Assembly: GCF_000515415.1 (NCBI RefSeq)
Contig: NZ_KI911783.1
Coordinates: 6,683,831 to 6,747,830, forward strand
Length of the DNA stretch: 64,000 nt
From: Bradyrhizobium sp. WSM1417
GTDB taxonomy: Bacteria > Pseudomonadota > Alphaproteobacteria > Rhizobiales > Xanthobacteraceae
Direction of reading: 5' to 3'
Numbering within the stretch: the stretch's first letter is position 1; the number at the start of each line of letters is the position of its first letter. The notes under the pieces are model-generated. The model was given only the letters and a program-made list of their open reading frames with translations, did not search any database and had not been told where the DNA came from. Positions 1 to 64,000 of the stretch are shown here, piece by piece. The position numbers and the translations under genes were made by a program.

Positions 1-85
1 GGGCAAGCAGACTCCGAGCACCGGTGGCAGCAACACCAATAACACGGGCAGCCAAGCCGGCGGCGGCGCAGGCTCCGGAAAGTAG
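1..85 (+). CDS. C-terminal end of an unidentified Gly/Ser/Asn-rich protein (partial)
   Basis: An open frame enters the window from the left and stops with TAG at 83-85. The visible 27 residues are Gly, Ser, Asn and Thr rich (ending GGGAGSGK) and look like a flexible or secreted tail rather than a folded domain. A strong hairpin follows about 20 nt downstream, which supports this being a genuine gene end. The function cannot be judged from this fragment. Confidence 0.55.
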   Translation, partial: GKQTPSTGGSNTNNTGSQAGGGAGSGK

Positions 86-106
86 GCTTACATTGATCGG
101 AAGTCT

Positions 107-133
107 GGAGAGGGGCGATTCGCCCCCCTCTCC
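107..133 (+). terminator. Rho-independent-type hairpin after the leftmost gene
   Basis: GGAGAGGGG at 107-115 pairs with CCCCTCTCC ending at 133 around a short loop, followed by a weak A-rich stretch. It lies just after the stop at 85 and is the likely terminator of that gene. Confidence 0.6.
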
Positions 134-293
134 AAAATGAGGCGAACGGCATGACGCCGTGGATTGCCCGTGGCTCGGGCTCTTTGACCCGTTCGTCTTG
201 GTGCAGCCGAAGCTTTTCGTCGTCGACAATATCGTTTACGCGTGACGCAGGCGTGAATGTTCTGCAATTGGTCCCACCTACATTGACATCAGT

Positions 294-1475
294 GTGACAG
301 CCGGGGATTTTTACATTGCTGGCGAATCAGCGATGGCCTCAAGCCGAGTACCTCTTGGACAACTCCCAGTGCTTTCGAGACTGATATCGTTGCTGCGCCG
401 CATCCCCGCGGTGAAATGGGCGTTCACCCGGCTTCGGCCCGCGCCGCACGGCGGCGGCATCGACGTCGCGCCTGATGCCTCAGACGCCTCACCCGCCCTC
501 GTTGCCGAAATTGCAGCCACGACTCCAGCCCTTGACACCAGTATCAGCGCCGATACGTCGAACTGCGACGTCGCGGTCGCGGCTTCAGCCGCCGAAGACG
601 ACACCGCCAGCCCAGTCATCGCGGAGAGCCTGTCGGAAGCGCCAGCGGATGTCAGCGGTAGCGACGATTCATCCCGGGAGTCGGCGGCGGGCGTCGAGCC
701 GGTCGTCGTGGAGGAAGCTTCGGTCGCGATCATCGAAGTCGAGCGTGAGACGGTCGACCTCCCCGAACTCATCATCAACAGCAATCCATCCACCGAACTC
801 GCGGACGACGTTGAGCCCGTTGTCGCGGAGAAGGCCTCCTCCGTCGATGTCGAGGTCGAGTTGGAGGTCGTCCCGGTTGATGCTCCCGCTCTCGCCGTCA
901 ACGACGAGCATTCCTCTGTCGTCGACGTGGATACTTGCTCGACTCTCGATGACACCCGTGTCGCGTTCGCCGATTGCGACATCTCGCGGGAGCATATCCC
1001 TGAGGACAGCACTGACGGCGACCCCTCCCCCAGCGCCGCGGAAGTTGTCGCCGACACGGCCAGCGTTGTCGTGGATGTTGCGCCGGAGCCGGCCCTCGAG
1101 GCTCCCACCCCGGAGGTCGCCAGCGCGCCGAAGATTCGTGCAAAGCTCGCAGAACCCGCCGACCGCGCCGCGCTGATCCGGCAGCGTTGGGCGGAGACCG
1201 GGAGCAGGATGTGGAATCCTCGCCTCCACGGCGCCGGTGATGCCACGCTGAACATCCAGGGAAGCGTCGGGCTGCTGCCGCCCGCGCCCGGCGAGACGAT
1301 GCCGCGCTACGACAAGCTGGAATTCCTGATGCTCGGCGGACAGATCGTCTGCGAAGGCGTGATTGTCGAAGCACCCGCGCATGCAAGCCAGCGCAGTTTT
1401 ACGCGGCTCGCCGAGCCGGGGAAACCCGACCGGGTCCGCGAACCAATGCGGGACCGCCAAGCCGCTCTCGCCTGA
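294..1475 (+). CDS. Hypothetical protein with acidic Val/Ala/Glu/Asp-rich middle and a conserved-looking C-terminal part
   Basis: A 393-residue frame from a GTG at 294; an ATG at 333 (residue 14) is an equally good start, as neither has a clear Shine-Dalgarno sequence. Residues about 15-45 are basic (ending RRIPAVKWAFTRLRP). Residues about 55-285 are low-complexity and strongly acidic, with repeated DVEPVV/VEVE-like phrases. The last about 100 residues (from IRQRWAETG through MWNPRLHGAGD and MLGGQIVCEGVIVEAP) look folded, and I recall similar C-termini in uncharacterised Bradyrhizobium proteins. A 314-codon minus-strand frame overlaps it but is Ser/Thr-rich noise. No function is assigned. Confidence 0.65.
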   Translation: MTAGDFYIAGESAMASSRVPLGQLPVLSRLISLLRRIPAVKWAFTRLRPAPHGGGIDVAPDASDASPALVAEIAATTPALDTSISADTSNCDVAVAASAAEDDTASPVIAESLSEAPADVSGSDDSSRESAAGVEPVVVEEASVAIIEVERETVDLPELIINSNPSTELADDVEPVVAEKASSVDVEVELEVVPVDAPALAVNDEHSSVVDVDTCSTLDDTRVAFADCDISREHIPEDSTDGDPSPSAAEVVADTASVVVDVAPEPALEAPTPEVASAPKIRAKLAEPADRAALIRQRWAETGSRMWNPRLHGAGDATLNIQGSVGLLPPAPGETMPRYDKLEFLMLGGQIVCEGVIVEAPAHASQRSFTRLAEPGKPDRVREPMRDRQAALA

Positions 1476-1490
1476 CCCTTATCGCTGCGC

Positions 1491-2807
1491 TCAGGGGATC
1501 GGATAGCCCTTCCAGACCCACTCCAGCGCCGACGGCAGCGTCTGCGCGATCGTGGGACGGTCGACGTGCTTGGCATTGCGCACGAACAGAAACTGATAGT
1601 GGTAGCCCTTCTCCGCCAGCACCTTGGCCATCAGCGCGTTGGAGAGGGTCCAGTCGTGCATGCCGTCGGGAATGGTGGGGTTCGGATAGAACAGGTCCTG
1701 GTCGCCGCCGAAGAACCAGAAACGGATCGGCTTGGTCGGCGCAGCGACGATCAGCGGGACGCCGGGCGGCTCGGCCGGCGTGAGCACGCCGGCCTTGGAG
1801 ATGAGGTTGGGTGTGGCTGGCCCCGTCCATGCGCTGTGATATTCCCAGGCGCCGCCGCGCAGCGAGGGGTCATGCGGCCATTGCTGGTTGACCATGGTCG
1901 GCGAGAACGCCAGCACGCGGTGATAGAGATCGGGATAGAACCACGCCATAGTGAAGGCTGCCACGCCGCTCGAACTCAGTCCCATGGTCGCACGCCCCTC
2001 GGGATTTTTGGTCAGCCTGACGTCGGCGTTCTTTTCGACCAGCGGCAGCACTTCACGCTCGACGAACTGCGCGTAGGCGCCTGACACCGTGTCATATTCG
2101 CGGCCGCGCTGACTGCCCTGCGCATCCTGCCCGCCATTGCCGATCTGGATCGCGATCATCGGCGGCACGCGGCGCTGCGCGATCAGATTGTCGAGCGTAG
2201 TGGCGAGATCCTTGTAGGCGTTGGAGCCGCCGTCGCCGACCACGATGAACGGCGCCGCGGTGCCGCGGATATATTGCGCCGGCACATAGACGTCGATGGT
2301 GCGCGACCAGATCCCTGGATGGCTGGTGGTGACGATCATGTGCGACTTGTCGTTCGGCGCCGTCACGGTCGTCATGATCGAGGAGTTGGTGCAACCGGCA
2401 AGATCATCGCGGATCAGACCCGGATTGTAGATGCTGCTCTCCTTCGACGACAGCGTGAAGGATTTTGTCGTCCCGCGCGGCACACCCTCCTTCGCGATCG
2501 TCTCCGGCGCAGGATTGTGGGTGGGACCGATGATGAAATTGCCCTCGGCCCCCGGTGGCGGCAGCGTTCCGTCAGGAAGCTCAGTGGCGCGTGGATAATT
2601 GGGATTGGAGGGATCGCGCGTCGGAGGCGCCGTCTTGAAGTCGAGACCCGCCGTATCGATGAAGAACGGTCCCGCCTTGTCGGTGGTGTTGGCCCCAGGC
2701 GGAATCACCATGTTCTGAGTGACGCAAGCCGGTTGCGAAAAAGCAATCGAAGTGAAGGAGACGAGGGAAATCAGCGTCCCCGCAAAGACGGAGAATGATT
2801 GGGTCAT
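1491..2807 (-). CDS. Secreted alpha/beta-hydrolase, enterochelin-esterase-like
   Basis: A 438-residue protein of the esterase-D/Fes-like alpha/beta-hydrolase superfamily. The start at 2807 is preferred because GGGAG lies 8 nt upstream and the product then begins with a signal peptide (MTQSFSVFAGTLISLVSF, cleavage near AFSQPA). The open frame runs on to 3050 but that extension has no family character. The nucleophile elbow is GLSSSGVAAF (G-x-S-x-x-G). FIVVGDGGSNAYKDL fits the oxyanion region and AKHVD near the C-terminus may supply the histidine. The gene stands alone, convergent with the acidic protein at 294-1475. The substrate is unknown; an ester or peptide-like ester hydrolysed in the periplasm is the conservative reading. 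Confidence 0.8.
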   Translation of the reverse strand: MTQSFSVFAGTLISLVSFTSIAFSQPACVTQNMVIPPGANTTDKAGPFFIDTAGLDFKTAPPTRDPSNPNYPRATELPDGTLPPPGAEGNFIIGPTHNPAPETIAKEGVPRGTTKSFTLSSKESSIYNPGLIRDDLAGCTNSSIMTTVTAPNDKSHMIVTTSHPGIWSRTIDVYVPAQYIRGTAAPFIVVGDGGSNAYKDLATTLDNLIAQRRVPPMIAIQIGNGGQDAQGSQRGREYDTVSGAYAQFVEREVLPLVEKNADVRLTKNPEGRATMGLSSSGVAAFTMAWFYPDLYHRVLAFSPTMVNQQWPHDPSLRGGAWEYHSAWTGPATPNLISKAGVLTPAEPPGVPLIVAAPTKPIRFWFFGGDQDLFYPNPTIPDGMHDWTLSNALMAKVLAEKGYHYQFLFVRNAKHVDRPTIAQTLPSALEWVWKGYPIP

Positions 2808-3208
2808 TTGAGCTCCCGGTGCTGACGAGTCTTTCTGGCTCGCCTTAGCGCAAAGTATGACGAGCCGCGTGCGCGCGGTCAAACCCGAGCCGGCCGCGTT
2901 GCAGCAATGACGGCCATGCTCAGAACAGACAGGCACGGTTATTCCGCGCATTGCCACGAAATTGTCGGTGCGACGATACGTTGCGCTGGCGCATATGGTT
3001 AGCAGAGCGTAGCCGCAATTTATGCAAGCTCTTTCAGCCAGTCCCCGCACTTCCGCCGCCGGATATCGTTAACGCAGCCTGACCGGGGCGCGTATCGAGA
3101 AGATCCGCAGCGCGTCGAGCCTCGCGCGAGGACGCCAATCTAACGTCCCCTTTACCCCCGCCGTGCAAGATCGCCCGCGTTTCGAAGGAATTCAGGGCTG
3201 ATATTGCA
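2808..3208. other. 401-bp divergent intergenic region
   Basis: This region separates the divergently transcribed esterase and GGDEF/EAL genes. The only coding-like feature is an in-frame open stretch (from 3083) upstream of the ATG at 3209. That stretch lacks a good start and does not look like a membrane domain. No tRNA, repeat or convincing operator was seen. It should contain two divergent promoters. Confidence 0.5.
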
Positions 3209-4936
3209 ATGCCTCTCACCAATTTGATCTTCACCAACTGGATCGCAGCGCCGATCGGCGCGGGCTTCACTGCCTGGTCCTTCGCGCTCTACCCTTACGG
3301 CGATGCTTTCGCCAAGAGCCAGGTTGCCTTCTACATGGCGGTGACCGTGATCGGCTGCATCTTCTCGCTGATGCATCTGCGCTCGGCGGCACTGATCGTG
3401 ACGCTGGTCGTCGACGTGCCCTACGTGCTGTTCTTCTGGGCCACCGGCGAGCCGACTTTGAAGGCAATCGCCGTCAACAATCTGCTCGTGTCGGGCGCGA
3501 TGGTGACGGTGCTGTTCATCTACTATCGCGACTTCGCCGACCTCGTCGCGAGCCGCAAGTCGCTGCTGGCGCAACAGGCGGCCACCCAGGCCCTTTCGGA
3601 CGAGAACTTCCGCCTTGCCAACCTCGATTCCCTGACCGAACTGCCGAACCGCCGCCGCTTCTTCGCCGAGCTGTCGAGCGCTTTCGCTGACGCCGAGCGC
3701 AGGAAAGTTCGCGTCGCGGTCGGGATCATCGACCTCGACGGCTTCAAGCCGATCAACGACAATTACGGCCATTCGGTCGGCGACCGCGTTCTGATCGAGG
3801 CGGGCCGGCGCATCCGCGAGGTCTGCGAAGGCTTCGGCCCGCAGCGGGTGGAATTCGCCAGGCTCGGCGGCGACGAGTTTGGCCTCGTGGTGTGCGGCGA
3901 CGCTGATGATGCGGATCTGATGCGGCTCGGCGAACGCGTTGGTGACCAGGTCAAGCTGCCCTACCAGCTCGACACCGCCCATACCGGGCTGTCCTGCTCG
4001 ATCGGCTTCGCGCTATTCCCGCAATCGGCAACGACGGCGGAGGCGCTCTATGAATGCGCCGACTATTCGCTCTATCACGCCAAGCGCCATCTGCGCGGCC
4101 GCACCGTGATTTTCTCGAGCGAGCTCGAGGCCGAGATCCGCAGCCGCGGCGTCATCGAAAATTTGTTGCGCACCGCGGATTTCAGCACCGAGATGGACCT
4201 GGTGTTCCAGCCGATCGTGGACGCCATGAGCGAGCACACCGCCGGCTTCGAGGTCCTGGCGCGCTGGCACAGCTCCCGCCTCGGCCTGGTTTCGCCGGCC
4301 GACTTCATTCCAACCGCCGAGCGCATCGGCCTGATCCGGCCGTTGACGCAGGCGCTGCTGGTACGCGCGCTCGCGACGGCCAGGACGTGGCCCGACCACA
4401 TCCGCCTGTCCTTCAACCTGTCCGCCCACGACGTCTGCTCGCCCGAGGGCATCCTGCCGCTGATCACCATCATCGAGAAGAGCTCGCTGCCGCCGCACCG
4501 AATCGATTTCGAGATCACCGAGACGGCCGTTACCTTCGATTTCGTGCGCGCACAACAGTCGATCGCGGCATTGAAGGCGATGGGCTGCGGCATTTCGCTG
4601 GACGATTTCGGCACCGGCTATTCCTCGCTGAGCCACGTGCACTGGCTGCCGCTCGACAAAATCAAGATCGACCGCAGCTTCATCGCCGACGTCAACGACA
4701 ATCCAGTGAGCCACAAGATCATCAAGTCCCTCACCGGCCTCTGTGACGACATGGAGATCGCCTGCGTCGCCGAGGGCGTCGAGACTCGCGCTCAGCTCGA
4801 CACCCTGCGCCGGCTGGGATGTGACTTCATCCAGGGCTACTACTTCGCAAAGCCCATGCGCAGCGACGCGATCGACGATTATCTCGCAAAGGAAAGCCAG
4901 CGCCTCGGCGGCGCCGTAGCCAGGGTCGTGGCCTAA
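3209..4936 (+). CDS. Membrane-anchored GGDEF/EAL cyclic-di-GMP enzyme
   Basis: A 575-residue protein. Residues about 10-110 form three or four hydrophobic helices, followed by a short linker helix (SRKSLLAQQAATQALSDEN). The GGDEF domain spans about 140-300 with an intact RLGGDEF signature near residue 222; the position five residues before it is RVEF, so no RxxD inhibitory site is present. The EAL domain spans about 320-565; its signature is EVLAR rather than EALLR, but DDFGTGYSSL, KIKIDRSFI and VAEGVE are intact, so phosphodiesterase activity is plausible. It probably makes and/or degrades cyclic di-GMP at the inner membrane. The start is uncertain: related Bradyrhizobium proteins, as I recall them, carry about 80 more N-terminal residues. 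Its stop lies 2 nt from the convergent livF. Confidence 0.88.
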   Translation: MPLTNLIFTNWIAAPIGAGFTAWSFALYPYGDAFAKSQVAFYMAVTVIGCIFSLMHLRSAALIVTLVVDVPYVLFFWATGEPTLKAIAVNNLLVSGAMVTVLFIYYRDFADLVASRKSLLAQQAATQALSDENFRLANLDSLTELPNRRRFFAELSSAFADAERRKVRVAVGIIDLDGFKPINDNYGHSVGDRVLIEAGRRIREVCEGFGPQRVEFARLGGDEFGLVVCGDADDADLMRLGERVGDQVKLPYQLDTAHTGLSCSIGFALFPQSATTAEALYECADYSLYHAKRHLRGRTVIFSSELEAEIRSRGVIENLLRTADFSTEMDLVFQPIVDAMSEHTAGFEVLARWHSSRLGLVSPADFIPTAERIGLIRPLTQALLVRALATARTWPDHIRLSFNLSAHDVCSPEGILPLITIIEKSSLPPHRIDFEITETAVTFDFVRAQQSIAALKAMGCGISLDDFGTGYSSLSHVHWLPLDKIKIDRSFIADVNDNPVSHKIIKSLTGLCDDMEIACVAEGVETRAQLDTLRRLGCDFIQGYYFAKPMRSDAIDDYLAKESQRLGGAVARVVA

Positions 4937-4938
4937 CG

Positions 4939-5650
<712 letters not shown>

Positions 5651-5658
<8 letters not shown>

Positions 5659-6406
5659 AGCCTTCACTCTGTCCGAGATAGACCCGGCGGACCTCCGGAT
5701 TGCACCTGATCTCATCGGGGGCGCCGTCGGCAAGCAGGCGGCCATGATGCAGCACCACGACACGCTTGGACAGGCCCAGCACCATCTTCATCTTATGCTC
5801 GACAAGAAGCACGGTACGCTTCTCGGCGAGCCGTTCCAGCAGCGCGACCATGTCCTTGGTCTCCTCCGGCCCCATGCCGGCGGTCGGCTCGTCGAGCAGA
5901 AGCAACTCCGGCTCCGACACCAACGCGATCGCGATCTCCAGCGCGCGCTGCTGGCCATGCGCCAGGAATTTCGCCAGTTCGGCGCGCCTGCCAGATAGCC
6001 CGACTGCGTCGAGTGCAGCATCGGCGCGGGCATTGAGCTCCGAAAGTCGAGCGCGGTTACGCCAGATGTCGTAGCTCACGGTCAGCGCCTGCGCCGCCAC
6101 GCGGACGTTCTCGTGCACCGACAGGTCCGGGAAGATGTTTGTGATCTGGTAAGAGCGCGAGATGCCCTGATGCACGAACCGGTGCTGCGGCAGGCCGTTC
6201 AGCTCGCGTCCCCTGAAGTGCAGCTTGCCAGACGTCGGCGTCAGCGCGCCGGAGAGGATGTTGAATAACGTGCTCTTGCCGGCGCCGTTCGGCCCGATGA
6301 TCGAGGTGAGCTGTCCGGCCGCAAAAGACACGGTGATGCCTTCGAGCGCGACGAAACCGCCGAAGTGCTTGCCGATCCCCTCGGCACGAAGCAACTCGCC
6401 GCTCAT
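5651..6406 (-). CDS. livG: Branched-chain-type ABC importer ATPase (LivG family)
   Basis: A 251-residue ATPase with Walker A GPNGAGKST, a LivG-style signature LAHGQQRALE and Walker B LLLDEPTAGMGPEE. The GMGPEE extension is diagnostic for LivG as opposed to LivF. The start at 6406 overlaps the livM stop by 4 nt and its stop overlaps the livF start, so livM, livG and livF are translationally coupled. It forms the second nucleotide-binding subunit of the importer on the cytoplasmic face. Confidence 0.92.
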
Positions 6407-7401
6407 GGCCGCGCCTTTCCGACACCCAATGTATCGAGCAGCGTGCCCCAGATGCCCTTGGGCAGGAACAGCACGAACAGGACGAAGATCGCGCCGACGA
6501 AGAGCTGCCAGTGTGGGGTCCAGACCGAGATGACGTCCTCAAGGATCAGGAACGCCGCCGCGCCAACGAACGGTCCGAAGAAGCTGCGCGCGCCGCCGAG
6601 CAGCACCATCATCACGATCATGCCGGAGGTCTGGTAGTGCAGGATGTCGAGCGGCACGATCGACAGATGTAGCGCCAGCATGCAGCCACCGAGCGAGGAG
6701 ATCGCGCCCGACAGCATGAACACGATCAGCTTGCTGCGCTCGACGTCATAGCCGCAGGCCCGCGCCCGCTGCTCGTTCTCGCGGATGGCCTCGATCACGG
6801 CGCCGAAGGGCGAGTTCAAAATGCGCGACTGGAACCACATGGCCAATGCGGCGAAAGCCATCAGCACGTAATATTTGTTGACCGGGTCGAGGAAATTGAC
6901 GGGGAGTCCGAACAGGCTGATGCGATCGACGGTAAAGCCGCGCAGGCCATTCTCGCCACCGGTGAAAGACGAGGCCTGGAGCGCCACGTAATAAACGAGC
7001 TGAGCCAGCGCAAGCGTCACCATGGAGAAATAGATGCCGCGCGTGCGCGTCGAGACGATGCCGATCGCGGCGGCGAGGCCGGTGCTGAGGAGGACTGCGA
7101 TCGGGACCGCGGCGAACCAGGGCACACCGTAACGACCGATCGCAATGCCGGTGAAGTAGGCGCCCGCACCGAAGAACGCGGCTTGGCCGAACGACAACAG
7201 TCCCGTGTAGCCGAACAGCAGATTGTAGCCCATCACCACGACGCCGTAGATCAGGACGTTGACGGCCAGCGCGTGAGACGGCAACAGCCAGGGCAACACA
7301 GCCAGCACCGCGATCGAGAGCAACACGCGTTGCTCGAGAAGCCGGCCGAGCCCGCCGGACGAGAGTTTGGCGACCGCTTCGCCGCTCGATGGTGAGGTCA
7401 C
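6403..7401 (-). CDS. livM: Branched-chain-type ABC importer permease (LivM family)
   Basis: A 332-residue inner-membrane permease with about nine hydrophobic segments and LivM phrases such as GYTGLLSFGQAAFFGAGAY and TRGIYFSMVTLALAQ. The GTG at 7401 is chosen because it overlaps the livH stop as GTGA. The frame stays open to 8085, but that part is an out-of-frame reading of livH. It pairs with LivH to form the translocation pore. Confidence 0.92.
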   Translation of the reverse strand: MTSPSSGEAVAKLSSGGLGRLLEQRVLLSIAVLAVLPWLLPSHALAVNVLIYGVVVMGYNLLFGYTGLLSFGQAAFFGAGAYFTGIAIGRYGVPWFAAVPIAVLLSTGLAAAIGIVSTRTRGIYFSMVTLALAQLVYYVALQASSFTGGENGLRGFTVDRISLFGLPVNFLDPVNKYYVLMAFAALAMWFQSRILNSPFGAVIEAIRENEQRARACGYDVERSKLIVFMLSGAISSLGGCMLALHLSIVPLDILHYQTSGMIVMMVLLGGARSFFGPFVGAAAFLILEDVISVWTPHWQLFVGAIFVLFVLFLPKGIWGTLLDTLGVGKARP

Positions 7402-8273
7402 GCGGTCCTCCCTCTGATGCCGAACAAGCCCTGCGGGCGGATCAGCAGCACCACGGCCATCAGCGCGAACATGACGATGGTCGCCATCTCCGGCGCGAAC
7501 AGCGCGACCAGGCTGATGGAGATGCCGACCATGAGGCCTGCGACGACGGCCCCGACGATCGACCCGAGGCCGCCGATCACGGTCACCACGAAGGCTTCCG
7601 CCAGCACCAGCGATCCCATCTCCGGATTGACGCTGCGCATGGGACCCGCGAGCACGCCGCCGAGCGCCGCCAGCCCGACGCCTAGCCCGAAGATTGCGAG
7701 CCAGACCCGGCCGATGTCGACACCGAGCACCTGCATGATGGTGGGATCGCGGGCGCCCGCGCGCACGATCAAGCCGATCCGCGTCTTCTCCAGCGTCAGC
7801 CAGAGCACCAGGAGCACCACCGCCACCAGCGCAATGACGAACAGGCGGTAGCGCGGGAAGAAGCCGATGCCGAGATCGAGCACGCCGATCAGCTGCGGCG
7901 GGGTCGGAAACGGGATGCCGTCGCTGCCGAACACGATCCGCACGCCCTCGACCAGGATGTAGCTGAGGCCGAAGGTAAGCAGCAGCGGATCGTCGATCGA
8001 GCGCCCATAGAGCCTGCGGATCAGGACGAACTCGATCAGCATGCCGAAGGCGCCGATCAGGATGGGCGCCAGCAGCAATCCCCACCAGAAGCTTCCGGTG
8101 AGGGACGCCAGATACAGCCCCGCATAGGCCCCGATCATGAACAGCGCGCCATGAGCGAAATTGACCACCCCGAGCATGCCGAACACGATCGTCAGTCCAA
8201 GCGCAGTGATCACCAGGACCGCCCCAAGGGCGATCCCGGAAAGAAGCTGCATGATGATCAGCGACAGGTCCAT
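7398..8273 (-). CDS. livH: Branched-chain-type ABC importer permease (LivH family)
   Basis: A 291-residue inner-membrane permease with the LivH hallmarks TIVFGMLGVVNFAHGALFMIGAY near the N-terminus and GGLGSIVGAVVAGL near the C-terminus. It starts 10 nt after the substrate-binding protein stop and ends overlapping livM, within the same operon. It belongs to the same importer as livM, livG and livF. Confidence 0.93.
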   Translation of the reverse strand: MDLSLIIMQLLSGIALGAVLVITALGLTIVFGMLGVVNFAHGALFMIGAYAGLYLASLTGSFWWGLLLAPILIGAFGMLIEFVLIRRLYGRSIDDPLLLTFGLSYILVEGVRIVFGSDGIPFPTPPQLIGVLDLGIGFFPRYRLFVIALVAVVLLVLWLTLEKTRIGLIVRAGARDPTIMQVLGVDIGRVWLAIFGLGVGLAALGGVLAGPMRSVNPEMGSLVLAEAFVVTVIGGLGSIVGAVVAGLMVGISISLVALFAPEMATIVMFALMAVVLLIRPQGLFGIRGRTA

Positions 8274-8283
8274 TGCCCGGGCT

Positions 8284-9525
8284 TCAGGTCGCGTGGCCCA
8301 GCTCGCTGCAACTGCGCAGCATGTCGTCGGAGCCAGTGTCGTTGGCGAGAATGGCGAACAGATCGTTGTCGTTGGCCATGGCGGACTTCTTCTTGGACTC
8401 CAGCACCAGCACCGGCTGCACCGATTGGTGATCGCATTTGCGGTAATGCTGCGGACCCTTGGTCAGGTCGTATTGCAGCTTCTCCAGCGCATCGACCACC
8501 TTGTCGGTATCGGTGCCACCCGCGGTTTGCATGGCCGCCAGCAGCGACCCGACGCCGGAATAACCGTAGGCGCCGTAATCGGTCGGTATCGCGCCGCCAT
8601 TGGCTGCCTTGAAGGCGCTGTTGAAAGCGGCAGCGGACTTGCTCTGCGTCTCCAGACCCCAGTAATAGTTGGCGCCGCCGACCACGCCCTCGAACACGTC
8701 GGGGCCGACCGCGAGCCGCTGGTTGTGCAGGATCACCGGCACGACGATCTTCATCTGCTGCTTGACGCCGAAGTCCACCGCTTGCTTGATCGCGTTGGCC
8801 TGGTCACGGCCGAAATTGGAGATGCAGAGCACGTCGGGCCGCATCGACATCAGGCGCGGCATGAAGGTGGAATAGTCGGCAGCGCCGAACGGATGCAGGA
8901 TCTCGCCGACGCTATCCACGCCGATCGCCGCCTGCGCGCGCTTGAAGCCGCGCAGCATCTCATGCCCGTACGCGTAATCTGCGACGAGATGGGCAACCTT
9001 CATGCCCTTCTTCAGGGTCTGCCGTGCCACGGCGGCGGTGGTCATGTGCGGGTTCAGCGCCTCGTGGAAGGTGTATTTGCTGAAATCCTTGACCTCGTTG
9101 ATGGTGTCGGACTGGCTGATCGAAACGTAGATCACGCCGCGGGCGCGGGTGACTTCGTTGACCGCGAGCTGCACGGCGCTGGAGAGCGCGCCGACCACGG
9201 CGTGAACCTTGTCCTTCTCGATCAGCTCCAGCGTACGGGTCGCGGCCTCGCCGGCATTGAGCTTATCGTCGCGCACCAACAGCTCGACCTTGCGGCCGCC
9301 GATGCCGCCCTTGTCGTTGGCGAGCTTGACCGCGAGCTCGGCGCACTTGACCTGGTCGCGCGCCTCCGCAGCGAACGGGCCGGTCAGCGGGGTCGGAAAG
9401 CCGATGCGGATCGTTTCGTCGGCGGCGCGCCCGAGCCGCGGCATGGCGAGCAGTGCCGCGCTTGCCGAGAGACCGGCGAGCGCGGTGCGGCGGGAAATTT
9501 TCGAGGTGGAAGCGGACTTGGGCAT
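8284..9525 (-). CDS. Periplasmic substrate-binding protein of the Liv-type importer
   Basis: A 413-residue type-I periplasmic binding protein (Peripla_BP_6 family). The start at 9525 has TTGGAGGAAATC just upstream. The N-terminus has a twin-arginine-like signal (ISRRTALAGLSASAALLAMP, cleavage near GRAAD), then IRIGFPTPLTGPFA, KLANDKGGIGG and DKLNAGEAATRTLELI. It lies between the molybdenum-hydroxylase large subunit (22-nt gap) and livH (10-nt gap). It defines what the transporter takes up; the likely ligand is the hydroxylase substrate or a precursor, but no residue seen here identifies it. Confidence 0.88.
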   Translation of the reverse strand: MPKSASTSKISRRTALAGLSASAALLAMPRLGRAADETIRIGFPTPLTGPFAAEARDQVKCAELAVKLANDKGGIGGRKVELLVRDDKLNAGEAATRTLELIEKDKVHAVVGALSSAVQLAVNEVTRARGVIYVSISQSDTINEVKDFSKYTFHEALNPHMTTAAVARQTLKKGMKVAHLVADYAYGHEMLRGFKRAQAAIGVDSVGEILHPFGAADYSTFMPRLMSMRPDVLCISNFGRDQANAIKQAVDFGVKQQMKIVVPVILHNQRLAVGPDVFEGVVGGANYYWGLETQSKSAAAFNSAFKAANGGAIPTDYGAYGYSGVGSLLAAMQTAGGTDTDKVVDALEKLQYDLTKGPQHYRKCDHQSVQPVLVLESKKKSAMANDNDLFAILANDTGSDDMLRSCSELGHAT

Positions 9526-9547
9526 GATTTCCTCCAATTATCTTTTT

Positions 9548-11923
9548 CTAGAATCGCTTCAGGGCTTTCAGGACTCTTGCGGGCGTGATCGGGATGGAAT
9601 TGATCGTTGCATCGAACGGTGCGAGCGCATCGTTGACGGCGTTCAGCACACAGGCCGACGCCGCCGCCGTCCCCGCCTCACCGCATCCCTTGGCGCCAAG
9701 ATCGGTGTCGGCGGTCGGTGTCTCGATATGGGCGATGACGATGTCAGGCATCTCCATCGGCATCGGGACGAGGTAGTCGGCGAGCGAGCCGTTCACGAGC
9801 TGGCCGGTCTCGCTGTAGCGACACTCCTCGAACAGCGCCGCGCCCAATCCCTGCACGATGCCACCGCGGAGCTGCTCGTCTACCAGCATCGGATTGATGA
9901 CCCGGCCACAATCCTCGACGATGAAATGCTTCAACATCTTGATGAGGCCGGTCTCGACGTCGACCTCCAGCGAACAGCCCTGGATGCCGTTGGTGAAGGC
10001 GAACGGATAGCCCTGTGGCGCAAAGTGATGGCTTACGGTGAGCTGGGCCTGCGTGCCCGGCGGTAGCGTATCGGAACGGAAATAGGCAATGCGCGCGATC
10101 TCGGAGATCGGCATCCGCTGGTTTCGCGTGCCAGCATCGACGACCTCGCCATCGATGATGTCGAGTGCCGATGGCTGCTCCTGGAGGATGAGCGCGGCGA
10201 TTTCCAGGATATTGCGCCTGAGCGCGCGCGTGGCCTGGAGCGCAGTCTCGCCGCCGATGCCGGCGCCGCGGCAGGCCCAGGTCGCACCGCCATGCGGCGT
10301 CACCTCGGTATCACCGGTAATGACCTTGACGTGCTCCTGCGCGAGGCCGAGCTGGTCTGCCACAATCTGGCTGATGATCGCCTCGGTGCCTTGCCCCTGC
10401 TCCGTGACCGAGATCAGGCAGCGCACTTCGCCTGATGGGGTCAGGCTGATGATCGCACCGTCCTGCGAGGAGATACGGGCTCCGCCAACGCCATAGAACG
10501 CGGGACTTGGATTAGTGATCTCGACAAAGGCCGCGATGCCGATCCCGCGATAGATGCCGCCCTTGCGCAACTCCGCCTGCTCGGCGCGCAGCCCGTCATA
10601 ATCCATCATCTCGTGCAGCCGCTTTAGGCAGGCCTGATGTGACAACGCCTCGAAACGGTAGCCGGTCGGCGAGGTCTGCGGATAGGCATCATCGGCGATC
10701 AGGTTCTGCGCTCGGATCGCGAAGGGATCGAGACCGAGCTTCGCCGCGGCCATGTCGACCAGCCGCTCGGTGACCGCGCAGGCGATGGGATGGCCGACCG
10801 CGCGATACTGGCTGGTCTGCACCTTGTTCTGGAAGAGCACCTCGAGCCTCGCGCGGTAGTTCTTGAAGCGATAGGGCGCGCCGATCAGGCGGATGACCTG
10901 GTTGCCCTCCACCACGCTTGTGCGCGGATAGGTCGAAAACGCCCCGATTGCGGTCAGGTCCAGCACGTCCATCGCAAGGATCTCGCCCTTGGCATCAAGC
11001 GCCATCCGGGCGCGGACGCGGTGGTCGCGGGCGTGGATGTCGGAGACGAACGATTCGATGCGGTCGGTGACGTATTTGACGGGACGGCCGAGCAGGATCG
11101 AGAGGCCGACCACGGCCATGTCCTCATGATAGACATGCAGCTTCATCCCGAAGGAGCCGCCGATGTCGGTCGCGATCACGCGAACGCGGGCCTCCGGAAT
11201 GCCGAAGTGGCGCGAATAGAGGTCCTGGAACTGATACGGCGTCTGCGTCGCGTGATGCACGGTGAGCATCTCAGCCGAAGGATCGTAATCGGAAACGATG
11301 GCGCGCGGCTCTAGCGTCACCGCGGTATGGCGGCCGAAGGACAACTCCTCCTCCACCACATGGGCCGCATGCGCAAAGGCGTCGTCGACGCTGCCGTTGT
11401 CGAGCTGGCTGCGGAAGCAGACATTGTTGGCACTGCCAGGATTGATCAGCGGCCCGCCGCCCTCACGCGCGCTGTCGATATCGGCGACGATCGGAAGGTC
11501 TTCGTAGTCGATCTCGATCAGTTCCAGCGCATCCTCGGCGATCGCACGGCTCTCGGCGACGACTGCAACCACCGCCTGCCCGGCCCAGACCACGCGGTCG
11601 AGCGGCAGCGGTAATTGCGGTGCCGAGATCATCCCCTTGAAATGGTCGAGCGTGCCGGTCCAGGGCGAGCAGATCTTGGCGAGATCGACACCGGTCGCAA
11701 CGAGATGCACGCCTTCGAGCGCGCTCGCCCGCCCGGCATCGATCGAGATGATATTCGCATGCGCATGCGGGCTGCGCAGGAACGCGGCATACAGCATCCG
11801 CGGCAGCCTGAGATCGCTGACATAACGTCCGCGCCCGGCGAGCAGCCGCTTGGCGTTCGGGCGCGGCACGGAGCGGCCGATATAGGAATTCGGGCGATCC
11901 AGCGAGGTCAGCGGCGCGCTCAT
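9548..11923 (-). CDS. Molybdenum hydroxylase large (molybdopterin) subunit, xanthine dehydrogenase/CoxL family
   Basis: A 791-residue catalytic subunit of the xanthine-oxidase superfamily. It begins with the usual aldehyde-oxidase a/b-hammerhead (IGRSVPRPNAKRLLAGRGRYVSDL) and contains the DIGGSFGMKLHVYHE cofactor-binding motif, QTSQYRAVGHP at the site where CoxL-type proteins carry the active-site loop, WACRGAGIGGE and GAKGCGEAGTAA with the conserved catalytic Glu region. The loop lacks the AYXCSFR sequence of true CO dehydrogenase, so CO is unlikely. It probably hydroxylates an aromatic, N-heterocyclic or aldehyde substrate. Its ATG overlaps the iron-sulfur subunit stop (ATGA). Confidence 0.87.
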   Translation of the reverse strand: MSAPLTSLDRPNSYIGRSVPRPNAKRLLAGRGRYVSDLRLPRMLYAAFLRSPHAHANIISIDAGRASALEGVHLVATGVDLAKICSPWTGTLDHFKGMISAPQLPLPLDRVVWAGQAVVAVVAESRAIAEDALELIEIDYEDLPIVADIDSAREGGGPLINPGSANNVCFRSQLDNGSVDDAFAHAAHVVEEELSFGRHTAVTLEPRAIVSDYDPSAEMLTVHHATQTPYQFQDLYSRHFGIPEARVRVIATDIGGSFGMKLHVYHEDMAVVGLSILLGRPVKYVTDRIESFVSDIHARDHRVRARMALDAKGEILAMDVLDLTAIGAFSTYPRTSVVEGNQVIRLIGAPYRFKNYRARLEVLFQNKVQTSQYRAVGHPIACAVTERLVDMAAAKLGLDPFAIRAQNLIADDAYPQTSPTGYRFEALSHQACLKRLHEMMDYDGLRAEQAELRKGGIYRGIGIAAFVEITNPSPAFYGVGGARISSQDGAIISLTPSGEVRCLISVTEQGQGTEAIISQIVADQLGLAQEHVKVITGDTEVTPHGGATWACRGAGIGGETALQATRALRRNILEIAALILQEQPSALDIIDGEVVDAGTRNQRMPISEIARIAYFRSDTLPPGTQAQLTVSHHFAPQGYPFAFTNGIQGCSLEVDVETGLIKMLKHFIVEDCGRVINPMLVDEQLRGGIVQGLGAALFEECRYSETGQLVNGSLADYLVPMPMEMPDIVIAHIETPTADTDLGAKGCGEAGTAAASACVLNAVNDALAPFDATINSIPITPARVLKALKRF

Positions 11924-12444
11924 GTCACGCCTCCCCTTTCGCTGCGCGCTTTTGCCACCGCGTCGATGGCATCTACGATCGCTTCATAGCCGGTGCAGCG
12001 GCAGTAATTGCCCGACAGCGCGTCACGAATGTCCCTGCGGCTTGGCCGCGTCACCTGCGAGAGGAGTTCGTGCGCGTTGACCAGCATGCCCGGCGTGCAA
12101 AAGCCGCATTGCAGAGCGTTGCGGCGGTGGAATTCGGCCTGGAGGTCGGCGATCACGCCGCTCTCCGTGAGACCTTCGATCGTATCGATCGTGGCGCCGT
12201 CAGCCTGCACCGCGAACATCAGGCAGGCGTGCACGGCTTGCCCGTCGAGCTGGACGAGACACGCGCCGCAGGCGCCCATCTCGCAGCCGGCATGCGTGCC
12301 TGTCAGCTCGAGCGCGTTGCGCAGGCAATCGAGCAGCGTCTCGCGCGGCGCGACCTCACAGGCCACCTTGCGGCCGTTGACGACGAAGCGAACGCGCTCG
12401 GTCTCGTCCGCATCATCCAGAAGGGACTCGTCGAAGCCGCTCAT
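11920..12444 (-). CDS. Molybdenum hydroxylase small subunit with two [2Fe-2S] clusters
   Basis: A 174-residue CoxS/XdhA-type subunit. The N-terminal ferredoxin-like domain carries GCEMGACGACLVQLDG followed by HACLMF. The C-terminal helical domain carries CGFCTPGMLV and NYCRCTGYEAIV. All eight cysteines expected for two [2Fe-2S] clusters are present. It passes electrons from the molybdenum site to FAD. It overlaps both neighbours by 4 nt. Confidence 0.92.
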   Translation of the reverse strand: MSGFDESLLDDADETERVRFVVNGRKVACEVAPRETLLDCLRNALELTGTHAGCEMGACGACLVQLDGQAVHACLMFAVQADGATIDTIEGLTESGVIADLQAEFHRRNALQCGFCTPGMLVNAHELLSQVTRPSRRDIRDALSGNYCRCTGYEAIVDAIDAVAKARSERGGVT

Positions 12445-13301
12445 CCGCCCACTCCGAGACGTCCGAGCATGCGTCCGAGCAATACGCGCGCGAGATGCAG
12501 CCGCATCGCCGGCGGCACCTCGTCGCTATCCGGTGGCGTCAGATCAGCTTCAAGCGCGGCCTGCGCTGCGGCGATGCGTTCCGCGCCAAGGCTCGAGCCG
12601 ATGAGCGTAGCCTCCGTTCCCTTCACCCGCGTCGGCGTATTGCCGACAGAAAAGAACGAGATCCTTATGTCATGGATACGCTCGCCGGTGCAGGTCGCGA
12701 GCATGCCGCAACCGACCAGCGCATAGTCCCCGCGCCGCCGGGCCAATTCGTCAAACGCAAAGCGCTGATCGGCCTTGAACAGTGGGACGAAAACCGCGGT
12801 GATCAGTTCGCCGGGCTGCAAGGCTGTCTCGAACAGGTCGACGAAGAAGTCATCGGCCTTGACGCGCCGACTGCCGGAAGGGCCGATCATCTCGATCTCG
12901 GCATCGAGCGCCAACGTCATCGCCGGAAATTCGGAAGCGGGGTCGGCGTGCGCGACACTGCCGCCGAACGTGCCGCGGTTGCGAATGGCGGGATGGGCTA
13001 CGAAGGGCGCAGCCGCATGCAACAGCGGCGCGAATTCGGCGATCAGCGGCTCGCTCAGCATCTCGCAATGGCGTGTGAGCGCACCGATACGCAGGAATTC
13101 GCCTTCACGCCTGACGCCGCGCAGCTCGGCAATATGGGTGATATCGATCAGCAGCCGTGGCGCCTGCAACCGCAGCGACAACGCCGGCACGAGGCTCTGG
13201 CCGCCGGCGATGAAACGCGCATCGTCGCCGGCGCGCGCGTGAGCGTCCAACGCCTGGTCGATCGTCGCAGCGCGAAAATAGCTGAAAGCCCTCGCCTTCA
13301 C
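12441..13301 (-). CDS. Molybdenum hydroxylase FAD-binding (medium) subunit
   Basis: A 286-residue CoxM-type flavoprotein. The GTG at 13301 gives the canonical start KARAFSYFRAATIDQAL and has GAGGAAAC upstream; the frame continues to 13397 without family resemblance. FAD-binding phrases AGGQSLVPALSLRL and IRNRGTFGGSVAHADPASE are present. It is the first gene of an eight-gene operon and faces the TetR gene across about 170 bp that contain two operator copies. It accepts electrons from the iron-sulfur subunit. Confidence 0.9.
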   Translation of the reverse strand: MKARAFSYFRAATIDQALDAHARAGDDARFIAGGQSLVPALSLRLQAPRLLIDITHIAELRGVRREGEFLRIGALTRHCEMLSEPLIAEFAPLLHAAAPFVAHPAIRNRGTFGGSVAHADPASEFPAMTLALDAEIEMIGPSGSRRVKADDFFVDLFETALQPGELITAVFVPLFKADQRFAFDELARRRGDYALVGCGMLATCTGERIHDIRISFFSVGNTPTRVKGTEATLIGSSLGAERIAAAQAALEADLTPPDSDEVPPAMRLHLARVLLGRMLGRLGVGG

Positions 13302-13345
13302 CCGCCGTTTCCTCGGATCCCTCGGCTCACCAGCCGGGACGCCAG

Positions 13346-13363
13346 ATTTGTAACCATCTGGTC
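13346..13363. promoter_or_regulatory. Probable TetR operator, copy 1
   Basis: ATTTGTAACCATCTGGTC. The core ACCA-TC-TGGT is itself a palindrome. It lies 45 nt upstream of the hydroxylase operon start, and an inverted near-identical copy is at 13406-13423. I infer binding by the adjacent TetR protein. Confidence 0.65.
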
Positions 13364-13405
13364 TCAAAATCGTGACACGCCATCTTAAGCCGGTCAATAG
13401 GAAAT

Positions 13406-13423
13406 GACCATTTGGTTACAAAT
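13406..13423. promoter_or_regulatory. Probable TetR operator, copy 2 (inverted)
   Basis: GACCATTTGGTTACAAAT; its reverse complement matches copy 1 at 16 of 18 positions, differing only at the central dinucleotide. It lies 46 nt upstream of the TetR ATG. The two sites are 60 bp apart centre to centre, so one regulator could control both divergent promoters. Confidence 0.65.
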
Positions 13424-13469
13424 GCGCGTTGGGCTATGAAGATCATGGGACGTGCGATTCAGCGACGAA

Positions 13470-14177
13470 ATGGCCCGCAAAGCGCAGAAAACGGCGAAGC
13501 GACCGGTCCGGAAGCGGTCCGAGACAGGCAGCAAGTCCGCGCCAAAGCGCCGCAACATGCGTGCGGCCGACCGCGAGCGCGCCATCCTGGACGAGGCAAT
13601 CCGATTCTTTGCCGAGCGCGGCTTCGAGGGGCAGACGCGCGAGCTCGCCAAGCGTTTGGGCATCACGCATTCGGCGATCTACCGCCACTTCCCGAGCAAG
13701 GAAGCGCTGATCGAGCGGGTCTACCAGGAGGTCTATCTCAGCCGCTGGTCGCCCGATTGGGGTCCGATGATCCGCGACCGCTCGCTATCGCTCGAGGCCC
13801 GGCTGACGCGCTTTTATCTCGACTATGTCGAACGCGTGTTCGAGTACAATTGGGTGCGGATCTTCGTCTTCTCCGGCATGAAGTCGTTCGGCATCACCGG
13901 CCGCTATCTCGACATCATCAGGCGCGAGATCATCGAGCCGGCGGCCGGCGAACTGCGCCACGACCTGAAACTGCCCGAAGCAAAGACACATCCGCTCGGC
14001 GAGCGCGAGACCGAGCTGTTCTGGGGCCTGCACGGCCGCATTTTCTATCTCGCGATCCGCAAATTCATCTACGCGACGCCAATACCGGCAGATCTCGACG
14101 CGATCGTTCGCGATGCCGTCCAGACCTTCATGGATGGCGCGAAGACCACGATGCCGAGGCTGCTGGCGCGCGACTGA
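13470..14177 (+). CDS. TetR/AcrR family transcriptional regulator
   Basis: A 235-residue regulator from the ATG at 13470 (a GTG at 13452 adds six residues and cannot be excluded). A very basic N-terminus (KAQKTAKRPVRKRSETGSK) precedes a TetR helix-turn-helix: AILDEAIRFFAERGF, then TRELAKRLGITHSAIYRHFPSKEAL. The C-terminal ligand domain is not recognisable by eye. It is divergent from the molybdenum-hydroxylase/liv operon with two inverted operators between them, so it probably represses that operon and itself until an inducer, likely the imported compound, binds. Confidence 0.88.
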   Translation: MARKAQKTAKRPVRKRSETGSKSAPKRRNMRAADRERAILDEAIRFFAERGFEGQTRELAKRLGITHSAIYRHFPSKEALIERVYQEVYLSRWSPDWGPMIRDRSLSLEARLTRFYLDYVERVFEYNWVRIFVFSGMKSFGITGRYLDIIRREIIEPAAGELRHDLKLPEAKTHPLGERETELFWGLHGRIFYLAIRKFIYATPIPADLDAIVRDAVQTFMDGAKTTMPRLLARD

Positions 14178-14183
14178 GCCTGG

Positions 14184-15854
14184 CTACTTCGCCAGGCTCG
14201 GCAGATCGAGCCCTTTATCGCGGGCACATTCGATCGCGATGTCGTACCCCGCGTCGGCGTGGCGCATGACGCCGCTGGCGGGATCGTTCCAGAGCACGCG
14301 CGCGATCCGCTTTGCCGCTTCCGGCGTACCGTCGGCGACGATCACCATGCCGGCATGCTGGGAATAACCGATGCCGACGCCGCCGCCGTGATGCAGCGAC
14401 ACCCAGGTCGCGCCGCTGGCGCAATTGAGCAGCGCGTTGAGCAAGGGCCAGTCGGACACGGCGTCCGAACCGTCCTTCATCGCTTCGGTTTCGCGGTTGG
14501 GGCTTGCCACCGAGCCGCTGTCGAGATGATCGCGGCCGATCACGATAGGAGCCTTCAACTCGCCACGCGCCACCATCTCGTTGAAGGCAAGGCCCAAGCG
14601 ATCGCGATCGCCAAGCCCGACCCAGCAGATCCGCGCCGGCAGGCCCTGGAATTTGATGCGCTCCCTGGCCATGTCGAGCCAATTGTGCAGGTGCTTGTCG
14701 TCAGGCATCAGCTCCTTGACCTTGGCGTCGGTCTTGAAGATGTCCTCGGGATCGCCCGACAGCGCGGCCCAGCGGAACGGCCCGACGCCGCGGCAGAACA
14801 AGGGACGGATATAGGCGGGGACGAAGCCGGGGAAATCGAAGGCATTCTTCAGGCCCATGTCCTGCGCCATCTGGCGAATGTTGTTGCCATAATCGAGCGT
14901 CGGAATGCCCAGTGCATGGAAATCCAGCATGGCCTGGACGTGCTCGACCATCGAGGTTTTCGAGGCGCGCTCCACGGCCTTGGGATCGGCGGCGCGCTTG
15001 GTCTCCCACTCGGCCAGCGTCCAGCCCTTCGGCAAATAGCCGTTGATCGGATCGTGCGCGCTGGTCTGATCGGTGACGATGTCGGGCCTGACACCACGGC
15101 GGACCAGCTCGGGAAAAATCTCCGCGGCATTGCCGAGCAGGCCGACCGAGACCGCTTTCTTCGTCTTCGTCGCCTCCGCCATGATCGCAAGCGCGTCATC
15201 GAGCGTTGTGGCCTTGCGATCGAGATAGCCGGTGCGCAGACGCATCTCGATGCGGCTCGGCTGGCATTCGACCGCCAGCATCGAAGCTCCGGCCATGGTC
15301 GCAGCCAGCGGCTGCGCGCCGCCCATACCGCCCAGACCGGCGGTTAGAATCCATTTGCCGGCGAGGCTGCCGCCATAGTGGCGGCGGCCAACTTCAACGA
15401 AGGTTTCGTAGGTGCCCTGCACGATACCCTGGCTGCCGATATAGATCCAGGAGCCGGCCGTCATCTGGCCGTACATCATCAGGCCCTTGCGATCGAGTTC
15501 GTTGAAATGATCGAGCGTCGCCCAGTGCGGCACGATGTTGGAGTTGGCGATCAGGACGCGCGGCGCGTCGGCATGGGTACGGAACACGCCGACCGGCTTG
15601 CCGGATTGGACCAGCAGCGTCTGGTCGGCTTCGAGCTCGCGCAGGGAAGCAACGATCCGGTCAAAGCTCGCCCAGTCACGCGCGGCGCGGCCGATGCCGC
15701 CATAGACCACGAGCTCGCTCGGACGTTCCGCAACGTCCGGATCGAGATTGTTCATGAGCATGCGCAAGGGAGCTTCCGTCAACCAGCTCTTGGCGCTGAT
15801 TTCGCTGCCGCGGGGCGCGCGGATGGTGCGGTCATTGTCCAGTCGGCGGTTCAT
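14184..15854 (-). CDS. hutU: Urocanate hydratase
   Basis: A 556-residue urocanase, the expected length, converting urocanate to imidazolone propionate with tightly bound NAD. Recognisable stretches include [41 protein letters not shown] (nucleotide binding) and [17 protein letters not shown] near the C-terminus. The ATG at 15854 has GAGGTG upstream. It is the last gene of hutI-hutH-hutU, starting 13 nt after the hutH stop. In many hut operons hutG sits between hutH and hutU; here it does not. Confidence 0.96.
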
Positions 15855-15867
15855 GCGGAACACCTCG

Positions 15868-17427
15868 TCAGGCAAGCGTCGGAAACGGGTCAGTTGAAAG
15901 CACGGCGAGCGCCGCAGCCGGCAGCGCATCGGCTTCGACCAGCGCTGCAGCCTTGGCGAGATCGCAGGCCATGTAGCGGTCGGCGCCGAGCGGCGGCACC
16001 TGCTCGCGAAGTGCGGCGATGACGGCTATGAGCGGCGCGCTCGTCGCATGCGGCGCGCGCAGCGTGATGCCTTGGGCGGCGACCAGCAGCTCGATGCCCA
16101 CGATGGTGGCGAGATTGTCGGCCATGTCCGACAGCCGTCGCGCGGCATGCGCGGCCATCGAGACGTGGTCTTCCTGGTTGGCACTGGTCGGCGTCGAGTC
16201 GATCGAGCAGGCAGAAGCGCGCTGCTTGTTCTCGGCATAGAGCGCGGCCGCCGTCACCTCGGCGATCATGAAGCCCGAATTGATACCGGGATCGGGGGTG
16301 AGGAACGGCGGCAGGCCGAAATTGAGCGCGGGATCGACCAGCGTCGCGATACGCCGCTCGCTGATGGCACCGATCTCCGACAGCGCGAGCGCGATGGTAT
16401 CCGCGGCAAAGGCCACCGGCTCGGCGTGGAAATTGCCGCCGGAGACGATCTCGCCGGTCTCGACCAGGACGAGCGGATTGTCGGTGACGGCATTGGCTTC
16501 GACGATCAGCGTCCGCGCCGCCTGCACGATCAGGTCGAGCGCCGCGCCCGCAACCTGCGGCTGGCAGCGCAGGCAATAGGGATCCTGCACGCGCTCGTCG
16601 CCTTCGAGATGCGACAGGCGGATGTCGCTGCCGTCGAGCAGCGCCATCAGGGTTGCCGCCGCCGCGGCCTGTCCGGAATGGCCGCGCAGCGCCTGGATCT
16701 CGGGGCGGAACGGCGCCGTCGAGGCCATCGCCGCATCGACCGACAGCGCGCCGGTGACGAGCGCGGCGCGGGCCAGGCGAAATGCGCGCAGCACGCCGGA
16801 GATGGCGTAAGCGGTGGAGAATTGCGTGCCGTTGATCAGCGCGAGCCCTTCCTTGGGACCGAGCGTCAGTGGCGTCAGGCCGGCCGCGGCGAGCGCGTCG
16901 CTGCCCGACACGGTCTTGCCGTCGACGATCGCCTGCCCTTCGCCGATCATCACCGCGGTCATATGCGCGAGCGGCGCGAGATCGCCGGAAGCACCGACCG
17001 AACCTTGCTGCGGCACCAGCGGTGAGACGCGCCGCGCCAGCATGGCCTGCAACTGCTCGATCACCTCGCGGCGCACGCCGGAGGCGCCGCGCCCGAGGGA
17101 GATGATTTTCAGCGCCATCATCAGGCGGACGATCGGTTCGGGCGTCGCCGCACCGACGCCGCAGCAATGCGAGACGATGAGATTGCGCTGGAGCAGCGCG
17201 GTCCGATCGGGCGGAATCCGCTTCGAGGCAAGTTTGCCGAAGCCGGTGTTGATGCCGTAGACGGGAGCATCCGCTCGCGCGGCCCTTGCCACGATCTCCG
17301 CGGCCGCGTCGACGCGCGGCCAGAACGAGGGATCGAGAACGACAGATGTGCCTTCGAGCACGCAAGCGAGATCATCGAGGCTGACCGTTCCCGGCTTGAT
17401 GACGATCGGCGCGCGCGGCTCCGTCAC
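15868..17427 (-). CDS. hutH: Histidine ammonia-lyase
   Basis: A 519-residue lyase removing ammonia from L-histidine to give urocanate. The self-cyclising Ala-Ser-Gly triad that forms the MIO prosthetic group is in [26 protein letters not shown] and NQEDHVSM are also typical. The GTG at 17427 is preferred: it overlaps the hutI stop as GTGA and has GGAGGGG upstream. Confidence 0.96.
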
Positions 17428-18638
17428 TGTCCCCTCCACACCCGGCGGTGCAGCGGATTGAAGCCGATGCGGTAGACCAGCTCGGCAGGGCGCTCGATAT
17501 CCCAGATCGCAAGGTCGCACCATTTGCCGGCCTCGAGCGTGCCGGTATCATGGAGCACGCCAAGCGCTCGCGCGCCTTCGCGAGTGACACCGGCAAGGCA
17601 CTCGGTCACATTCATCCGGAACAGCGTCGCGCCCATGTTCATCGCGAGCAGGAGCGATGTCAGCGGCGAGCTGCCCGGATTGCAGTCAGTCGCGAGCGCC
17701 ATGGCAACGCCGTGCTTGCGGAATGCCTCGACCGGAGGTTCTTGCGTCTCGCGGATGAAGTAGAAGGCGCCGGGCAGAAGCACGGCCACCGTTTGAGCTT
17801 TTGCCATCGCCGCTGCACCGGCTTCGTCGGTGTGCTCGAGATGATCGGCCGATAGCGCCGAGAATTTCGCCGCGAGCGCAGCGCCGCCGAGATTCGAGAG
17901 CTGGTCGGCATGCAGCTTGACCGGCAGTCCAAGCCGCCTCGCTGCCTCAAACACCCGCGCCGTCTGCTCCCCGGAGAATGCGATCCCCTCCATGAAGGCA
18001 TCGACGGCATCGGCCAAACCGGCCTTCGCGACCGCCGGCAACATCTCCCTGCAGACGAGATCGATGTAGCGATCCTTGTTGCCGTCGGCCTCCGGCGGCA
18101 GGGCATGCGCACCAAGAAACGAGGTTCGAATCGCGACCGACCGCTGACGACCCAGGCTTCGCGCGGCGGCCAGCTGCCGCATCTCGGTCTCGGTGTCCAA
18201 GCCGTAGCCGGACTTGATCTCGACCGTGGTGGCGCCCTCGCCAATCAGCGCATCGAGCCGCGGCAGCGCGCTTGCTGCGAGTTCGGCCTCGCTTGCCTTG
18301 CGCGTCGCGGCCACCGTCGAGACGATGCCGCCGCCGGCGCGCGCGATCTCCTCGTAGCTCGCGCCCTTCAGGCGCAGCTCGAATTCATGGGCACGATTGC
18401 CGCCATAGACCAGATGGGTGTGGCAATCGACGAGACCGGGCGTGATCCAACGCCCTTCGCAATCGATGCGTTCGGCTGTATCGGCATTCGCCGGAAAGTC
18501 GGCCTGCGCACCCGCATAGACGATACGGCCGGCACGCGCGGCGATCACGCCGTGCTCGATCTCCCCGAGATCGGGACGGTCGGCCCGCATCGTGGCGAGC
18601 CGGGCGTTATGCCAGATCCGGTCGAAGCGTTCTGCCAT
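17424..18638 (-). CDS. hutI: Imidazolonepropionase
   Basis: A 404-residue amidohydrolase-superfamily enzyme opening imidazolone propionate to N-formimino-L-glutamate. [20 protein letters not shown] holds the metal-binding HxH, and [24 protein letters not shown] and [10 protein letters not shown] match the family. It is the first gene of the minus-strand hut operon, with the 20-bp palindrome 30 nt upstream of its start. Confidence 0.96.
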
Positions 18639-18668
18639 GCAACTGTCCCTTCGCGTGGGATGCTTGAC

Positions 18669-18688
18669 TTATATGTCTAGACATATAA
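18669..18688. promoter_or_regulatory. Probable HutC operator between the divergent hut arms
   Basis: TTATATGTCTAGACATATAA is a perfect 20-bp palindrome in the 84-bp gap between hutI and hutF. Its shape fits GntR-family HutC operators. HutC is encoded two genes away, so I infer urocanate-relieved repression of both arms. Confidence 0.75.
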
Positions 18689-18722
18689 TCGTGTCGCGGT
18701 TCTGTCCAGCCGGCATGGAAAC

Positions 18723-20081
18723 ATGACACGACTGCATTTCGCCTCCGCGCTCCTGCCTTCGGGCTGGGCCAATGACGTGCAGGTGGTGATCACCGCCGGC
18801 GCGATCGCCGAGGTGACGCCGGGCGTAGCGCCGACGTCCGGCGACGAACGCCACCAAATCGCGCTTCCGGGACTTGCGAGCCTGCACAGCCACGCCTTCC
18901 AGCGCGGCATGGCGGGTCTCGCAGAACTGCGCGGCGATAGCACCGACACTTTCTGGACCTGGCGCGAGACGATGTACCGCTTCGCGCTGGCGATGACGCC
19001 TGACGACGTCGCGGCGGTCGCGACACTGCTTTATGTCGAGATGCTGGAGCAGGGTTTTACCCGCGTCGGCGAATTCCATTATCTGCATCATGATCGCGAC
19101 GGCTCGCCCTACGCCGACACCGCCGAAATGGCCGCACGTATCGCGCAGGCCGCCGAAGCCTCGGGTATTGCGCTGACGTTGCTGCCGAGTTTTTATGCGC
19201 ACGGCGGGTTCGGCGGCGCAGCACCGCATGCCGGTCAGCGCCGCTTCATCTGTACGGTTGATCAATTTTCCGCGCTGATGGTCGCCTCGCGCAAGGCGAT
19301 TGCACGATTGCCGGGCGCGAATATCGGCATCGCGCCGCACAGCTTGCGCGCGGTGGCGCCGGACGAGCTTGCCGCCATCATCCCGCTCGCAGAGGGCGGG
19401 CCGATGCACATTCATGCCGCCGAGCAGGTGAAGGAAGTCGAGGATTGCCTGGCGTGGTCCGGACGACGTCCGGTGCAATGGTTGCTGGAGCACGCGCCCG
19501 TCGACCAACGCTGGTGCCTCATTCACGCCACCCACACCACGGACGAGGAAGTCCACGCCTTCGCCAAGGCCGGCGCGGTCGCCGGACTCTGCCCCATCAC
19601 CGAGGCAAGCCTTGGTGACGGCATTTTCCCGGCTCGCGAATTCGTCGGTGCCGGCGGCGCCTTTGGCGTCGGCACCGATTCCAATGTGCTGGTCGGCGTC
19701 GCCGACGAGCTGCGCCAGCTCGAATATGGCCAACGGCTCAAGCACCGCGAGCGCAACGTGCTCTCGGCCGGCGCAGGCCGCTCGACGGGGCGCGCGCTGT
19801 TCGATCATGCACTTGCGGGCGGTTCGCGGGCACTGGCACAGACGTCAGTCGGCCTGACGCCAGGTTCGCGCGCTGACATCGTCACGCTCGACATCACGCA
19901 TCCCTCGCTGGCGGGACGCGCGCGCGACGCCGCCATCGACGGCTGGATCTTTGCTGCTGGCAACGGTGCGATCGATTGCGTCTGGGCCGGCGGCGACAAG
20001 GTCGTCGAAGGCGGCCGGCACAGACTGCGCCAGGCCGCGCGCGAACGCTTCAACGCATCGGTGCGGAGGCTCGTTGCATGA
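18723..20081 (+). CDS. hutF: Formimidoylglutamate deiminase
   Basis: A 452-residue amidohydrolase-superfamily enzyme that deiminates N-formimino-L-glutamate to N-formyl-L-glutamate, the first step of the five-step histidine pathway branch. Seen: LPGLASLHSHAFQRGMAGLAE (metal HxH), PMHIHAAEQVKEVED, LIHATHTTDEE and GTDSNVLVGVADELR. It is divergent from hutI and overlaps hutC by 4 nt (ATGA). HutF normally requires HutG downstream, which is not in the window. Confidence 0.94.
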   Translation: MTRLHFASALLPSGWANDVQVVITAGAIAEVTPGVAPTSGDERHQIALPGLASLHSHAFQRGMAGLAELRGDSTDTFWTWRETMYRFALAMTPDDVAAVATLLYVEMLEQGFTRVGEFHYLHHDRDGSPYADTAEMAARIAQAAEASGIALTLLPSFYAHGGFGGAAPHAGQRRFICTVDQFSALMVASRKAIARLPGANIGIAPHSLRAVAPDELAAIIPLAEGGPMHIHAAEQVKEVEDCLAWSGRRPVQWLLEHAPVDQRWCLIHATHTTDEEVHAFAKAGAVAGLCPITEASLGDGIFPAREFVGAGGAFGVGTDSNVLVGVADELRQLEYGQRLKHRERNVLSAGAGRSTGRALFDHALAGGSRALAQTSVGLTPGSRADIVTLDITHPSLAGRARDAAIDGWIFAAGNGAIDCVWAGGDKVVEGGRHRLRQAARERFNASVRRLVA

Positions 20082-20806
20082 GCCTCGCGACTGATACGGC
20101 CGACCAGCCCACGCTCTACAAACGGATTCGCGCCGATATCGAGAACCGCATTCTGACCGGCGAGTGGCCGCCCGGGCATCGTATCCCGTTCGAGCACGAA
20201 CTGGTGGCGCGTTACGGCTGCTCGCGCATGACCGTGAACAAGGCGCTGTCGGAGCTCGCGCAAGCCGACCTGATCGAGCGGCGGCGACGTGCCGGCTCCT
20301 TCGTGCGACGCCCGCAGCATCAATCCGCCGTGCTCAAGATCGCCGACATGCGCGCCGAGATCACCGCGCTCGGGCGCGCTTACAGTTACGAGCTGATCGG
20401 TCGCAAGCTCCGCGCCGCAACCGCCGCCGATCGTGACCGCCTCGGAGTCAAGAAGGCCGGCAAAGTGGTCGCGATCACCTGTCGCCACAGTGCCGACAAC
20501 GTGCCTTTCGCCGTCGAGGACAGGCTGATCGATCTCGCGTCGGTGCCGGATGCGGCGACCGCGGATTTTTCGCGTGAGCCACCCGGCTCGTGGCTGCTTC
20601 ACCATGTGCCATGGACAGAGGCCGAGCATACGATCAGCGCCATCGTTGCGGACGATCGCACGGCGGAAGCGCTCGACATCGCCGTCGGCGCACCCTGCCT
20701 CGTGATCGACCGCTATACCTGGCGCAGCGCGCGCACGATTACCGCGGTGCGGCTGCTCTATCCCGGTGACTCTCACCGCCTTGTCGCCCGATTCAAGGGA
20801 GGCTGA
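20078..20806 (+). CDS. hutC: Histidine-utilisation repressor, GntR/HutC family
   Basis: A 242-residue regulator. The N-terminal winged helix is LYKRIRADIENRIL, then HELVARYGCSRMTVNKALSEL and IERRRRAGSFV. The C-terminal UTRA ligand domain (residues about 95-235) includes PFAVEDRLIDL and DRYTWRSARTITAVRLLYPGD. The ATG at 20078 overlaps the hutF stop; an open frame to 19976 lies inside hutF and is rejected. It should bind the palindrome at 18669-18688 and respond to urocanate. Confidence 0.95.
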   Translation: MSLATDTADQPTLYKRIRADIENRILTGEWPPGHRIPFEHELVARYGCSRMTVNKALSELAQADLIERRRRAGSFVRRPQHQSAVLKIADMRAEITALGRAYSYELIGRKLRAATAADRDRLGVKKAGKVVAITCRHSADNVPFAVEDRLIDLASVPDAATADFSREPPGSWLLHHVPWTEAEHTISAIVADDRTAEALDIAVGAPCLVIDRYTWRSARTITAVRLLYPGDSHRLVARFKGG

Positions 20807-20911
20807 GAGGACGTGTCGGCACAAATCGTGCAACGCTTCGGGCAAGGGTCCAGGAGGACCGACCAAGATCAACAGGACGTCAATCCATCGATCGGCAAGA
20901 GGACGACAATC

Positions 20912-21856
20912 ATGCGTAGTTCGAAAGTTTTTGCGACAATCATTGCCCTCGCAGCTTCCACCCCGGTGCTCGCCGACGACGTCAAGGTCGGCGTCGGCAT
21001 CTCCGGATGGACCGGCTTCGCGCCGCTGACGCTGGCGAAGGAAGCCGGCATCTTCAAGAAGAACGGTCTCGACGTCACCATCAAGAAGATTCCGCAGAAG
21101 GACCGCCATCTCGCAATCGCCTCCGGCGACGTCCAGTGCGCGGCAACGACGGTCGAGACCTGGATCTCCTGGAACGCCAACGGCGTCGCGACCAAGCAGA
21201 TCTTCCAGCTCGACAAGAGCTACGGCGCCGACGGCATGGCCGTGCGCAACGAGCTTGCCGCGATCAAGGATCTGAAGGGCAAGACGGTTGCGGCTTCCGC
21301 GCCTGGTACCTCGCCCTATTTCGCGCTGGCCTGGATGCTCAAGAAGAACGGCTTGTCGGTGAAGGACGTCACCGTCGTGAACCTCGAACCGGCCGCGGCC
21401 GCGCAGGCCTTCGTCTCCGGCCAGAACGATGCCGCGATGACCTATGAGCCCTATCTGTCGACGGTTCGTGCCGCACCCGACAAGGGCAAGATCATCGCGA
21501 CCACGCTCGACTATCCGATGGTCATGGACACGTTCGGCTGCACGCCGAAATTCCTCACCGAGAACCCGAAGGCCGCCAAGGCGCTCGCCGACAGCTATTT
21601 CGACGCCCTCGACATGATCGCCAAGGACCAGGCCAAGGCCTACGAGATCATGGGCGCCGACGTGAAGCAGAGCGGCGAGGCATTCGGCAACTCGGCAAAA
21701 TATCTGCGCTGGCAGGACAAGGCCGCGAACCAGAAATTCTTCGCCGGCGATTTCCTGACCTTCAACAAGGAGGCCGCCGACCTCCTGCTGGAGATCGGCA
21801 TCATCAAGGCGGCGCCGAAGGTCGAGGATCTCTTCGACGCGAGCTACATCAAGTAA
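20912..21856 (+). CDS. NMT1/SsuA-type ABC substrate-binding protein in the hut locus
   Basis: A 314-residue periplasmic binding protein of the NMT1/THI5/SsuA/TauA class. The ATG at 20912 has AGAGGA upstream and gives a signal peptide (MRSSKVFATIIALAASTPVLA, cleavage before DDV). Family phrases are WTGFAPLTLAKEAGIFKKNGLDV, KDRHLAIASGDVQ and LKGKTVAASAPGTSPYF. It sits between hutC and its permease, with a strong hairpin after it. Histidine, urocanate or another imidazole or formamide is the expected ligand from context, but homologues bind pyrimidines, sulfonates and others, so specificity is open. Confidence 0.88.
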   Translation: MRSSKVFATIIALAASTPVLADDVKVGVGISGWTGFAPLTLAKEAGIFKKNGLDVTIKKIPQKDRHLAIASGDVQCAATTVETWISWNANGVATKQIFQLDKSYGADGMAVRNELAAIKDLKGKTVAASAPGTSPYFALAWMLKKNGLSVKDVTVVNLEPAAAAQAFVSGQNDAAMTYEPYLSTVRAAPDKGKIIATTLDYPMVMDTFGCTPKFLTENPKAAKALADSYFDALDMIAKDQAKAYEIMGADVKQSGEAFGNSAKYLRWQDKAANQKFFAGDFLTFNKEAADLLLEIGIIKAAPKVEDLFDASYIK

Positions 21857-21871
21857 TTCTCCCAGGAGCCG

Positions 21872-21897
21872 CCGGCCCCGTCTCGCGGCGGGGCCGG
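21872..21897 (+). terminator. Intercistronic hairpin between binding protein and permease
   Basis: CCGGCCCCG (21872-21880) and CGGGGCCGG (21889-21897) form a perfect 9-bp stem with an 8-nt loop. There is no U-run. It probably attenuates transcription or stabilises the upstream message, giving more binding protein than permease. Confidence 0.65.
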
Positions 21898-21929
21898 TAA
21901 ACTTGTTCACTGCCCGGATAGACAGTTTG

Positions 21930-22703
21930 ATGCGTCCCCTCGATCCCGTGACGTCAAGGCAGCGCGTGGCTTACGGCCTTGCGTTCTTCGTGGTGTTCGT
22001 TGCCCTCTGGTCCTGGGCGACCTTCGGCGGCCACGTGTCGAAGGTGTTCCTCGCCAACCCGCTGACCATGGTGCAGGAAGGCGTCGATCTGATCGTCAAA
22101 CAGGGCTTCCTGTTCGACATCGGCATGACGATCTGGCGCGTCGTCGGCGGATTCGTGCTGGCCGCCATCATCGCCGTGCCGTTCGGCGTGCTGATGGGCG
22201 CCTACAAGCCGGTCGAGGCGTTCCTCGAACCGTTCGTCTCCTTTGCGCGCTATTTGCCGGCCTCCGCCTTCATTCCCCTCCTGATCCTGTGGGCCGGCAT
22301 CGGCGAGCTGCAGAAGCTGCTCGTCATCTTCATCGGCTCGGTGTTCCAGATCATCCTGATGATCGCGGTCACCGTCGGCACGACGCGGCGCGACCTGGTC
22401 GAGGCGGCCTATACACTGGGGGCCAGCGACCGCGGCATCATCCGCCGCGTGCTGTTGCCCTCCTCCGCGCCTGAGATCGCCGAGATCCTGCGGCTGGTGC
22501 TGGGCTGGGCCTGGACCTATGTCATCGTCGCCGAACTGATCGGCTCCTCCTCCGGCATCGGCCACATGATCACCGACAGCCAGGCGTTGCTCAACACCGG
22601 CCAGATCATCTTCGGCATCATCGTGATCGGGCTGATCGGCCTCGTCTCGGACTTCCTGTTCAAGGCGTTCAACGCGTGGCTGTTTCCCTGGAGGCTCGCA
22701 TGA
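21930..22703 (+). CDS. ABC transporter permease (SsuC/TauC type)
   Basis: A 257-residue inner-membrane permease of the BPD_transp_1 family. Six or so hydrophobic segments are visible, and the EAA loop is EAAYTLGASDRGIIRRVLLPSSAPEI. The ATG at 21930 is chosen over a TTG at 21903, which would add nine polar residues; neither has a strong ribosome binding site. It overlaps the ATPase gene by 4 nt. It forms the channel of the hut-linked importer. Confidence 0.9.
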   Translation: MRPLDPVTSRQRVAYGLAFFVVFVALWSWATFGGHVSKVFLANPLTMVQEGVDLIVKQGFLFDIGMTIWRVVGGFVLAAIIAVPFGVLMGAYKPVEAFLEPFVSFARYLPASAFIPLLILWAGIGELQKLLVIFIGSVFQIILMIAVTVGTTRRDLVEAAYTLGASDRGIIRRVLLPSSAPEIAEILRLVLGWAWTYVIVAELIGSSSGIGHMITDSQALLNTGQIIFGIIVIGLIGLVSDFLFKAFNAWLFPWRLA

Positions 22704-23485
22704 CGATCCTCAAGATCGAGCAGGTCTCGCGAACCTTTCCCGCGCGCCACAACAACGCCCCGACCAGGGCGCTGGAGCCGACCGATCTCGTGATCGGCAA
22801 CAACGACTTCGTTACCATTCTCGGCCCTTCCGGCTGCGGCAAGTCCACGCTGCTTCGCATCGTCGCCGGCCTCGATCGCCCGACCGGCGGACGTGTGGTG
22901 CTCGATGGACGCGAGGTGACCGGCCCGGGCGCCGACCGCGGCATGGTGTTCCAGTCCTACACGTTGTTTCCCTGGCTGACCGTGCGCGAGAACATCGCCT
23001 TCGGCCTGCGCGAGCGTGGGGTGCCCGAGGTGGAGCGCAACAAGGTCGCCGATGCCTTCATCCGCCAGGTCGGTCTGTCCGGCTTCGAGAATCATTGGCC
23101 GAAACAGCTGTCCGGCGGCATGCAGCAGCGCACCGCGATCGCGCGCGCGCTCGCCAATGATCCCAAGATCCTGTTGCTCGACGAGCCCTTCGGCGCGCTC
23201 GACAACCAGACCCGCGCCCTGATGCAGGAAATGCTGCTCGGGATCTGGGAGCGCGACCAGAAGACGGTGCTGTTCGTGACCCACGACATCGAGGAGGCGA
23301 TCTTCCTCGGCAGCCGCGTCATCGTCATGAGCGCGCGTCCCGGCCGCATCAAGGCCGAGATCAACGTGGACCTGCCTCATCCGCGCTCCTACAAGATCAA
23401 GACCACGCCCGAATTCGTCCAGTTGAAGGAACGGCTGGTCGAGGAGATCCGTACCGAGGCGTTGAAGGTTGCCGAGCATGCCTGA
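22700..23485 (+). CDS. ABC transporter ATPase (SsuB/TauB type)
   Basis: A 261-residue ATPase with Walker A GPSGCGKST, Q-loop FQSYTLFPW, signature LSGGMQQRTAIARAL, Walker B LLLDEPFGALD and switch FVTHDIEEA. The start at 22700 overlaps the permease stop (ATGA); the frame's earlier ATG at 22676 lies inside the permease. It energises the hut-linked importer. Confidence 0.93.
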   Translation: MTILKIEQVSRTFPARHNNAPTRALEPTDLVIGNNDFVTILGPSGCGKSTLLRIVAGLDRPTGGRVVLDGREVTGPGADRGMVFQSYTLFPWLTVRENIAFGLRERGVPEVERNKVADAFIRQVGLSGFENHWPKQLSGGMQQRTAIARALANDPKILLLDEPFGALDNQTRALMQEMLLGIWERDQKTVLFVTHDIEEAIFLGSRVIVMSARPGRIKAEINVDLPHPRSYKIKTTPEFVQLKERLVEEIRTEALKVAEHA

Positions 23486-24710
23486 TACTTTTTCACCCGC
23501 AAATAGCGAGCGCGTTCTCGCCGATCTCAATGCGCTCCGTGCCATCGGCGCGTACAAAACCGGCGTGCACAAACCGACCTTCTCCGAGCCGCACAAGCTT
23601 TCGCTGGATTGGCTGGTGCAGAAGCTGCCCGACGCGGGCCTCTCCGCCACGATCGACGGCATCGGCAACGTCTTCGGCACCAGCGCAAAGTCGGGACCCA
23701 AGCTGCTCGCGGGATCGCATCTTGAAAGCCAGAACTACGCCGGCTGGCTCGACGGCCCGCTCGGGGTCGTCTATGCGCTCGAAGCGGCGCGCGTGCTCAA
23801 TGCCGATCCCTCGCTCAAAGGCGCGGTCGAAATTGCCGCGTGGTGCGACGAGGAAGGACACTTTGGACACTTCCTCGGTTCGCGCTCCTATGTGGGGCAG
23901 GTGACCGACGCTGACATCGACGCCGCGCGCGACCGCACCAGCGGCCGCACCATGCGGGACGCACTCGCCGACATGGGGCTCGCAGGACGACCGCGCATCA
24001 CCGCCGAGCCGGGCCGGCACGTTGGATATCTGGAAGCCCATATCGAGCAGGGCGACACGCTCGAGAGCGGTCGCCTTGCGATCGGCGTTGTCACCTCCAT
24101 CGTCGGCATCTGGCAATACCAGATCAATTTCGTCGGTGAGCAGAATCACGCCGGCACCACCCGCATGGCTGCGCGGAAAGATGCCGGGCTGGCACTGGCA
24201 AAGTTCTGCGTCGCCATCGACGAGCGTTTTCCCGATGCCTGCGGCCCGCGCACGGTCTGGACCACCGGCCGCATCACGCTCGATCCGGGCGCGCCGAGCA
24301 TCATTCCGGGTGGTGCCGAGATGCTGTTCCAGATCCGTGACGACGATCCTTCCGTCATCGCGCGGCTGGAGCAACTGCTGCGGAGCATGGCGGACGAGGC
24401 CAGCGCGAAGGGTCCCTGCACCGTCACCGTGGAGAAGATTCGCACTGGCGCGCCCGCGATGATGAATTCGGGCTTTCAGGACGCGATCGAAGCCGCGGCC
24501 GAGGCCGTCGTCGGCGGACGGTCCGTCCGTATGCCCAGCGGCGCCGGTCACGATGCGCAGATGCTTGCGGCCGTCATGCCCGCGGGTATGCTGTTTGTGC
24601 CGTCGATCGGCGGCATCAGCCATCACTGGACCGAGAACACCGCCGACGTCGATATCGTCAACGGCGCGCAAGTGTTCGTCGACGCTTGCCGGCGGATACT
24701 TGGCGGCTAG
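23478..24710 (+). CDS. M20-family amidohydrolase (N-carbamoyl/N-formyl amino-acid hydrolase-like)
   Basis: A 410-residue zinc hydrolase of the M20/hydantoinase-carbamoylase family (allantoate amidohydrolase, N-carbamoyl-amino-acid hydrolase, ureidoglycolate hydrolase). Metal-site regions: GSHLESQNYAGWLDGPLGV (His, Asp), AAWCDEEG (Glu), EAHIEQG (His) and GISHHW near the C-terminus; GAGHDAQ is also typical. GSHLES replaces the usual GSHLDT. It starts inside the ATPase stop region (8-nt overlap). As the last gene of a hut arm without hutG, it may remove the formyl group from N-formylglutamate or act on the transporter's ligand; this is inference. Confidence 0.85.
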   Translation: MPDTFSPANSERVLADLNALRAIGAYKTGVHKPTFSEPHKLSLDWLVQKLPDAGLSATIDGIGNVFGTSAKSGPKLLAGSHLESQNYAGWLDGPLGVVYALEAARVLNADPSLKGAVEIAAWCDEEGHFGHFLGSRSYVGQVTDADIDAARDRTSGRTMRDALADMGLAGRPRITAEPGRHVGYLEAHIEQGDTLESGRLAIGVVTSIVGIWQYQINFVGEQNHAGTTRMAARKDAGLALAKFCVAIDERFPDACGPRTVWTTGRITLDPGAPSIIPGGAEMLFQIRDDDPSVIARLEQLLRSMADEASAKGPCTVTVEKIRTGAPAMMNSGFQDAIEAAAEAVVGGRSVRMPSGAGHDAQMLAAVMPAGMLFVPSIGGISHHWTENTADVDIVNGAQVFVDACRRILGG

Positions 24711-24740
24711 AATGACGTGCTGCCCCCACTCTCTCCCCAT

Positions 24741-24850
24741 CGTCATTGCGAGCGAAGCGACTTGTCCGCCGAAGCTTTAGAGAAGGCGGAAGCAATCCAG
24801 AATCCCTCCGCGGCGGCGAGCTGGATTGCTTCGCTGTGCTCGCAATGACG
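24741..24850. repeat. Palindromic intergenic repeat, CGTCATTGCGAGC type
   Basis: The left end CGTCATTGCGAGCGAAGCGA and the right end TCGCTGTGCTCGCAATGACG form long imperfect inverted arms, with internal GAAGCAATCCAG and CTGGATTGCTTC also complementary. This is the style of short non-coding repeats I recall as frequent in Bradyrhizobium. It follows the M20 gene and could form a terminator-like hairpin. Confidence 0.75.
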
Positions 24851-24886
24851 GAGTATGAGGTGACGGCTTCGTCCTCCCAGCACCAC

Positions 24887-24990
24887 TGTCATTCCCCGCG
24901 AAAGCGGGGAATCCAGTACGCCGCGGCTTCTCGGTTCAATCATAACTGTCTCGGAATACTGGATCGCCCGGTCAAGCCGGGCGATGACAG
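24887..24990. repeat. Palindromic intergenic repeat, TGTCATTCCCCGCGAAAGC type
   Basis: Terminal TGTCAT and ATGACA plus internal ATCCAGTA and TACTGGAT make an inverted structure about 104 bp long. Each arm also holds its own hairpin: CCCCGCGAAAGCGGGG on the left and CGCCCGGTCAAGCCGGGCG on the right. It is a second, different member of the same class of intergenic repeats. Confidence 0.75.
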
Positions 24991-25610
24991 GGAGCGTGTA
25001 GCCGCGGACACGCCTTCGCAGCCTCGCGGCGCATTCGCCCGAGCTTTGCTTCGTCATTCCACCCTCTTTGTCCAAGAGGGCGCAGGGAAGGCCGGGTGCC
25101 GGCTGGCACCCGCGGTCCGCTGCGCGAAGATGTAGCGCAAAAGAACCGCACAGCAGCATACAGGTGTAGCCAATCACTCGGCCTTCCCTGCGCAGTGGTT
25201 GGACGGCTTATGCCGTGCTCTCCCGGGAGCCGAGTTCTCTTTGGCCTCCCTCGCTCTCACAGAAGTCGCCGACACCGCGCCGGTTGACGCAGATGCCGCA
25301 TCCGCAAGAGCTTGACCGTAGCAACGACGGCCAGGACCACACGGTTTTGCCGTACGCACGGCTCGCCATTTCGCCGCAGTATTCCCGGCCCTGTCGACGG
25401 AGCCGGAAACTTACAGACGAGACGAAGCCTAGCAGCGCCGCTCGTCAGAACGAAGCCTTGGGCTCACGGAGAGCAATCCGCCCTGCCCTTGGCCTCTCGC
25501 ACCCGAACGCTGCCGCGTCCACCGCAAGCCCGGCTCGCGAACGTGACGACCACAAGATCGCCCCTCAAGGATGAGCCGGGATGGAGCGACACATACGTCA
25601 TTTCCGAATT
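24991..25610. repeat. About 620-bp structured, probably multi-copy non-coding element
   Basis: No credible gene is present, only short overlapping frames. Structure is dense: CCCTCTTTGTCCAAGAGGG hairpin (25062-25080); GCGCAGGGAAGGCCGGGTG (25080-25098) pairing with 25175-25193 at 18 of 19 positions; and a nested GGGTGCCGGCTGGCACCC hairpin (25094-25111). From memory, this text (the CGCAGGGAAGGCCG block and the AGCAACGACGGCCAGGACC block) recurs in Bradyrhizobium genomes. The exact right boundary is uncertain. Confidence 0.6.
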
Positions 25611-25671
25611 TCGGTAAAGTGGAATATTTTCGCGAAGATGGATTGACAGGAGGCGACACAGAGGCGGTCGT

Positions 25672-25759
25672 GTAGCCCGGATGGAGCGCAAGCGTAATCC
25701 GGGACGGTGCCGAATGCCGTGCGAGCGGCCCCGGATTGCGCTGCGCTCCATCCGGCTAC
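25672..25759. repeat. 88-bp inverted repeat, GTAGCCCGGATGGAGCGC type
   Basis: GTAGCCCGGATGGAGCGCAA at the left end is matched by the right end GCGCTCCATCCGGCTAC, with AATCCGGG and CCCCGGATT complementary inside. It lies in the leader of the MFS transporter gene. This is a common repeat style in proteobacterial genomes. Confidence 0.75.
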
Positions 25760-25883
25760 GGAGCCTCACTCCTTGGTTCGCACTGGCGCCTGCGACAAAT
25801 TCGAGTCCGCCGCGGACATAAAGACGCAACAATTGCGAGGCTTGTCGATTGCCCCCGCCCTGATTCCTCTCCCCGGAGTTCCC

Positions 25884-27023
25884 ATGTCTTCTGCCGACCG
25901 GCCGGCGACACGCCTTGCGACCAGACTTGCCTTCCTCGTCGCGGGCTTCGGCATCGCGTGCTGGGCACCGCTGGTGCCGTTCGCGAAGGCGCGGCTCGCC
26001 GTCGACGACGGCATCCTCGGACTGCTGCTGCTCAGCCTCGGCATCGGCTCGGTCATCGCGATGGTTCTGACCGGCGTGCTGAGCGCACGCTATGGCAGCA
26101 AGCCGATCATCATTGCGGGCGGGCTCGGTCTTGCCCTGGTCCTGCCTCTGCTGACGATCGCGAGCTCGCCGGCGACGCTGGCGCTGGCACTCCTCGCATT
26201 CGGCGCCGCGCTCGGTTCCATCGACGTCGCCATGAACATCCACGCGGTGGAGGTGGAGCGCGCCGCCGGGCGTCCGCTGATGTCTGGCTTCCACGCGCTG
26301 TTCAGCATCGGTGGCTTCGCCGGGGCCGCGCTGATGACCGCCCTGCTCTCGCTGCAACTCGGCGCGCTCGCTTGCACGCTGATCTGCTCCGTCCTGATGC
26401 TGATCGCGATGCTGGCGGCGTGGCCGCGGCTGCTTCGCTCCGTGCAGGTGCAGGAGGGACCGCTGTTCGTGCTGCCGCATGGCGCTGTGCTCCTGCTCGC
26501 GCTGCTTTGCGCCATCACCTTCCTGGTCGAAGGCGCGATGCTCGATTGGGGCGCGTTGCTCGTCATCGGCGCGGGCCTCGTTTCCGAGGCGCAAGGCGGG
26601 ATCGGCTATATCGTGTTCTCGGTCGCGATGACGATCGGGCGGCTCGGCGGCGACGCCGTCGTCGTGCGCATCGGGGACCGCACCACATTGTTCTGGGGCA
26701 GCCTGGTTGCGATCGCGGGTTTCGTGGTCCTGCTCACCGCTCCCGTCGTGGCGGTCGCTGTGGCCGGCTTCCTGCTCATCGGCCTCGGCGCATCGAACCT
26801 CGTGCCGGTGCTGTTCCGTCGAGCGGCGAGGCAGACGGTGATGCCCACGGGGCTCGCCGTCGCGGCGATCACGACCGCCGGCTACGCCGGCGTTCTCGTC
26901 GGCCCCGCCGGTGTCGGCTTCGTCGCACGCTTTGGCGGATTGCCGGTCGCGTTCTGGCTCCTGACCGCGCTGATGGGCCTCGTCACGCTGACGGCGCGCA
27001 TTGTTACGCGCGCCGACGGCTGA
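25884..27023 (+). CDS. Major facilitator superfamily transporter
   Basis: A 379-residue membrane protein with about twelve hydrophobic segments. The ATG at 25884 has CGGAG upstream; the frame is open from 25707 but that part lies across the inverted repeat and is non-hydrophobic. GVLSARYGSKPII fits the MFS loop 2-3 motif and SGFHALFSIGGFAGA the middle. It resembles the YbjJ-like branch of MFS proteins of unknown substrate. It is convergent with msrA and separated from it by a hairpin. Confidence 0.85.
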   Translation: MSSADRPATRLATRLAFLVAGFGIACWAPLVPFAKARLAVDDGILGLLLLSLGIGSVIAMVLTGVLSARYGSKPIIIAGGLGLALVLPLLTIASSPATLALALLAFGAALGSIDVAMNIHAVEVERAAGRPLMSGFHALFSIGGFAGAALMTALLSLQLGALACTLICSVLMLIAMLAAWPRLLRSVQVQEGPLFVLPHGAVLLLALLCAITFLVEGAMLDWGALLVIGAGLVSEAQGGIGYIVFSVAMTIGRLGGDAVVVRIGDRTTLFWGSLVAIAGFVVLLTAPVVAVAVAGFLLIGLGASNLVPVLFRRAARQTVMPTGLAVAAITTAGYAGVLVGPAGVGFVARFGGLPVAFWLLTALMGLVTLTARIVTRADG

Positions 27024-27073
27024 GCGGCCTCAGAACGGCTCAGCGCGACCGCGTTGTGCTCCCCGGTCCAAAA

Positions 27074-27101
27074 CGCGATCAGATCGGGAAGCGTGATCGC
27101 G
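27074..27101. terminator. Bidirectional hairpin between MFS gene and msrA
   Basis: GCGATCA (27075-27081) pairs with TGATCGC (27094-27100), extended by C-G and flanked by A/T-rich bases on each side (CAAAA before, TTT after). It is well placed to end both convergent transcripts. Confidence 0.6.
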
Positions 27102-27103
27102 CT

Positions 27104-27619
27104 TTAGCCTCCCACTGCGGCCGCGCGGCGCGGCAGCTTCCAGTCGGGCCGGATGAAGTGGCAGGTGTAGCCGTCGGGATAACGTTCGAGATAATCCTGA
27201 TGCTCCGGCTCGGCTTCCCAGAATTCGCCAGCGGGCGCCACCTCAGTCACCACCTTGCGCGGCCACAGACCTGACGCCTCGACGTCGGCAATCGTGTCCT
27301 CGGCGATCCGCTTCTGCTCATCGCTCGTATAGAAGATCGCGGAACGATAGCTCGTGCCCAGATCGTTGCCCTGGCGGTTGAGCGTGGTCGGATCGTGGAT
27401 CTGGAAGAAGAACTCCAGCATGGTACGGAAACTGGTCTTGTCCGGATCGAAGATGATCTCGATCGCTTCGGCGTGTCCTTCGTGGTTGCGATAGGTGGCG
27501 TTCTTTACGTGCCCACCGGTGTAACCGACGCGGGTGGAGATCACGCCCGATTGCTTGCGGATCAGATCCTGCATGCCCCAGAAGCAGCCTCCGGCCAAAA
27601 CTGCGCGCTCCGTCGTCAT
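27104..27619 (-). CDS. msrA: Peptide methionine sulfoxide reductase A
   Basis: A 171-residue enzyme reducing methionine-S-sulfoxide in proteins, and free Met-S-sulfoxide, with thioredoxin. The catalytic cysteine is in [44 protein letters not shown] and the C-terminal [12 protein letters not shown] follow as expected. The ATG at 27619 has GGGAGCGG upstream; the open frame extends to 27715 without family sequence. It lies in the same orientation as the OsmC and BisC-type genes behind it, all linked to sulfur or peroxide oxidation damage. Confidence 0.95.
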
Positions 27620-27754
27620 CTGTCCGCTCCCAATTGGTTTGCCCGTCGATATCTTCAGCATCATATATAGGCGTTCGGCCGTGCCCCCGGAAGCCGGGCA
27701 TTCATGGCTGTCCACCCGGTTCCTAGGACCGGATCGACACGTCGAAAGCTCGTT

Positions 27755-28180
27755 TCAGCCCAGCAGCCTGGCGTCGAGCGTGATCACGGCGTTGAGCCCT
27801 TTTGACACCGGACAGTTCTTCTCGGCCTCGCCGGCGATGCGGGCAAAGCCGGCGCCGTCGAGGTTCGGCACTTTTGCGCGCAAAGTCAGCGCGGACTTGC
27901 TGATCTTGAAGCCCTTGCCTTCGGGCTCGAGCGTTACCGCTGCTTCCGTGAAGAGTTCGTCCGGCCTGAAGCCTGCCATCTGAAGGCCGAAAGCCAGCGC
28001 CATCGTAAAGCAGCCGGCATGAGCCGCCGCGATCAATTCCTCCGGATTGGTGCCCTTCTCGTTCTCAAAACGGGTCTTAAACGAGTAGGGCGTATCGGCG
28101 AGGACGCCGGATTCGCTCGAGAGATGGCCGGTGCCATCGCGACCGGTGCCCTTCCATACCGCCTTTGCCTTGCGGATCAT
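27755..28180 (-). CDS. OsmC/Ohr family peroxiredoxin-like protein
   Basis: A 141-residue protein of the OsmC branch, thiol-dependent organic hydroperoxide reductases. The two redox cysteines are in AAHAGCFTMALAF and EKNCPVSKGL. The N-terminus RKAKAVWKGTGRDGTG and the middle ENEKGTNPEELIAAAH are typical of OsmC. AAGGAGAA precedes the ATG. It is cytoplasmic and acts on alkyl or lipid peroxides. Confidence 0.92.
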   Translation of the reverse strand: MIRKAKAVWKGTGRDGTGHLSSESGVLADTPYSFKTRFENEKGTNPEELIAAAHAGCFTMALAFGLQMAGFRPDELFTEAAVTLEPEGKGFKISKSALTLRAKVPNLDGAGFARIAGEAEKNCPVSKGLNAVITLDARLLG

Positions 28181-28284
28181 GCTGGTTCTCCTTGCTTGTT
28201 GTTCGACACCGGCGCCGCATCCGGAGCACGAGAAGAGAGGATGTCGCGCGCTCTCCCCCGATCGTCATTGCGGTGCTGCGATTC

Positions 28285-30606
28285 CTACACCGGATCGAAA
28301 GCCCGGATCGGCGGCAGATTGCCGGTGAACTTCTCGACCTCGACTGTCGTGAGCTGGCCGGTGCAGCCTTGCGCAAAGGACGAGGTGCCGACGTCGCGGG
28401 TGAGCACGTTCGGATTGCCGTGCACGCAGAGCGGCGCGTCGTCTTCGGGGTCCATCGGGTCGTACCAGGCGCCGGTCGGCAGCTGGACCACGCCGGGCGC
28501 GATATCGTCGGTGACGTGGACCGCGGCGAGACAGGCGCCGCGCGCGTTGTACAGCCGGATGATGTCGCCGTGCTTGATCCCGCGCGCGTCTGCGTCCTGT
28601 GGGTTCATGCGCGCGACCTCGCGGCCGCGATGTTTGCTTTGAAGCGAATGGCCGCCGAAATCGAGCTGGCTATGCAGACGCGTCACCGGCTGGTTGGCGA
28701 CCAGGAAGCACGGCGCCCCCGGCTTCGGGATGTCGGACTTCTCCAACCAGACCGGATGGCCCGGGCAATCCGCATCACCATGACCCGCGATCTTGGCAGA
28801 GAATATCTCGATGCGGCCGCTCGCCGTCGGCAAAGCATGATTGACGGGATCGTCGCGGAAGCGGCGCAGCCGGCCGCCGTCGTCGGGCTGCTGCGGCACC
28901 ACCAGGCTGCCGCGCCGCCAGAACTCTTCGAAGCTCGGCGCCTCCAGGCCGCGCGCTTCGAGCGAGGCGCGGGTCGGCTCATAAAGATGTTCCAGCCACT
29001 GACGTGACGTCCGCCCCTCCGTGAAGGGTTCGCGCGCGCCGAGACGGTCGGCGAGATCGGCGAAGATCTCGTAGTCGTCGCGCGCTAGGCCGAACGGCTC
29101 GGCGATCCGGTGCATCGCGACCATCAGGGGATCGTTGCTGGAATAGCCGATGTCTTCGCGTTCGAGCGTCATCGTCGAGGGCAGCACGATGTCGGCATGC
29201 CGGGCCGTGGCAGTCCACGCGAGCTCGTGCACGACCAGCGTGTCGACTTTCGCAAACGCCTTGCGCAGGCGGTTGATGTCCTGGTGGTGATGGAAGGGAT
29301 TGCCGCCGGCCCAGTAGACGAGGCGGATATCCGGATAGGTGCGCGTCTCGCCGTTGTAGCGATAGGTGCTGCCGGGATTGAGCAGCATGTCGGCGATGCG
29401 CGCCACCGGAATGAAATCGCGGACGGCGTTGCGGCCCTGCCCCAATGTCGGCCCCGGCACGTCGTTGACGCGACGGCCGTAATAGCCGATCGCCCCCAAC
29501 GAATAAGCGTAGCCGCCGCCGGAGAGGCCGATCTGGCCGAGCGCTGCCGCCAGCACCATGCCCATCCACACCGGCTGCTCGCCATGCTCGGCGCGCTGGA
29601 GTGAATGAGAGACGGTGATGAGCGCACGTTTGCCGGCGAGCCGGCGCGCCAGCTTGCGGATTGTGTCGGTGTGGACGCCGCAGATCGCGGCGGCCCATTC
29701 GGCGTGCTTGGGTTGGCCATCGCTCTCACCCGTGAGATAGCGCAGGAAGACCGGCCATCCCTCGGTGTAGCGATCGAGGAAAGCCTGGTCATGCAGGTTT
29801 TCCGCGACCAGCGTATGAACGATGCCGAGCATCAGCGCGGTGTCGGTGCCGGGCACGCACGTCATCCACTCGGCGCCAGCCTCGACGGGCAGGTCTTCGC
29901 GCAGGGGGCTGACAAGGATGAACTCGCAGCCGCGCCGGCGCGCAGCTTCCATCGCGCCGCGCTCGACATGCTTGCTGATCGAGCCGCCGGCGACCATCGA
30001 GTTCTTCAGCGCCATGCCGCCGAACGCCAGCACGATGTCGGTATCAGCCGCGATCTGCTCCCATGTGACGTTGCGCTTGGTGATGTCCTCGTAGCCCGCC
30101 AGGATTTGCGGCAGCAGCACCGAGGACGCGCCGGAGGAATAGGAATTCACTGAGCGCACATAGCCGCCCAAGGCGATGTTGAGGAAGCGATGCACCTGGC
30201 TCTGCGCGTGGTGGAAGCGGCCCGCGCTCGACCAGCCATAGGAGCCGCCGAACACCGCGCCGGGGCCGCGCGTGTCACGGATGCGTGTCAGCTCGTCGCC
30301 GAGCAGATCGAGCGCCTTCTCCCAGCTGACGGAAACGAATTCGTCGCGGCCGCGGCGATCGTCCGGACCGGGACCGCGTTCGAGCCAGCCGCGGCGGATC
30401 GCCGGCTGGGTGATGCGCGCCTGATGGCGCAGCGCGCCGGGAAAATTGTCGATGATGCGGTTCGGATCGGGGTCGCCCGCATACGCCCTGACCTCGAGCC
30501 CGGCCTCGCCTTGACGTGCCGAGAACACGCCCCAATGCGAGGTGTGCGGCTTGAAGCCGTCGGACAGGTCGAGCCCGGGGTCGGGGAAGCCAATCGTATC
30601 GTCCAT
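28285..30606 (-). CDS. bisC: Molybdopterin oxidoreductase, BisC/TMAO-reductase family
   Basis: A 773-residue single-subunit molybdoenzyme of the DMSO-reductase superfamily, close in length to biotin sulfoxide reductase. It has no Tat signal and no N-terminal iron-sulfur cysteines, so it is cytoplasmic. The molybdenum serine ligand lies in GGSYGWSSAGRFHHAQSQ; RNVTWEQIAADTD and YWAGGNPFHHHQDINRL are further family markers. The ATG at 30606 has AAGGAA upstream. In E. coli, BisC reduces biotin sulfoxide and free methionine-S-sulfoxide, which fits its place behind osmC and msrA. A TorZ-like N-oxide reductase is the main alternative. Confidence 0.85.
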   Translation of the reverse strand: MDDTIGFPDPGLDLSDGFKPHTSHWGVFSARQGEAGLEVRAYAGDPDPNRIIDNFPGALRHQARITQPAIRRGWLERGPGPDDRRGRDEFVSVSWEKALDLLGDELTRIRDTRGPGAVFGGSYGWSSAGRFHHAQSQVHRFLNIALGGYVRSVNSYSSGASSVLLPQILAGYEDITKRNVTWEQIAADTDIVLAFGGMALKNSMVAGGSISKHVERGAMEAARRRGCEFILVSPLREDLPVEAGAEWMTCVPGTDTALMLGIVHTLVAENLHDQAFLDRYTEGWPVFLRYLTGESDGQPKHAEWAAAICGVHTDTIRKLARRLAGKRALITVSHSLQRAEHGEQPVWMGMVLAAALGQIGLSGGGYAYSLGAIGYYGRRVNDVPGPTLGQGRNAVRDFIPVARIADMLLNPGSTYRYNGETRTYPDIRLVYWAGGNPFHHHQDINRLRKAFAKVDTLVVHELAWTATARHADIVLPSTMTLEREDIGYSSNDPLMVAMHRIAEPFGLARDDYEIFADLADRLGAREPFTEGRTSRQWLEHLYEPTRASLEARGLEAPSFEEFWRRGSLVVPQQPDDGGRLRRFRDDPVNHALPTASGRIEIFSAKIAGHGDADCPGHPVWLEKSDIPKPGAPCFLVANQPVTRLHSQLDFGGHSLQSKHRGREVARMNPQDADARGIKHGDIIRLYNARGACLAAVHVTDDIAPGVVQLPTGAWYDPMDPEDDAPLCVHGNPNVLTRDVGTSSFAQGCTGQLTTVEVEKFTGNLPPIRAFDPV

Positions 30607-30932
30607 CGTTGCATTCCTTGTTCCGGTCGGCACGGTCCCGGCCGCACCGACGTCATTCGGGTGGCAGTATAGCGATCCGTTCTTCGATGTCGTCGGGTCA
30701 GGGCCGGCGAAAATGCCGGGCGCTCGTGCAAGGACAGATTGGCGAACGTTCGCAGGAACGACCGGCGGCGATTTTTCGTCCAATTTGTGCTTTTATTTTC
30801 AACGCTTTAGTCGGCTGCATTCAGAGCCGCGCGGTCCGCCTTTCGGTGAGACTTGGCGCGAGATCTCTTTGCGACGACACTGACATTGAAATGTGCGATA
30901 TCCGGCCCGTCACACACAACATCGGTCCCATC

Positions 30933-31283
30933 ATGATCCAGCGCGTCTTGCCCTACGAAGGTCTGCTCCACGAAGTGGTCGAGCACAATGGCGTGCTTTA
31001 CATCGGTGGAATCGTCCCCGAGGACACGACCCTCGACATGTCGGGCCAGGCCAACGACGTCCTCGGGCAGTTGGCGCAGTTGCTCAAGACCCTCGGATCC
31101 GATCTGAGCAACGTCTTGCAGGTGACCATCTACATGACCAGCCTCCAGGAGAAGGCAGAGTTCAATGCGGCCTGGAAGGCGCACTTTGCAGAGGCTCATC
31201 TGCCGGCGCGCGCCGCAATTGGCGTCGCCGATCTCGGTCCCGGCGTCAAACTCGAGATCACGGCCATCGCCGCTCGACAATAG
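30933..31283 (+). CDS. RidA/YjgF family protein
   Basis: A 116-residue protein from the ATG at 30933 (an in-frame ATG at 30891 would add 14 residues; neither start has a clear ribosome binding site). The family destroys reactive enamine/imine intermediates. The conserved arginine is in LPARAAIGVADL and the C-terminus KLEITAIA is typical; NVLQVTIYMTSLQEKAEFN matches the central helix. It is convergent with the LysR gene. Confidence 0.87.
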   Translation: MIQRVLPYEGLLHEVVEHNGVLYIGGIVPEDTTLDMSGQANDVLGQLAQLLKTLGSDLSNVLQVTIYMTSLQEKAEFNAAWKAHFAEAHLPARAAIGVADLGPGVKLEITAIAARQ

Positions 31284-31363
31284 CAGCACGGGATCCGCTG
31301 ATTGAGAGGCCCGACGATCATCAAGCCTAAATGCGTGACCTGGTGCGGTTGAGGCGAGTCGAA

Positions 31364-32308
31364 TCAGGAGGCGGCCGCCTGGTACAGGCACTCGCGTAGC
31401 CAAGCATGAGCTCTGTCCTCCTGATTGCGCGGATGCCACAGCGCAACGATGCGTGCCGGCGGCAAATCCAGCGGCGGCGGCGTGAGATCGAGCTCGTGGG
31501 AAAATCGCATAAGAAAGCGTCGCGGCAGGGTGCAGATACAGTCGCTGTGGGCAAGGATGACTGGCGCCAGCGCGTAGGTTTGAATCGAGACGGCGACGCG
31601 TCGGGAACGGCCGAGCACAGCCAGCGCGTCGTCGATGAGGCCCGAGAATCCGCCGCCGTCGGCGGAGATCAGCAGATGATCGAGCGCGCAAAAGCGATCC
31701 AAATCGAGCGCACCGTTGCCGCGCGGATGCCCTGTGCGCTGCGCGGAGAGGAAGCTGTCCTCGAAAAGCGGGCGCTGCATCAGATCGCCATGTGCCCCGT
31801 CAGCCCCCGTCACCAGAATGTCGATCTCGCCTCGTTCAAGCCGATCGACGACGTCGCGCGTTGGATGAACGAATGCCAGCCGCGCCCGTGCGGCCGTGGA
31901 GGTCAACCGCGCGACGAAACCGGGCGCCAGCGTCACGGCTGGATTCTCATGGATGGCAACGACAAAGGTCCGCTGGCTGCGGACCGGGTCGAACACGGCC
32001 GGCCCCTCGACCATGCGACGGAGCTTGCCGAGCACGTCCGCCAGCTCCGCCTGCAGCTCCACCGCTCTTGTCGTCGGCACCACGCCGCGGCCCGCCGCCG
32101 CGGGCACGAACAACGGATCGGCAAAGACCTGTCGCAGCCGGTTCAACCGAGCCGATAGCGCCGGCTGACCGATGTTCAGGCGCGACGCCGCGCGTGTGAC
32201 GTTCCGCTCGCGCAGCAGAGCCTCCAGGGCGAGCAATAGGCCAAGGTCGATCTCGGCGAGATCGGTGTCGTCGGCTGGCCGACCTGAACCGCGTTCCGCA
32301 TCCGGCAT
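31364..32308 (-). CDS. LysR-family transcriptional regulator
   Basis: A 314-residue regulator. The ATG at 32308 has GGAGGAAG upstream; the frame continues to 32488 without homology. The helix-turn-helix region is DLGLLLALEALLRERNVTRAASRLNIGQPALSARLNRLR, resembling the NodD/LinR branch. The remainder is a periplasmic-binding-like effector domain. It is divergent from the metallo-beta-lactamase and alpha/beta-hydrolase genes and probably controls them. Confidence 0.88.
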   Translation of the reverse strand: MPDAERGSGRPADDTDLAEIDLGLLLALEALLRERNVTRAASRLNIGQPALSARLNRLRQVFADPLFVPAAAGRGVVPTTRAVELQAELADVLGKLRRMVEGPAVFDPVRSQRTFVVAIHENPAVTLAPGFVARLTSTAARARLAFVHPTRDVVDRLERGEIDILVTGADGAHGDLMQRPLFEDSFLSAQRTGHPRGNGALDLDRFCALDHLLISADGGGFSGLIDDALAVLGRSRRVAVSIQTYALAPVILAHSDCICTLPRRFLMRFSHELDLTPPPLDLPPARIVALWHPRNQEDRAHAWLRECLYQAAAS

Positions 32309-32541
32309 CGGTCTTCCTCCGCTCAAGGCACTTGATCGCGGCCGGACGAGCCGCAGCGAGAGAAGTAAAGCGAAAGTGGCGGTCTGAAAAGCGGGGGCTG
32401 ACAGCCTTTCGATATCGACGGGGTCGATGGGACCTATCGAGCCCACCGCCCTCCCGGCGGCGTAGTGCGCTTCGTACTTCACGGTCACCGCGGCGCCGGC
32501 AATCAGGCCGGCCCAGCCACGACCTGGAGTGGAGGACCTTG

Positions 32542-33477
32542 ATGACGCAAGCGACCAAAACCTATCGCGTTGGCGATGCAGCCGTCACGCGGATCGATGA
32601 GTTGCGGCTTGCCGCGTTCAAGTTCGACGCCCTCTATCCTGACGCCGAGCCGGATGCGCTGGAGCGCCATCGCGACCGGCTGGAGGCGGGCTCGTTCGAT
32701 CCTGCGACCGGCACCTTCATTCAAAGCATCCACAGCTGGCTGGTCAAAACCCCGCACCACACGATCCTGATCGACACGGCGACCGGCAACGACAAGAATC
32801 GGCCCGACATCCCGCCGCTCCATCGTCTGAACGAGCCCTTCCTGGCGCGACTGGCGGCGGCGGGCGTCACTCCGGAACAGGTGGACTACGTTCTGCTCAC
32901 GCATGTCCATGCTGACCACGTCGGCTGGAACACGCGACTCGTCGACAATCGCTGGATTCCGACGTTCCCGAATGCGACCTACGTCTTCTCCGGGATCGAG
33001 CAGGCCTATGGCGAGAGCCTCGCGGCGGGCACGGCGCCGGCCGGAGCAGCCCGCCCGGACCCGGCCCTCGGCCCGGCGGCGCGCAAGCCGGCCGATCGCG
33101 TCTATGACGACAGTGTGCGGCCGGTCATCGAGGCAGGGCTTGCCCAGCTCATCTCCGTGAATGGTGAGGAGGTCCTCGACGGCATCTCTTTCATCCCGAC
33201 TCCCGGCCACAGCATCGATCACGCGTCGATCCGTCTCGTATCGCGCGGCGAGCAGGCGCTTTTTGCCGGCGACGTGATGCACCATCCGTTGCAGGTGTAT
33301 GAGCCCTCGCTCAATTCCTGCTTCTGCGAATTCCCTGAGGCAGCCTTGCGCTCGCGCGCCGCCGTCCTCGAGGACGCAGCCGAGCGTGGCGCAACCGTCT
33401 TCACTACCCATTTCGCACAATCGTCCGTCGGACGCATCGACCGCCGCGGCGATCGCTTCGCCTGGCACTTCCTCTGA
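32542..33477 (+). CDS. Metallo-beta-lactamase-fold hydrolase (lactonase-like)
   Basis: A 311-residue protein. Zinc motifs: THVHADHVGWNT (HxHxDH), TPGHSIDHAS (His), GDVMHHP (Asp) and TTHFAQ (His). The overall layout resembles AHL-lactonase-like or arylsulfatase-type members. The ATG at 32542 has GGAGGACC 7 nt upstream; the open frame upstream is arginine-rich noise. It is 15 nt ahead of the alpha/beta-hydrolase gene. The substrate is unknown, with a lactone or ester likely. Confidence 0.87.
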   Translation: MTQATKTYRVGDAAVTRIDELRLAAFKFDALYPDAEPDALERHRDRLEAGSFDPATGTFIQSIHSWLVKTPHHTILIDTATGNDKNRPDIPPLHRLNEPFLARLAAAGVTPEQVDYVLLTHVHADHVGWNTRLVDNRWIPTFPNATYVFSGIEQAYGESLAAGTAPAGAARPDPALGPAARKPADRVYDDSVRPVIEAGLAQLISVNGEEVLDGISFIPTPGHSIDHASIRLVSRGEQALFAGDVMHHPLQVYEPSLNSCFCEFPEAALRSRAAVLEDAAERGATVFTTHFAQSSVGRIDRRGDRFAWHFL

Positions 33478-33492
33478 TCAAGGAGACCTATC

Positions 33493-34494
33493 ATGGACCA
33501 GCACACTTACGCGCGGACAGACAGGTCCGACATCGTGGTCGAGGATCTCATGATCCCGAGCGACACGGCCGGCATTTCGCTTCGCTTGCGCAACAAGCGA
33601 CAAGCGGCGCTCAAGACGTTCTCCGCCGAGCGAACCATCCTGATGATGCACGGCGCGACCTATTCGTCGGAAAGCCTGTTCGATGCGCCGCTCGGCGGCA
33701 CCTCCTTCATGGATTATCTGGCGGGGCATGGCTACGACGTCTTTGCACTCGACGTGCGCGGCTATGGCGGATCGACGCGTCCGACCGAAATGGACGCGCC
33801 GCCGGAGGACTCTGAGCCGCTCGTGCGCACCGAAATCGGCGTGCGCGATCTCGCCAGCGCAGTTCAATACATTTTGAAACAGCGCGACATCACGCGGCTC
33901 AATCTGGTCGCCATGTCCTGGGGCGGCTCTGTGGCCGGTGCCTACACGGCAGGCAATAACGACAAGATCGTAAAGCTCGCGCTGGTCGCGCCACTGTGGT
34001 TGCTGAAGGGCCCGGCTCCGATCGATGCGGGCGGCCGGCTCGGGGCCTATCGCAACGTCCCTGTTCTGGACTTCAGGGAGCGCTGGCTTTCGGCAGCACC
34101 GGAAGCAGCGCGATCAAGTCTCATCCCGGAAGGTGGGTTCGAACTCTGGGCGGAGATCTCGCTCGCAACAGACCCGCAGGCCGGCGCAGGAGCTCCTCCG
34201 CTCATGCGTGCCGTGAACGGCCCGATCCTGGACATCCGCGAATACTGGGCCGCCGGCAAGGCCCTTTACGATGCCAGCGCCATTCGCGTTCCCGTGCTCC
34301 TGGTCCACGCCGAATGGGACCGCGACGTGCCCATCAGCTCGACACAGGACTTCTTCCTCTCGCTGAAACACGCGCAATATCGGCGATGGGTCGAGATCGG
34401 CGAAGGCACGCACATGGTTCTGCTGGAGAAGAACCGGTTGCAGGCGTTCGATGCGATCAGCCAGTTTCTCTCGGAACAGTATGAGCATGACTAG
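33493..34494 (+). CDS. Alpha/beta-hydrolase
   Basis: A 333-residue cytoplasmic hydrolase. The oxyanion region is ILMMHGATYSSES, the nucleophile AMSWGGSVAG, the acid VHAEWDRDVP and the histidine GEGTHMVLLE. DVRGYGGSTRP is typical of haloalkane-dehalogenase- and lactonase-like enzymes. AAGGAGACC precedes the ATG. It is co-transcribed with the metallo-beta-lactamase-fold gene. Confidence 0.88.
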   Translation: MDQHTYARTDRSDIVVEDLMIPSDTAGISLRLRNKRQAALKTFSAERTILMMHGATYSSESLFDAPLGGTSFMDYLAGHGYDVFALDVRGYGGSTRPTEMDAPPEDSEPLVRTEIGVRDLASAVQYILKQRDITRLNLVAMSWGGSVAGAYTAGNNDKIVKLALVAPLWLLKGPAPIDAGGRLGAYRNVPVLDFRERWLSAAPEAARSSLIPEGGFELWAEISLATDPQAGAGAPPLMRAVNGPILDIREYWAAGKALYDASAIRVPVLLVHAEWDRDVPISSTQDFFLSLKHAQYRRWVEIGEGTHMVLLEKNRLQAFDAISQFLSEQYEHD

Positions 34495-34765
34495 CGCGAT
34501 CCTCGCGCCGATCCCACCGCGAAATCACCGGGGCTTCGCCTGAGCGCTCCTCGCGCTGCCGGTTCCCGAATGGTCCGATCCTTGAGGACGATCGCATGCG
34601 CCGTCTACTGTTCCGGAACCGTTCGACCGATGGGTGCCTCCTGCTTCTTGACGCATGCTCGGCAGACAAACAATGACCTGCATGGAGCGAAACTATCAAA
34701 GTTTAATGCGCTCCGTCGTTCCCATCGGTCAGATTGGGGACGGGTTCTGAGTTGTTAGGCGACCA

Positions 34766-35548
34766 ATGCAGGCAGGATTTGCGTTCTCCAAGCTCGCCGA
34801 CCGGTTGGCGAGCCTCACTCCCGTAACGGCCGACGATCTCCACCTGCTCGCGGACATGGCAAGCACAATCGCGCATCTGAGTTCGCGTCAGGCCGTTTTG
34901 CGGCACGGCGACGATGCCACCCAGTGCTGCTTGCTGCTCCAGGGATATCTGTCCTGGCAGGATGCGGAGAGCATGGACGGACAGATCACGTCGCTCCATG
35001 TTCCCGGTGACATAGCCGATCTACACACGCTGTATCGGCCTCGCGTTGACGGCAACCTGATTGCACTTGGCCCCGCCATCGTCGCTCTCGTGCCACACCG
35101 CTTCTTTCATGATTTGTCCGCGCGTTCGCCCGCTATGTCTCGTGCATTGCTGCTGATGCTGCTGACCAGCCATGCCATTCAGCGCAACTGGACAGTGAAC
35201 CTGGGTAGCCGCGATGCACTGACGCGTGTGGCGCATCTGCTGTGCGAGATCACCACTCGGCTGCAAGTCGTCGGCTTGGCGAGAGATTTCAGGCTGCCGT
35301 CACCCTTCACCCAATCGGACCTTGCTGCAGCGTGCAGCATCTCCCCAGTTCATGCCAACCGCACAATTCAGGAACTGCGGCGATGCAACCTGCTGCAATG
35401 GCAGGGTAAGACGGTAACGATCACCGACTGGCCCGGACTCGTGCGGCTCGCAAGATTCGATCCGACTTATTTGGGGATTCCGTCCAGCCGCGACGATGCG
35501 TCGTCACCGCGTCTCAGGCCACTCGCGGCGGACCTTGCGCTCGCTTGA
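34766..35548 (+). CDS. Crp/Fnr family transcriptional regulator
   Basis: A 260-residue regulator. The N-terminal cyclic-nucleotide-type beta-roll (about 15-140) contains RQAVLRHGDDATQCCLLLQGYL and FHVPGD-like SLHVPGDIADL. A long dimer helix follows, then a C-terminal winged helix (FTQSDLAAACSISPVHANRTIQEL). No FNR-type N-terminal cysteine cluster is present, so direct oxygen sensing is unlikely. Its last 35 nt overlap the convergent GT9-like gene. Confidence 0.86.
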   Translation: MQAGFAFSKLADRLASLTPVTADDLHLLADMASTIAHLSSRQAVLRHGDDATQCCLLLQGYLSWQDAESMDGQITSLHVPGDIADLHTLYRPRVDGNLIALGPAIVALVPHRFFHDLSARSPAMSRALLLMLLTSHAIQRNWTVNLGSRDALTRVAHLLCEITTRLQVVGLARDFRLPSPFTQSDLAAACSISPVHANRTIQELRRCNLLQWQGKTVTITDWPGLVRLARFDPTYLGIPSSRDDASSPRLRPLAADLALA

Positions 35549-36482
35549 GTTCGTTTCGGACGACACGTTGGGAACTTGTGGAGCGTGCAATCAGGGCCTC
35601 CCGCGCCTCTCCAAGGACATCATCCCAATTGCCTGGTGTCCTCTGATGAAACAGCTGCAGGCTTGGATACCAAAGGGAATGGGATTCGGATGACGGCCAG
35701 CGCCAGTCGCAATCCGCATGCAACAAGACCCACGCATCACATCCGAGTGCTCCCGCGAGATGCGCCACCATGGTGTCGACGCAAATGAGCAGATCGAGCT
35801 GCTGGAGGAGATGACCGAGAACCGTAATGTCAGGCGTACTGACGTCTCCCGCGCCGATCTCGGCCAATTCGCGGGTTCGGGCTCCGCGTTGCAGCGAGCA
35901 GAGCGTCACGCCGGGAACGGCAAGATGCCCCAACAAGGACGGCGGAATGGTCCTTCGCTTGTCCCAGTTGCCGACTTCCCAAACCAGGCCGACGGCAAGA
36001 CCTGGTGGCAGGGGTAGCGCGACCGCCGGCGGCAGCGATACGTAAGGTGCGCGCATCTCGACGTGCTCTCGCCTCGCCCTTATGGCATGCGGCACCTCCA
36101 TGATCTCGATATCGACCTCGAAGTCGACGTCAGGTGCACCATCATGGAGCGCAAAGGCCCGATCGACGCCAGCCGCTCGCTCGACCAGCGGCAGAAGCTC
36201 GCCCTGGCACCAGACCGTGACGCGACGCGCGAGGTCACGAAGCGGCCGCATGAAGCGCAGGAACTGGATGGTGTCGCCGAGCCCATGGTAGCAGCGCACC
36301 AGTACATCCTTGCCCCTCAGTTCCTCACCACGCCAGATCCGCTGCAGATGACGCGGCCCGGTGTGCTTGGGTGGAGACGCAAGCATTGCCAGATCGCGAT
36401 CATTGATCGCCCAGGCGCGTTCGAAGTCGCCTGCCCGCATCGCCTCGGTCCAGCTGCCCGACACCCGCGGTGATCCGATCAA
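35514..36482 (-). CDS. Glycosyltransferase-family-9-like protein (ADP-heptose transferase fold)
   Basis: A 322-residue protein from a TTG at 36482 that overlaps the upstream stop as TTGA; an ATG at 36440 is an alternative. After a short N-terminal segment (AMRAGDFERAWAINDRDL) comes VRCYHGLGDTIQFLRFMRPL, the usual start of a GT9-like fold, and ICVDTMVAHLAGALG near the C-terminus matches the donor-site motif (DT-x-x-x-H-x-A). Such proteins in alphaproteobacteria often lie outside LPS loci and have unproven substrates. The 3' end overlaps the Crp gene tail to tail. Confidence 0.75.
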   Translation of the reverse strand: MIGSPRVSGSWTEAMRAGDFERAWAINDRDLAMLASPPKHTGPRHLQRIWRGEELRGKDVLVRCYHGLGDTIQFLRFMRPLRDLARRVTVWCQGELLPLVERAAGVDRAFALHDGAPDVDFEVDIEIMEVPHAIRARREHVEMRAPYVSLPPAVALPLPPGLAVGLVWEVGNWDKRRTIPPSLLGHLAVPGVTLCSLQRGARTRELAEIGAGDVSTPDITVLGHLLQQLDLLICVDTMVAHLAGALGCDAWVLLHADCDWRWPSSESHSLWYPSLQLFHQRTPGNWDDVLGEAREALIARSTSSQRVVRNELKRAQGPPRVA

Positions 36483-36766
36483 CGCCGCACGAATTTGTGA
36501 AAGCGGCTCGGCTTACCGTCTTTGGTCTGGTCCTGGTGGAGGAAGGCAATGCCGGCCTCGTCGAACTTGGCGAAGAATTCGTCCCAACTGATCCGGTCGA
36601 GACCTTCGTCGGGCGGATCGAAATCGATGCGCAGGATCCCGGCGTGTCCGTCCTCCTCCGTAGCCTTGACCGTCGCGGGCTTTCCGCCGCGCTCCTCCGC
36701 CCATTTCCGGATCACGTCATGGCTGGTGGTCTGCTGGGCTTCGCTGGTTTGTGATTTGGATGACAT
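36479..36766 (-). CDS. Small conserved protein, 95 aa, function unknown
   Basis: A 95-residue acidic protein. The ATG at 36766 has GAGGTG upstream; the open frame to 37138 runs through the promoter region and is rejected. The core TSHDVIRKWAEERGGKPATV and ISWDEFFAKFDEAGIAFLHQ belongs to a widespread family that databases, from memory, sometimes label as 1,4-alpha-glucan branching protein without evidence. It is divergent from the inositol-glycan cluster and coupled to the GT9-like gene. Confidence 0.75.
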   Translation of the reverse strand: MSSKSQTSEAQQTTSHDVIRKWAEERGGKPATVKATEEDGHAGILRIDFDPPDEGLDRISWDEFFAKFDEAGIAFLHQDQTKDGKPSRFHKFVRR

Positions 36767-37014
36767 GTGACACCTCGATTGCTGACGAAGAGCGAGCGAT
36801 GGATCGGCCCTCGCGTCAGACTGTTTCGCCGTGAACGCCGGAGGCGAGGATTTGTTCTTTCGTAGGCCGGACTCTCTCAAAGCATCATCTTCTTCATCTT
36901 CATCATGGAAGCTTTTCGTTCCCGCCAAACTGCCCGGGATTCTATCCCAGGTTAAGTGCGCGCAATTTTTTCGGCCGGAATCTGTCGTGAGACCGACATA
37001 GTGCCGTGAGCTCA

Positions 37015-37039
37015 GGAACGAACATACGTTCCCCACGTT
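37015..37039 (+). promoter_or_regulatory. EcfG-type general-stress promoter of the inositol-glycan cluster
   Basis: GGAAC at 37015-37019, 16 nt, then CGTT at 37036-37039: an exact match to the alphaproteobacterial EcfG consensus GGAAC-N16/17-CGTT. Transcription should begin near 37046, about 90 nt ahead of the ATG at 37138, and the leader would contain the tandem repeat. Confidence 0.75.
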
Positions 37040-37061
37040 CGCCGACGTACTTACGTCAACA

Positions 37062-37095
37062 CTGCAAGTCTTCAACACCTGCAAGTCTTCAACAC
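37062..37095. repeat. Two perfect tandem copies of a 17-bp unit in the ino1 leader
   Basis: CTGCAAGTCTTCAACAC occurs at 37062-37078 and again at 37079-37095. A decayed third copy (CTGCACGTCTTC) follows about 14 nt later. It lies between the predicted start of transcription and the ino1 ribosome binding site (GGAGGG near 37122). Confidence 0.8.
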
Positions 37096-37137
37096 TGCAT
37101 GCCTTAACGCTGCACGTCTTCCGGAGGGCCCAGATCA

Positions 37138-38238
37138 ATGCATTCTCGTCTTCAGGACAGGCGGCGCGTGCGCGTCGGCATCGTCGGTGTCGGCAATTGT
37201 GCGAGCTCCTTCGTTCAGGGGCTCTCCTACTACCGCGACGCCAAATCGAATGAGCCGGTGCCTGGGCTGATGAACGCCGATCTCGGCGGCTACCACATCA
37301 GCGACATTCAGGTCGCGTCGGCCTTCGACGTCCATGCCGGCAAGGTCGGACGCGACGTGGCCGAGGCGATCTTTGCAGCGCCGAACAACACGCACCGCTT
37401 CTCCGACGTCGCGCCCACCGGCGTCATGGTCCAGCGCGGCCCGGTCATGGACGGTGTCGGCCAATATCTCAAGGACGACGTTCCGATTGCGGATGTTCCC
37501 GAAGCCGACGTCTCCGAAGTGCTCGCGACGTCGCGCACGGACGTGCTTGTGTCCTATCTTCCCGTCGGTTCGCAGCGCGCGAGCGAGTTTTACGCCGCGC
37601 GCGCGATCGAGGCCGGCTGCGGCTATGTCAATTGCATCCCGGTCTTCATTGCCTCGAATCCCGACTGGCGGCGGCGTTTCGAGGATGCAGGCCTGCCGAT
37701 CGTCGGTGACGACATCAAGAGCCAGGTCGGCGCCACCATTCTGCACCGTGTGCTCGCCAATCTCTTCCGCGAACGCGGCGTGCGGCTGGACAGAACCTAC
37801 CAGCTCAATGTCGGCGGCAACACCGATTTCAAGAACATGCTCGAGCGCGAGCGGCTGACGTCAAAGAAGATCTCCAAAACCCAGGCCGTGACCAGCCAGT
37901 TCGACGTGCCCATGGATGCCGATAATATCCATGTCGGCCCGAGCGACCATGTGCCGTGGCTGACCGACCGCAAGCTGGCCTTTATCCGCCTGGAGGGTAC
38001 CACGTTCGGCGGCGTTCCCTTGAGCGCGGAAGTCAAGCTCGAGGTCTGGGACTCCCCGAACTCGGCGGGCGTCGTGATCGACGCGGTGCGCTGCGCCAAG
38101 CTCGCCATGGACCGCGGGCAGGCCGGCGCGCTGACGGGCCCCTCGAGCTATTTCATGAAGTCGCCGCCGCAGCAGTTCACGGACGAGGAAGCCGGACGGC
38201 GAACGCGCGCGTTCATCGACGACAAGGCGTATATCTGA
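37138..38238 (+). CDS. ino1: Inositol-3-phosphate synthase (actinobacterial type)
   Basis: A 366-residue NAD-dependent enzyme cyclising glucose-6-phosphate to inositol-phosphate. The Rossmann motif is [17 protein letters not shown]; the active-site regions [26 protein letters not shown] and [10 protein letters not shown] are intact, and the length fits the short bacterial form. CGGAGGG precedes the ATG. It is the first gene of a long plus-strand cluster under an EcfG-type promoter. It supplies inositol phosphate, inferred to be the core or acceptor of the cluster's product. The next gene, a phosphatase-family protein, overlaps its stop by one base. Confidence 0.94.
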
Positions 38239-38837
38239 TGGCGAAGATCATTCATCTGATCCGCCATGGGCATCATGCCCTGCTCGGCCGCACGCTCTGT
38301 GGCCGGATGAAGGGCGTCGAACTCGATGATCGCGGCTGCGAAGAAATCGCGCGATGCGCCGATACCTTCGCGCCGCCGCCGAGTACGATTCAGTCGAGCC
38401 CGCAGCGGCGCTGCATGCAGTCGGCCTGCATCCTGGCGGCGCGCTTCGGCTTGCCGGTCGAGATCGTGCCGGCACTCGACGAGCTCGACTACGGCGAATG
38501 GACCGGACTGTCGTTCGAGGCGCTCGCCCGGGACCCCCGATGGTCGCGCTGGAACGAACAACGCGGAACGAACCGTCCGCCGGGCGGCGAAAGCATGCGC
38601 TCACTCCAGAAGCGCGTCGTCGCCCATCTGGAGCAGCTGCGCAATGATCATGGCAGCGGCACCGTCGTCGTCGCCGTCAGCCATGCCGAACCGATCCGCG
38701 CGGCGCTGCTGCACTATTCCCGGAAAGAGCTCGACGACTTCCTCTCGATCGAGATCGACCCCGGCAGCGTCAGCACCCTCAGCGTGGACAATCGCGGACT
38801 CAAGATCACCGGGATTAATCAGCGGGTGCCAGCGTGA
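38238..38837 (+). CDS. Histidine-phosphatase-family protein
   Basis: A 199-residue protein of the phosphoglycerate-mutase-like superfamily. The catalytic histidine is in HLIRHGHHALLG; the second active-site histidine in VVAVSHAEPIRAAL; and ELDYGEWTGLSFE is typical of sugar-phosphate and alpha-ribazole phosphatases. The ATG at 38238 shares its A with the ino1 TGA, and the gene overlaps the next by 4 nt. The simplest role is dephosphorylation of inositol phosphate or another sugar phosphate of the cluster. The usual RHG is kept. Confidence 0.88.
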   Translation: MAKIIHLIRHGHHALLGRTLCGRMKGVELDDRGCEEIARCADTFAPPPSTIQSSPQRRCMQSACILAARFGLPVEIVPALDELDYGEWTGLSFEALARDPRWSRWNEQRGTNRPPGGESMRSLQKRVVAHLEQLRNDHGSGTVVVAVSHAEPIRAALLHYSRKELDDFLSIEIDPGSVSTLSVDNRGLKITGINQRVPA

Positions 38838-39937
38838 AGATCGTCATTTTCGGCCTGACAATTTCCTCGTCTTGGGGCAACGGTCACGCCACCTTGTGGC
38901 GAGGGCTTTGCAAGCATCTCGCGCGAGCCGGCCACAGCGTCGTCTTTTTCGAGCGCGACGTGCCCTATTACGCCGGCGCGCGGGATTTGCACGAATTGCC
39001 CGGCGGCCAATTGCGACTGTTCTCGAACTGGGACGATGTGCTTCCTGCGGCGCGCAGCGATATTCGTGATGCCGACGTCGCGATCGTGACCTCCTATTGT
39101 CCCGACGCGATCGCTGCGACGGAGCTTGTCCTGGCCGAGGGTCGTGCGGTGCCCGTGTTCTACGACCTCGACACGCCGGTCACGCTGGCGAAGCTCATGG
39201 CCGGCGAGGCCGTTCCCTATATCGGGCCACGTGGTTTGCGGGATTTCGCCCTGGTCCTGAGCTTCACCGGCGGTCCACGCATTTGCAACGAATTTCGCGA
39301 CAGGCTCGGCGCCGCCAATGTTCGCCCACTCTACGGCCATGTCGATACGGACACCCATCGACCGGTGCCGTCGCAGCCACATTACCGTGCGGATCTGTCC
39401 TATCTCGGCACTTATTCTCAGGATCGCCAGCGCGCGCTCGAGGCTCTGTTCGTCGAACCCGCACGCAGCAGGCAGGATCGGCGCTTCCTGATCGGGGGTG
39501 CACAATACCCGGAAGATTTTCCCTGGTCGCCAAACATCTACTTCGTGCAGCACTTGCCGCCGTCGGAGCACGCGTCGTTCTTTGCGTCGTCTCGGTTGAC
39601 ACTCAACGTCACGCGCCGGGCCATGGCGGAGATGGGCTGGTGCCCCTCCGGCCGCCTGTTCGAAGCCGCTGCCTGTAAGGCCCCCCTGCTCAGCGACGAC
39701 TGGCCGGGACTGGATGAATTCTTTGTACCCGGCCAGGAGATCCTGATCGCACGCGATGCGAAGGACACGCTGGCTGCGTTGACGATCGCCGACGCCGAGC
39801 TTCAGCACATTGCCGAACGCGCATATGAACGGACCATGGATCAGCACACATCCGACAAGCGCTCAGCCGAACTGATTTCGCTGCTCGAGCAGACGGCATC
39901 CCTCGGCGCGCGCCGACAGCAACCCGAGGAGGCCTGA
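38834..39937 (+). CDS. CgeB-like GT-B glycosyltransferase, copy A
   Basis: A 367-residue cytoplasmic glycosyltransferase starting at a GTG that overlaps the phosphatase stop (GTGA). N-terminal phrase [20 protein letters not shown]; central YLGTYSQDRQRALE; C-terminal donor-site half [25 protein letters not shown]. The fold follows the CgeB/spore-maturation GT-B family (Glyco_trans_1_2 type). It is closely related to the gene at 50630-51754 and more distantly to 48418 and 49545. Donor and acceptor are unknown; its place beside ino1 suggests inositol or a sugar phosphate derivative as acceptor. Confidence 0.82.
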   Translation: MKIVIFGLTISSSWGNGHATLWRGLCKHLARAGHSVVFFERDVPYYAGARDLHELPGGQLRLFSNWDDVLPAARSDIRDADVAIVTSYCPDAIAATELVLAEGRAVPVFYDLDTPVTLAKLMAGEAVPYIGPRGLRDFALVLSFTGGPRICNEFRDRLGAANVRPLYGHVDTDTHRPVPSQPHYRADLSYLGTYSQDRQRALEALFVEPARSRQDRRFLIGGAQYPEDFPWSPNIYFVQHLPPSEHASFFASSRLTLNVTRRAMAEMGWCPSGRLFEAAACKAPLLSDDWPGLDEFFVPGQEILIARDAKDTLAALTIADAELQHIAERAYERTMDQHTSDKRSAELISLLEQTASLGARRQQPEEA

Positions 39938-39939
39938 TC

Positions 39940-40749
39940 ATGTGGGGCATCGTTCCGGCCGCGGGCCGCGGCAGCCGCATCCAGCCGCTCGCCTTCTCCA
40001 AGGAATTGCTTCCGGTCGGAAGCCAACGGGACGACGGCATCGACCGTCCGTGCGCCGTCTCCGAATATCTGCTGGAACGGCTGATCCTTGGAGGCGCCGA
40101 CAAGATCTGCTTCGTGATCTCCCCCGGCAAATCGGACATTCTCGAATATTTCGGCGATCATTATGGCAGCGCCCAGCTCGCCTATGTCGTGCAGCCCGAT
40201 GCGCCGGGGCTCTGCGATGCCGTGTTCAGGGCGGGCACGGTGGTTGGCCACGACGAAGACATTCTGGTCGGACTTCCGGATACCGTCTGGTTCCCAAAGA
40301 CGGCCCTGCAGGCGTTGCCGGCCGCTGACCTGTCGTTTCTGCTGTTTCCGGTCGAACACCCCGAGTTCTTCGATGCCGTCGTGCTCGACGGCGATCGCGT
40401 CACGGAGATTCAGGTCAAGCAGCCGGATGCGGCGTCGAAATGGATATGGGGCGCCTTCAAGATGTCCGGCAACGGATTTCGCGAGCTCCAGTCGCTGTGG
40501 ACGAAGCGCGACCGCCGCGATGAATATTTCGGGACGCTCGTCAACGCCTACATCGCGGCCGGCGGCCAAGGTCTCGGCGTCAAGGCCGGCGAATCCTATG
40601 TCGACGTCGGCACCATCGACGGCTACCGGACGGCAATGGCGTTGCTCGCGGAGAGCTCCCCTGGGAACGGACGCTCTCGACTGCTGGCCGGCGGTTCGCC
40701 GGATGCAGCCCGCCCGGCCCACATAATGAACAATGGAGTGACCGCATGA
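39940..40749 (+). CDS. Sugar-1-phosphate nucleotidyltransferase
   Basis: A 269-residue enzyme of the NTP_transferase family. The signature VPAAGRGSRIQPLAFSKELL fits GxGxR...PK with K; VQPDAPGLCDAV and GLPDTVWFP hold the metal-binding region; and YVDVGTIDGYRTAM is the C-terminal sugar site. It should make an NDP-sugar for the cluster's transferases. It starts 2 nt after the preceding stop and overlaps the methyltransferase by 4 nt. The base and sugar cannot be told by eye; glucose-1-phosphate thymidylyl- or uridylyltransferase is closest. Confidence 0.87.
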   Translation: MWGIVPAAGRGSRIQPLAFSKELLPVGSQRDDGIDRPCAVSEYLLERLILGGADKICFVISPGKSDILEYFGDHYGSAQLAYVVQPDAPGLCDAVFRAGTVVGHDEDILVGLPDTVWFPKTALQALPAADLSFLLFPVEHPEFFDAVVLDGDRVTEIQVKQPDAASKWIWGAFKMSGNGFRELQSLWTKRDRRDEYFGTLVNAYIAAGGQGLGVKAGESYVDVGTIDGYRTAMALLAESSPGNGRSRLLAGGSPDAARPAHIMNNGVTA

Positions 40750-41513
40750 GCAGAGGCGCCCTCTCCCGCGAGGAAATCCGCCAGCGCGTCGATGCGCTCG
40801 GACCATGGTTTCACAATCTGGATCTGAACGGCGTGCCGACAGCGCCTTCACACTTTCTCGGCGACTATCCCAACGTGAAATGGCGCCGCTTCTCCGGAAT
40901 CATCCCGGACCGTCTCGAAGGCAAGACCGTGCTCGATATCGGGTGCAATGCCGGCTTCTACGCCATGGAGATGAAGCGGCGCGGCGCCGAGCGCGTCCTC
41001 GGCCTGGACACCGACGACGAATATCTCGCACAAGCCCGTTTCGCGGCCGAGGTGAACGGGCTCAGGATCGAATTCCGCAAGATGTCAGCCTACGACGTCG
41101 GACAGCTGCGCGAAAAGTTCGATCTCGTGATCTTCATGGGGGTGCTCTATCACCTGCGGCACCCTCTGCTGGCACTCGACCTGATCCATGAGCACGTGGC
41201 CGGCGATCTCCTGCTGTTCCAGTCGATGCAGCGCGGCGACAGCCGCGTGGATCCCCTCGACAAGAACTACGACTTCTGGACCACCGATCAGTTCGATTCT
41301 CCGGGCTATCCAAAGCTGCACTTCATCGAGAACAAATATGCCGACGACCCCACCAATTGGTGGGTGCCGAACCGCGCCTGCGCCGAAGCCATGCTGCGCA
41401 GCGCCGGCTTTGCCATCGCAGCGCATCCGGAAGAGGAAGTCTATCTCTGCAAGCGGGTGACAAGGCCGCAGGCGGAAGGTCCGGTTTATCCGTCGCGGGA
41501 GACCGGCCGATGA
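40746..41513 (+). CDS. SAM-dependent methyltransferase (TIGR04290-like)
   Basis: A 255-residue class-I methyltransferase. Motif I is VLDIGCNAGFYAMEMKRRGA, the acidic loop is LGLDTDDEYLAQA and the post-motif is LVIFMGVLYHLRHPLLALD, which resembles tRNA-uridine carboxymethyltransferase (CmoB-like) and sugar O-methyltransferases. I recall a family (TIGR04290) with this N-terminus found beside the B12-radical SAM family TIGR04295, which also occurs in this cluster. It probably methylates a glycan or inositol hydroxyl. It overlaps both neighbours by 4 nt. Confidence 0.85.
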   Translation: MSRGALSREEIRQRVDALGPWFHNLDLNGVPTAPSHFLGDYPNVKWRRFSGIIPDRLEGKTVLDIGCNAGFYAMEMKRRGAERVLGLDTDDEYLAQARFAAEVNGLRIEFRKMSAYDVGQLREKFDLVIFMGVLYHLRHPLLALDLIHEHVAGDLLLFQSMQRGDSRVDPLDKNYDFWTTDQFDSPGYPKLHFIENKYADDPTNWWVPNRACAEAMLRSAGFAIAAHPEEEVYLCKRVTRPQAEGPVYPSRETGR

Positions 41514-42463
41514 TCGAAGCCGCCAAGATCTGGAACGAGCCCAATAACAAGTCACACTGGGACATCCTGATCGATCCGGACTGGACCATGTTCGCGAGCC
41601 TGGCGCTCGCTGCCGGAAAGGCGATCCGCAGCGCGCATCCCACACTCCCGCGCGTGCTCGGCGGCATGTCGCCAATCGATCCGTCCTTCCTGCGCAACAT
41701 GCAGGCGCGCGGCGTGCTCGATCATGTCGATGCCGTCGCCGTGCACGGCTTTCCGCTCGACTGGAACTTGTGGCAGATCGCGGAATGGCCGGCCAAGATC
41801 GACGAGATCAAGGCGGTCACCTCGCTGCCGGTCTGGGTCACTGAGGTGGGAGTCTCGTCCTTCGGTGCCGAGGAGGTGCAGGCCTGGGGACTGACGCGGA
41901 CCGCCGAGCTCTTGATTGGCCGGGCGCCGCGAATTCACTGGTACAGCCTCTACGATCTTCCTTCGAGCTGGGAGGCGACCACGCGGCACAAGGAGGCTGA
42001 AGGCTCTTCCTACTACCGGCATTTTCACATGGGCCTGCTACGCGAGGACGGAACGCCGAAAGCCTCGGCGGACCTGTTCGCCCAGTATGCACCTGCGATG
42101 GGGCTGTGCCAGTGGTTTCACTTCGAGGACCACCGCCTCGACGACGCCGTGCGCTGGATGCGCCGGCTCGGCGTGCAGCATCTCAGGACCGGCCTGTCCT
42201 GGGCCGACAGCCTCCGTCCCAATGCGCTCGCCTGGTTCGATCGGCAGATGGACGCGCTGGCCGAGTTTCAGGTCACCGTGACCTTCTGCTTCACCCCGGA
42301 ACATCGGGGTATCGAGCCTCATCACACCAGCCCGCCGCTCGACGTCAACGAGTTCGCGGACTTCTGCGCCCAGATGGTCGAACGCTATTGCGCGAAAACC
42401 GGGCTCGCGCCGTCCGCAGCGTCTTCGCGCCCGGCCATCTCGGAGCCGACATGCGTGCCGTGA
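41510..42463 (+). CDS. Glycoside-hydrolase-like protein with an apparently circularly permuted barrel
   Basis: A 317-residue protein similar to GH39/GH5-type beta-xylosidases. It begins with [14 protein letters not shown] (the acid/base NEP motif, Glu10), continues to [12 protein letters not shown] (nucleophile Glu112) and HWYSLYDLP, and only then reaches [16 protein letters not shown] (residues 222-237) and [11 protein letters not shown] (257-267), elements that normally come before NEP. The order is therefore beta4-8 followed by beta1-3. Its ATG overlaps the methyltransferase stop, and an upstream frame lies inside that gene. It may trim or transglycosylate a pentoside within the pathway; no signal peptide is present. 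Confidence 0.78.
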
Positions 42464-43653
42464 TCCTGGTGATGGACTCCGTCGGGATCGGCGCCGCGCC
42501 CGATGCCGTCAATTACGGCGACGAGGGTGCCGATACCGTCGGCCACATTGCTGAGATGTGCATGGCCGGCAATGCCGACGGACCACGTCGGGAGGGGCCG
42601 CTTCGGCTACCTAGTCTGGTTGCGCTCGGTCTTGGCCAGGCTTGCCGTCTCGCCACCGGGCGCGTACCGCCGGGGCTCGATGGCCGTCCTGAGCAGGCGC
42701 GATTTGGCTGCGCGAGCGAGATCTCCAAAGGCAAGGACACGCCATCCGGTCATTGGGAGATCGCCGGCGTGCCGGTGCCGTTCGACTGGGGCTATTTTCC
42801 AAGAACCAAGCCGTGCTTCCCGCGCGATTTGATGGAGAGCCTGTGCGAACAGGCTCGATTGCCCGGCATCCTCGGGAACTGTCACGCCTCCGGCACCGAG
42901 ATCATCGCCGAATTCGGCGAGCGTCACATCAGAACGGGCGAACCGATCTGCTATACGTCGGCCGACAGCGTGTTTCAGGTCGCAGCGCACGAGGAGACGT
43001 TCGGGCTCGAACGCCTCTATGAGGTCTGCCGCGTTGCCCGCCGACTGGTCGATCCCCTCAACATCGGCCGCGTCATCGCACGGCCGTTCGTCGGCACGTC
43101 GGCCGGTGATTTCAAGCGTACACCGCATAGGAAGGACTTTTCCGTTCCGCCGCCGGAACGGACGATCCTCGATCTTGCCGAAAGCGCAGGCCGTGACATC
43201 GTTACGATCGGCAAGATCGACGACATCTTCGCCCATCGCGGGACTGGGAGGAACCTGCGCGGCGATGGCAACCATGCGCTGTTCGATGCCACGCTCGATG
43301 GGCTGGCCTCTCTCGCCGAGGGCGGGATGTTGTTCGCCAACTTCATCGATTTCGACACGCTGTACGGCCATCGCCGAGATGTGGCGGGCTATGCAGCGGC
43401 GCTCGAAGCCTTCGATGCCCGCGTTCCGGATCTGCTGAACCGCCTGCGTGAGGATGATTTCCTGATCATCACGGCCGATCACGGTTGCGACCCGACCTGG
43501 AGCGGCACCGATCACACGCGGGAGCAGGTGCCGATTTTGGCGTGGAGCACGTCAACTTCTCCGATTGGCAAGCGCGCCGGATTTGCGGACATCGGCGCGA
43601 CGGTCGCCAGGCATCTCGAACTGCAGGCGCCGGTTCATGGCGCGCGTTTCTAG
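42451..43653 (+). CDS. deoB: Phosphopentomutase
   Basis: A 400-residue alkaline-phosphatase-superfamily mutase interconverting pentose-1- and pentose-5-phosphates. Metal and phosphorylation sites: [47 protein letters not shown]. The ATG at 42451 has GGAG upstream and lies inside the last 13 nt of the glycosidase-like gene; the frame's earlier ATG at 42106 is overrun. No deoA, deoC or deoD is nearby, so it probably serves glycan synthesis by making a pentose-1-phosphate for the nucleotidyltransferase, rather than nucleoside catabolism. Confidence 0.93.
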
Positions 43654-43723
43654 CTCGGTGCACCGGCTGATTCACCTGGGTTATTGATCCAGGTTAGAGA
43701 AATATTCGTTTGTAGGTTTCGCA

Positions 43724-43748
43724 GGAACGAACATTCCTTGCATCGCTT
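43724..43748 (+). promoter_or_regulatory. Weak EcfG-type promoter candidate before the second half of the cluster
   Basis: GGAAC at 43724-43728, 16 nt, then GCTT. The -10 differs from CGTT in its first two bases. The -35 context AGGAACGAACAT is identical to that of the ino1 promoter, which favours a real but divergent copy. It is about 115 nt ahead of the ATG at 43862. Confidence 0.4.
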
Positions 43749-43861
43749 CTACTTCCAAATGTGACTGGCGCGCCGGTCGTCCGACCAGAACAGCAGCGCG
43801 CTTTCATTCTCATCACGGATTGATCCCGCAGGATCGGTCTCACGGCGGCACGGAGCGGTGA

Positions 43862-44974
43862 ATGACGCGAGTATTGATCACTGGAGGGGCGGGATTCATC
43901 GGATCGCATGCAGCCGACGCGCTGCTGGCGGCCGGCTATGAAGTCCGCCTGCTCGACAATCTCTCGCCGCAGGTCCACGGAGGCAACCGCCAGCGCCCCG
44001 CCTATCTTGCCAAAGACGCGGAGCTCGTCGTCGGTGACGTCACCGACGCTCTCGCGGTCGATCATGCGTTGCGCGGCACCGACATGGTCCTGCATCTCGC
44101 ATCAGCAGTCGGCGTCGGCCAGAGCATGTACGACATCGAACCCTATGTCAGGACCAACGAGCTCGGCACCGCCGTGCTGCTGCAGACACTGTCCAAGCGC
44201 CCGGTCGCGCGGCTCGTGGTGGCCTCGTCCATGAGCATTTACGGCGAGGGTCTCTACCGGAGCGCCGATCAGAGCGTGGTCGCCTGCGAGGAGCGGGCAG
44301 TCGAGCAGCTTCGCCGCGGCGATTGGGAGCTGCGCGATGCAGCCGGCAACCCGCTCGATCCCGTCCCGACGCCGGAGACAAAGCAGCCTTCGCTGAGCTC
44401 GATCTATGCGCTCAACAAATATGCGCAGGAGCGCATGTGCCTGATCACGGGCAAGGCTTATGGCATTCCGACGGTGGCGCTACGCTTCTTCAACGCGTTC
44501 GGGCCACGTCAGGCCCTGTCCAATCCGTATACCGGCGTGCTGGCCATCTTTGCCGCCCGGCTGCTCAACGGCCGCCCTCCCCTCGTCTTCGAGGACGGCC
44601 GGCAGCGCCGCGACTTCGTCCATGTGCATGACGTCGCCCGCGCCTGCCGGATGGCACTGGAGGCGGAGCACGCGCAGGACGTCTTCAACGTCGGTTCCGG
44701 CCAGAGTCGCACCATTCTATCGGTCGCGGAGGATCTGGCCGAAGTCATGGGGCGCCGCGACATTGCGCCCGAGCTGACGCGGAAGTATCGCGCCGGGGAT
44801 ATCCGGCACTGCTTCGCCGACATGGGAAAATCCCGCGACGTGCTCGGCTTCGAGCCTCGCGTCGCATTCAGGGATGGGCTCGAAGAGCTGGCGGAATATC
44901 TCGCCGACCAGATCGCTGACGATCAGGCGGAGCGAGCCACCAGGGAGCTGCAGCAACGAGGATTGGTCGCGTGA
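43862..44974 (+). CDS. NAD-dependent sugar epimerase/dehydratase (SDR), first of two
   Basis: A 370-residue extended SDR. The nucleotide-binding motif is [18 protein letters not shown]; the catalytic serines and YxxxK are in VASSMSIYGEG and SSIYALNKYAQE; RFFNAFGPRQALSNPYTGV and RDFVHVHDVARA are typical of NDP-sugar epimerases (UDP-glucose 4-epimerase or dTDP-rhamnose 4-epimerase type). GGAGCGG precedes the ATG. It opens the second block of the cluster after a 208-bp gap and overlaps the next SDR by one base. The exact sugar is not determinable by eye. Confidence 0.87.
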   Translation: MTRVLITGGAGFIGSHAADALLAAGYEVRLLDNLSPQVHGGNRQRPAYLAKDAELVVGDVTDALAVDHALRGTDMVLHLASAVGVGQSMYDIEPYVRTNELGTAVLLQTLSKRPVARLVVASSMSIYGEGLYRSADQSVVACEERAVEQLRRGDWELRDAAGNPLDPVPTPETKQPSLSSIYALNKYAQERMCLITGKAYGIPTVALRFFNAFGPRQALSNPYTGVLAIFAARLLNGRPPLVFEDGRQRRDFVHVHDVARACRMALEAEHAQDVFNVGSGQSRTILSVAEDLAEVMGRRDIAPELTRKYRAGDIRHCFADMGKSRDVLGFEPRVAFRDGLEELAEYLADQIADDQAERATRELQQRGLVA

Positions 44975-46038
44975 TGAGTGAACGAGACAACAGACCCGTC
45001 CTGATCACCGGCGGCTGCGGGTTTATCGGCTGCAACCTCGCCGACCGCCTGGCGGAGCGCGGCGAGCCGGTGCTGATCCTGGATAACCTCGCCCGCGCCG
45101 GCGTGCGGGAGAATGCGCAGTGGCTGAAGTCCCGGCATGGCGACCGGGTCACAATCACCGTGGCCGACATTCGCGAGCCGATCCCGGTGATCGACGCGGT
45201 ACGCGAAGCCCGCGCCGTGCTGCATTTGGCCGCCCAGGTCGCCGTCACCGACAGCGTGAGCGATCCGGCCGCCGATTTCGAGATCAACGCGCGGGGCACA
45301 CTGAACGTGCTCGAAGCTGTGCGCCTCCACAACAACGCCGCGCCGATCGTGTTCGCCTCGACCAACAAGGTCTACGGACGCCTGATCGATGATGGCGACA
45401 TCGCGCTCACCGGCCGCCGCTACACGCCGACAAGCGGCCTGCTCGCCGCCGGCATCTCGGAAAATGCGCCGCTCGACTTCTACAGCCCCTATGGATGCTC
45501 CAAGGGAACGGCGGACCAATACGTTCACGACTACGCGCGGGTCTACGGCCTGCAGACCGTGGTGATGCGCATGAGCTGTATCTATGGCCCCCGTCAATTC
45601 GGCACGGAGGATCAGGGCTGGATCGCGCATTTCCTGCTGAGCGCCATCCGCAGCAAGGAGCTGACGATCTATGGCGATGGCCATCAGGTCCGCGATGCGC
45701 TTCACGTCTCCGACGCGGCCTCGGCCTGGCTCGCCGTGCTCGACGGAATCGCACTCGCCCGTGGACGCGTCTTCAACCTTGGTGGCGGTCCGGCCAACGC
45801 GATCAGTCTGCTGGAATTGATCGACCGCATCACCGATCTGACCGGCCGCAAGGTGGCCTATCGCTTTGCCGATTGGAGGCCCGGTGATCAGCCCTGGTAC
45901 GTGACCGACACGCGCGCCCTCTCCAGCGCGCTCGGCTGGGCGCCTCAGGTTTCGTTCGCAGACGGCCTCCGATCCCTTCACACCTGGCTGGACGGCCGCT
46001 TCGGATCGTCACAGGACAACCGCGAGGCGCTGGCATGA
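44974..46038 (+). CDS. NAD-dependent sugar epimerase (SDR), second
   Basis: A 354-residue extended SDR (a GTG at 44971 overlapping the preceding stop as GTGA is an alternative start). Motifs: VLITGGCGFIGCNLADRL, FASTNKVYG and SPYGCSKGTADQYVHDYAR with the catalytic YGCSK, and SCIYGPRQFGTEDQGWIAHF. The last two are typical of CDP-tyvelose/CDP-paratose 2-epimerase-like proteins. It overlaps the radical SAM gene by 4 nt. It probably alters the stereochemistry at C2 or C4 of the NDP-sugar donor. Confidence 0.86.
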   Translation: MSERDNRPVLITGGCGFIGCNLADRLAERGEPVLILDNLARAGVRENAQWLKSRHGDRVTITVADIREPIPVIDAVREARAVLHLAAQVAVTDSVSDPAADFEINARGTLNVLEAVRLHNNAAPIVFASTNKVYGRLIDDGDIALTGRRYTPTSGLLAAGISENAPLDFYSPYGCSKGTADQYVHDYARVYGLQTVVMRMSCIYGPRQFGTEDQGWIAHFLLSAIRSKELTIYGDGHQVRDALHVSDAASAWLAVLDGIALARGRVFNLGGGPANAISLLELIDRITDLTGRKVAYRFADWRPGDQPWYVTDTRALSSALGWAPQVSFADGLRSLHTWLDGRFGSSQDNREALA

Positions 46039-47321
46039 CGCGTGTTGCCCTCATCAACCCCAATTGGGATTTTGGCGGCAGCATCTATTTTGGCTGCCGA
46101 TCCCCTCACCTTCCGCTCGAACTCGGGATCTCCGAGCATTACCTGAAGGCGGCCGGGCACAAGACACTGCTGCTCGACGCCCACATGTTCGATCTTTCCC
46201 TCGCCGAGATCGAAGCCGAGCTGCGCGCGTTCGGCCCCGACCAGATCGTCATCACGACGGCGCCGACCTATCTGTTCTGGCGCTGTGCTCCTCCCGAGCT
46301 CCGCGTTCCGCAGGAGCTCGCGATGGCGGTGCGCGACTTGGCTCCGATCCTCGTCGCGGTGGGCCCCCACGGCTCGACCGTGCCAAAAGCGGCGATTCGA
46401 AAGCTCGGCACCGACATCGTCGTGATGGGCGAGTGCGAGGCGTCCTTACTGCGTCTTGCCAATGGCGAGCGGGACTTTCCGGGTCTGTGCTTTGCCGACG
46501 GCGCATCGCTCCGTGTCAATGGCGGCCCGCAGGCCGTCGCGTTCAAGGATCAGCCGCCGCTGGACTGGCCGGAGGAGATGATCCGGCGGCATCACCATCA
46601 CCACCACCGCTTCGAAGCCGAGCCGCAGGCGCCAGGCGCCGAGGTCGAATCATCCAGGGGATGTCCGTACAACTGCACCTTCTGCGCCAAGGAGAACTTC
46701 CGCAACGCCTACCGCAAGCGGCCTGCCTCCATCGTTCTCGAAGAGATCGACGGCCTGCGTCATCAGGGCATCGAATATGTCTATTTCATCGACGAGATTT
46801 TCCTTCCCAACGCGGAACTGCTGGAAGGGATGACCACACGCGGGCTGAAGTTCGGAGTGCAGACCCGCATCGACCTCTGGAAGCCGGACATGCTGGCTCT
46901 GCTCGGCCGCGCCGGCTGCGTCTCGATTGAAGCCGGCATCGAGAGCCTCACGGTCGAGGGCCGCGCCGCGCTCGCCAAGAACTGCAAGATGACGACCGAC
47001 CAGCTTGCCGAACGGCTGGTCGAAGCGCGCCGTCACGTTCCTTTCGTGCAGGCCAATTTGATCGAAGTCCCCGAGGACGATGACCCCGTCGTGCAGCGCT
47101 GGCGCCGCACCATGCAGGATGCCGGCATCTGGGCCAACGATCCGGTCCCGCTGTATCCCTATCCGGGCTCGCCGGATTATCGAAAGCTGTGGGGCGAGCC
47201 CGACGACTTCGCGTGGGAACGCGCGCACCGGCACTATCTCGCGATGTTCGACCAGTTCAGCGACGTGCAGAACGATCGCCCGGTCCCGCTAGAGACTCTC
47301 GAACTGCAGGTGGCATCATGA
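46035..47321 (+). CDS. B12-binding radical SAM enzyme (TIGR04295-like)
   Basis: A 428-residue protein. The N-terminal B12-binding-like domain (about 1-160) includes INPNWDFGGSIYFGCRSPHLPLELG. The radical SAM domain begins at about residue 208 with SSRGCPYNCTFC, the CxxxCxxC that binds the [4Fe-4S] cluster, followed by RKRPASIVLEEID and YFIDEIFLPN. A natural run of six histidines (46590-46607) lies just before it. Such enzymes do C-methylation or rearrangements on unactivated carbon, so a C-methyl branch on a sugar or the cyclitol is plausible. It overlaps both neighbours by 4 nt. Confidence 0.88.
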   Translation: MTRVALINPNWDFGGSIYFGCRSPHLPLELGISEHYLKAAGHKTLLLDAHMFDLSLAEIEAELRAFGPDQIVITTAPTYLFWRCAPPELRVPQELAMAVRDLAPILVAVGPHGSTVPKAAIRKLGTDIVVMGECEASLLRLANGERDFPGLCFADGASLRVNGGPQAVAFKDQPPLDWPEEMIRRHHHHHHRFEAEPQAPGAEVESSRGCPYNCTFCAKENFRNAYRKRPASIVLEEIDGLRHQGIEYVYFIDEIFLPNAELLEGMTTRGLKFGVQTRIDLWKPDMLALLGRAGCVSIEAGIESLTVEGRAALAKNCKMTTDQLAERLVEARRHVPFVQANLIEVPEDDDPVVQRWRRTMQDAGIWANDPVPLYPYPGSPDYRKLWGEPDDFAWERAHRHYLAMFDQFSDVQNDRPVPLETLELQVAS

Positions 47322-48421
47322 GCCGCAGTTCGCAGCTCAGGATCCTGATGACGACCGATACCGTCGGAGGTGTCTGGACCTACTCGTCATCTCTAGCTTC
47401 GTCCCTTGCTGCGAAGGGCGCCGACGTCACCCTGGTGACGATGGGTCCGCGCGCGCGCGCCGGCCACCTTGCGATGCTCCGTGGCTCGCGGGTCCGCCTG
47501 ATCGAAACGGACCTTGCACTCGAGTGGCAGGATCCGGAAGGACAAGATCTGTCCCAGGCCAGGCGCGTCCTTGCGAAGCTCGAAGCCGGAATCAGGCCTG
47601 ACCTCGTTCACCTCAATAGTTTTCGCGAGGCGAACTTCGCCTGGCGCGCTCCAGTGGTGGTCGTCGCGCACTCCTGCGTCAACTCCTGGGGGCTCGCCTG
47701 CCGCGATACGAGCTGGCTCGGCGAACCGAAATGGCGCGGCTACACCGAACGGGTGACAGCCGCACTCGACACGGCACAGGCCTGGGTTTGTCCCAGCCAG
47801 TCCTTCCACGATGACATTGCGGAAATCTATCAGCCTCGCTCACGCGGCGTCGTGATCTGGAATGGAATTGGCCCTCAGGATCCCGCGGGACGGAAGCAAG
47901 ACATGATCTTTGCGGCGGGCCGGCTTTGGGACCGCGCCAAGAACATCGAGGTCCTGGCGGCTGCAGCGTCTGGGCTGGACTGGCCCGTTCAGGTCGCCGG
48001 GCCGGCGGATGAGTGCCCTTCGGCTTCCGTCACCTGGCTCGGGCAGTTGTCTCACGAAGCCATGCGCGCGCACTTGCAGCACGCCGCCATCTTCGCCAGC
48101 CCCGCGCTCTATGAGCCGTTCGGCCTCTCCGTCCTGGAAGCCGCGGCGGCGGGATGTGCTCTCATCCTGTCCGACATTCCCACTTTCAAGGAATTATGGA
48201 GCGGGGCCGCGCTGTTCGTCGATCCCACCGACAGCAAGGCGCTGCATCGAGCACTCGCAGATCTGTGCACCGACGATCGCGAGCGGGTGCGGCTGCAACG
48301 TGCCGCCTTTGAGCATTCCCTGACCTACTCGTTGACCCGGACCACGAGCGCCTATCTCAGCCTCTACCGGGAGCTGCTTGCCGTCCATCACGCGCCCGCC
48401 CCCATGGAGGTCCGCGCATGA
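47318..48421 (+). CDS. GT4-family glycosyltransferase
   Basis: A 367-residue GT-B glycosyltransferase. N-terminal LMTTDTVGGVWTYSSSLASSL is the glycine-rich start of GT4 enzymes, and ASPALYEPFGLSVLEAAAAGCALIL is the EX7E-like donor-binding motif of retaining GT4 enzymes. The middle FAAGRLWDRAKN marks the domain linker. The ATG at 47318 overlaps the radical SAM stop; an earlier start at 47189 is overrun. It probably uses an NDP-hexose or NDP-pentose made by the cluster. It differs in family from the four CgeB-like transferases. Confidence 0.88.
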   Translation: MSRSSQLRILMTTDTVGGVWTYSSSLASSLAAKGADVTLVTMGPRARAGHLAMLRGSRVRLIETDLALEWQDPEGQDLSQARRVLAKLEAGIRPDLVHLNSFREANFAWRAPVVVVAHSCVNSWGLACRDTSWLGEPKWRGYTERVTAALDTAQAWVCPSQSFHDDIAEIYQPRSRGVVIWNGIGPQDPAGRKQDMIFAAGRLWDRAKNIEVLAAAASGLDWPVQVAGPADECPSASVTWLGQLSHEAMRAHLQHAAIFASPALYEPFGLSVLEAAAAGCALILSDIPTFKELWSGAALFVDPTDSKALHRALADLCTDDRERVRLQRAAFEHSLTYSLTRTTSAYLSLYRELLAVHHAPAPMEVRA

Positions 48422-49548
48422 AATGCGCTCTGTTCTATCACGCGTTCACGTCCTGCTGGAACAACGGCAATGCCCATTTCCTGCGCGGTTATGCCCGCGA
48501 ACTTCACGCGCTCGGTCACGAGGTCGTCGTGTTCGAGCCGATCGACGGTTGGAGCCGATTGAATGCGATCCGCGAGGGTGGCAGTCAGACGATGGAGGAT
48601 ATTCCAGCGCTGTTTCCCGGCATCGGCATCCGCCGTTACGACGCCTCCCTTGATCTCGGTGAAGCCTTGCACGGCGCCGATCTCGTCGTCGTCCACGAAT
48701 GGAATTCACCTGATCTGATCGCGGACATCGGATCGAAACGGGCTCACGGCGCTCCCTTCACGCTGCTGTTCCACGATACCCATCATCGCGCCGTCAGCGC
48801 ACCGGACGAACTTGCGCAGTTCGACCTCGACGGCTTCGACGGTGTGCTCGCCTTCGGCGAGGTCCTTCGTCAAATCTATCTGAAGCTCGGCTGGGCCGAC
48901 CGGGCCTTCACCTGGCACGAGGCGGCCGACATCGCCCTGTACCATCCGCTGCCGCATGTCGAGCGCACCGACGATGTCGTCTGGATCGGCAATTGGGGCG
49001 ACGGCGAACGCAGCGCCGAGCTCAACGAATTTCTGGTCGAACCCGTGGCCGAGCTGAAGCTGGGCGCGGGCGTCTATGGCGTCCGCTATTCGGACGCAGC
49101 CCTCGCGACCATTCAGGCGGCAGGCATTCGGTATGGCGGCTGGCTGCCCGCGCACTGGGCTCCCATTGCTTTCGCCGGCGCACGCGCGACTGTCCACGTT
49201 CCCCGCGGCCCCTATGTCCGCCTGCTTCCGGGCATTCCGACCATTCGTGTCTTCGAGGCGATGGCGTGCGGCATTCCACTGGTCTCGGCCCCCTGGTCGG
49301 ATGCGGAAGGCCTGTTCCCGGAAGGTGCCTATCTCAGCGCCTCCGACGGCACCGAAATGAAACGGGCGCTTCGTGCACTGCTCGATGACCGGGAGTTGTG
49401 GTCCGCCACGGTGGAGACCGGACTCCGGACCATCAAGGAGCGTCACACCTGCCGTCACCGGGCGGAGCAGCTTGTCGGCATCGTGCAGGACCTCCGGGCC
49501 TCAGGCCACGCCACCCAGCCCCTGCGATATATCGGAGCCTCCGCATGA
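48418..49548 (+). CDS. CgeB-like GT-B glycosyltransferase, copy B
   Basis: A 376-residue protein. N-terminal LFYHAFTSCWNNGNAHFLRGYARELHALGHEV corresponds to the SSWGNGHAT start of the other copies; IPTIRVFEAMACGIPLVSAPW is the donor-site motif. ERHTCRHRAEQL near the end matches the HTSDxRA tails of its relatives. It is coupled to its neighbours by ATGA overlaps. It probably adds one sugar residue in order with copies A, C and D. Confidence 0.82.
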   Translation: MKCALFYHAFTSCWNNGNAHFLRGYARELHALGHEVVVFEPIDGWSRLNAIREGGSQTMEDIPALFPGIGIRRYDASLDLGEALHGADLVVVHEWNSPDLIADIGSKRAHGAPFTLLFHDTHHRAVSAPDELAQFDLDGFDGVLAFGEVLRQIYLKLGWADRAFTWHEAADIALYHPLPHVERTDDVVWIGNWGDGERSAELNEFLVEPVAELKLGAGVYGVRYSDAALATIQAAGIRYGGWLPAHWAPIAFAGARATVHVPRGPYVRLLPGIPTIRVFEAMACGIPLVSAPWSDAEGLFPEGAYLSASDGTEMKRALRALLDDRELWSATVETGLRTIKERHTCRHRAEQLVGIVQDLRASGHATQPLRYIGASA

Positions 49549-50633
49549 AGATCTGCTTCTTCGGATCCAGCCTCGTCTCATCCTACTGGAACGGTGCCGC
49601 CACCTATTACCGCGGCATGCTGAAGGAGATTGCGGCCCTCGGCCACGACGTCACATTCTTCGAGCCCGATGCCTTCGAGCGCCAGGCCCATCGCGACATC
49701 GACGATCCCGATTGGGCGAAGGTGGTGGTCTACGCCGCAACGCCTGACGGCTGGCGAAGCTCGCTTGAGGAAGCCGCCCGCTCGGCCGACATGCTGGTCA
49801 AGGCCAGCGGCGTCGGCGTCTTCGATCAGGAGCTGGAGAACGCGGTCGCCGACGTCCCGTCGAATGCAATGCGCATCTACTGGGACGTCGACGCCCCCGC
49901 GACGCTGGAGTCGGTGGCGGACAATCCAGACCATCATCTGCGCCATGCGATCCGGTCTTATGACATGGTTTTGACTTATGGCGGCGGCGATGCCGTCGTA
50001 TCCGCTTATCGCGGTATCGGCGCGCGAGACTGCGTGCCGATCTACAATGCGCTCGACCCCGCCACGCACTTTCCGGCGCCGCCCAATGCGCGCTTCACGT
50101 GCGATCTGAGCTTGCTGGCAAACCGCCTCCCTGATCGCGAGCAGCGCGTCGAGCGGTTCTTCATTGATGTCGCACGCCGATTGCCGGACAAGACATTCGT
50201 GCTCGGTGGATCGGGGTGGGACTCCAAAGACACGCCAACTAATCTGCATAAGGTCGGGCATGTCGGAACCGGCGATCACAACGCGTTCTTCGGCTCCGGT
50301 CTGGCCACGCTGAACGTCAATCGCGACAGCATGGCGCGCTACGGTTTCTCGCCGCCGACACGCGTGTTCGAAGCCATCGGTGCCGGAGCCTGCCTGATCA
50401 CCGACCAGTGGGACGGCATCGATCATTTTCTCGAGCCAGATCGCGAGGTGCTGGTGGCCGCGAGCGGGGCGGAGGTCGCAGAGCATCTTTCCGCACTGCG
50501 CCCCGACCGGGCTCAGGCGATCGCAAGGCGCGCTCGTGCGCGCATTCTGAGCCATCACACCTACCGGCAGCGCGCGCGCCAGTTCAACGATCTCTTTGCC
50601 GCAAGCAGTTCGCGAATCGAGGCAGCAGAATGA
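49545..50633 (+). CDS. CgeB-like GT-B glycosyltransferase, copy C
   Basis: A 362-residue protein. N-terminal FFGSSLVSSYWNGAATYYRGMLKEIAALGHDVTFFEPDAFE; C-terminal PPTRVFEAIGAGACLITDQWDGIDHFLEPDREVLVAA is the donor-binding region; SHHTYRQRARQF is the family tail. The ATG at 49545 overlaps the preceding gene, and the earlier start at 49398 is overrun. I recall this sequence type annotated as a glycosyltransferase of the spore-maturation (CgeB) class. Confidence 0.83.
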   Translation: MKICFFGSSLVSSYWNGAATYYRGMLKEIAALGHDVTFFEPDAFERQAHRDIDDPDWAKVVVYAATPDGWRSSLEEAARSADMLVKASGVGVFDQELENAVADVPSNAMRIYWDVDAPATLESVADNPDHHLRHAIRSYDMVLTYGGGDAVVSAYRGIGARDCVPIYNALDPATHFPAPPNARFTCDLSLLANRLPDREQRVERFFIDVARRLPDKTFVLGGSGWDSKDTPTNLHKVGHVGTGDHNAFFGSGLATLNVNRDSMARYGFSPPTRVFEAIGAGACLITDQWDGIDHFLEPDREVLVAASGAEVAEHLSALRPDRAQAIARRARARILSHHTYRQRARQFNDLFAASSSRIEAAE

Positions 50634-51754
50634 ACCTCAATATCGTCGTCGTCGGTCTTTCGGTCACTTCGTCCTGGGGCAATGGTCATGCCACGACCTA
50701 TCGTGCCCTGATCGAAGCCCTGGCACGACGAGGTCACCACGTAACATTTCTCGAACGCGACGTCCCCTGGTATCGCGAGCATCGTGATCTTGCCAAGCCT
50801 TCCGGTTGGACCGTCGAGCTTTATCAATCCTTGAAGGACATCCCGCAGCGCTTCGGCAAGATGATCCGGGATGCCGATCTGGTGGTCATCGGCTCCTACG
50901 TGCCCGACGGCATCGCGATCTCCGAATGGATCACGACCCACGCCCGCGGGATTACCGCCTTCTACGACATCGACACGCCGGTCACGCTTGCGAAGCTCGA
51001 GCAGGGCCTGGACTATCTTTCCGCGGCGATGATCCCGCGCTTCGACCTCTATTTGTCCTTTGCCGGCGGCCCGGTGCCCGGCATGATCGAGGAGAACTAT
51101 GGTAGTCCGCTGGCTCGGGTGCTGTATTGCAGTGCCGACACCGACATCTACGCACCGCAACGCGCGGAGAAGAAGTGGGCACTGGGCTATCTCGGAACCT
51201 ACAGCGAGGACCGGCAGCCGGTTCTGGAGCAGTTGCTGCTCGCCCCCGCTCGCACTCTGTCACGCGAGCAATTCGTCGTCGCCGGCGCGCAATATCCCGA
51301 TGAGGTGGTCTGGCCCGCCAATGTCGCCCGGATCGAGCACCTTACACCCAAACATCATCCGGAGTTTTACGCAGGGCAACGCTTTACGCTAAACGCCACC
51401 CGTGCCGACATGCGCGCACTCGGCTTCTCGCCCAGCGTTCGGCTGTTCGAAGCGGCCGCGTGCGGCACGCCCGTGATCTCGGACCGGTGGCCTGGAATCG
51501 AGACCGTCTTCGAGCCTTCCCGGGAAATCCTGCTCGCATCGGACCCCCGCGACGTCGTGGAGATCCTGCGCGACATGCCCGAGGAGCAAAGGCGCACGAT
51601 CGCGGAGAACGCACGGCGCCGCGTTCTGGCCGACCACACCTCCGACCATCGCGCCCGGCAAGTGGAGACCTACTACGCCGAGGCATCGGTCCGTCGCCGC
51701 CGGAAAACCCCGCAACTTCCCGCCTCGCGTCCCATGCAGGTCGCTCAAATCTGA
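50630..51754 (+). CDS. CgeB-like GT-B glycosyltransferase, copy D
   Basis: A 374-residue protein closely matching copy [22 protein letters not shown] against [20 protein letters not shown], and [13 protein letters not shown] against ERDVPYYAGARDL. The middle [17 protein letters not shown] and the donor region [20 protein letters not shown] are also shared. The C-terminus is basic ([10 protein letters not shown]). It follows copy C with an ATGA overlap and precedes the decarboxylase-like SDR by 11 nt. Copies A and D probably arose by duplication and may transfer similar sugars. Confidence 0.84.
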
Positions 51755-51765
51755 AAGGCAGCACC

Positions 51766-52833
51766 ATGACACTTCAGACCCGCATCAACGCGTCCCGCCG
51801 CTCTCCCACCGTTCTGGTGGCCGGCGGCGCCGGCTTCATCGGATCGCATCTCTGCGACGCGCTTTTGCAACGCGGCCACACCGTGATCTGCCTCGACAAC
51901 CTGTTTACGGGAAGGATCGATAACATCCGGCCGCTGCTCAATCATCCGAACTTTCGCTTCATCGAACATGACGTGCGCGATCCCGTCGAGATCGAGGGCG
52001 ACATCGACCGGATCTACAGTCTCGCCTGCCCGGCGTCGCCCCGTCACTATCAGAAAGATCCGGTCGGCACGATGAAGACGTGCGTGCTCGGCACCATCAA
52101 CATGCTGGAGCTCGCGCAGCGGAAAGGCGCCCGGGTGCTGCAGGCATCGACCAGCGAGGTCTACGGCGATCCGGAGGTCCATCCCCAGCCGGAAACCTAT
52201 CTCGGCAACGTCAATCCGATCGGGCCCCGGGCTTGCTACGACGAAGGCAAGCGAGCCGCGGAAACGCTGATGTTCGATTACCATCGCATGTACGGGGTTG
52301 AAATCAAGGTCGCGCGCATCTTCAACACCTATGGACCCCGGATGCTGGAGAACGACGGGCGCGTGGTCTCCAACTTCATCGTGCAGGCGCTTCGGGGCGA
52401 GCCGATCACGATCTATGGAGGCGGTACGCAGACCAGGAGCTTCTGCTTCGTCGACGATCTCGTGCGCGGCCTCCAGCTGCTCATGGAGAGTCCATCGTCG
52501 GTCACCGGACCCTGCAATCTGGGTAATCCGCACGAGGTTACCATCGAGGCGATCGCGCGCGACGTGCTGGCGTATACGGAATCAGCCTCCCCGCTCCGGT
52601 TCGAGGAGCTGCCGAAGGACGATCCGAAGCGCCGCAAGCCCGTCATCGACACGGCCGTGAAGGCGTTGGGGTGGCGCCCGCGCGTGGCGCTCAAGGATGG
52701 CCTTCGCGCGACCATCGCCTATTTTGCCATGCGCATGGCCGGGGAAGCGCCGGCACTCGTTCCGGCCATTGCACCGCGCAGGAGCGGACGTACCGGGGCA
52801 CGCGGCCAGCTGACGATCGCCGATCGGCAGTAA
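51766..52833 (+). CDS. UDP-glucuronate decarboxylase-like SDR (UDP-xylose synthase)
   Basis: A 355-residue extended [22 protein letters not shown] is the NAD site; [33 protein letters not shown] and [13 protein letters not shown] (catalytic Tyr and Lys) are characteristic of UDP-glucuronate decarboxylases; [20 protein letters not shown] follows. It would give UDP-xylose, a pentose donor that matches the beta-xylosidase-like gene and phosphopentomutase. AAAGG precedes the ATG at 51766. It is the last gene of the cluster; the C-terminal 40 residues are Ala/Arg-rich and not family-like. Confidence 0.88.
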
Positions 52834-52867
52834 GCGGTAGAAAGAGCCCACAAACCCGCGCGAGCCC

Positions 52868-53128
52868 TCAAGCCCGTGAAGCAGCCGCGCCACGGACCGG
52901 CTTGCAGAGATTCTCGAGATGGTACTGGTATTCGGAGATCGCGCGATTGGCCATCCGGATCCGGTTCGCCTGGCCTTCCTCGACCATCATGGTGATGCGC
53001 TGGGCCAGAAATACGCACGCATCGAACTCATCGTGGATCGCCCCGCTGCGGGCGAGAAAGTCCCATGCGATCTCATAAGCCTGTTCGGCGCCAGGACTGC
53101 GGTAGTCGCTGAAGATGATGTGCGCCAT
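52868..53128 (-). CDS. Small hypothetical protein, 86 aa
   Basis: An 86-residue, mostly helical protein (AHIIFSDYRSPGAEQAYEIAWDFLARSG, then DACVFLAQRITMMVEEGQANRIRMANRAI). It is convergent with the decarboxylase-like gene, whose stop is 34 nt away. No motif is recognised and the ribosome binding site is weak. Codon use and the amphipathic pattern favour a real gene. Its position at the edge of the stress district makes co-regulation possible, but no EcfG-type site was seen upstream. Confidence 0.6.
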   Translation of the reverse strand: MAHIIFSDYRSPGAEQAYEIAWDFLARSGAIHDEFDACVFLAQRITMMVEEGQANRIRMANRAISEYQYHLENLCKPVRGAAASRA

Positions 53129-53195
53129 GACAGCAAAACGCGGATGAGAGGGTTTCGTCCTGCGAGCCCATATGAGAGCGCAGGCGGACTCAGCG

Positions 53196-53230
53196 GCCGA
53201 AGCCGCCGGTCTCAGACCGGCGGATTCGGC
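53196..53230 (-). terminator. Strong hairpin terminator behind the DUF892 gene
   Basis: Arms at 53196-53212 and 53214-53230 are complementary at 16 of 17 positions, with CCGCCGGTCT and AGACCGGCGG at the centre. It lies 20 nt past the DUF892 stop on the minus strand. Confidence 0.7.
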
Positions 53231-53249
53231 GGGTAGCGATGGCCTGCGA

Positions 53250-53747
53250 TCAGGCCGCCTGACGCTGATGCGACAGATATTCCATTGTCACCTTCTCGAC
53301 ATTTGAGTCGATCCAGGCGGCCATGCGCTGCTCCTCCTTCAGCGATGTCTCGAGAGGCTCCTTGGCCTCCGCGAAACCAGCGGCGCCACAAAGGGCGAGC
53401 AGAGACTTGTAGGCAGCGATCTCGAAATTCTCGAAGGCATTGTTGGCGAACGTATTCTTGAGAATCTCGTCTCCGGCAACCGAGTGTGCCATCGCTTGCA
53501 TGTTCGCCATCATGGATTGCGTCGTATCCTTGAGGCTGGAGGTACTCTCCCCGCAGGCTTCCAGACATCTCTCCAGCCGCTTCAGCTGCTCGTTGGTCTC
53601 TTGAAGGTGGGCCGCAACCTTTGCCTTGACTTCGGGATATTCGTCCAGCCGTTCCGACTGGCGTTCCATCAACTCTCGCGCCTGCACTTCCATCGCATGC
53701 GCATTGCGTAGTCCAACCACGAATGTATCGCGGGCTGCGTTCGTCAT
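53250..53747 (-). CDS. DUF892/YciE-type ferritin-like protein
   Basis: A 165-residue all-helical protein of the DUF892 (YciE/YciF) ferritin-like family. Carboxylate and histidine positions appear in LRNAHAMEVQARELMERQ, AHLQETNEQLKRLERCLE, FENFEIAAYKSLLALC and KEEQRMAAWIDSNVEKVTMEYL. The family is general-stress inducible and thought to bind a di-metal centre. An EcfG-type promoter (GGAAC-N16-GGTT) is at 53783-53807 and a strong terminator follows, so it is a single-gene transcript divergent from nuoB. Confidence 0.9.
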   Translation of the reverse strand: MTNAARDTFVVGLRNAHAMEVQARELMERQSERLDEYPEVKAKVAAHLQETNEQLKRLERCLEACGESTSSLKDTTQSMMANMQAMAHSVAGDEILKNTFANNAFENFEIAAYKSLLALCGAAGFAEAKEPLETSLKEEQRMAAWIDSNVEKVTMEYLSHQRQAA

Positions 53748-53782
53748 CTCATATTCTCCATTTCACGGGCCTTGTTGCCGCC

Positions 53783-53807
53783 AACCGCAGCTTAGGTGGA
53801 TCGTTCC
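53783..53807 (-). promoter_or_regulatory. EcfG-type promoter of the DUF892 gene
   Basis: On the minus strand GGAAC (53807-53803), 16 nt, then GGTT (53786-53783); only the first base of CGTT differs. The start codon at 53747 lies about 36 nt downstream of the -10. Confidence 0.65.
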
Positions 53808-53897
53808 TAGGGTGATAAGTGAGGCGAACGCTGGGTTCCGGCCGCCGGACCCGAGGCTAACCTGCGATAACAGAACACAAATCCCCCTACCGCCGCA

Positions 53898-53922
53898 GGA
53901 ACGCTGCATACAACCGACGGTT
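53898..53922 (+). promoter_or_regulatory. EcfG-type promoter of the orphan nuoB gene
   Basis: GGAAC at 53898-53902, 16 nt, then GGTT at 53919-53922, the same variant as the divergent DUF892 promoter about 90 bp away. The ATG at 53973 follows 50 nt later. Confidence 0.65.
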
Positions 53923-53972
53923 TTCCGGAGCGTGGTCGGATCGCCAAACGGCCGCAGCGCTCAGGGATAAGA

Positions 53973-54560
53973 ATGACAAACAGTTCTCCGCACGCCAGCA
54001 ACTCAGGCCCCTCGCTTGGCCGGCAGGGACTTGGCCGGCCGGGCGAGGGACGGCCGGACAACGCTTCCGATCCGTTCTTCATGACGATCCGCGACGATCT
54101 TGCGGACAAGGGCTTCTTCACGGCGACCGCGGAGGAGCTGATCACCTGGGCCCGAACGGGGTCGCTGATGTGGATGACGTTCGGGCTCGCCTGCTGCGCT
54201 GTCGAGATGATGCAGATGTCGATGCCGCGCTATGACGCCGAACGCTTCGGATTCGCGCCGCGCGCATCGCCACGCCAATCCGACGTGATCATCGTTGCGG
54301 GCACGCTCACCAACAAAATGGCGCCGGCGTTTCGCAAGATCTACGACCAGATGCCCGAGCCGCGCTACGTGATCTCGATGGGGTCGTGCGCCAACGGCGG
54401 TGGTTACTATCATTATTCGTATTCGGTCGTGCGCGGTTGCGATCGTGTCGTGCCGGTCGACATCTACGTGCCCGGCTGCCCGCCGACCGCGGAGGCGCTG
54501 CTGTACGGCGTGATGCTGCTTCAGAAGAAGATCCGTCGGATCGGCACGATCGAGCGCTAG
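53973..54560 (+). CDS. nuoB: Isolated NADH dehydrogenase subunit B (complex I, N2-cluster subunit)
   Basis: A 195-residue NuoB. The four N2-cluster ligands are intact: Cys74 and Cys75 in [10 protein letters not shown], Cys139 in MGSCANGGG and Cys169 in [10 protein letters not shown]. The first 35 or so residues ([20 protein letters not shown]) are a Gly/Pro/Ser-rich extension not usual for the family. There are no nuoA, nuoC or other complex I genes beside it; the only other one in the window is nuoD, 3 kb away on the other strand. It is thus an extra copy, probably stress-induced from the promoter at 53898-53922, and is followed by a metallo-hydrolase gene at 23 nt. Confidence 0.94.
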
Positions 54561-54583
54561 AGAGCTGACCAAATCGGACCCGA

Positions 54584-55459
54584 ATGGACATGACCCAAAT
54601 CTCGCTTTCCTCTTCCGCCGACGCGGAGCACCCGCAATCCGACCTCGACCGCAACGACAACACGCGGCAGATCGTCGCTGACGTTGCCTATCGTCAGCTT
54701 GCGATCGTCAACGTCATCTTCGTCGGCTTCGAGAACGCCGGCGACGGCAATTGGGTGCTGGTGGACGCCGGCATTCCGGGATCGGCTGGCGCCATCCGCG
54801 CCGCCGCGAAAGCCAGGTTCGGAGGAAACGGCCGGCCCGCCTGCATCATCATGACGCATGGGCATTTCGATCACGTCGGCGTGCTCGAAACGTTGGCAAA
54901 TGAATGGGAGGTGCCGGTTTATGCCCATGCGGCCGAGCATCCCTATCTTGATGGAAGCCAATCCTATCCATCGGCCGACCCCGGCGTCGGTGGCGGGCTG
55001 CTCGCTCGGCTCTCTCCGCTATTCCCGACAAAGCCGGTGAACGTCGCATCGCGCCTTTATGATCTGCCCTTTGATCACAGCGTACCCTTCATGCCGGAAT
55101 GGCAGTGGATCCATACGCCCGGCCATACCCCAGGGCATATCTCCCTCTGGCGCGAAGGCGACCGCGTGCTGATCGCCGGCGACGCCTTCATCACGACGCG
55201 GCAGGAATCCATTTACGCCGCGGTGACGCAGACGCCGGAGATGCACGGGCCCCCGATGTATTTCACTCCCGATTGGGAAAGCGCCAAGAGATCGGTGCGC
55301 GCACTTGCCGCGCTCGCTCCAGAGATCGTCGTCACCGGACATGGCGCGGCCATGCAGGGGCCGCACATGCGCTCGGCTCTCGACGCTCTCGCCGAACGGT
55401 TCGACGAAGTTGCCGTGCCTTCGCAATATCGACGCGGAGTCGTCGGCCACAAAGCTTGA
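54584..55459 (+). CDS. Metallo-beta-lactamase-fold hydrolase
   Basis: A 291-residue protein. Zinc motif MTHGHFDHVGVLE (HxHxDH), then TPGHTPGHISLW (His), IAGDAFITT (Asp) and TGHGAAMQGP (His). VNVIFVG and LVDAGIPGSA are typical of the broad YflN/glyoxalase-II-like group. It starts 23 nt after nuoB and is probably co-transcribed with it. The substrate is unknown; glyoxalase-II-like thioester or phosphoester hydrolysis is possible. Confidence 0.86.
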   Translation: MDMTQISLSSSADAEHPQSDLDRNDNTRQIVADVAYRQLAIVNVIFVGFENAGDGNWVLVDAGIPGSAGAIRAAAKARFGGNGRPACIIMTHGHFDHVGVLETLANEWEVPVYAHAAEHPYLDGSQSYPSADPGVGGGLLARLSPLFPTKPVNVASRLYDLPFDHSVPFMPEWQWIHTPGHTPGHISLWREGDRVLIAGDAFITTRQESIYAAVTQTPEMHGPPMYFTPDWESAKRSVRALAALAPEIVVTGHGAAMQGPHMRSALDALAERFDEVAVPSQYRRGVVGHKA

Positions 55460-55475
55460 TCACGCTGCGCGGCTA

Positions 55476-55500
55476 GGAACGGTCAACGCTTCACATGATT
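55476..55500 (+). promoter_or_regulatory. Weak EcfG-type promoter candidate of the Gly/Ala-rich protein
   Basis: GGAAC at 55476-55480, 16 nt, then GATT. The -10 fits CGTT only in its last two bases, but it is 33 nt ahead of the start at 55533 and in line with neighbouring promoters. Confidence 0.35.
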
Positions 55501-55532
55501 GGTCTGACATCGAAACCTCAAGGAGAAGAAAG

Positions 55533-55877
55533 ATGCGTAAGACGATCCTGACGATCTTTACGGCAGCAATGCTTGCAGGCGCTTCAGTCGGCGCAGCGTT
55601 CGCACAAGGTGCAGGCGGTGGCGCTGGTGGTGGCGCAGGCGGCGCCGGTGGTGGGGCCGGAGGCGGCGCTGGCGCTGGTGCCGGCGGCGCAGGCGGCGGT
55701 GCTGGAGCTGGAGCTGGAGCTGGCGGTGGTGCGGGAGCCGGCTCAGGCGGAGCCAGTGGCTCCGGCGGCGGCGGCGGCATCACGCATGTCGAGCGGGGCG
55801 GACAAGGTGCCTCCAGTCCTTCCGGCATGCGCAACGAGACGACCCCGCCATCCAACGGCACCATGCCGCGCCGCTAA
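55533..55877 (+). CDS. Secreted Gly/Ala-rich low-complexity protein
   Basis: A 114-residue protein. AAGGAGAAG precedes the ATG at 55533. A clear signal peptide (MRKTILTIFTAAMLAGASVG, cleavage near AFAQ) is followed by about 65 residues made almost only of Gly and Ala in GGGAGGGAG/GAGAGGG periods, then a more mixed tail (ITHVERGGQGASSP...NETTPPSNGTMPRR). It is exported to the periplasm or beyond. Related small Gly-rich signal-peptide proteins are common in Bradyrhizobium, with no assigned role; the composition suggests a flexible or surface-adhesive material. Confidence 0.75.
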   Translation: MRKTILTIFTAAMLAGASVGAAFAQGAGGGAGGGAGGAGGGAGGGAGAGAGGAGGGAGAGAGAGGGAGAGSGGASGSGGGGGITHVERGGQGASSPSGMRNETTPPSNGTMPRR

Positions 55878-55932
55878 CGGTTCGCGGTTCGCAATTTCCC
55901 AAAGCGCGCTCCTTGCTGTTGCGCGCATGAGA

Positions 55933-55968
55933 GCGGCCCCGGCGAGATCCTCTCCTCGCCGGGGCCGC
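55933..55968 (+). terminator. Strong hairpin terminator after the Gly/Ala-rich gene
   Basis: GCGGCCCCGGCGAG (55933-55946) and CTCGCCGGGGCCGC (55955-55968) form a perfect 14-bp stem with an 8-nt loop, 55 nt past the stop. The downstream U-run is weak. Confidence 0.7.
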
Positions 55969-56022
55969 ATCGCGTTCAGTCGCAATTAGAGGCATTTCAA
56001 AGTAGCCGCTAGAAACTCCATA

Positions 56023-56047
56023 GGAACGCAACCCGGCAGCACTCATT
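56023..56047 (+). promoter_or_regulatory. EcfG-type promoter candidate of the Mn-catalase gene
   Basis: GGAAC at 56023-56027, 16 nt, then CATT, one mismatch from CGTT. The ATG at 56081 with AAGGAGCTG upstream follows 33 nt later. Confidence 0.5.
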
Positions 56048-56080
56048 GCGCAATAGCGTTGAACACAAAAGGAGCTGCGC

Positions 56081-56968
56081 ATGTACTACTTCGACAAACG
56101 ACTGCAATATCCGGTCAGGGTCGAGAAGCCCGATCCGATCTTCGCCCGCCAGCTGCAGCAGGCCATTGGCGGCGTCGAGGGCGAGATCCGCGTCTGCCTT
56201 CAGTATTTCTTCCAGGCCTGGGGTGCGCGGGGGCCGGCCAAATATCGCGACGTCCTGCTCAATACCGCGACCGAAGAGATCAGCCACATCGAGATGCTCG
56301 CGACCGCTGTTGCGTTGAACCTGGAGAATGCGCCGGCAACGATGCAGGAGACTAGCCTGCAGGCCAACCCGGTCGTCGGCGCGGTGATGAACGGCGGCGA
56401 GCGGCCGCGGCATGTGATCGAGGGCATGCTGCACCGGCATCTGCTCTCGACCGGCATGGCCGCCTTCCCTGCAAATTGCGACGGCGTCCCCTTCGATTGT
56501 TCGCATGTCTATGCCAGCGGCAATCTGGCCGCCGACATGTACTGCAACGTCGCCGCCGAATCCACCGGCCGGACCCTTGCCGTGCGTCTCTTCAACTCCA
56601 CGAGCGATCCCGGTATGCAGGACATGCTGAGCTACCTGATTGCGCGCGACACCATGCATCAACAGCAATGGCTCGCAGTGATCGAGGAAATGGGCAAGGA
56701 CGCCGCTCTCCCGATTCCGAACAGCTTCGATCGCAGCAAGGAGGCGACCGAGTTCAGCTACATGTTCATGGGCACCGAACGCAACGCGGCGCCGCTGCAG
56801 CCCGGGCGCTACTGCGAAGGTCCTTCGCTCGACGGCCAGGGGTCGTTCAGCTTCCGCGCCGGGTTCGAGCCTTTGGGCGAGGAGCCTGTGCTCGGACCGG
56901 CACGGCCGGATAGTGGGGCACAGGTGGAGCAGATGAACGAGCCGCCGGTGACGAACGCGCTGGCCTGA
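56081..56968 (+). CDS. Manganese (non-haem) catalase
   Basis: A 295-residue di-manganese catalase destroying hydrogen peroxide. Metal-ligand helices: GVEGEIRVCLQYFFQAWG, TATEEISHIEMLATAVA, NVAAESTGRTLAVRLF and LIARDTMHQQQWLAVIEE. The C-terminal region from KEATEFSYMFMG and RYCEGPSLDGQGSFSFR is typical of this family. Such genes are general-stress controlled in several Rhizobiales. A hairpin follows, separating it from the convergent small membrane-protein gene. Confidence 0.95.
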   Translation: MYYFDKRLQYPVRVEKPDPIFARQLQQAIGGVEGEIRVCLQYFFQAWGARGPAKYRDVLLNTATEEISHIEMLATAVALNLENAPATMQETSLQANPVVGAVMNGGERPRHVIEGMLHRHLLSTGMAAFPANCDGVPFDCSHVYASGNLAADMYCNVAAESTGRTLAVRLFNSTSDPGMQDMLSYLIARDTMHQQQWLAVIEEMGKDAALPIPNSFDRSKEATEFSYMFMGTERNAAPLQPGRYCEGPSLDGQGSFSFRAGFEPLGEEPVLGPARPDSGAQVEQMNEPPVTNALA

Positions 56969-56980
56969 TTCTCCTGCAAC

Positions 56981-57015
56981 GGCCAGGGCGTCCGACGAAA
57001 GGGACCGCCTTGGCC
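56981..57015. terminator. Bidirectional hairpin between catalase and the nuoD unit
   Basis: GGCCAGGGCG (56981-56990) pairs with CGCCTTGGCC (57006-57015), one G-T pair. It can end both converging transcripts. Confidence 0.65.
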
Positions 57016-57020
57016 GACGT

Positions 57021-57257
57021 CTAGCGACGCCGAGCCACCAGAACGCCCAACAGAAACGCCGCAAAGACCGCTTGTAGCGGCGCTGCCCTGGTCATGCTCC
57101 TCAGCTGGTCGGCCAATTGCACCGCGGCCGCACGGGAAGACGTATCCAATCCTGTTCTTGTATCACCGTGCGGCGCGTGCGAGCCGTTCTGCGCGGTGAA
57201 CTGATCGTCCACAAGGCCGGACGCTTCGGTCATCGCGGAGCTTTCCCTGATATCCAT
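57021..57257 (-). CDS. Small C-tail membrane protein (DUF883/ElaB-like)
   Basis: A 78-residue protein. GGAGGATC precedes the ATG at 57257. A polar N-terminal half is followed by AAAVQLADQLRSMTRAAPLQ and a single C-terminal hydrophobic helix AVFAAFLLGVLVARRR, the layout of YqjD/ElaB-type inner-membrane proteins with a terminal Arg cluster. It starts 26 nt after the nuoD stop and is probably co-transcribed. A much longer frame to 57947 runs antisense-shifted through nuoD and is rejected. Confidence 0.75.
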   Translation of the reverse strand: MDIRESSAMTEASGLVDDQFTAQNGSHAPHGDTRTGLDTSSRAAAVQLADQLRSMTRAAPLQAVFAAFLLGVLVARRR

Positions 57258-57283
57258 GCTGATCCTCCAGTGCGGTTTTCCAG

Positions 57284-58480
57284 TCAGCGATCGACCTCGC
57301 CGAAGACGATGTCCAGCGACCCGAGGATCGCCGAGACGTCCGCGAGCAAATGCCCCCTGCAGAGAAAGTCCATCGCTTGCAGGTGGGCGAACCCCGGCGA
57401 CCTGATCTTGCACTTGTAGGGACGGTTTGTCCCGTCCGCGATGAGGAACACACCGAACTCGCCCTTCGGAGCCTCGACAGCGACATAGACCTCGCCAGCG
57501 GGAACGTGGAAGCCCTCGGTGTATAGCTTGAAGTGGTGGATCAGCGCCTCCATGGAACGCTTCATCTCGCCACGTCGCGGCGGCGCGACCTTGTTGTCCT
57601 GCACGAGCACCGGGCCCTGGCCGTTGGCAGACTTCAGCTTCTCGATGCACTGCTTCATGATGCGCACAGATTGCCGCATCTCCTCCATGCGGATGAGATA
57701 GCGGTCGTAGCAGTCGCCGTTCCTGCCGACGGGGATGTCGAAGTCCATCTCGGCATAGCAGTCGTAGGGTTGTGCCTTTCGCAAGTCCCACGCCGCGCCC
57801 GACCCCCGCACCATCACGCCGGAGAAGCCCCACGCCCAGGCCTGCTCGAGCGTCACCCGGCCGATATCCACATTTCGGGCCTTGAAGATGCGGTTGAGCG
57901 AGAGCAACCGGTCCAGGTCGTCGACGACGCGCAGGAACGGATCGCACCAGGCTTCGATATCATCGATCAGTTTCGGTGGAAGGTCCTGATGCACGCCGCC
58001 GGGACGATAATAGTTGGCATGCATCCGACTGCCGGACGCACGCTCGTAGAACACCATGAGCTTCTCGCGCTCTTCGAAGCCCCAAAGCGGTGGCGTCAAG
58101 GCCCCGACGTCCATCGCTTGCGTCGTGACGTTCAGAAGATGAGACAAGATGCGGCTGATCTCGTGATAGAGTACCCTGATCAGCTGCCCTCGCCGCGGAA
58201 CTTCAAGCCCGATCAATTTCTCGATCGCCAGGCAAAATGCGTGCTCCTGCGTCAAAGGAGCGACATAGTCGAGCCGGTCGAAATACGGGATCGCCTGAAG
58301 ATAGGTCTTCGCCTCGATCAGCTTTTCGGTGCCCCGATGCAAAAGACCAATGTGCGGATCGACCCGTGCGACGACTTCGCCGTCAAGTTCGAGCACGAGC
58401 CTCAGCACGCCATGAGCGGCGGGATGCTGGGGACCGAAATTGATGGTGAAGTTTCTCAAGCTGGGAGACTGGTCAGACAT
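57284..58480 (-). CDS. nuoD: Isolated NADH dehydrogenase subunit D (complex I, quinone-site subunit)
   Basis: A 398-residue 49-kDa-type subunit, the normal alphaproteobacterial length from the ATG at 58480. Quinone-site and N2-facing motifs: [60 protein letters not shown] and the C-terminal [13 protein letters not shown]. No other complex I gene adjoins it, so it is a separate extra copy like nuoB at 53973. NuoB and NuoD together build the quinone pocket around cluster N2, so this pair is not a random sample of the 14 subunits. It is followed by a small membrane-protein gene. Confidence 0.95.
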
Positions 58481-58593
58481 ATCGCTTCCGATCGAGGGCG
58501 CCCTCACCTTAATCGCGATCGGCATCGAACGGCTTCACACAGGTTAACGATTTGCGCCGAACCGGAGAAAAGGAGCCATGAACGTTGCACTTT

Positions 58594-58618
58594 GGAACAC
58601 CGCTTCACGAGCGACGTT
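58594..58618 (+). promoter_or_regulatory. EcfG-type promoter of the DUF3551 gene (exact consensus)
   Basis: GGAAC at 58594-58598, 16 nt, then CGTT at 58615-58618. It lies 23 nt ahead of the ATG at 58642, which helps fix that start over the in-frame one at 58585. Confidence 0.75.
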
Positions 58619-58641
58619 CACTGTTGAAATTGGAGATTTCC

Positions 58642-58878
58642 ATGAAACATCGATTGCTCCTGGCTGCCGCCGCACTCGCGCTCGTGGCGGGCATCGGCTC
58701 CCCAACGGCGGCCGTCGCACAAGATCGCTACTGCCTCCAGGGCCGCGTTTGGGGCTATCCGGGCAACTGCCAGTTCGCCAGTTACGCTCAGTGCATGGCG
58801 ACTGCATCGGGCACGAACGCCTATTGCGGCGTCAATCCTCGCTATGCCTATGCACGGCGATATAGGGGATATCGGTGA
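58642..58878 (+). CDS. DUF3551 small secreted protein
   Basis: A 78-residue protein with a signal peptide (MKHRLLLAAAALALVAGIGS, cleavage near AVAQ) and a short mature part with four cysteines: RYCLQGRVWGYPGNCQFASYAQCMATASG and YCGVNPRYAY. This spacing is the DUF3551 signature, a family abundant in Bradyrhizobium and of unknown role. TTGGAG precedes the ATG. The four cysteines probably form two disulfides in the periplasm. The promoter immediately upstream puts it in the stress regulon. Confidence 0.87.
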   Translation: MKHRLLLAAAALALVAGIGSPTAAVAQDRYCLQGRVWGYPGNCQFASYAQCMATASGTNAYCGVNPRYAYARRYRGYR

Positions 58879-58947
58879 CCGGCCCAGGCTGCGGACCGGC
58901 AATCGAGCCCCATTCTGACCCGTCCCGCCGCTGATCCGAGCGGCCCC

Positions 58948-59922
58948 ATGGCAGCAGAGCAAACGCTCACGGCCGTCGTGTTGGCGGGCGGTCTCGGTCT
59001 TGGCGCGTATCATGGCGGCGCATTCGAAGCACTCACTTCTGTCTCGCCGCACATCGACTGGGTCGCCGGCTCGTCCGCCGGCGCGATCACGGCCGCATTG
59101 ATCGCCGGATGTCCAACCGCCGACCGAATCCAGAACTTACGCAGCTACTGGCATGCTCCCGCCGCGCCTGTCGCTACAACGAGCGACAGCCGCCATCTGT
59201 CTGCCTGGCTGAGTTCGATCAATACCCGCCTGCTTGGCCACACCGGCTTTTTCCATCCCCGTCTCCCTCTACCGTCGTTCCCGTTCACCGGTCTGTACGA
59301 TCTCGGCCCAACACGCGAACGCCTTCAGCGGCTGATCGATTTCGGGCGCCTGAACAACGGCGAGCTGCGCATTTCCATCTGCGCAACGGACCTCGAAAGC
59401 GGCGATGCCGTGCTGTTCGACTCGTCGTCGGAGCGGATCGAAATGGATCACATCCTGGCCAGTTGCGGATTTCTCCCCGAATTCGCTCCGGTGCAGGTCG
59501 CCGGGAGATGGCTCGGCGATGGCGGGTTCTCGCTCAACGCGCCTTTCGATCCGGTCCTCGAAGCTGCAGCCTCGCTTCGTCTTTACATCGTCGACCTCTT
59601 TGCGCGGGATGGCAACGTCCCTGATGGCCTCGAGGCCGCGGCTGAGCGCAAGAGCGATCTCAGCTTCGGCAATCAGACCTTTCAGCGCCTTCGTCACGCC
59701 CTCGAAGCTCGCCAGCTTCGCGCCGAGCTACAGGACCTGGATCGCAACGACAGGATCTATCTCCTGAGCTACCGGCCCGGCCGCGAGGAAGCCGGACCTG
59801 AGAAATCGTTCGACCTGTCGGAAGCTGCCATGGCGCAACGTTGGCGCGCGGGCTTTTTGGACATGCAGCATGCCGCATCCTTGGCGGCCGGGAACGGGAT
59901 ATGCGAGGTGCGGCGAGGCTAG
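58948..59922 (+). CDS. Patatin-like phospholipase
   Basis: A 324-residue protein. The oxyanion loop is AGGLGLGAYHGGAFEAL (a GGxGxGAYH variant), the nucleophile Ser43 is in VAGSSAGAITAAL (G-x-S-x-G) and the partner Asp is in WLGDGGFSLN near residue 191, so the Ser-Asp dyad is complete. It probably hydrolyses acyl esters of membrane lipids. No signal peptide is seen. It is convergent with the SIR2 gene, 27 nt apart. Patatins also act as effectors in some antiphage systems, but no nucleotide-cyclase partner is present here. Confidence 0.87.
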   Translation: MAAEQTLTAVVLAGGLGLGAYHGGAFEALTSVSPHIDWVAGSSAGAITAALIAGCPTADRIQNLRSYWHAPAAPVATTSDSRHLSAWLSSINTRLLGHTGFFHPRLPLPSFPFTGLYDLGPTRERLQRLIDFGRLNNGELRISICATDLESGDAVLFDSSSERIEMDHILASCGFLPEFAPVQVAGRWLGDGGFSLNAPFDPVLEAAASLRLYIVDLFARDGNVPDGLEAAAERKSDLSFGNQTFQRLRHALEARQLRAELQDLDRNDRIYLLSYRPGREEAGPEKSFDLSEAAMAQRWRAGFLDMQHAASLAAGNGICEVRRG

Positions 59923-59949
59923 CAGCGTTTCAGCGCGCCGGGGACTGCT

Positions 59950-60810
59950 TTAGGTCTCTCGCTCGATACGCTGCTGGATGTCCAGCAAAAACCGGATAAC
60001 ACCATCATCCGGGCCGACGCCGGCAGGCGGCGCGATGGTGGTGATGCCCCAGTTCGCCAATACGGCCTCTTGCACCGGATTGCGCTGGGTGACGAAAACG
60101 AAGGACCTCGGTCGGTCCTGGCGGTGCCCGGATTCGTCCCAACTCTGCCAAATTCGGTGCAGCAGGAGCCGAATGTTGGGATCGGACATGCTGTATCCGA
60201 TGAAAAGCAGCGTGCTTCCCAAGGCGTCGGCGCGAAACCGGATATCGAGTGGCGAGTCGAACGCGAGCCGGTTAAGGAAGTCCGTTTCGGTCAGGACCAG
60301 CGAGGCATCGTCGTCGAAGTCGCCATGGAATTTGATGATGTGCGTGACGCCGGAACGGGCGCTTGCAATGTCCTTTGCGTTGCTGATCTTGGCATAGGGC
60401 TTTTCCAGGACCTCGAAGGCTGCCTCGAGGTTGCGGTCGTAATTCGTGGTGTAAATGGTCGGAAAATCGAGCTCCACGATCAGCTTGTGGAGCCGCGAGG
60501 CCGCGATCCTCTCCGGATCGACGCGCCAGTTGCGGTCGAGCCAGCTGCGGAGCGGGCCAATTCCGCCGCGCTTCAGCCGGTAGTACTCCGCCAGCATCTG
60601 ATAGCCGCCGTGCATTCCATCGATCACGTCGCGCTCAAGTCCAAGATCATCCAGCAGATGGTCGATCAGAGATTGCCAGGACGGCAGGCCGACAGCCATC
60701 GAGACGCCGGCGCCGACGAACAGGATCGCGCGACGCCGCTTGATCGCAGCGGCCAGGACCTCATGAGGCGGTCGCTCCTCGAATGCGAGTCCGATCGGTT
60801 GCTGGTTCAT
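59950..60810 (-). CDS. SIR2-like domain protein (SIR2_2 family)
   Basis: A 286-residue single-domain protein. NAD-site motifs: ILFVGAGVSMAVGLPSW (residues about 29-45), TIYTTNYDRNLE, HIIKFHGDFD and LFIGYSMSDPNIR. It has no zinc-binding cysteines, so it is not a classical deacetylase; this class is known for NAD hydrolysis in antiphage proteins such as ThsA and DSR effectors, as well as many unstudied members. Its ATG directly abuts the Nudix stop (TAGATG), so the two are co-translated. The role is inferred as stress- or phage-linked NAD turnover. Confidence 0.85.
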   Translation of the reverse strand: MNQQPIGLAFEERPPHEVLAAAIKRRRAILFVGAGVSMAVGLPSWQSLIDHLLDDLGLERDVIDGMHGGYQMLAEYYRLKRGGIGPLRSWLDRNWRVDPERIAASRLHKLIVELDFPTIYTTNYDRNLEAAFEVLEKPYAKISNAKDIASARSGVTHIIKFHGDFDDDASLVLTETDFLNRLAFDSPLDIRFRADALGSTLLFIGYSMSDPNIRLLLHRIWQSWDESGHRQDRPRSFVFVTQRNPVQEAVLANWGITTIAPPAGVGPDDGVIRFLLDIQQRIERET

Positions 60811-61290
60811 CTACCTTGAATTACTCGAGGGCGCCCGGGTTCCTCGACTCACAACATCAAGCAGCGGCGAGGAGCCGGTCTTCTCCGTCTGCGCCGCGAA
60901 GCGGGCGATCAGACGCCGAAGCTGCGCCTTGTGGACTAGACGGCTCGCCTTCTTCGGCGAGACCCAGATTGCTTCGCGCTCACCCTTTTCCGGCCACCAG
61001 CGCTCCTGCCCGTGGACCCTCATGGGAAAGACGGCAACGTCCATGGTCCGCTTGCGATCGCCCTTCCGTTTACGATGCTTGAAGGAGCCCAGCGCGCGCT
61101 TTGCGGTGACGCCGAGGAGACCGGCCTCCTCGTACGCCTCGAGCGCAGCCGTACGGTGCGGCTCCGTCTTGCGCATCGGCGATCCCTTCGGGACACTCCA
61201 CCTGCCCTTGCGCCTGGTCGTGATCAGCAACACGCGCAATTCGGAATTCTTCAGCGTGAACGGCAACGCGGCGAATTGTTTCTTGCCCAT
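60811..61290 (-). CDS. Nudix hydrolase (DIPP-like)
   Basis: A 159-residue Nudix protein from the ATG at 61290 (MGKKQFAALPFTLKN). The Nudix box is divergent: GSPMRKTEPHRTAALEAYEE then AGLLG, keeping the LE..EE.AG core but with Thr at the first Glu position and Leu for the Arg of REXXEE. FKHRKRKGDRKRTMDVAVFPM and WWPEKGEREAIWVSPKKAS resemble diphosphoinositol-polyphosphate-phosphatase-like bacterial members. It sits directly in front of the SIR2 gene and behind an EcfG-type promoter candidate. ADP-ribose or another NAD product is an attractive substrate given the partner, but unproven. Confidence 0.85.
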   Translation of the reverse strand: MGKKQFAALPFTLKNSELRVLLITTRRKGRWSVPKGSPMRKTEPHRTAALEAYEEAGLLGVTAKRALGSFKHRKRKGDRKRTMDVAVFPMRVHGQERWWPEKGEREAIWVSPKKASRLVHKAQLRRLIARFAAQTEKTGSSPLLDVVSRGTRAPSSNSR

Positions 61291-61313
61291 CAGGCGCCTC
61301 CAGTTTGGTCGAT

Positions 61314-61338
61314 AAGCCAGCGCCGCAGCCATCGTTCC
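61314..61338 (-). promoter_or_regulatory. EcfG-type promoter candidate of the Nudix-SIR2 pair
   Basis: On the minus strand GGAAC (61338-61334), 16 nt, then GCTT (61317-61314), two mismatches in the -10. The ATG at 61290 is 24 nt further. It supports 61290, not 61332, as the start. Confidence 0.45.
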
Positions 61339-61362
61339 TTTATGTGGGGAGAGTCCGACCGA

Positions 61363-62148
61363 TCAGAACTTCCGTTCGACCATCTTGAGCCGCAATCCCG
61401 AAATGGCTTCGCCCGGATTCAAGCCCTTCGGGCACGCCTTCGCGCAGTTGAGGATGGTGTGACAGCGATAGATCCTGAAGGGGTCTTCGAGCTTGTCGAG
61501 GCGCTCGCCTGTCGCTTCGTCGCGGCTGTCATTGACCCACCGCGCCGCCTGGATCAAAGCCGCTGGGCCGAGGAAACGCTCGGAATTCCACCAGTAGCTT
61601 GGACAAGACGTCGAGCAGCAGGCGCAGAGAATGCACTCGTACAGTCCATCGAGCTTCGCCCGATCCCCATGGCTCTGCCGCCATTCCTTCGGCGGCGTGG
61701 GCGACACGGTTTGCAGCCAAGGCTCGATCAATGCGAGCTGGGCGTAGAAATTCGTCAGGTCCGGAACGAGGTCTTTGACCACTGGCTGATGCGGCAAGGG
61801 CAGCACGCGCAGCGGCTCGCCGTTCGGGGCGTCCTCGTTCATGGACTTGGTGCAGGCGAGCGTGTTCTGGCCGGCGATATTCATCGAGCAGGAGCCGCAC
61901 ACGCCTTCGCGGCAGGACCGCCTGAACGTCAGCGTGGAGTCGATGTTGTTCTTGATCCAGATCAGACCATCCAGCACCATGGGCCCGCAATCGCTCATGT
62001 CGACGAAGTAGGTGTCGAGCCGGGGATTGCGTCCGTCGTCGGGATTCCAGCGATAGACCTGGAATTCGCGCAGCGATTTGCTATCCGGCTTGGGCCAGAT
62101 CCGTCCCTTTTCGACGCGGGAGTGTTTCGGAAGCCTGAACTCGACCAT
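61363..62148 (-). CDS. sdhB: Isolated succinate dehydrogenase iron-sulfur subunit
   Basis: A 261-residue SdhB. The [2Fe-2S] ligands are in [16 protein letters not shown] and Cys99; the [4Fe-4S] and [3Fe-4S] ligands in [13 protein letters not shown] and [17 protein letters not shown]; all are present. GGAGG precedes the ATG at 62148. There is no sdhA, sdhC or sdhD nearby, so it is an extra copy, the third lone respiratory-chain subunit in 8 kb. SdhB contributes to the ubiquinone site of complex II. It lies behind a small membrane-protein gene (37-nt gap) and the DUF2243 gene in the same direction. Confidence 0.94.
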
Positions 62149-62185
62149 GGTACCTCCGGGCGGACATGAGGCGTTGATAACCGCA

Positions 62186-62350
62186 TCAGTTGGGATTGAA
62201 GCAACGTAGTTGCAGGAGATCGTCCAGCGACACACCAAACAGCACGATGCGAAAAGCCGGTGCTATCGCCAGCACCAGCAGCAATATAAAAATGGCATAG
62301 ACCAGAGCTGGCGGAGTCTCTCTAGCGAGCCTGTAGACTGCTTTCCGCAT
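62186..62350 (-). CDS. Small single-helix membrane protein, 54 aa
   Basis: A 54-residue protein; GGGAGGG lies a few bases ahead of the ATG at 62350. [14 protein letters not shown] is followed by one hydrophobic helix ([18 protein letters not shown]) and a short polar tail with one Cys. It overlaps the end of the DUF2243 gene by 29 nt and leads towards sdhB. It could anchor or assist the SdhB copy, but nothing in the sequence proves it. Confidence 0.65.
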
Positions 62351-62831
62351 GTACCCTCCCGTGCGTGCCCGCGCGTGACATGGCGGCGCCGATGACCAAC
62401 ATGGCCGCACCCCATAGCAGGAAGCCGATGTCCCAGAAGATGCGCTGTTCGTCGGGGACCGTCTCATTCACCCGATGCAGCTTGAAGATCTCATGGTCCA
62501 CCACGCCTTCAACCAGATTGAAGATGCCCCAACCGAGCAGGACCGCGCCGAGGCACCGGCTGCCCGACAAGTGAATGTCGGACCTGCGCGCCCGTTGCCA
62601 CAGCACATACAGGCCGAGGAGCACAAGAACATAGGCTGCGCTATGGAAAATGCCGTCCCAGGTCGTGTTGAGCTTGACGTTGTCGATGGAGTTGAGCGGG
62701 TACCAGCCGCTTAACATATGATGCCATTGCAGCAGCTGATGAAACACGATGCCGTCGAAAAATCCGCCCAGACCAAGCCCGAGAAGGACGCCCGCGGAAA
62801 TCGGGAAGCTGGATGAATCGCTGTCTTGCAT
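62322..62831 (-). CDS. DUF2243 membrane protein
   Basis: A 169-residue inner-membrane protein with four hydrophobic helices. GLGLGGFFDGIVFHQLLQWHHML and WDGIFHSAAYVLVLLGLYVL, with GIFNLVEGVVDHEIFKLHRV and IFWDIGFLLWGAAML, match the DUF2243 family, whose conserved His and Asp residues suggest metal or haem binding. Related genes often accompany cytochrome oxidase or copper genes, which is not the case here. The role is unknown. Confidence 0.85.
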   Translation of the reverse strand: MQDSDSSSFPISAGVLLGLGLGGFFDGIVFHQLLQWHHMLSGWYPLNSIDNVKLNTTWDGIFHSAAYVLVLLGLYVLWQRARRSDIHLSGSRCLGAVLLGWGIFNLVEGVVDHEIFKLHRVNETVPDEQRIFWDIGFLLWGAAMLVIGAAMSRAGTHGRVHAESSLQAR

Positions 62832-62870
62832 GAATCTACTCGTGCGCCGGTCGGCATCTGGATGATGGAC

Positions 62871-62895
62871 AAACCCTCCTCCAGGTTGCCGTTCC
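62871..62895 (-). promoter_or_regulatory. Weak EcfG-type promoter candidate of the DUF2243-sdhB unit
   Basis: On the minus strand GGAAC (62895-62891), 16 nt, then GTTT (62874-62871); shifting by one gives GGTT at 15-nt spacing. The start at 62831 is 40 nt further. Confidence 0.4.
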
Positions 62896-63005
62896 TATGA
62901 TCATGACGCACTCCCCGTGCCAATAACCTGCGTTAACCTGCCTGCTCATCTCATGCCGCCGAAGGCGCTAGATGGAGCATCGCTCGGCTGCTTATGGTGA
63001 CGATA

Positions 63006-63031
63006 GGAACGTTCGAAACGGTCGCAGCGTC
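63006..63031 (+). promoter_or_regulatory. EcfG-type promoter candidate of the DUF4142 gene
   Basis: GGAAC at 63006-63010, 17 nt, then CGTC at 63028-63031, one mismatch from CGTT. The ATG at 63059 is 28 nt further. Confidence 0.5.
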
Positions 63032-63058
63032 TTGTGAATCCAACATTGGAGCTTCATC

Positions 63059-63538
63059 ATGCTGAGAAGATCGTTTTTACTTGCATTGGGCGGCCTCGGA
63101 CTATCGACCTACACTGCGCAATCCAAACCAATCCCGCAGCGGGATTTTCGAACGGCCGACCTCATGGGTGGCGCGTTTGCGATGCAGACGAGTCAGCTCG
63201 CGCTGACGCGCACCGGCAATCCCGACATCGTCAACTTCGCGAATGCAGAGATCGCCGAACAGGTCCAGGTCGCGAGCGCGCTCGGAGCAGCGCCGGGATC
63301 GGCACCGCTACGGCCGGATCATGCCGCCCTGCTTCAGCGCCTTCAGGCCACACCGTCGGGTCCCTTCGACCGGATGTATGTGCAGGGGCAGATCCGCGGG
63401 CACCGTGAATTGCTCGCGCTCAACAATTCCTATTTGCGATCCGGTGGCAACCCCGGCGAACAGCAGGTCGCACAGATGTCGCTGCCGATCATTCAGCGTC
63501 ACCTGGCGATCCTGAGCAATCTCAGGGATGTCGGCTAG
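63059..63538 (+). CDS. DUF4142 protein (ferritin-like, secreted)
   Basis: A 159-residue protein with a short signal-like start (LRRSFLLALGGLGLSTYTAQ) and the DUF4142 pattern: FAMQTSQLALTRTGNPDIVNFANAEIAEQVQVASAL, then FDRMYVQGQIRGHRELLALNNSYL and LPIIQRHLAILSNL. The family has a helical ferritin-like fold, is exported and is widespread in stress-regulated loci of Rhizobiales; its activity is unknown. GGAGCTTC precedes the ATG. Confidence 0.87.
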   Translation: MLRRSFLLALGGLGLSTYTAQSKPIPQRDFRTADLMGGAFAMQTSQLALTRTGNPDIVNFANAEIAEQVQVASALGAAPGSAPLRPDHAALLQRLQATPSGPFDRMYVQGQIRGHRELLALNNSYLRSGGNPGEQQVAQMSLPIIQRHLAILSNLRDVG

Positions 63539-63567
63539 AGCTTCACCCCGGCGACAAGGAGGTACAA

Positions 63568-63657
63568 ATGGCAAGAAGGTCGAGACGGCCCGCCGTGAAG
63601 CACGGCAAAGGAAAACGGGGAAACGGCGCGCAACGTCTCAAGCGCAAGCGGAAGTGA
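63568..63657 (+). CDS. 29-aa Lys/Arg-rich mini-protein
   Basis: ATG at 63568 with an ideal Shine-Dalgarno sequence (AAGGAGGTACAA) 6 nt away, and a stop at 63655-63657. The product is MARRSRRPAVKHGKGKRGNG then AQRLKRKRK, about half basic residues and no acidic ones. It lies 29 nt after the DUF4142 stop and is probably on the same transcript. It could bind nucleic acid or polyphosphate, or act as a small stress peptide; no family is recognised. Confidence 0.6.
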   Translation: MARRSRRPAVKHGKGKRGNGAQRLKRKRK

Positions 63658-63733
63658 CAGCCGTAGCATTGGCGGTGCCCGCGCGTGACGGCCGCCGCCA
63701 AAGTTGTCGATGATCAAACTGCGAGGAGCCGAT

Positions 63734-63949
63734 ATGGCGTATGCCCTGTTCAAGGATGACGAAAAACTGAGCCGGACATTTCCGACCAAAGAGGAAACGC
63801 TGAAGAAAGCCGAAGACGCCGGTCTGGTCGAAAGCAGCGAGGGCAAGCCCAGGCTCGAGGACGATCTGAAGATCAAGCCCTGCTCGCCCGACCCCGAACC
63901 TCGAAGCGAGGACGACCTCGATTGGACGCCGGGGGACCCGACGTCCTGA
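63734..63949 (+). CDS. Small acidic hypothetical protein, 71 aa
   Basis: A 71-residue protein; GAGGAGCCGAT precedes the ATG at 63734, so the earlier in-frame ATG at 63704 is less likely. The first half (MAYALFKDDEKLSRTFPTKE, then ETLKKAEDAGLV) resembles short stress-related Bradyrhizobium proteins of unknown function, and the second half is Asp/Glu/Pro-rich. It lies 76 nt after the basic mini-protein. The last 51 bases of the window show nothing further. Confidence 0.65.
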   Translation: MAYALFKDDEKLSRTFPTKEETLKKAEDAGLVESSEGKPRLEDDLKIKPCSPDPEPRSEDDLDWTPGDPTS

Positions 63950-64000
63950 TCACCGATCTAGCAACCTTTGCAGATGCTCTTGATCTTCCGATCGACGTGG

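Follow-up and report, generated by a model that had tools for sequence, protein, structure and literature searches.

A probable general-stress operon of Bradyrhizobium sp. WSM1417 with a circularly permuted clan GH-A glycosidase and a predicted cytosolic glycan pathway

The locus and its genes

The window analyzed, a 64-kb stretch of DNA from the soil bacterium Bradyrhizobium sp. WSM1417, carries 15 genes on the + strand between positions 37138 and 52833 (Table 1), which confirms the same-strand cluster of about 15 genes reported in a preliminary description of this DNA. The genes overlap at 11 of the 14 junctions, by 1-4 nt each (13 nt for GH/ppm, provided that ppm starts at the first ATG), and the three non-overlapping junctions have gaps of 2, 11 and 208 nt.

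Table 1. Positions in the window, strand and supporting matches of the promoter motif and the 15 genes
Feature	Assignment	Position	Strand	Evidence
EcfG motif	EcfG (general stress response) promoter motif GGAAC-N16-CGTT	37015..37039	+	98 nt before ino1
ino1	myo-inositol-3-phosphate synthase	37138..38238	+	PF01658 120.9 bits; TIGR03450 522.1 bits (mycothiol cut-off 638)
hisP	histidine-phosphatase family	38238..38837	+	PF00300 145.6 bits; RHG motif
GT1	glycosyltransferase, optional cassette with NTP	38834..39937	+	PF13524
NTP	sugar-phosphate nucleotidyltransferase family	39940..40749	+	PF00483 34.8 bits
MT	TIGR04290 methyltransferase	40746..41513	+	376.7 bits, cut-off 300
GH	predicted circularly permuted PslG-like clan GH-A glycosidase	41510..42463	+	conserved Glu10, Glu112
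ppm	phosphopentomutase (DeoB)	42451..43653	+	PRK05362 514.3 bits, cut-off 256
epiA	SDR nucleotide-sugar epimerase (GalE/UXS-like)	43862..44974	+	
epiB	CDP-tyvelose 2-epimerase-like SDR	44971..46038	+	9rl0 E 3e-83; 1orr E 3e-80
rSAM	TIGR04295 B12-binding radical SAM enzyme	46035..47321	+	711.3 bits, cut-off 400
GT2	GT4-type glycosyltransferase	47318..48421	+	PF00534/PF13439
GT3	glycosyltransferase	48418..49548	+	PF13524
GT4	glycosyltransferase	49545..50633	+	PF13524
GT5	glycosyltransferase	50630..51754	+	PF13524; 42% identity to GT1
UXS	UDP-glucuronate decarboxylase (UDP-xylose synthase)	51766..52833	+	4gll E 2e-112, 379.2 bits

The radical SAM enzyme has the motif CPYNCTFC (CxxxCxxC) at residue 210 and scored as a member of TIGR04295. 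MT was above the TIGR04290 cut-off, as were the methyltransferases of three loci (L082, L092 and L116) that have the fused form of the glycosidase described below, and the solved structures nearest to MT were ToxA, CmoB-type enzymes and EvdMO1. The earlier suggestion that the product is methylated was supported, as was the suggestion of a pentose donor, UXS matching a solved UDP-glucuronate decarboxylase with 379 bits. The phosphopentomutase was the only one found in the genome. TIGR04290 and TIGR04295 are hypothetical equivalogs in NCBIfam and their model names carry no function; neither is named in any paper of the collection searched, and searches with combined terms gave no title about such a cluster among the matches listed. 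What is described here beyond these two models is 1) the division of the locus into two modules, 2) the stress promoter and 3) the permuted glycosidase.

Permuted and fused forms of the glycosidase

Judged from its sequence, GH is related to PslG-like glycosidases of clan GH-A by a natural circular permutation. The strands follow the order beta4-beta8 and then beta1-beta3, the linear beta1-beta8 order of clan GH-A being absent, and GH is therefore a permuted relative and not a standard GH39 member. PslG was the closest solved relative. Positions 3-164 of a profile of the permuted family aligned with PslG 132-301 (E 1e-7), while the unpermuted sister matched PslG both by sequence (E 7e-9) and by Foldseek (E 6e-15). 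Glu10 and Glu112, which we take from clan GH-A to be the acid/base and the nucleophile, respectively, were invariant in all 30 permuted sequences aligned, those of the window and 29 of 72 loci. The preliminary description had listed the gene as glycosidase-like and had otherwise passed over it; the glycosidase is the most unusual part of the locus. To our knowledge, it would be the first example of natural circular permutation in clan GH-A. When all of the cluster proteins were compared over the same loci, GH had the highest identity to the window. In a tree of 21 permuted sequences, 10 unpermuted sequences and 17 of 40 database relatives, constructed without the degenerate Skermanella domain and L118, the permuted glycosidases formed a single clade.

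In other genomes, an unpermuted glycosidase is fused to epiB. The catalytic glutamates were retained in 9 of 10 fused sequences, the alignment covering 10 of 12 (L118, in which the border was missed by the pattern, and the near-identical L121 were left out). In P0014, a fused relative from another phylum, the acid/base glutamate is replaced by lysine. Skermanella has both forms and its fused copy lacks both catalytic glutamates. The best tree of rSAM, made from the window and 51 hand-chosen loci, had five swaps between the fused and stand-alone forms, two of which were forced by branches with SH-aLRT values of at least 95; the glycosidase state of four loci was then not known, and two of these, L075 and L088, later proved to be permuted. 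Because the two forms swap five times and Skermanella has let its redundant fused copy decay, both probably do the same job. A broader reading, which we hold tentatively and at somewhat less than even odds, is that an intracellular glycan pathway induced by stress relies on a (trans)glycosidase of clan GH-A in the cytosol, of which there are two interchangeable forms. One is a domain joined to a nucleotide-sugar 2-epimerase, and the other is a permutant that arose once and repeatedly displaced the fused domain. For protein evolution, the glycosidase is a clear natural experiment, in which the permuted sequences make up one clade, a fused domain was replaced and Skermanella has a degenerate intermediate.

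Modules, inositol and the general-stress promoter motif

The locus consists of two separable modules, epiA-epiB-rSAM-GT2-GT5-(UXS) and ino1-hisP-(GT1-NTP)-MT-GH-(ppm). When each species was represented by one genome, 327 stretches with a gene for a relative of rSAM were found; genes in the fetched loci were called with a simple codon-composition script and include some calls on the wrong strand. GT1 and NTP occurred together in 57 loci, were both missing in 13 and never occurred singly (L126 is on the same contig as L096 and is counted twice, here and in the promoter counts below).

In a survey of the class, TIGR04295 was found in 13, TIGR04290 in 14 and the glycosidase in 12 of the same 289 genomes, a near-perfect co-occurrence. 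All 12 genomes with the glycosidase had rSAM, and the glycosidase was present in 12 of 12 further radical-SAM genomes. It is conceivable that GH is a scavenging or housekeeping hydrolase that happens to be sited in the operon, with a rearrangement that has no meaning for the pathway, since many database entries name it beta-xylosidase and a permutation can be neutral. However, its confinement to rSAM genomes in the class survey, its identity to the window, which exceeds that of every other cluster protein, and the fusion to epiB elsewhere make this improbable.

The co-occurrence of ino1 with these two families, which the preliminary description had proposed to survey, held for TIGR04290 and TIGR04295 and failed for ino1. 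None of the 10 genomes with the fused form alone encodes Ino1, and all 10 have the radical SAM gene; of 14 genomes with the permuted form, 12 have Ino1, G206 and G359 being the exceptions. The ino1 module was located elsewhere in the genome in 5 of the 12 genomes checked. Because Ino1 is distributed in this way, inositol is, as far as gene content tells, an add-on and not the universal opening step that had been proposed. The parallel drawn with mycothiol was not sustained either. A pathway to a mycothiol-like low-molecular-weight thiol built on inositol would be in keeping with the match of Ino1 to the mycothiol INO1 model TIGR03450 (522.1 bits) and a weak match of GT2 to the MshA model TIGR03449 (41.2 bits), but both scores fall well short of the curated cut-offs (638 and 462.5 bits, respectively), the 15 genes gave no match to any other Msh model and 10 genomes have the radical SAM core without Ino1, so that we regard such a pathway as very improbable.

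The motif upstream of ino1 fits the EcfG-type consensus GAAC-N16,17-C/GGTT (PMC4814048). A single site is not rare, the 64 kb having 6 EcfG-type sites where 4.3 were expected. The motif preceded ino1 in 42 of 42 loci of the Nitrobacteraceae group, which are close relatives of one another, as compared to 1.5% of background windows. Outside this group, it was found before a leading ino1 in 9 of 21 loci and was absent in 12. It preceded epiA in 5 of 5 loci in which epiA follows the ino1 module (background 1.4-1.5%) and, where epiA leads outside the Nitrobacteraceae group, occurred in 12 of 42 loci and was absent in 30. The strict motif was absent from the Belnapia loci and from four (L080, L083, L088 and L093) of the five Methylobacterium-type loci. 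NepR is encoded in the genome, and the flanks hold stress-linked genes such as those for DUF892 and Mn-catalase. These observations support the stress control suggested at the outset and indicate that the operon is probably switched on by general stress. A term search of the main text of two papers on the stress response, one on B. diazoefficiens (2021) and one on M. extorquens (2016), found no "inositol".

Cellular location, predicted product and related systems

The 15 genes gave no match to the hallmarks of a Wzx/Wzy- or ABC-dependent glycan locus (a flippase, a polymerase, an ABC exporter or an initiating membrane transferase), in agreement with the preliminary description. No exporter family was found by Pfam among 13 flanking proteins of the window between 34.7 and 63.5 kb, a scan that excluded 54584-55456 and all genes before 34.7 kb. 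ABC-type genes read by eye at ~5.6 and ~22.7 kb are more than 13 kb upstream and look importer-like. In other genomes, 148 of 160 flanking proteins were surveyed (12 were left out) and fell into 135 families; none of the 25 commonest was an export family, the other 110 having at most two members each. One flank (L072) had an ABC-membrane match below the threshold and another (L092) a sodium/proton exchanger. The highest Kyte-Doolittle 19-residue mean in the 15 proteins was 1.62, in GT2, and no convincing transmembrane helix was present. The soluble product suggested earlier is therefore supported in the sense of a cytosolic pathway. GH itself is predicted to be cytosolic because a signal peptide has no place in front of strand 4, with which the permuted form starts, and because an NAD-dependent epimerase is the fusion partner of the other form.

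A cell-surface glycan (O-antigen or EPS) might instead be the end product, the cluster making its precursor or a side chain and unlinked housekeeping Wzx/Wzy/ABC genes exporting it. Nucleotide-sugar enzymes and several glycosyltransferases are typical of surface glycan loci, PslG belongs to an exopolysaccharide cluster, and the patchy distribution (6 of 60 relatives over the cut-off) and plasmid copies are reminiscent of O-antigen loci. However, exporters and initiating membrane transferases are missing both from the cluster and from the 25 commonest families in its surveyed flanks. A cytosolic GH whose catalytic residues are intact would be expected to cut the precursor before export, and the core gene set is kept across several families of Alphaproteobacteria whereas O-antigen loci are variable. 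We consider a surface glycan unlikely.

Somewhat less likely still is that the cluster makes a glycolipid head group or a small natural product of the inositol or aminocyclitol-like kind in place of a protectant oligosaccharide. Such a product would suit the B12-radical SAM enzyme and MT, which has EvdMO1 as one of the solved structures nearest to it, and the ino1 module is adjoined by a PIG-L deacetylase gene in L098 and by GT4-type and GNAT genes in L110, PIG-L accounting for 3 of the 148 flanking proteins. On the other hand, the 15 genes include no aminotransferase, acyl or lipid-carrier genes, resistance and efflux families are absent among the 25 commonest flanking families, and the promoter motif is that of general stress.

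The reading that we favor, with a probability of about 0.58, is that the general-stress operon builds a soluble, methylated hetero-oligosaccharide, or a small glycoside, in the cytosol. The product would most likely be a xylose-containing hetero-oligosaccharide that is made under stress and is trimmed or primed by the cytosolic glycosidase. EpiA, the C2-epimerase-like EpiB and UXS (UDP-xylose) would provide the nucleotide sugars, GT2-GT5 would build the chain and MT and the B12-radical SAM enzyme would methylate it. The optional Ino1-HisP pair may give inositol, either as the acceptor or as a terminal unit. One more sugar, perhaps a pentose, may be attached by the optional GT1-NTP(-Ppm) cassette. 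GH, a predicted retaining beta-glycosidase, would meet the glycan in the cytosol and trim, recycle or prime it, and the product would serve as a stress protectant. The tie to the stress response and the distinction between core and add-on genes should make the product findable by comparing the metabolites of deletion mutants.

The methylmannose polysaccharide (MMP) of mycobacteria is intracellular. The MMP cluster is likewise a small cluster of glycosyltransferase, methyltransferase and glycosidase, and its glycosidase MmpH cuts the product of its own cluster to give primers for new chains (PMC9883506), the role proposed for GH by analogy. The likeness is an analogy only: the MMP cluster is actinobacterial, its product is a methylmannose homopolymer, MmpH is an alpha-endomannosidase, and Ino1, UXS and a radical SAM enzyme go unmentioned in the abstract (PMC9883506). 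PslG (PDB 5bx9, 4zn2) is an endo-beta-glucanase encoded in the Psl exopolysaccharide cluster (PMC11912335). GH of the window differs from it by the circular permutation, both forms found in the present clusters appear cytosolic, one of them is joined to an epimerase and Psl genes are absent.

Among the literature matches listed on circular permutation in glycoside hydrolases, one describes GH70 and another only cites work on a lectin. The GH70 glucansucrases have a barrel that is circularly permuted relative to GH13, and the cut is almost the same, alpha3-beta4...beta8-beta1...beta3 in GH70 and beta4...beta8-beta1...beta3-alpha3 in GH, while clan, sugar chemistry, location and size differ (PMC11046441). 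The permutation of GH is an event independent of that of GH70. On the tentative reading given above, the clan GH-A permutant, cut near the GH70 site, would come with a decaying intermediate, that of Skermanella.

Operon anatomy and co-occurrence

The window covers positions 6683831-6747830 of the 8.05 Mb genome, a single contig. The same-strand gene cluster noted in the preliminary description was confirmed, since 15 genes lie on the plus strand at 37138-52833, in the order ino1, hisP, GT1, NTP, MT, GH, ppm, epiA, epiB, rSAM, GT2-GT5 and UXS. Eleven of the 14 junctions overlap, the other three being gaps of 2, 11 and 208 nt. The methyltransferase (MT) exceeded the profile cut-off of TIGR04290 and the B12-radical SAM enzyme (rSAM) that of TIGR04295; the nearest named relatives of rSAM were from Bradyrhizobium (98% identity). 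UXS is a clear UDP-glucuronate decarboxylase, epiB grouped with CDP-tyvelose 2-epimerase (E 3e-83 and 3e-80) and epiA is a GalE/UXS-like SDR. Hydropathy revealed no convincing transmembrane segment in any of the 15 proteins.

A scan of named genomes gave 327 rSAM relatives, of which the best 80 were kept, so that the set is tilted to Bradyrhizobium. When the operon proteins were mapped on these 80, two blocks emerged. Both are arranged as in the window in Nitrobacteraceae; the ino1 block is inverted next to the other block in Belnapia, Dankookia and Azospirillum picis, and sits downstream in those Methylobacterium loci that show it. Twelve genomes were picked for having no visible ino1 at the rSAM locus. 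The gene was found elsewhere in seven, and in five of these it is again the first gene of its block, ino1-(hisP)-(GT1-NTP)-MT-GH-(ppm). Among 70 loci with MT and ino1 (L123 counted in, one duplicate among those without both genes), GT1 and NTP were both present in 57, both missing in 13 and never split, and thus form an optional cassette.

The expected co-occurrence of TIGR04290 and TIGR04295 was borne out among 289 Alphaproteobacteria genomes. TIGR04295 (E <= 1e-100) was found in 13 and TIGR04290 (E <= 1e-50) in 14, namely the same 13 and G196, a genome 83% complete. The glycosidase GH (E <= 1e-20) was present in 12, the 13 minus G130, which is 82% complete. Fisher tests gave p about 1e-21 and 2e-20, relatedness being ignored. 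Ino1 (E <= 1e-50) occurred in 25 of the 289 genomes and in 6 of the 13 with TIGR04295. In the phylum sample, TIGR04295 was detected in 10/398 genomes, all 10 Alphaproteobacteria; a named MAG carrying it is filed under Acidobacteriota (L075), and nine plasmid records contain it. Two different rSAM copies, a sign of mobility, were seen in Bradyrhizobium sp. 164 (L035, L037) and sp. 195 (plasmids NZ_CP082162 and NZ_CP082163).

The permuted glycosidase

The new element here is a circularly permuted glycosidase that appears to replace a fused domain, the unpermuted form joined to epiB. A quick tree built from 48 sequences placed every one of the 21 permuted proteins on the same side of a branch with SH-aLRT 100, which fits a single origin, though the branch is long. 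The fused form is probably older, because fused relatives were also named from Coleofasciculus and Chthoniobacterales, and a partial one from Bacteroidota. The state changes five times on the best quick rSAM tree, only two changes being forced by branches with SH-aLRT >= 95. Both forms occur in two examined genomes; both copies are intact in one (L071/L113), and in Skermanella (L070/L112) the fused domain is without the NEP and TE-G glutamates and also carries deletions. Among four database relatives inspected, the acid/base Glu is also lost in P0014, a fused form from another phylum. The tree and the decay in Skermanella support displacement of the fused form by the permuted one. Over the same 29 loci outside the Nitrobacteraceae group (duplicate removed), GH was the cluster protein closest to its window counterpart, at a mean identity of 74.3%, and it exceeded MT in 27/29 and ino1 in 20/25.

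Ino1 goes with the permuted form. In the class survey it was present in 5/6 permuted vs 0/6 fused genomes (Fisher p 0.015; three of the six fused genomes are one genus), and in the 12 genomes whose rSAM locus lacks ino1, in 7/8 permuted and 0/4 fused-only. Pooled, the counts are 12/14, the exceptions being G206 and G359, vs 0/10, which narrows the inositol-first reading to one variant.

Probable stress control and proposed pathway

The EcfG consensus, GGAAC-N16,17-C/GGTT (after PMC4814048), was matched upstream of ino1 in 42/42 Nitrobacteraceae-group loci and upstream of epiA in 0/42. Outside that group the motif preceded a leading ino1 in 9/21, an operon-internal ino1 in 0/8, a leading epiA in 12/42 and an epiA placed behind the ino1 module in 5/5 (background, 80/5244 and 86/6254 windows). 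A separate count, with other spacing and CGTT only, gave 46/59 and 12/78. NepR is encoded in the WSM1417 genome. The window's EcfG site overlaps a palindrome, GGAACG-AACATA-CGTTCC (37015-37032), found in the window and close relatives and lost in more distant Bradyrhizobium. Overall, the preliminary interpretation is partly supported, with its stress control and co-occurrence upheld and its inositol opening step confined to one variant.

From known family functions, UXS would supply UDP-xylose and Ino1 inositol phosphate, and a methylation step would belong to the pathway. The product may be a cytosolic oligosaccharide acting as a protectant, which GH might trim or prime; the closest working parallel is the self-recycling of MMP through MmpH (PMC9883506). 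Since ppm is the sole phosphopentomutase found in the genome, our guess is that it feeds pentose-1-phosphate to the NTP-GT1 cassette.

Flanking genes

The commonest families among 148 flanking proteins were SDR (6), topoisomerase IB (6), Crp-type regulators (5), DUF892 (4) and PIG-L (3), with no transport family among the 25 commonest listed. SIR2-like, NUDIX, DUF2243 and DUF4142 genes also follow the operon (53250-63535); with DUF892, Mn-catalase and patatin, they are presumably stress-linked. The NuoB-like and NuoD-like genes stand apart, no other nuo genes being seen in the window's ORF list.

Features flanking the cluster in the window and in related loci (L-numbers)
Feature	Position	Strand	Remark
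DUF892	53250-53747		downstream of operon
EcfG-type site	53783-53807	-	just before DUF892
EcfG-type site	53898-53922	+	before NuoB-like gene
NuoB-like gene	53973-54557		PF01058; behind EcfG-type site
Mn-catalase	56081-56965		downstream of operon
NuoD-like gene, 49-kDa	57287-58525		PF00346
patatin	58948-59919		downstream of operon
topoisomerase IB	L117:5388-6401		assigned from its sequence start
topoisomerase IB	L119:12016-13038		scan of locus
topoisomerase IB	L077:2992-4161		scan of locus
PIG-L deacetylase	L098:369-1151		adjoins ino1 module; profile match
PIG-L deacetylase, with GT4-type and GNAT-type genes	L110:15010-18079		adjoins ino1 module; PIG-L assigned from its sequence start

The PIG-L set next to the ino1 module is possibly a further tailoring cassette. 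In L110, PIG-L comes together with a glycosyltransferase of the GT4 type and an acetyltransferase of the GNAT type. DNA topoisomerase IB genes lie within or next to the glycan cluster in several genomes.
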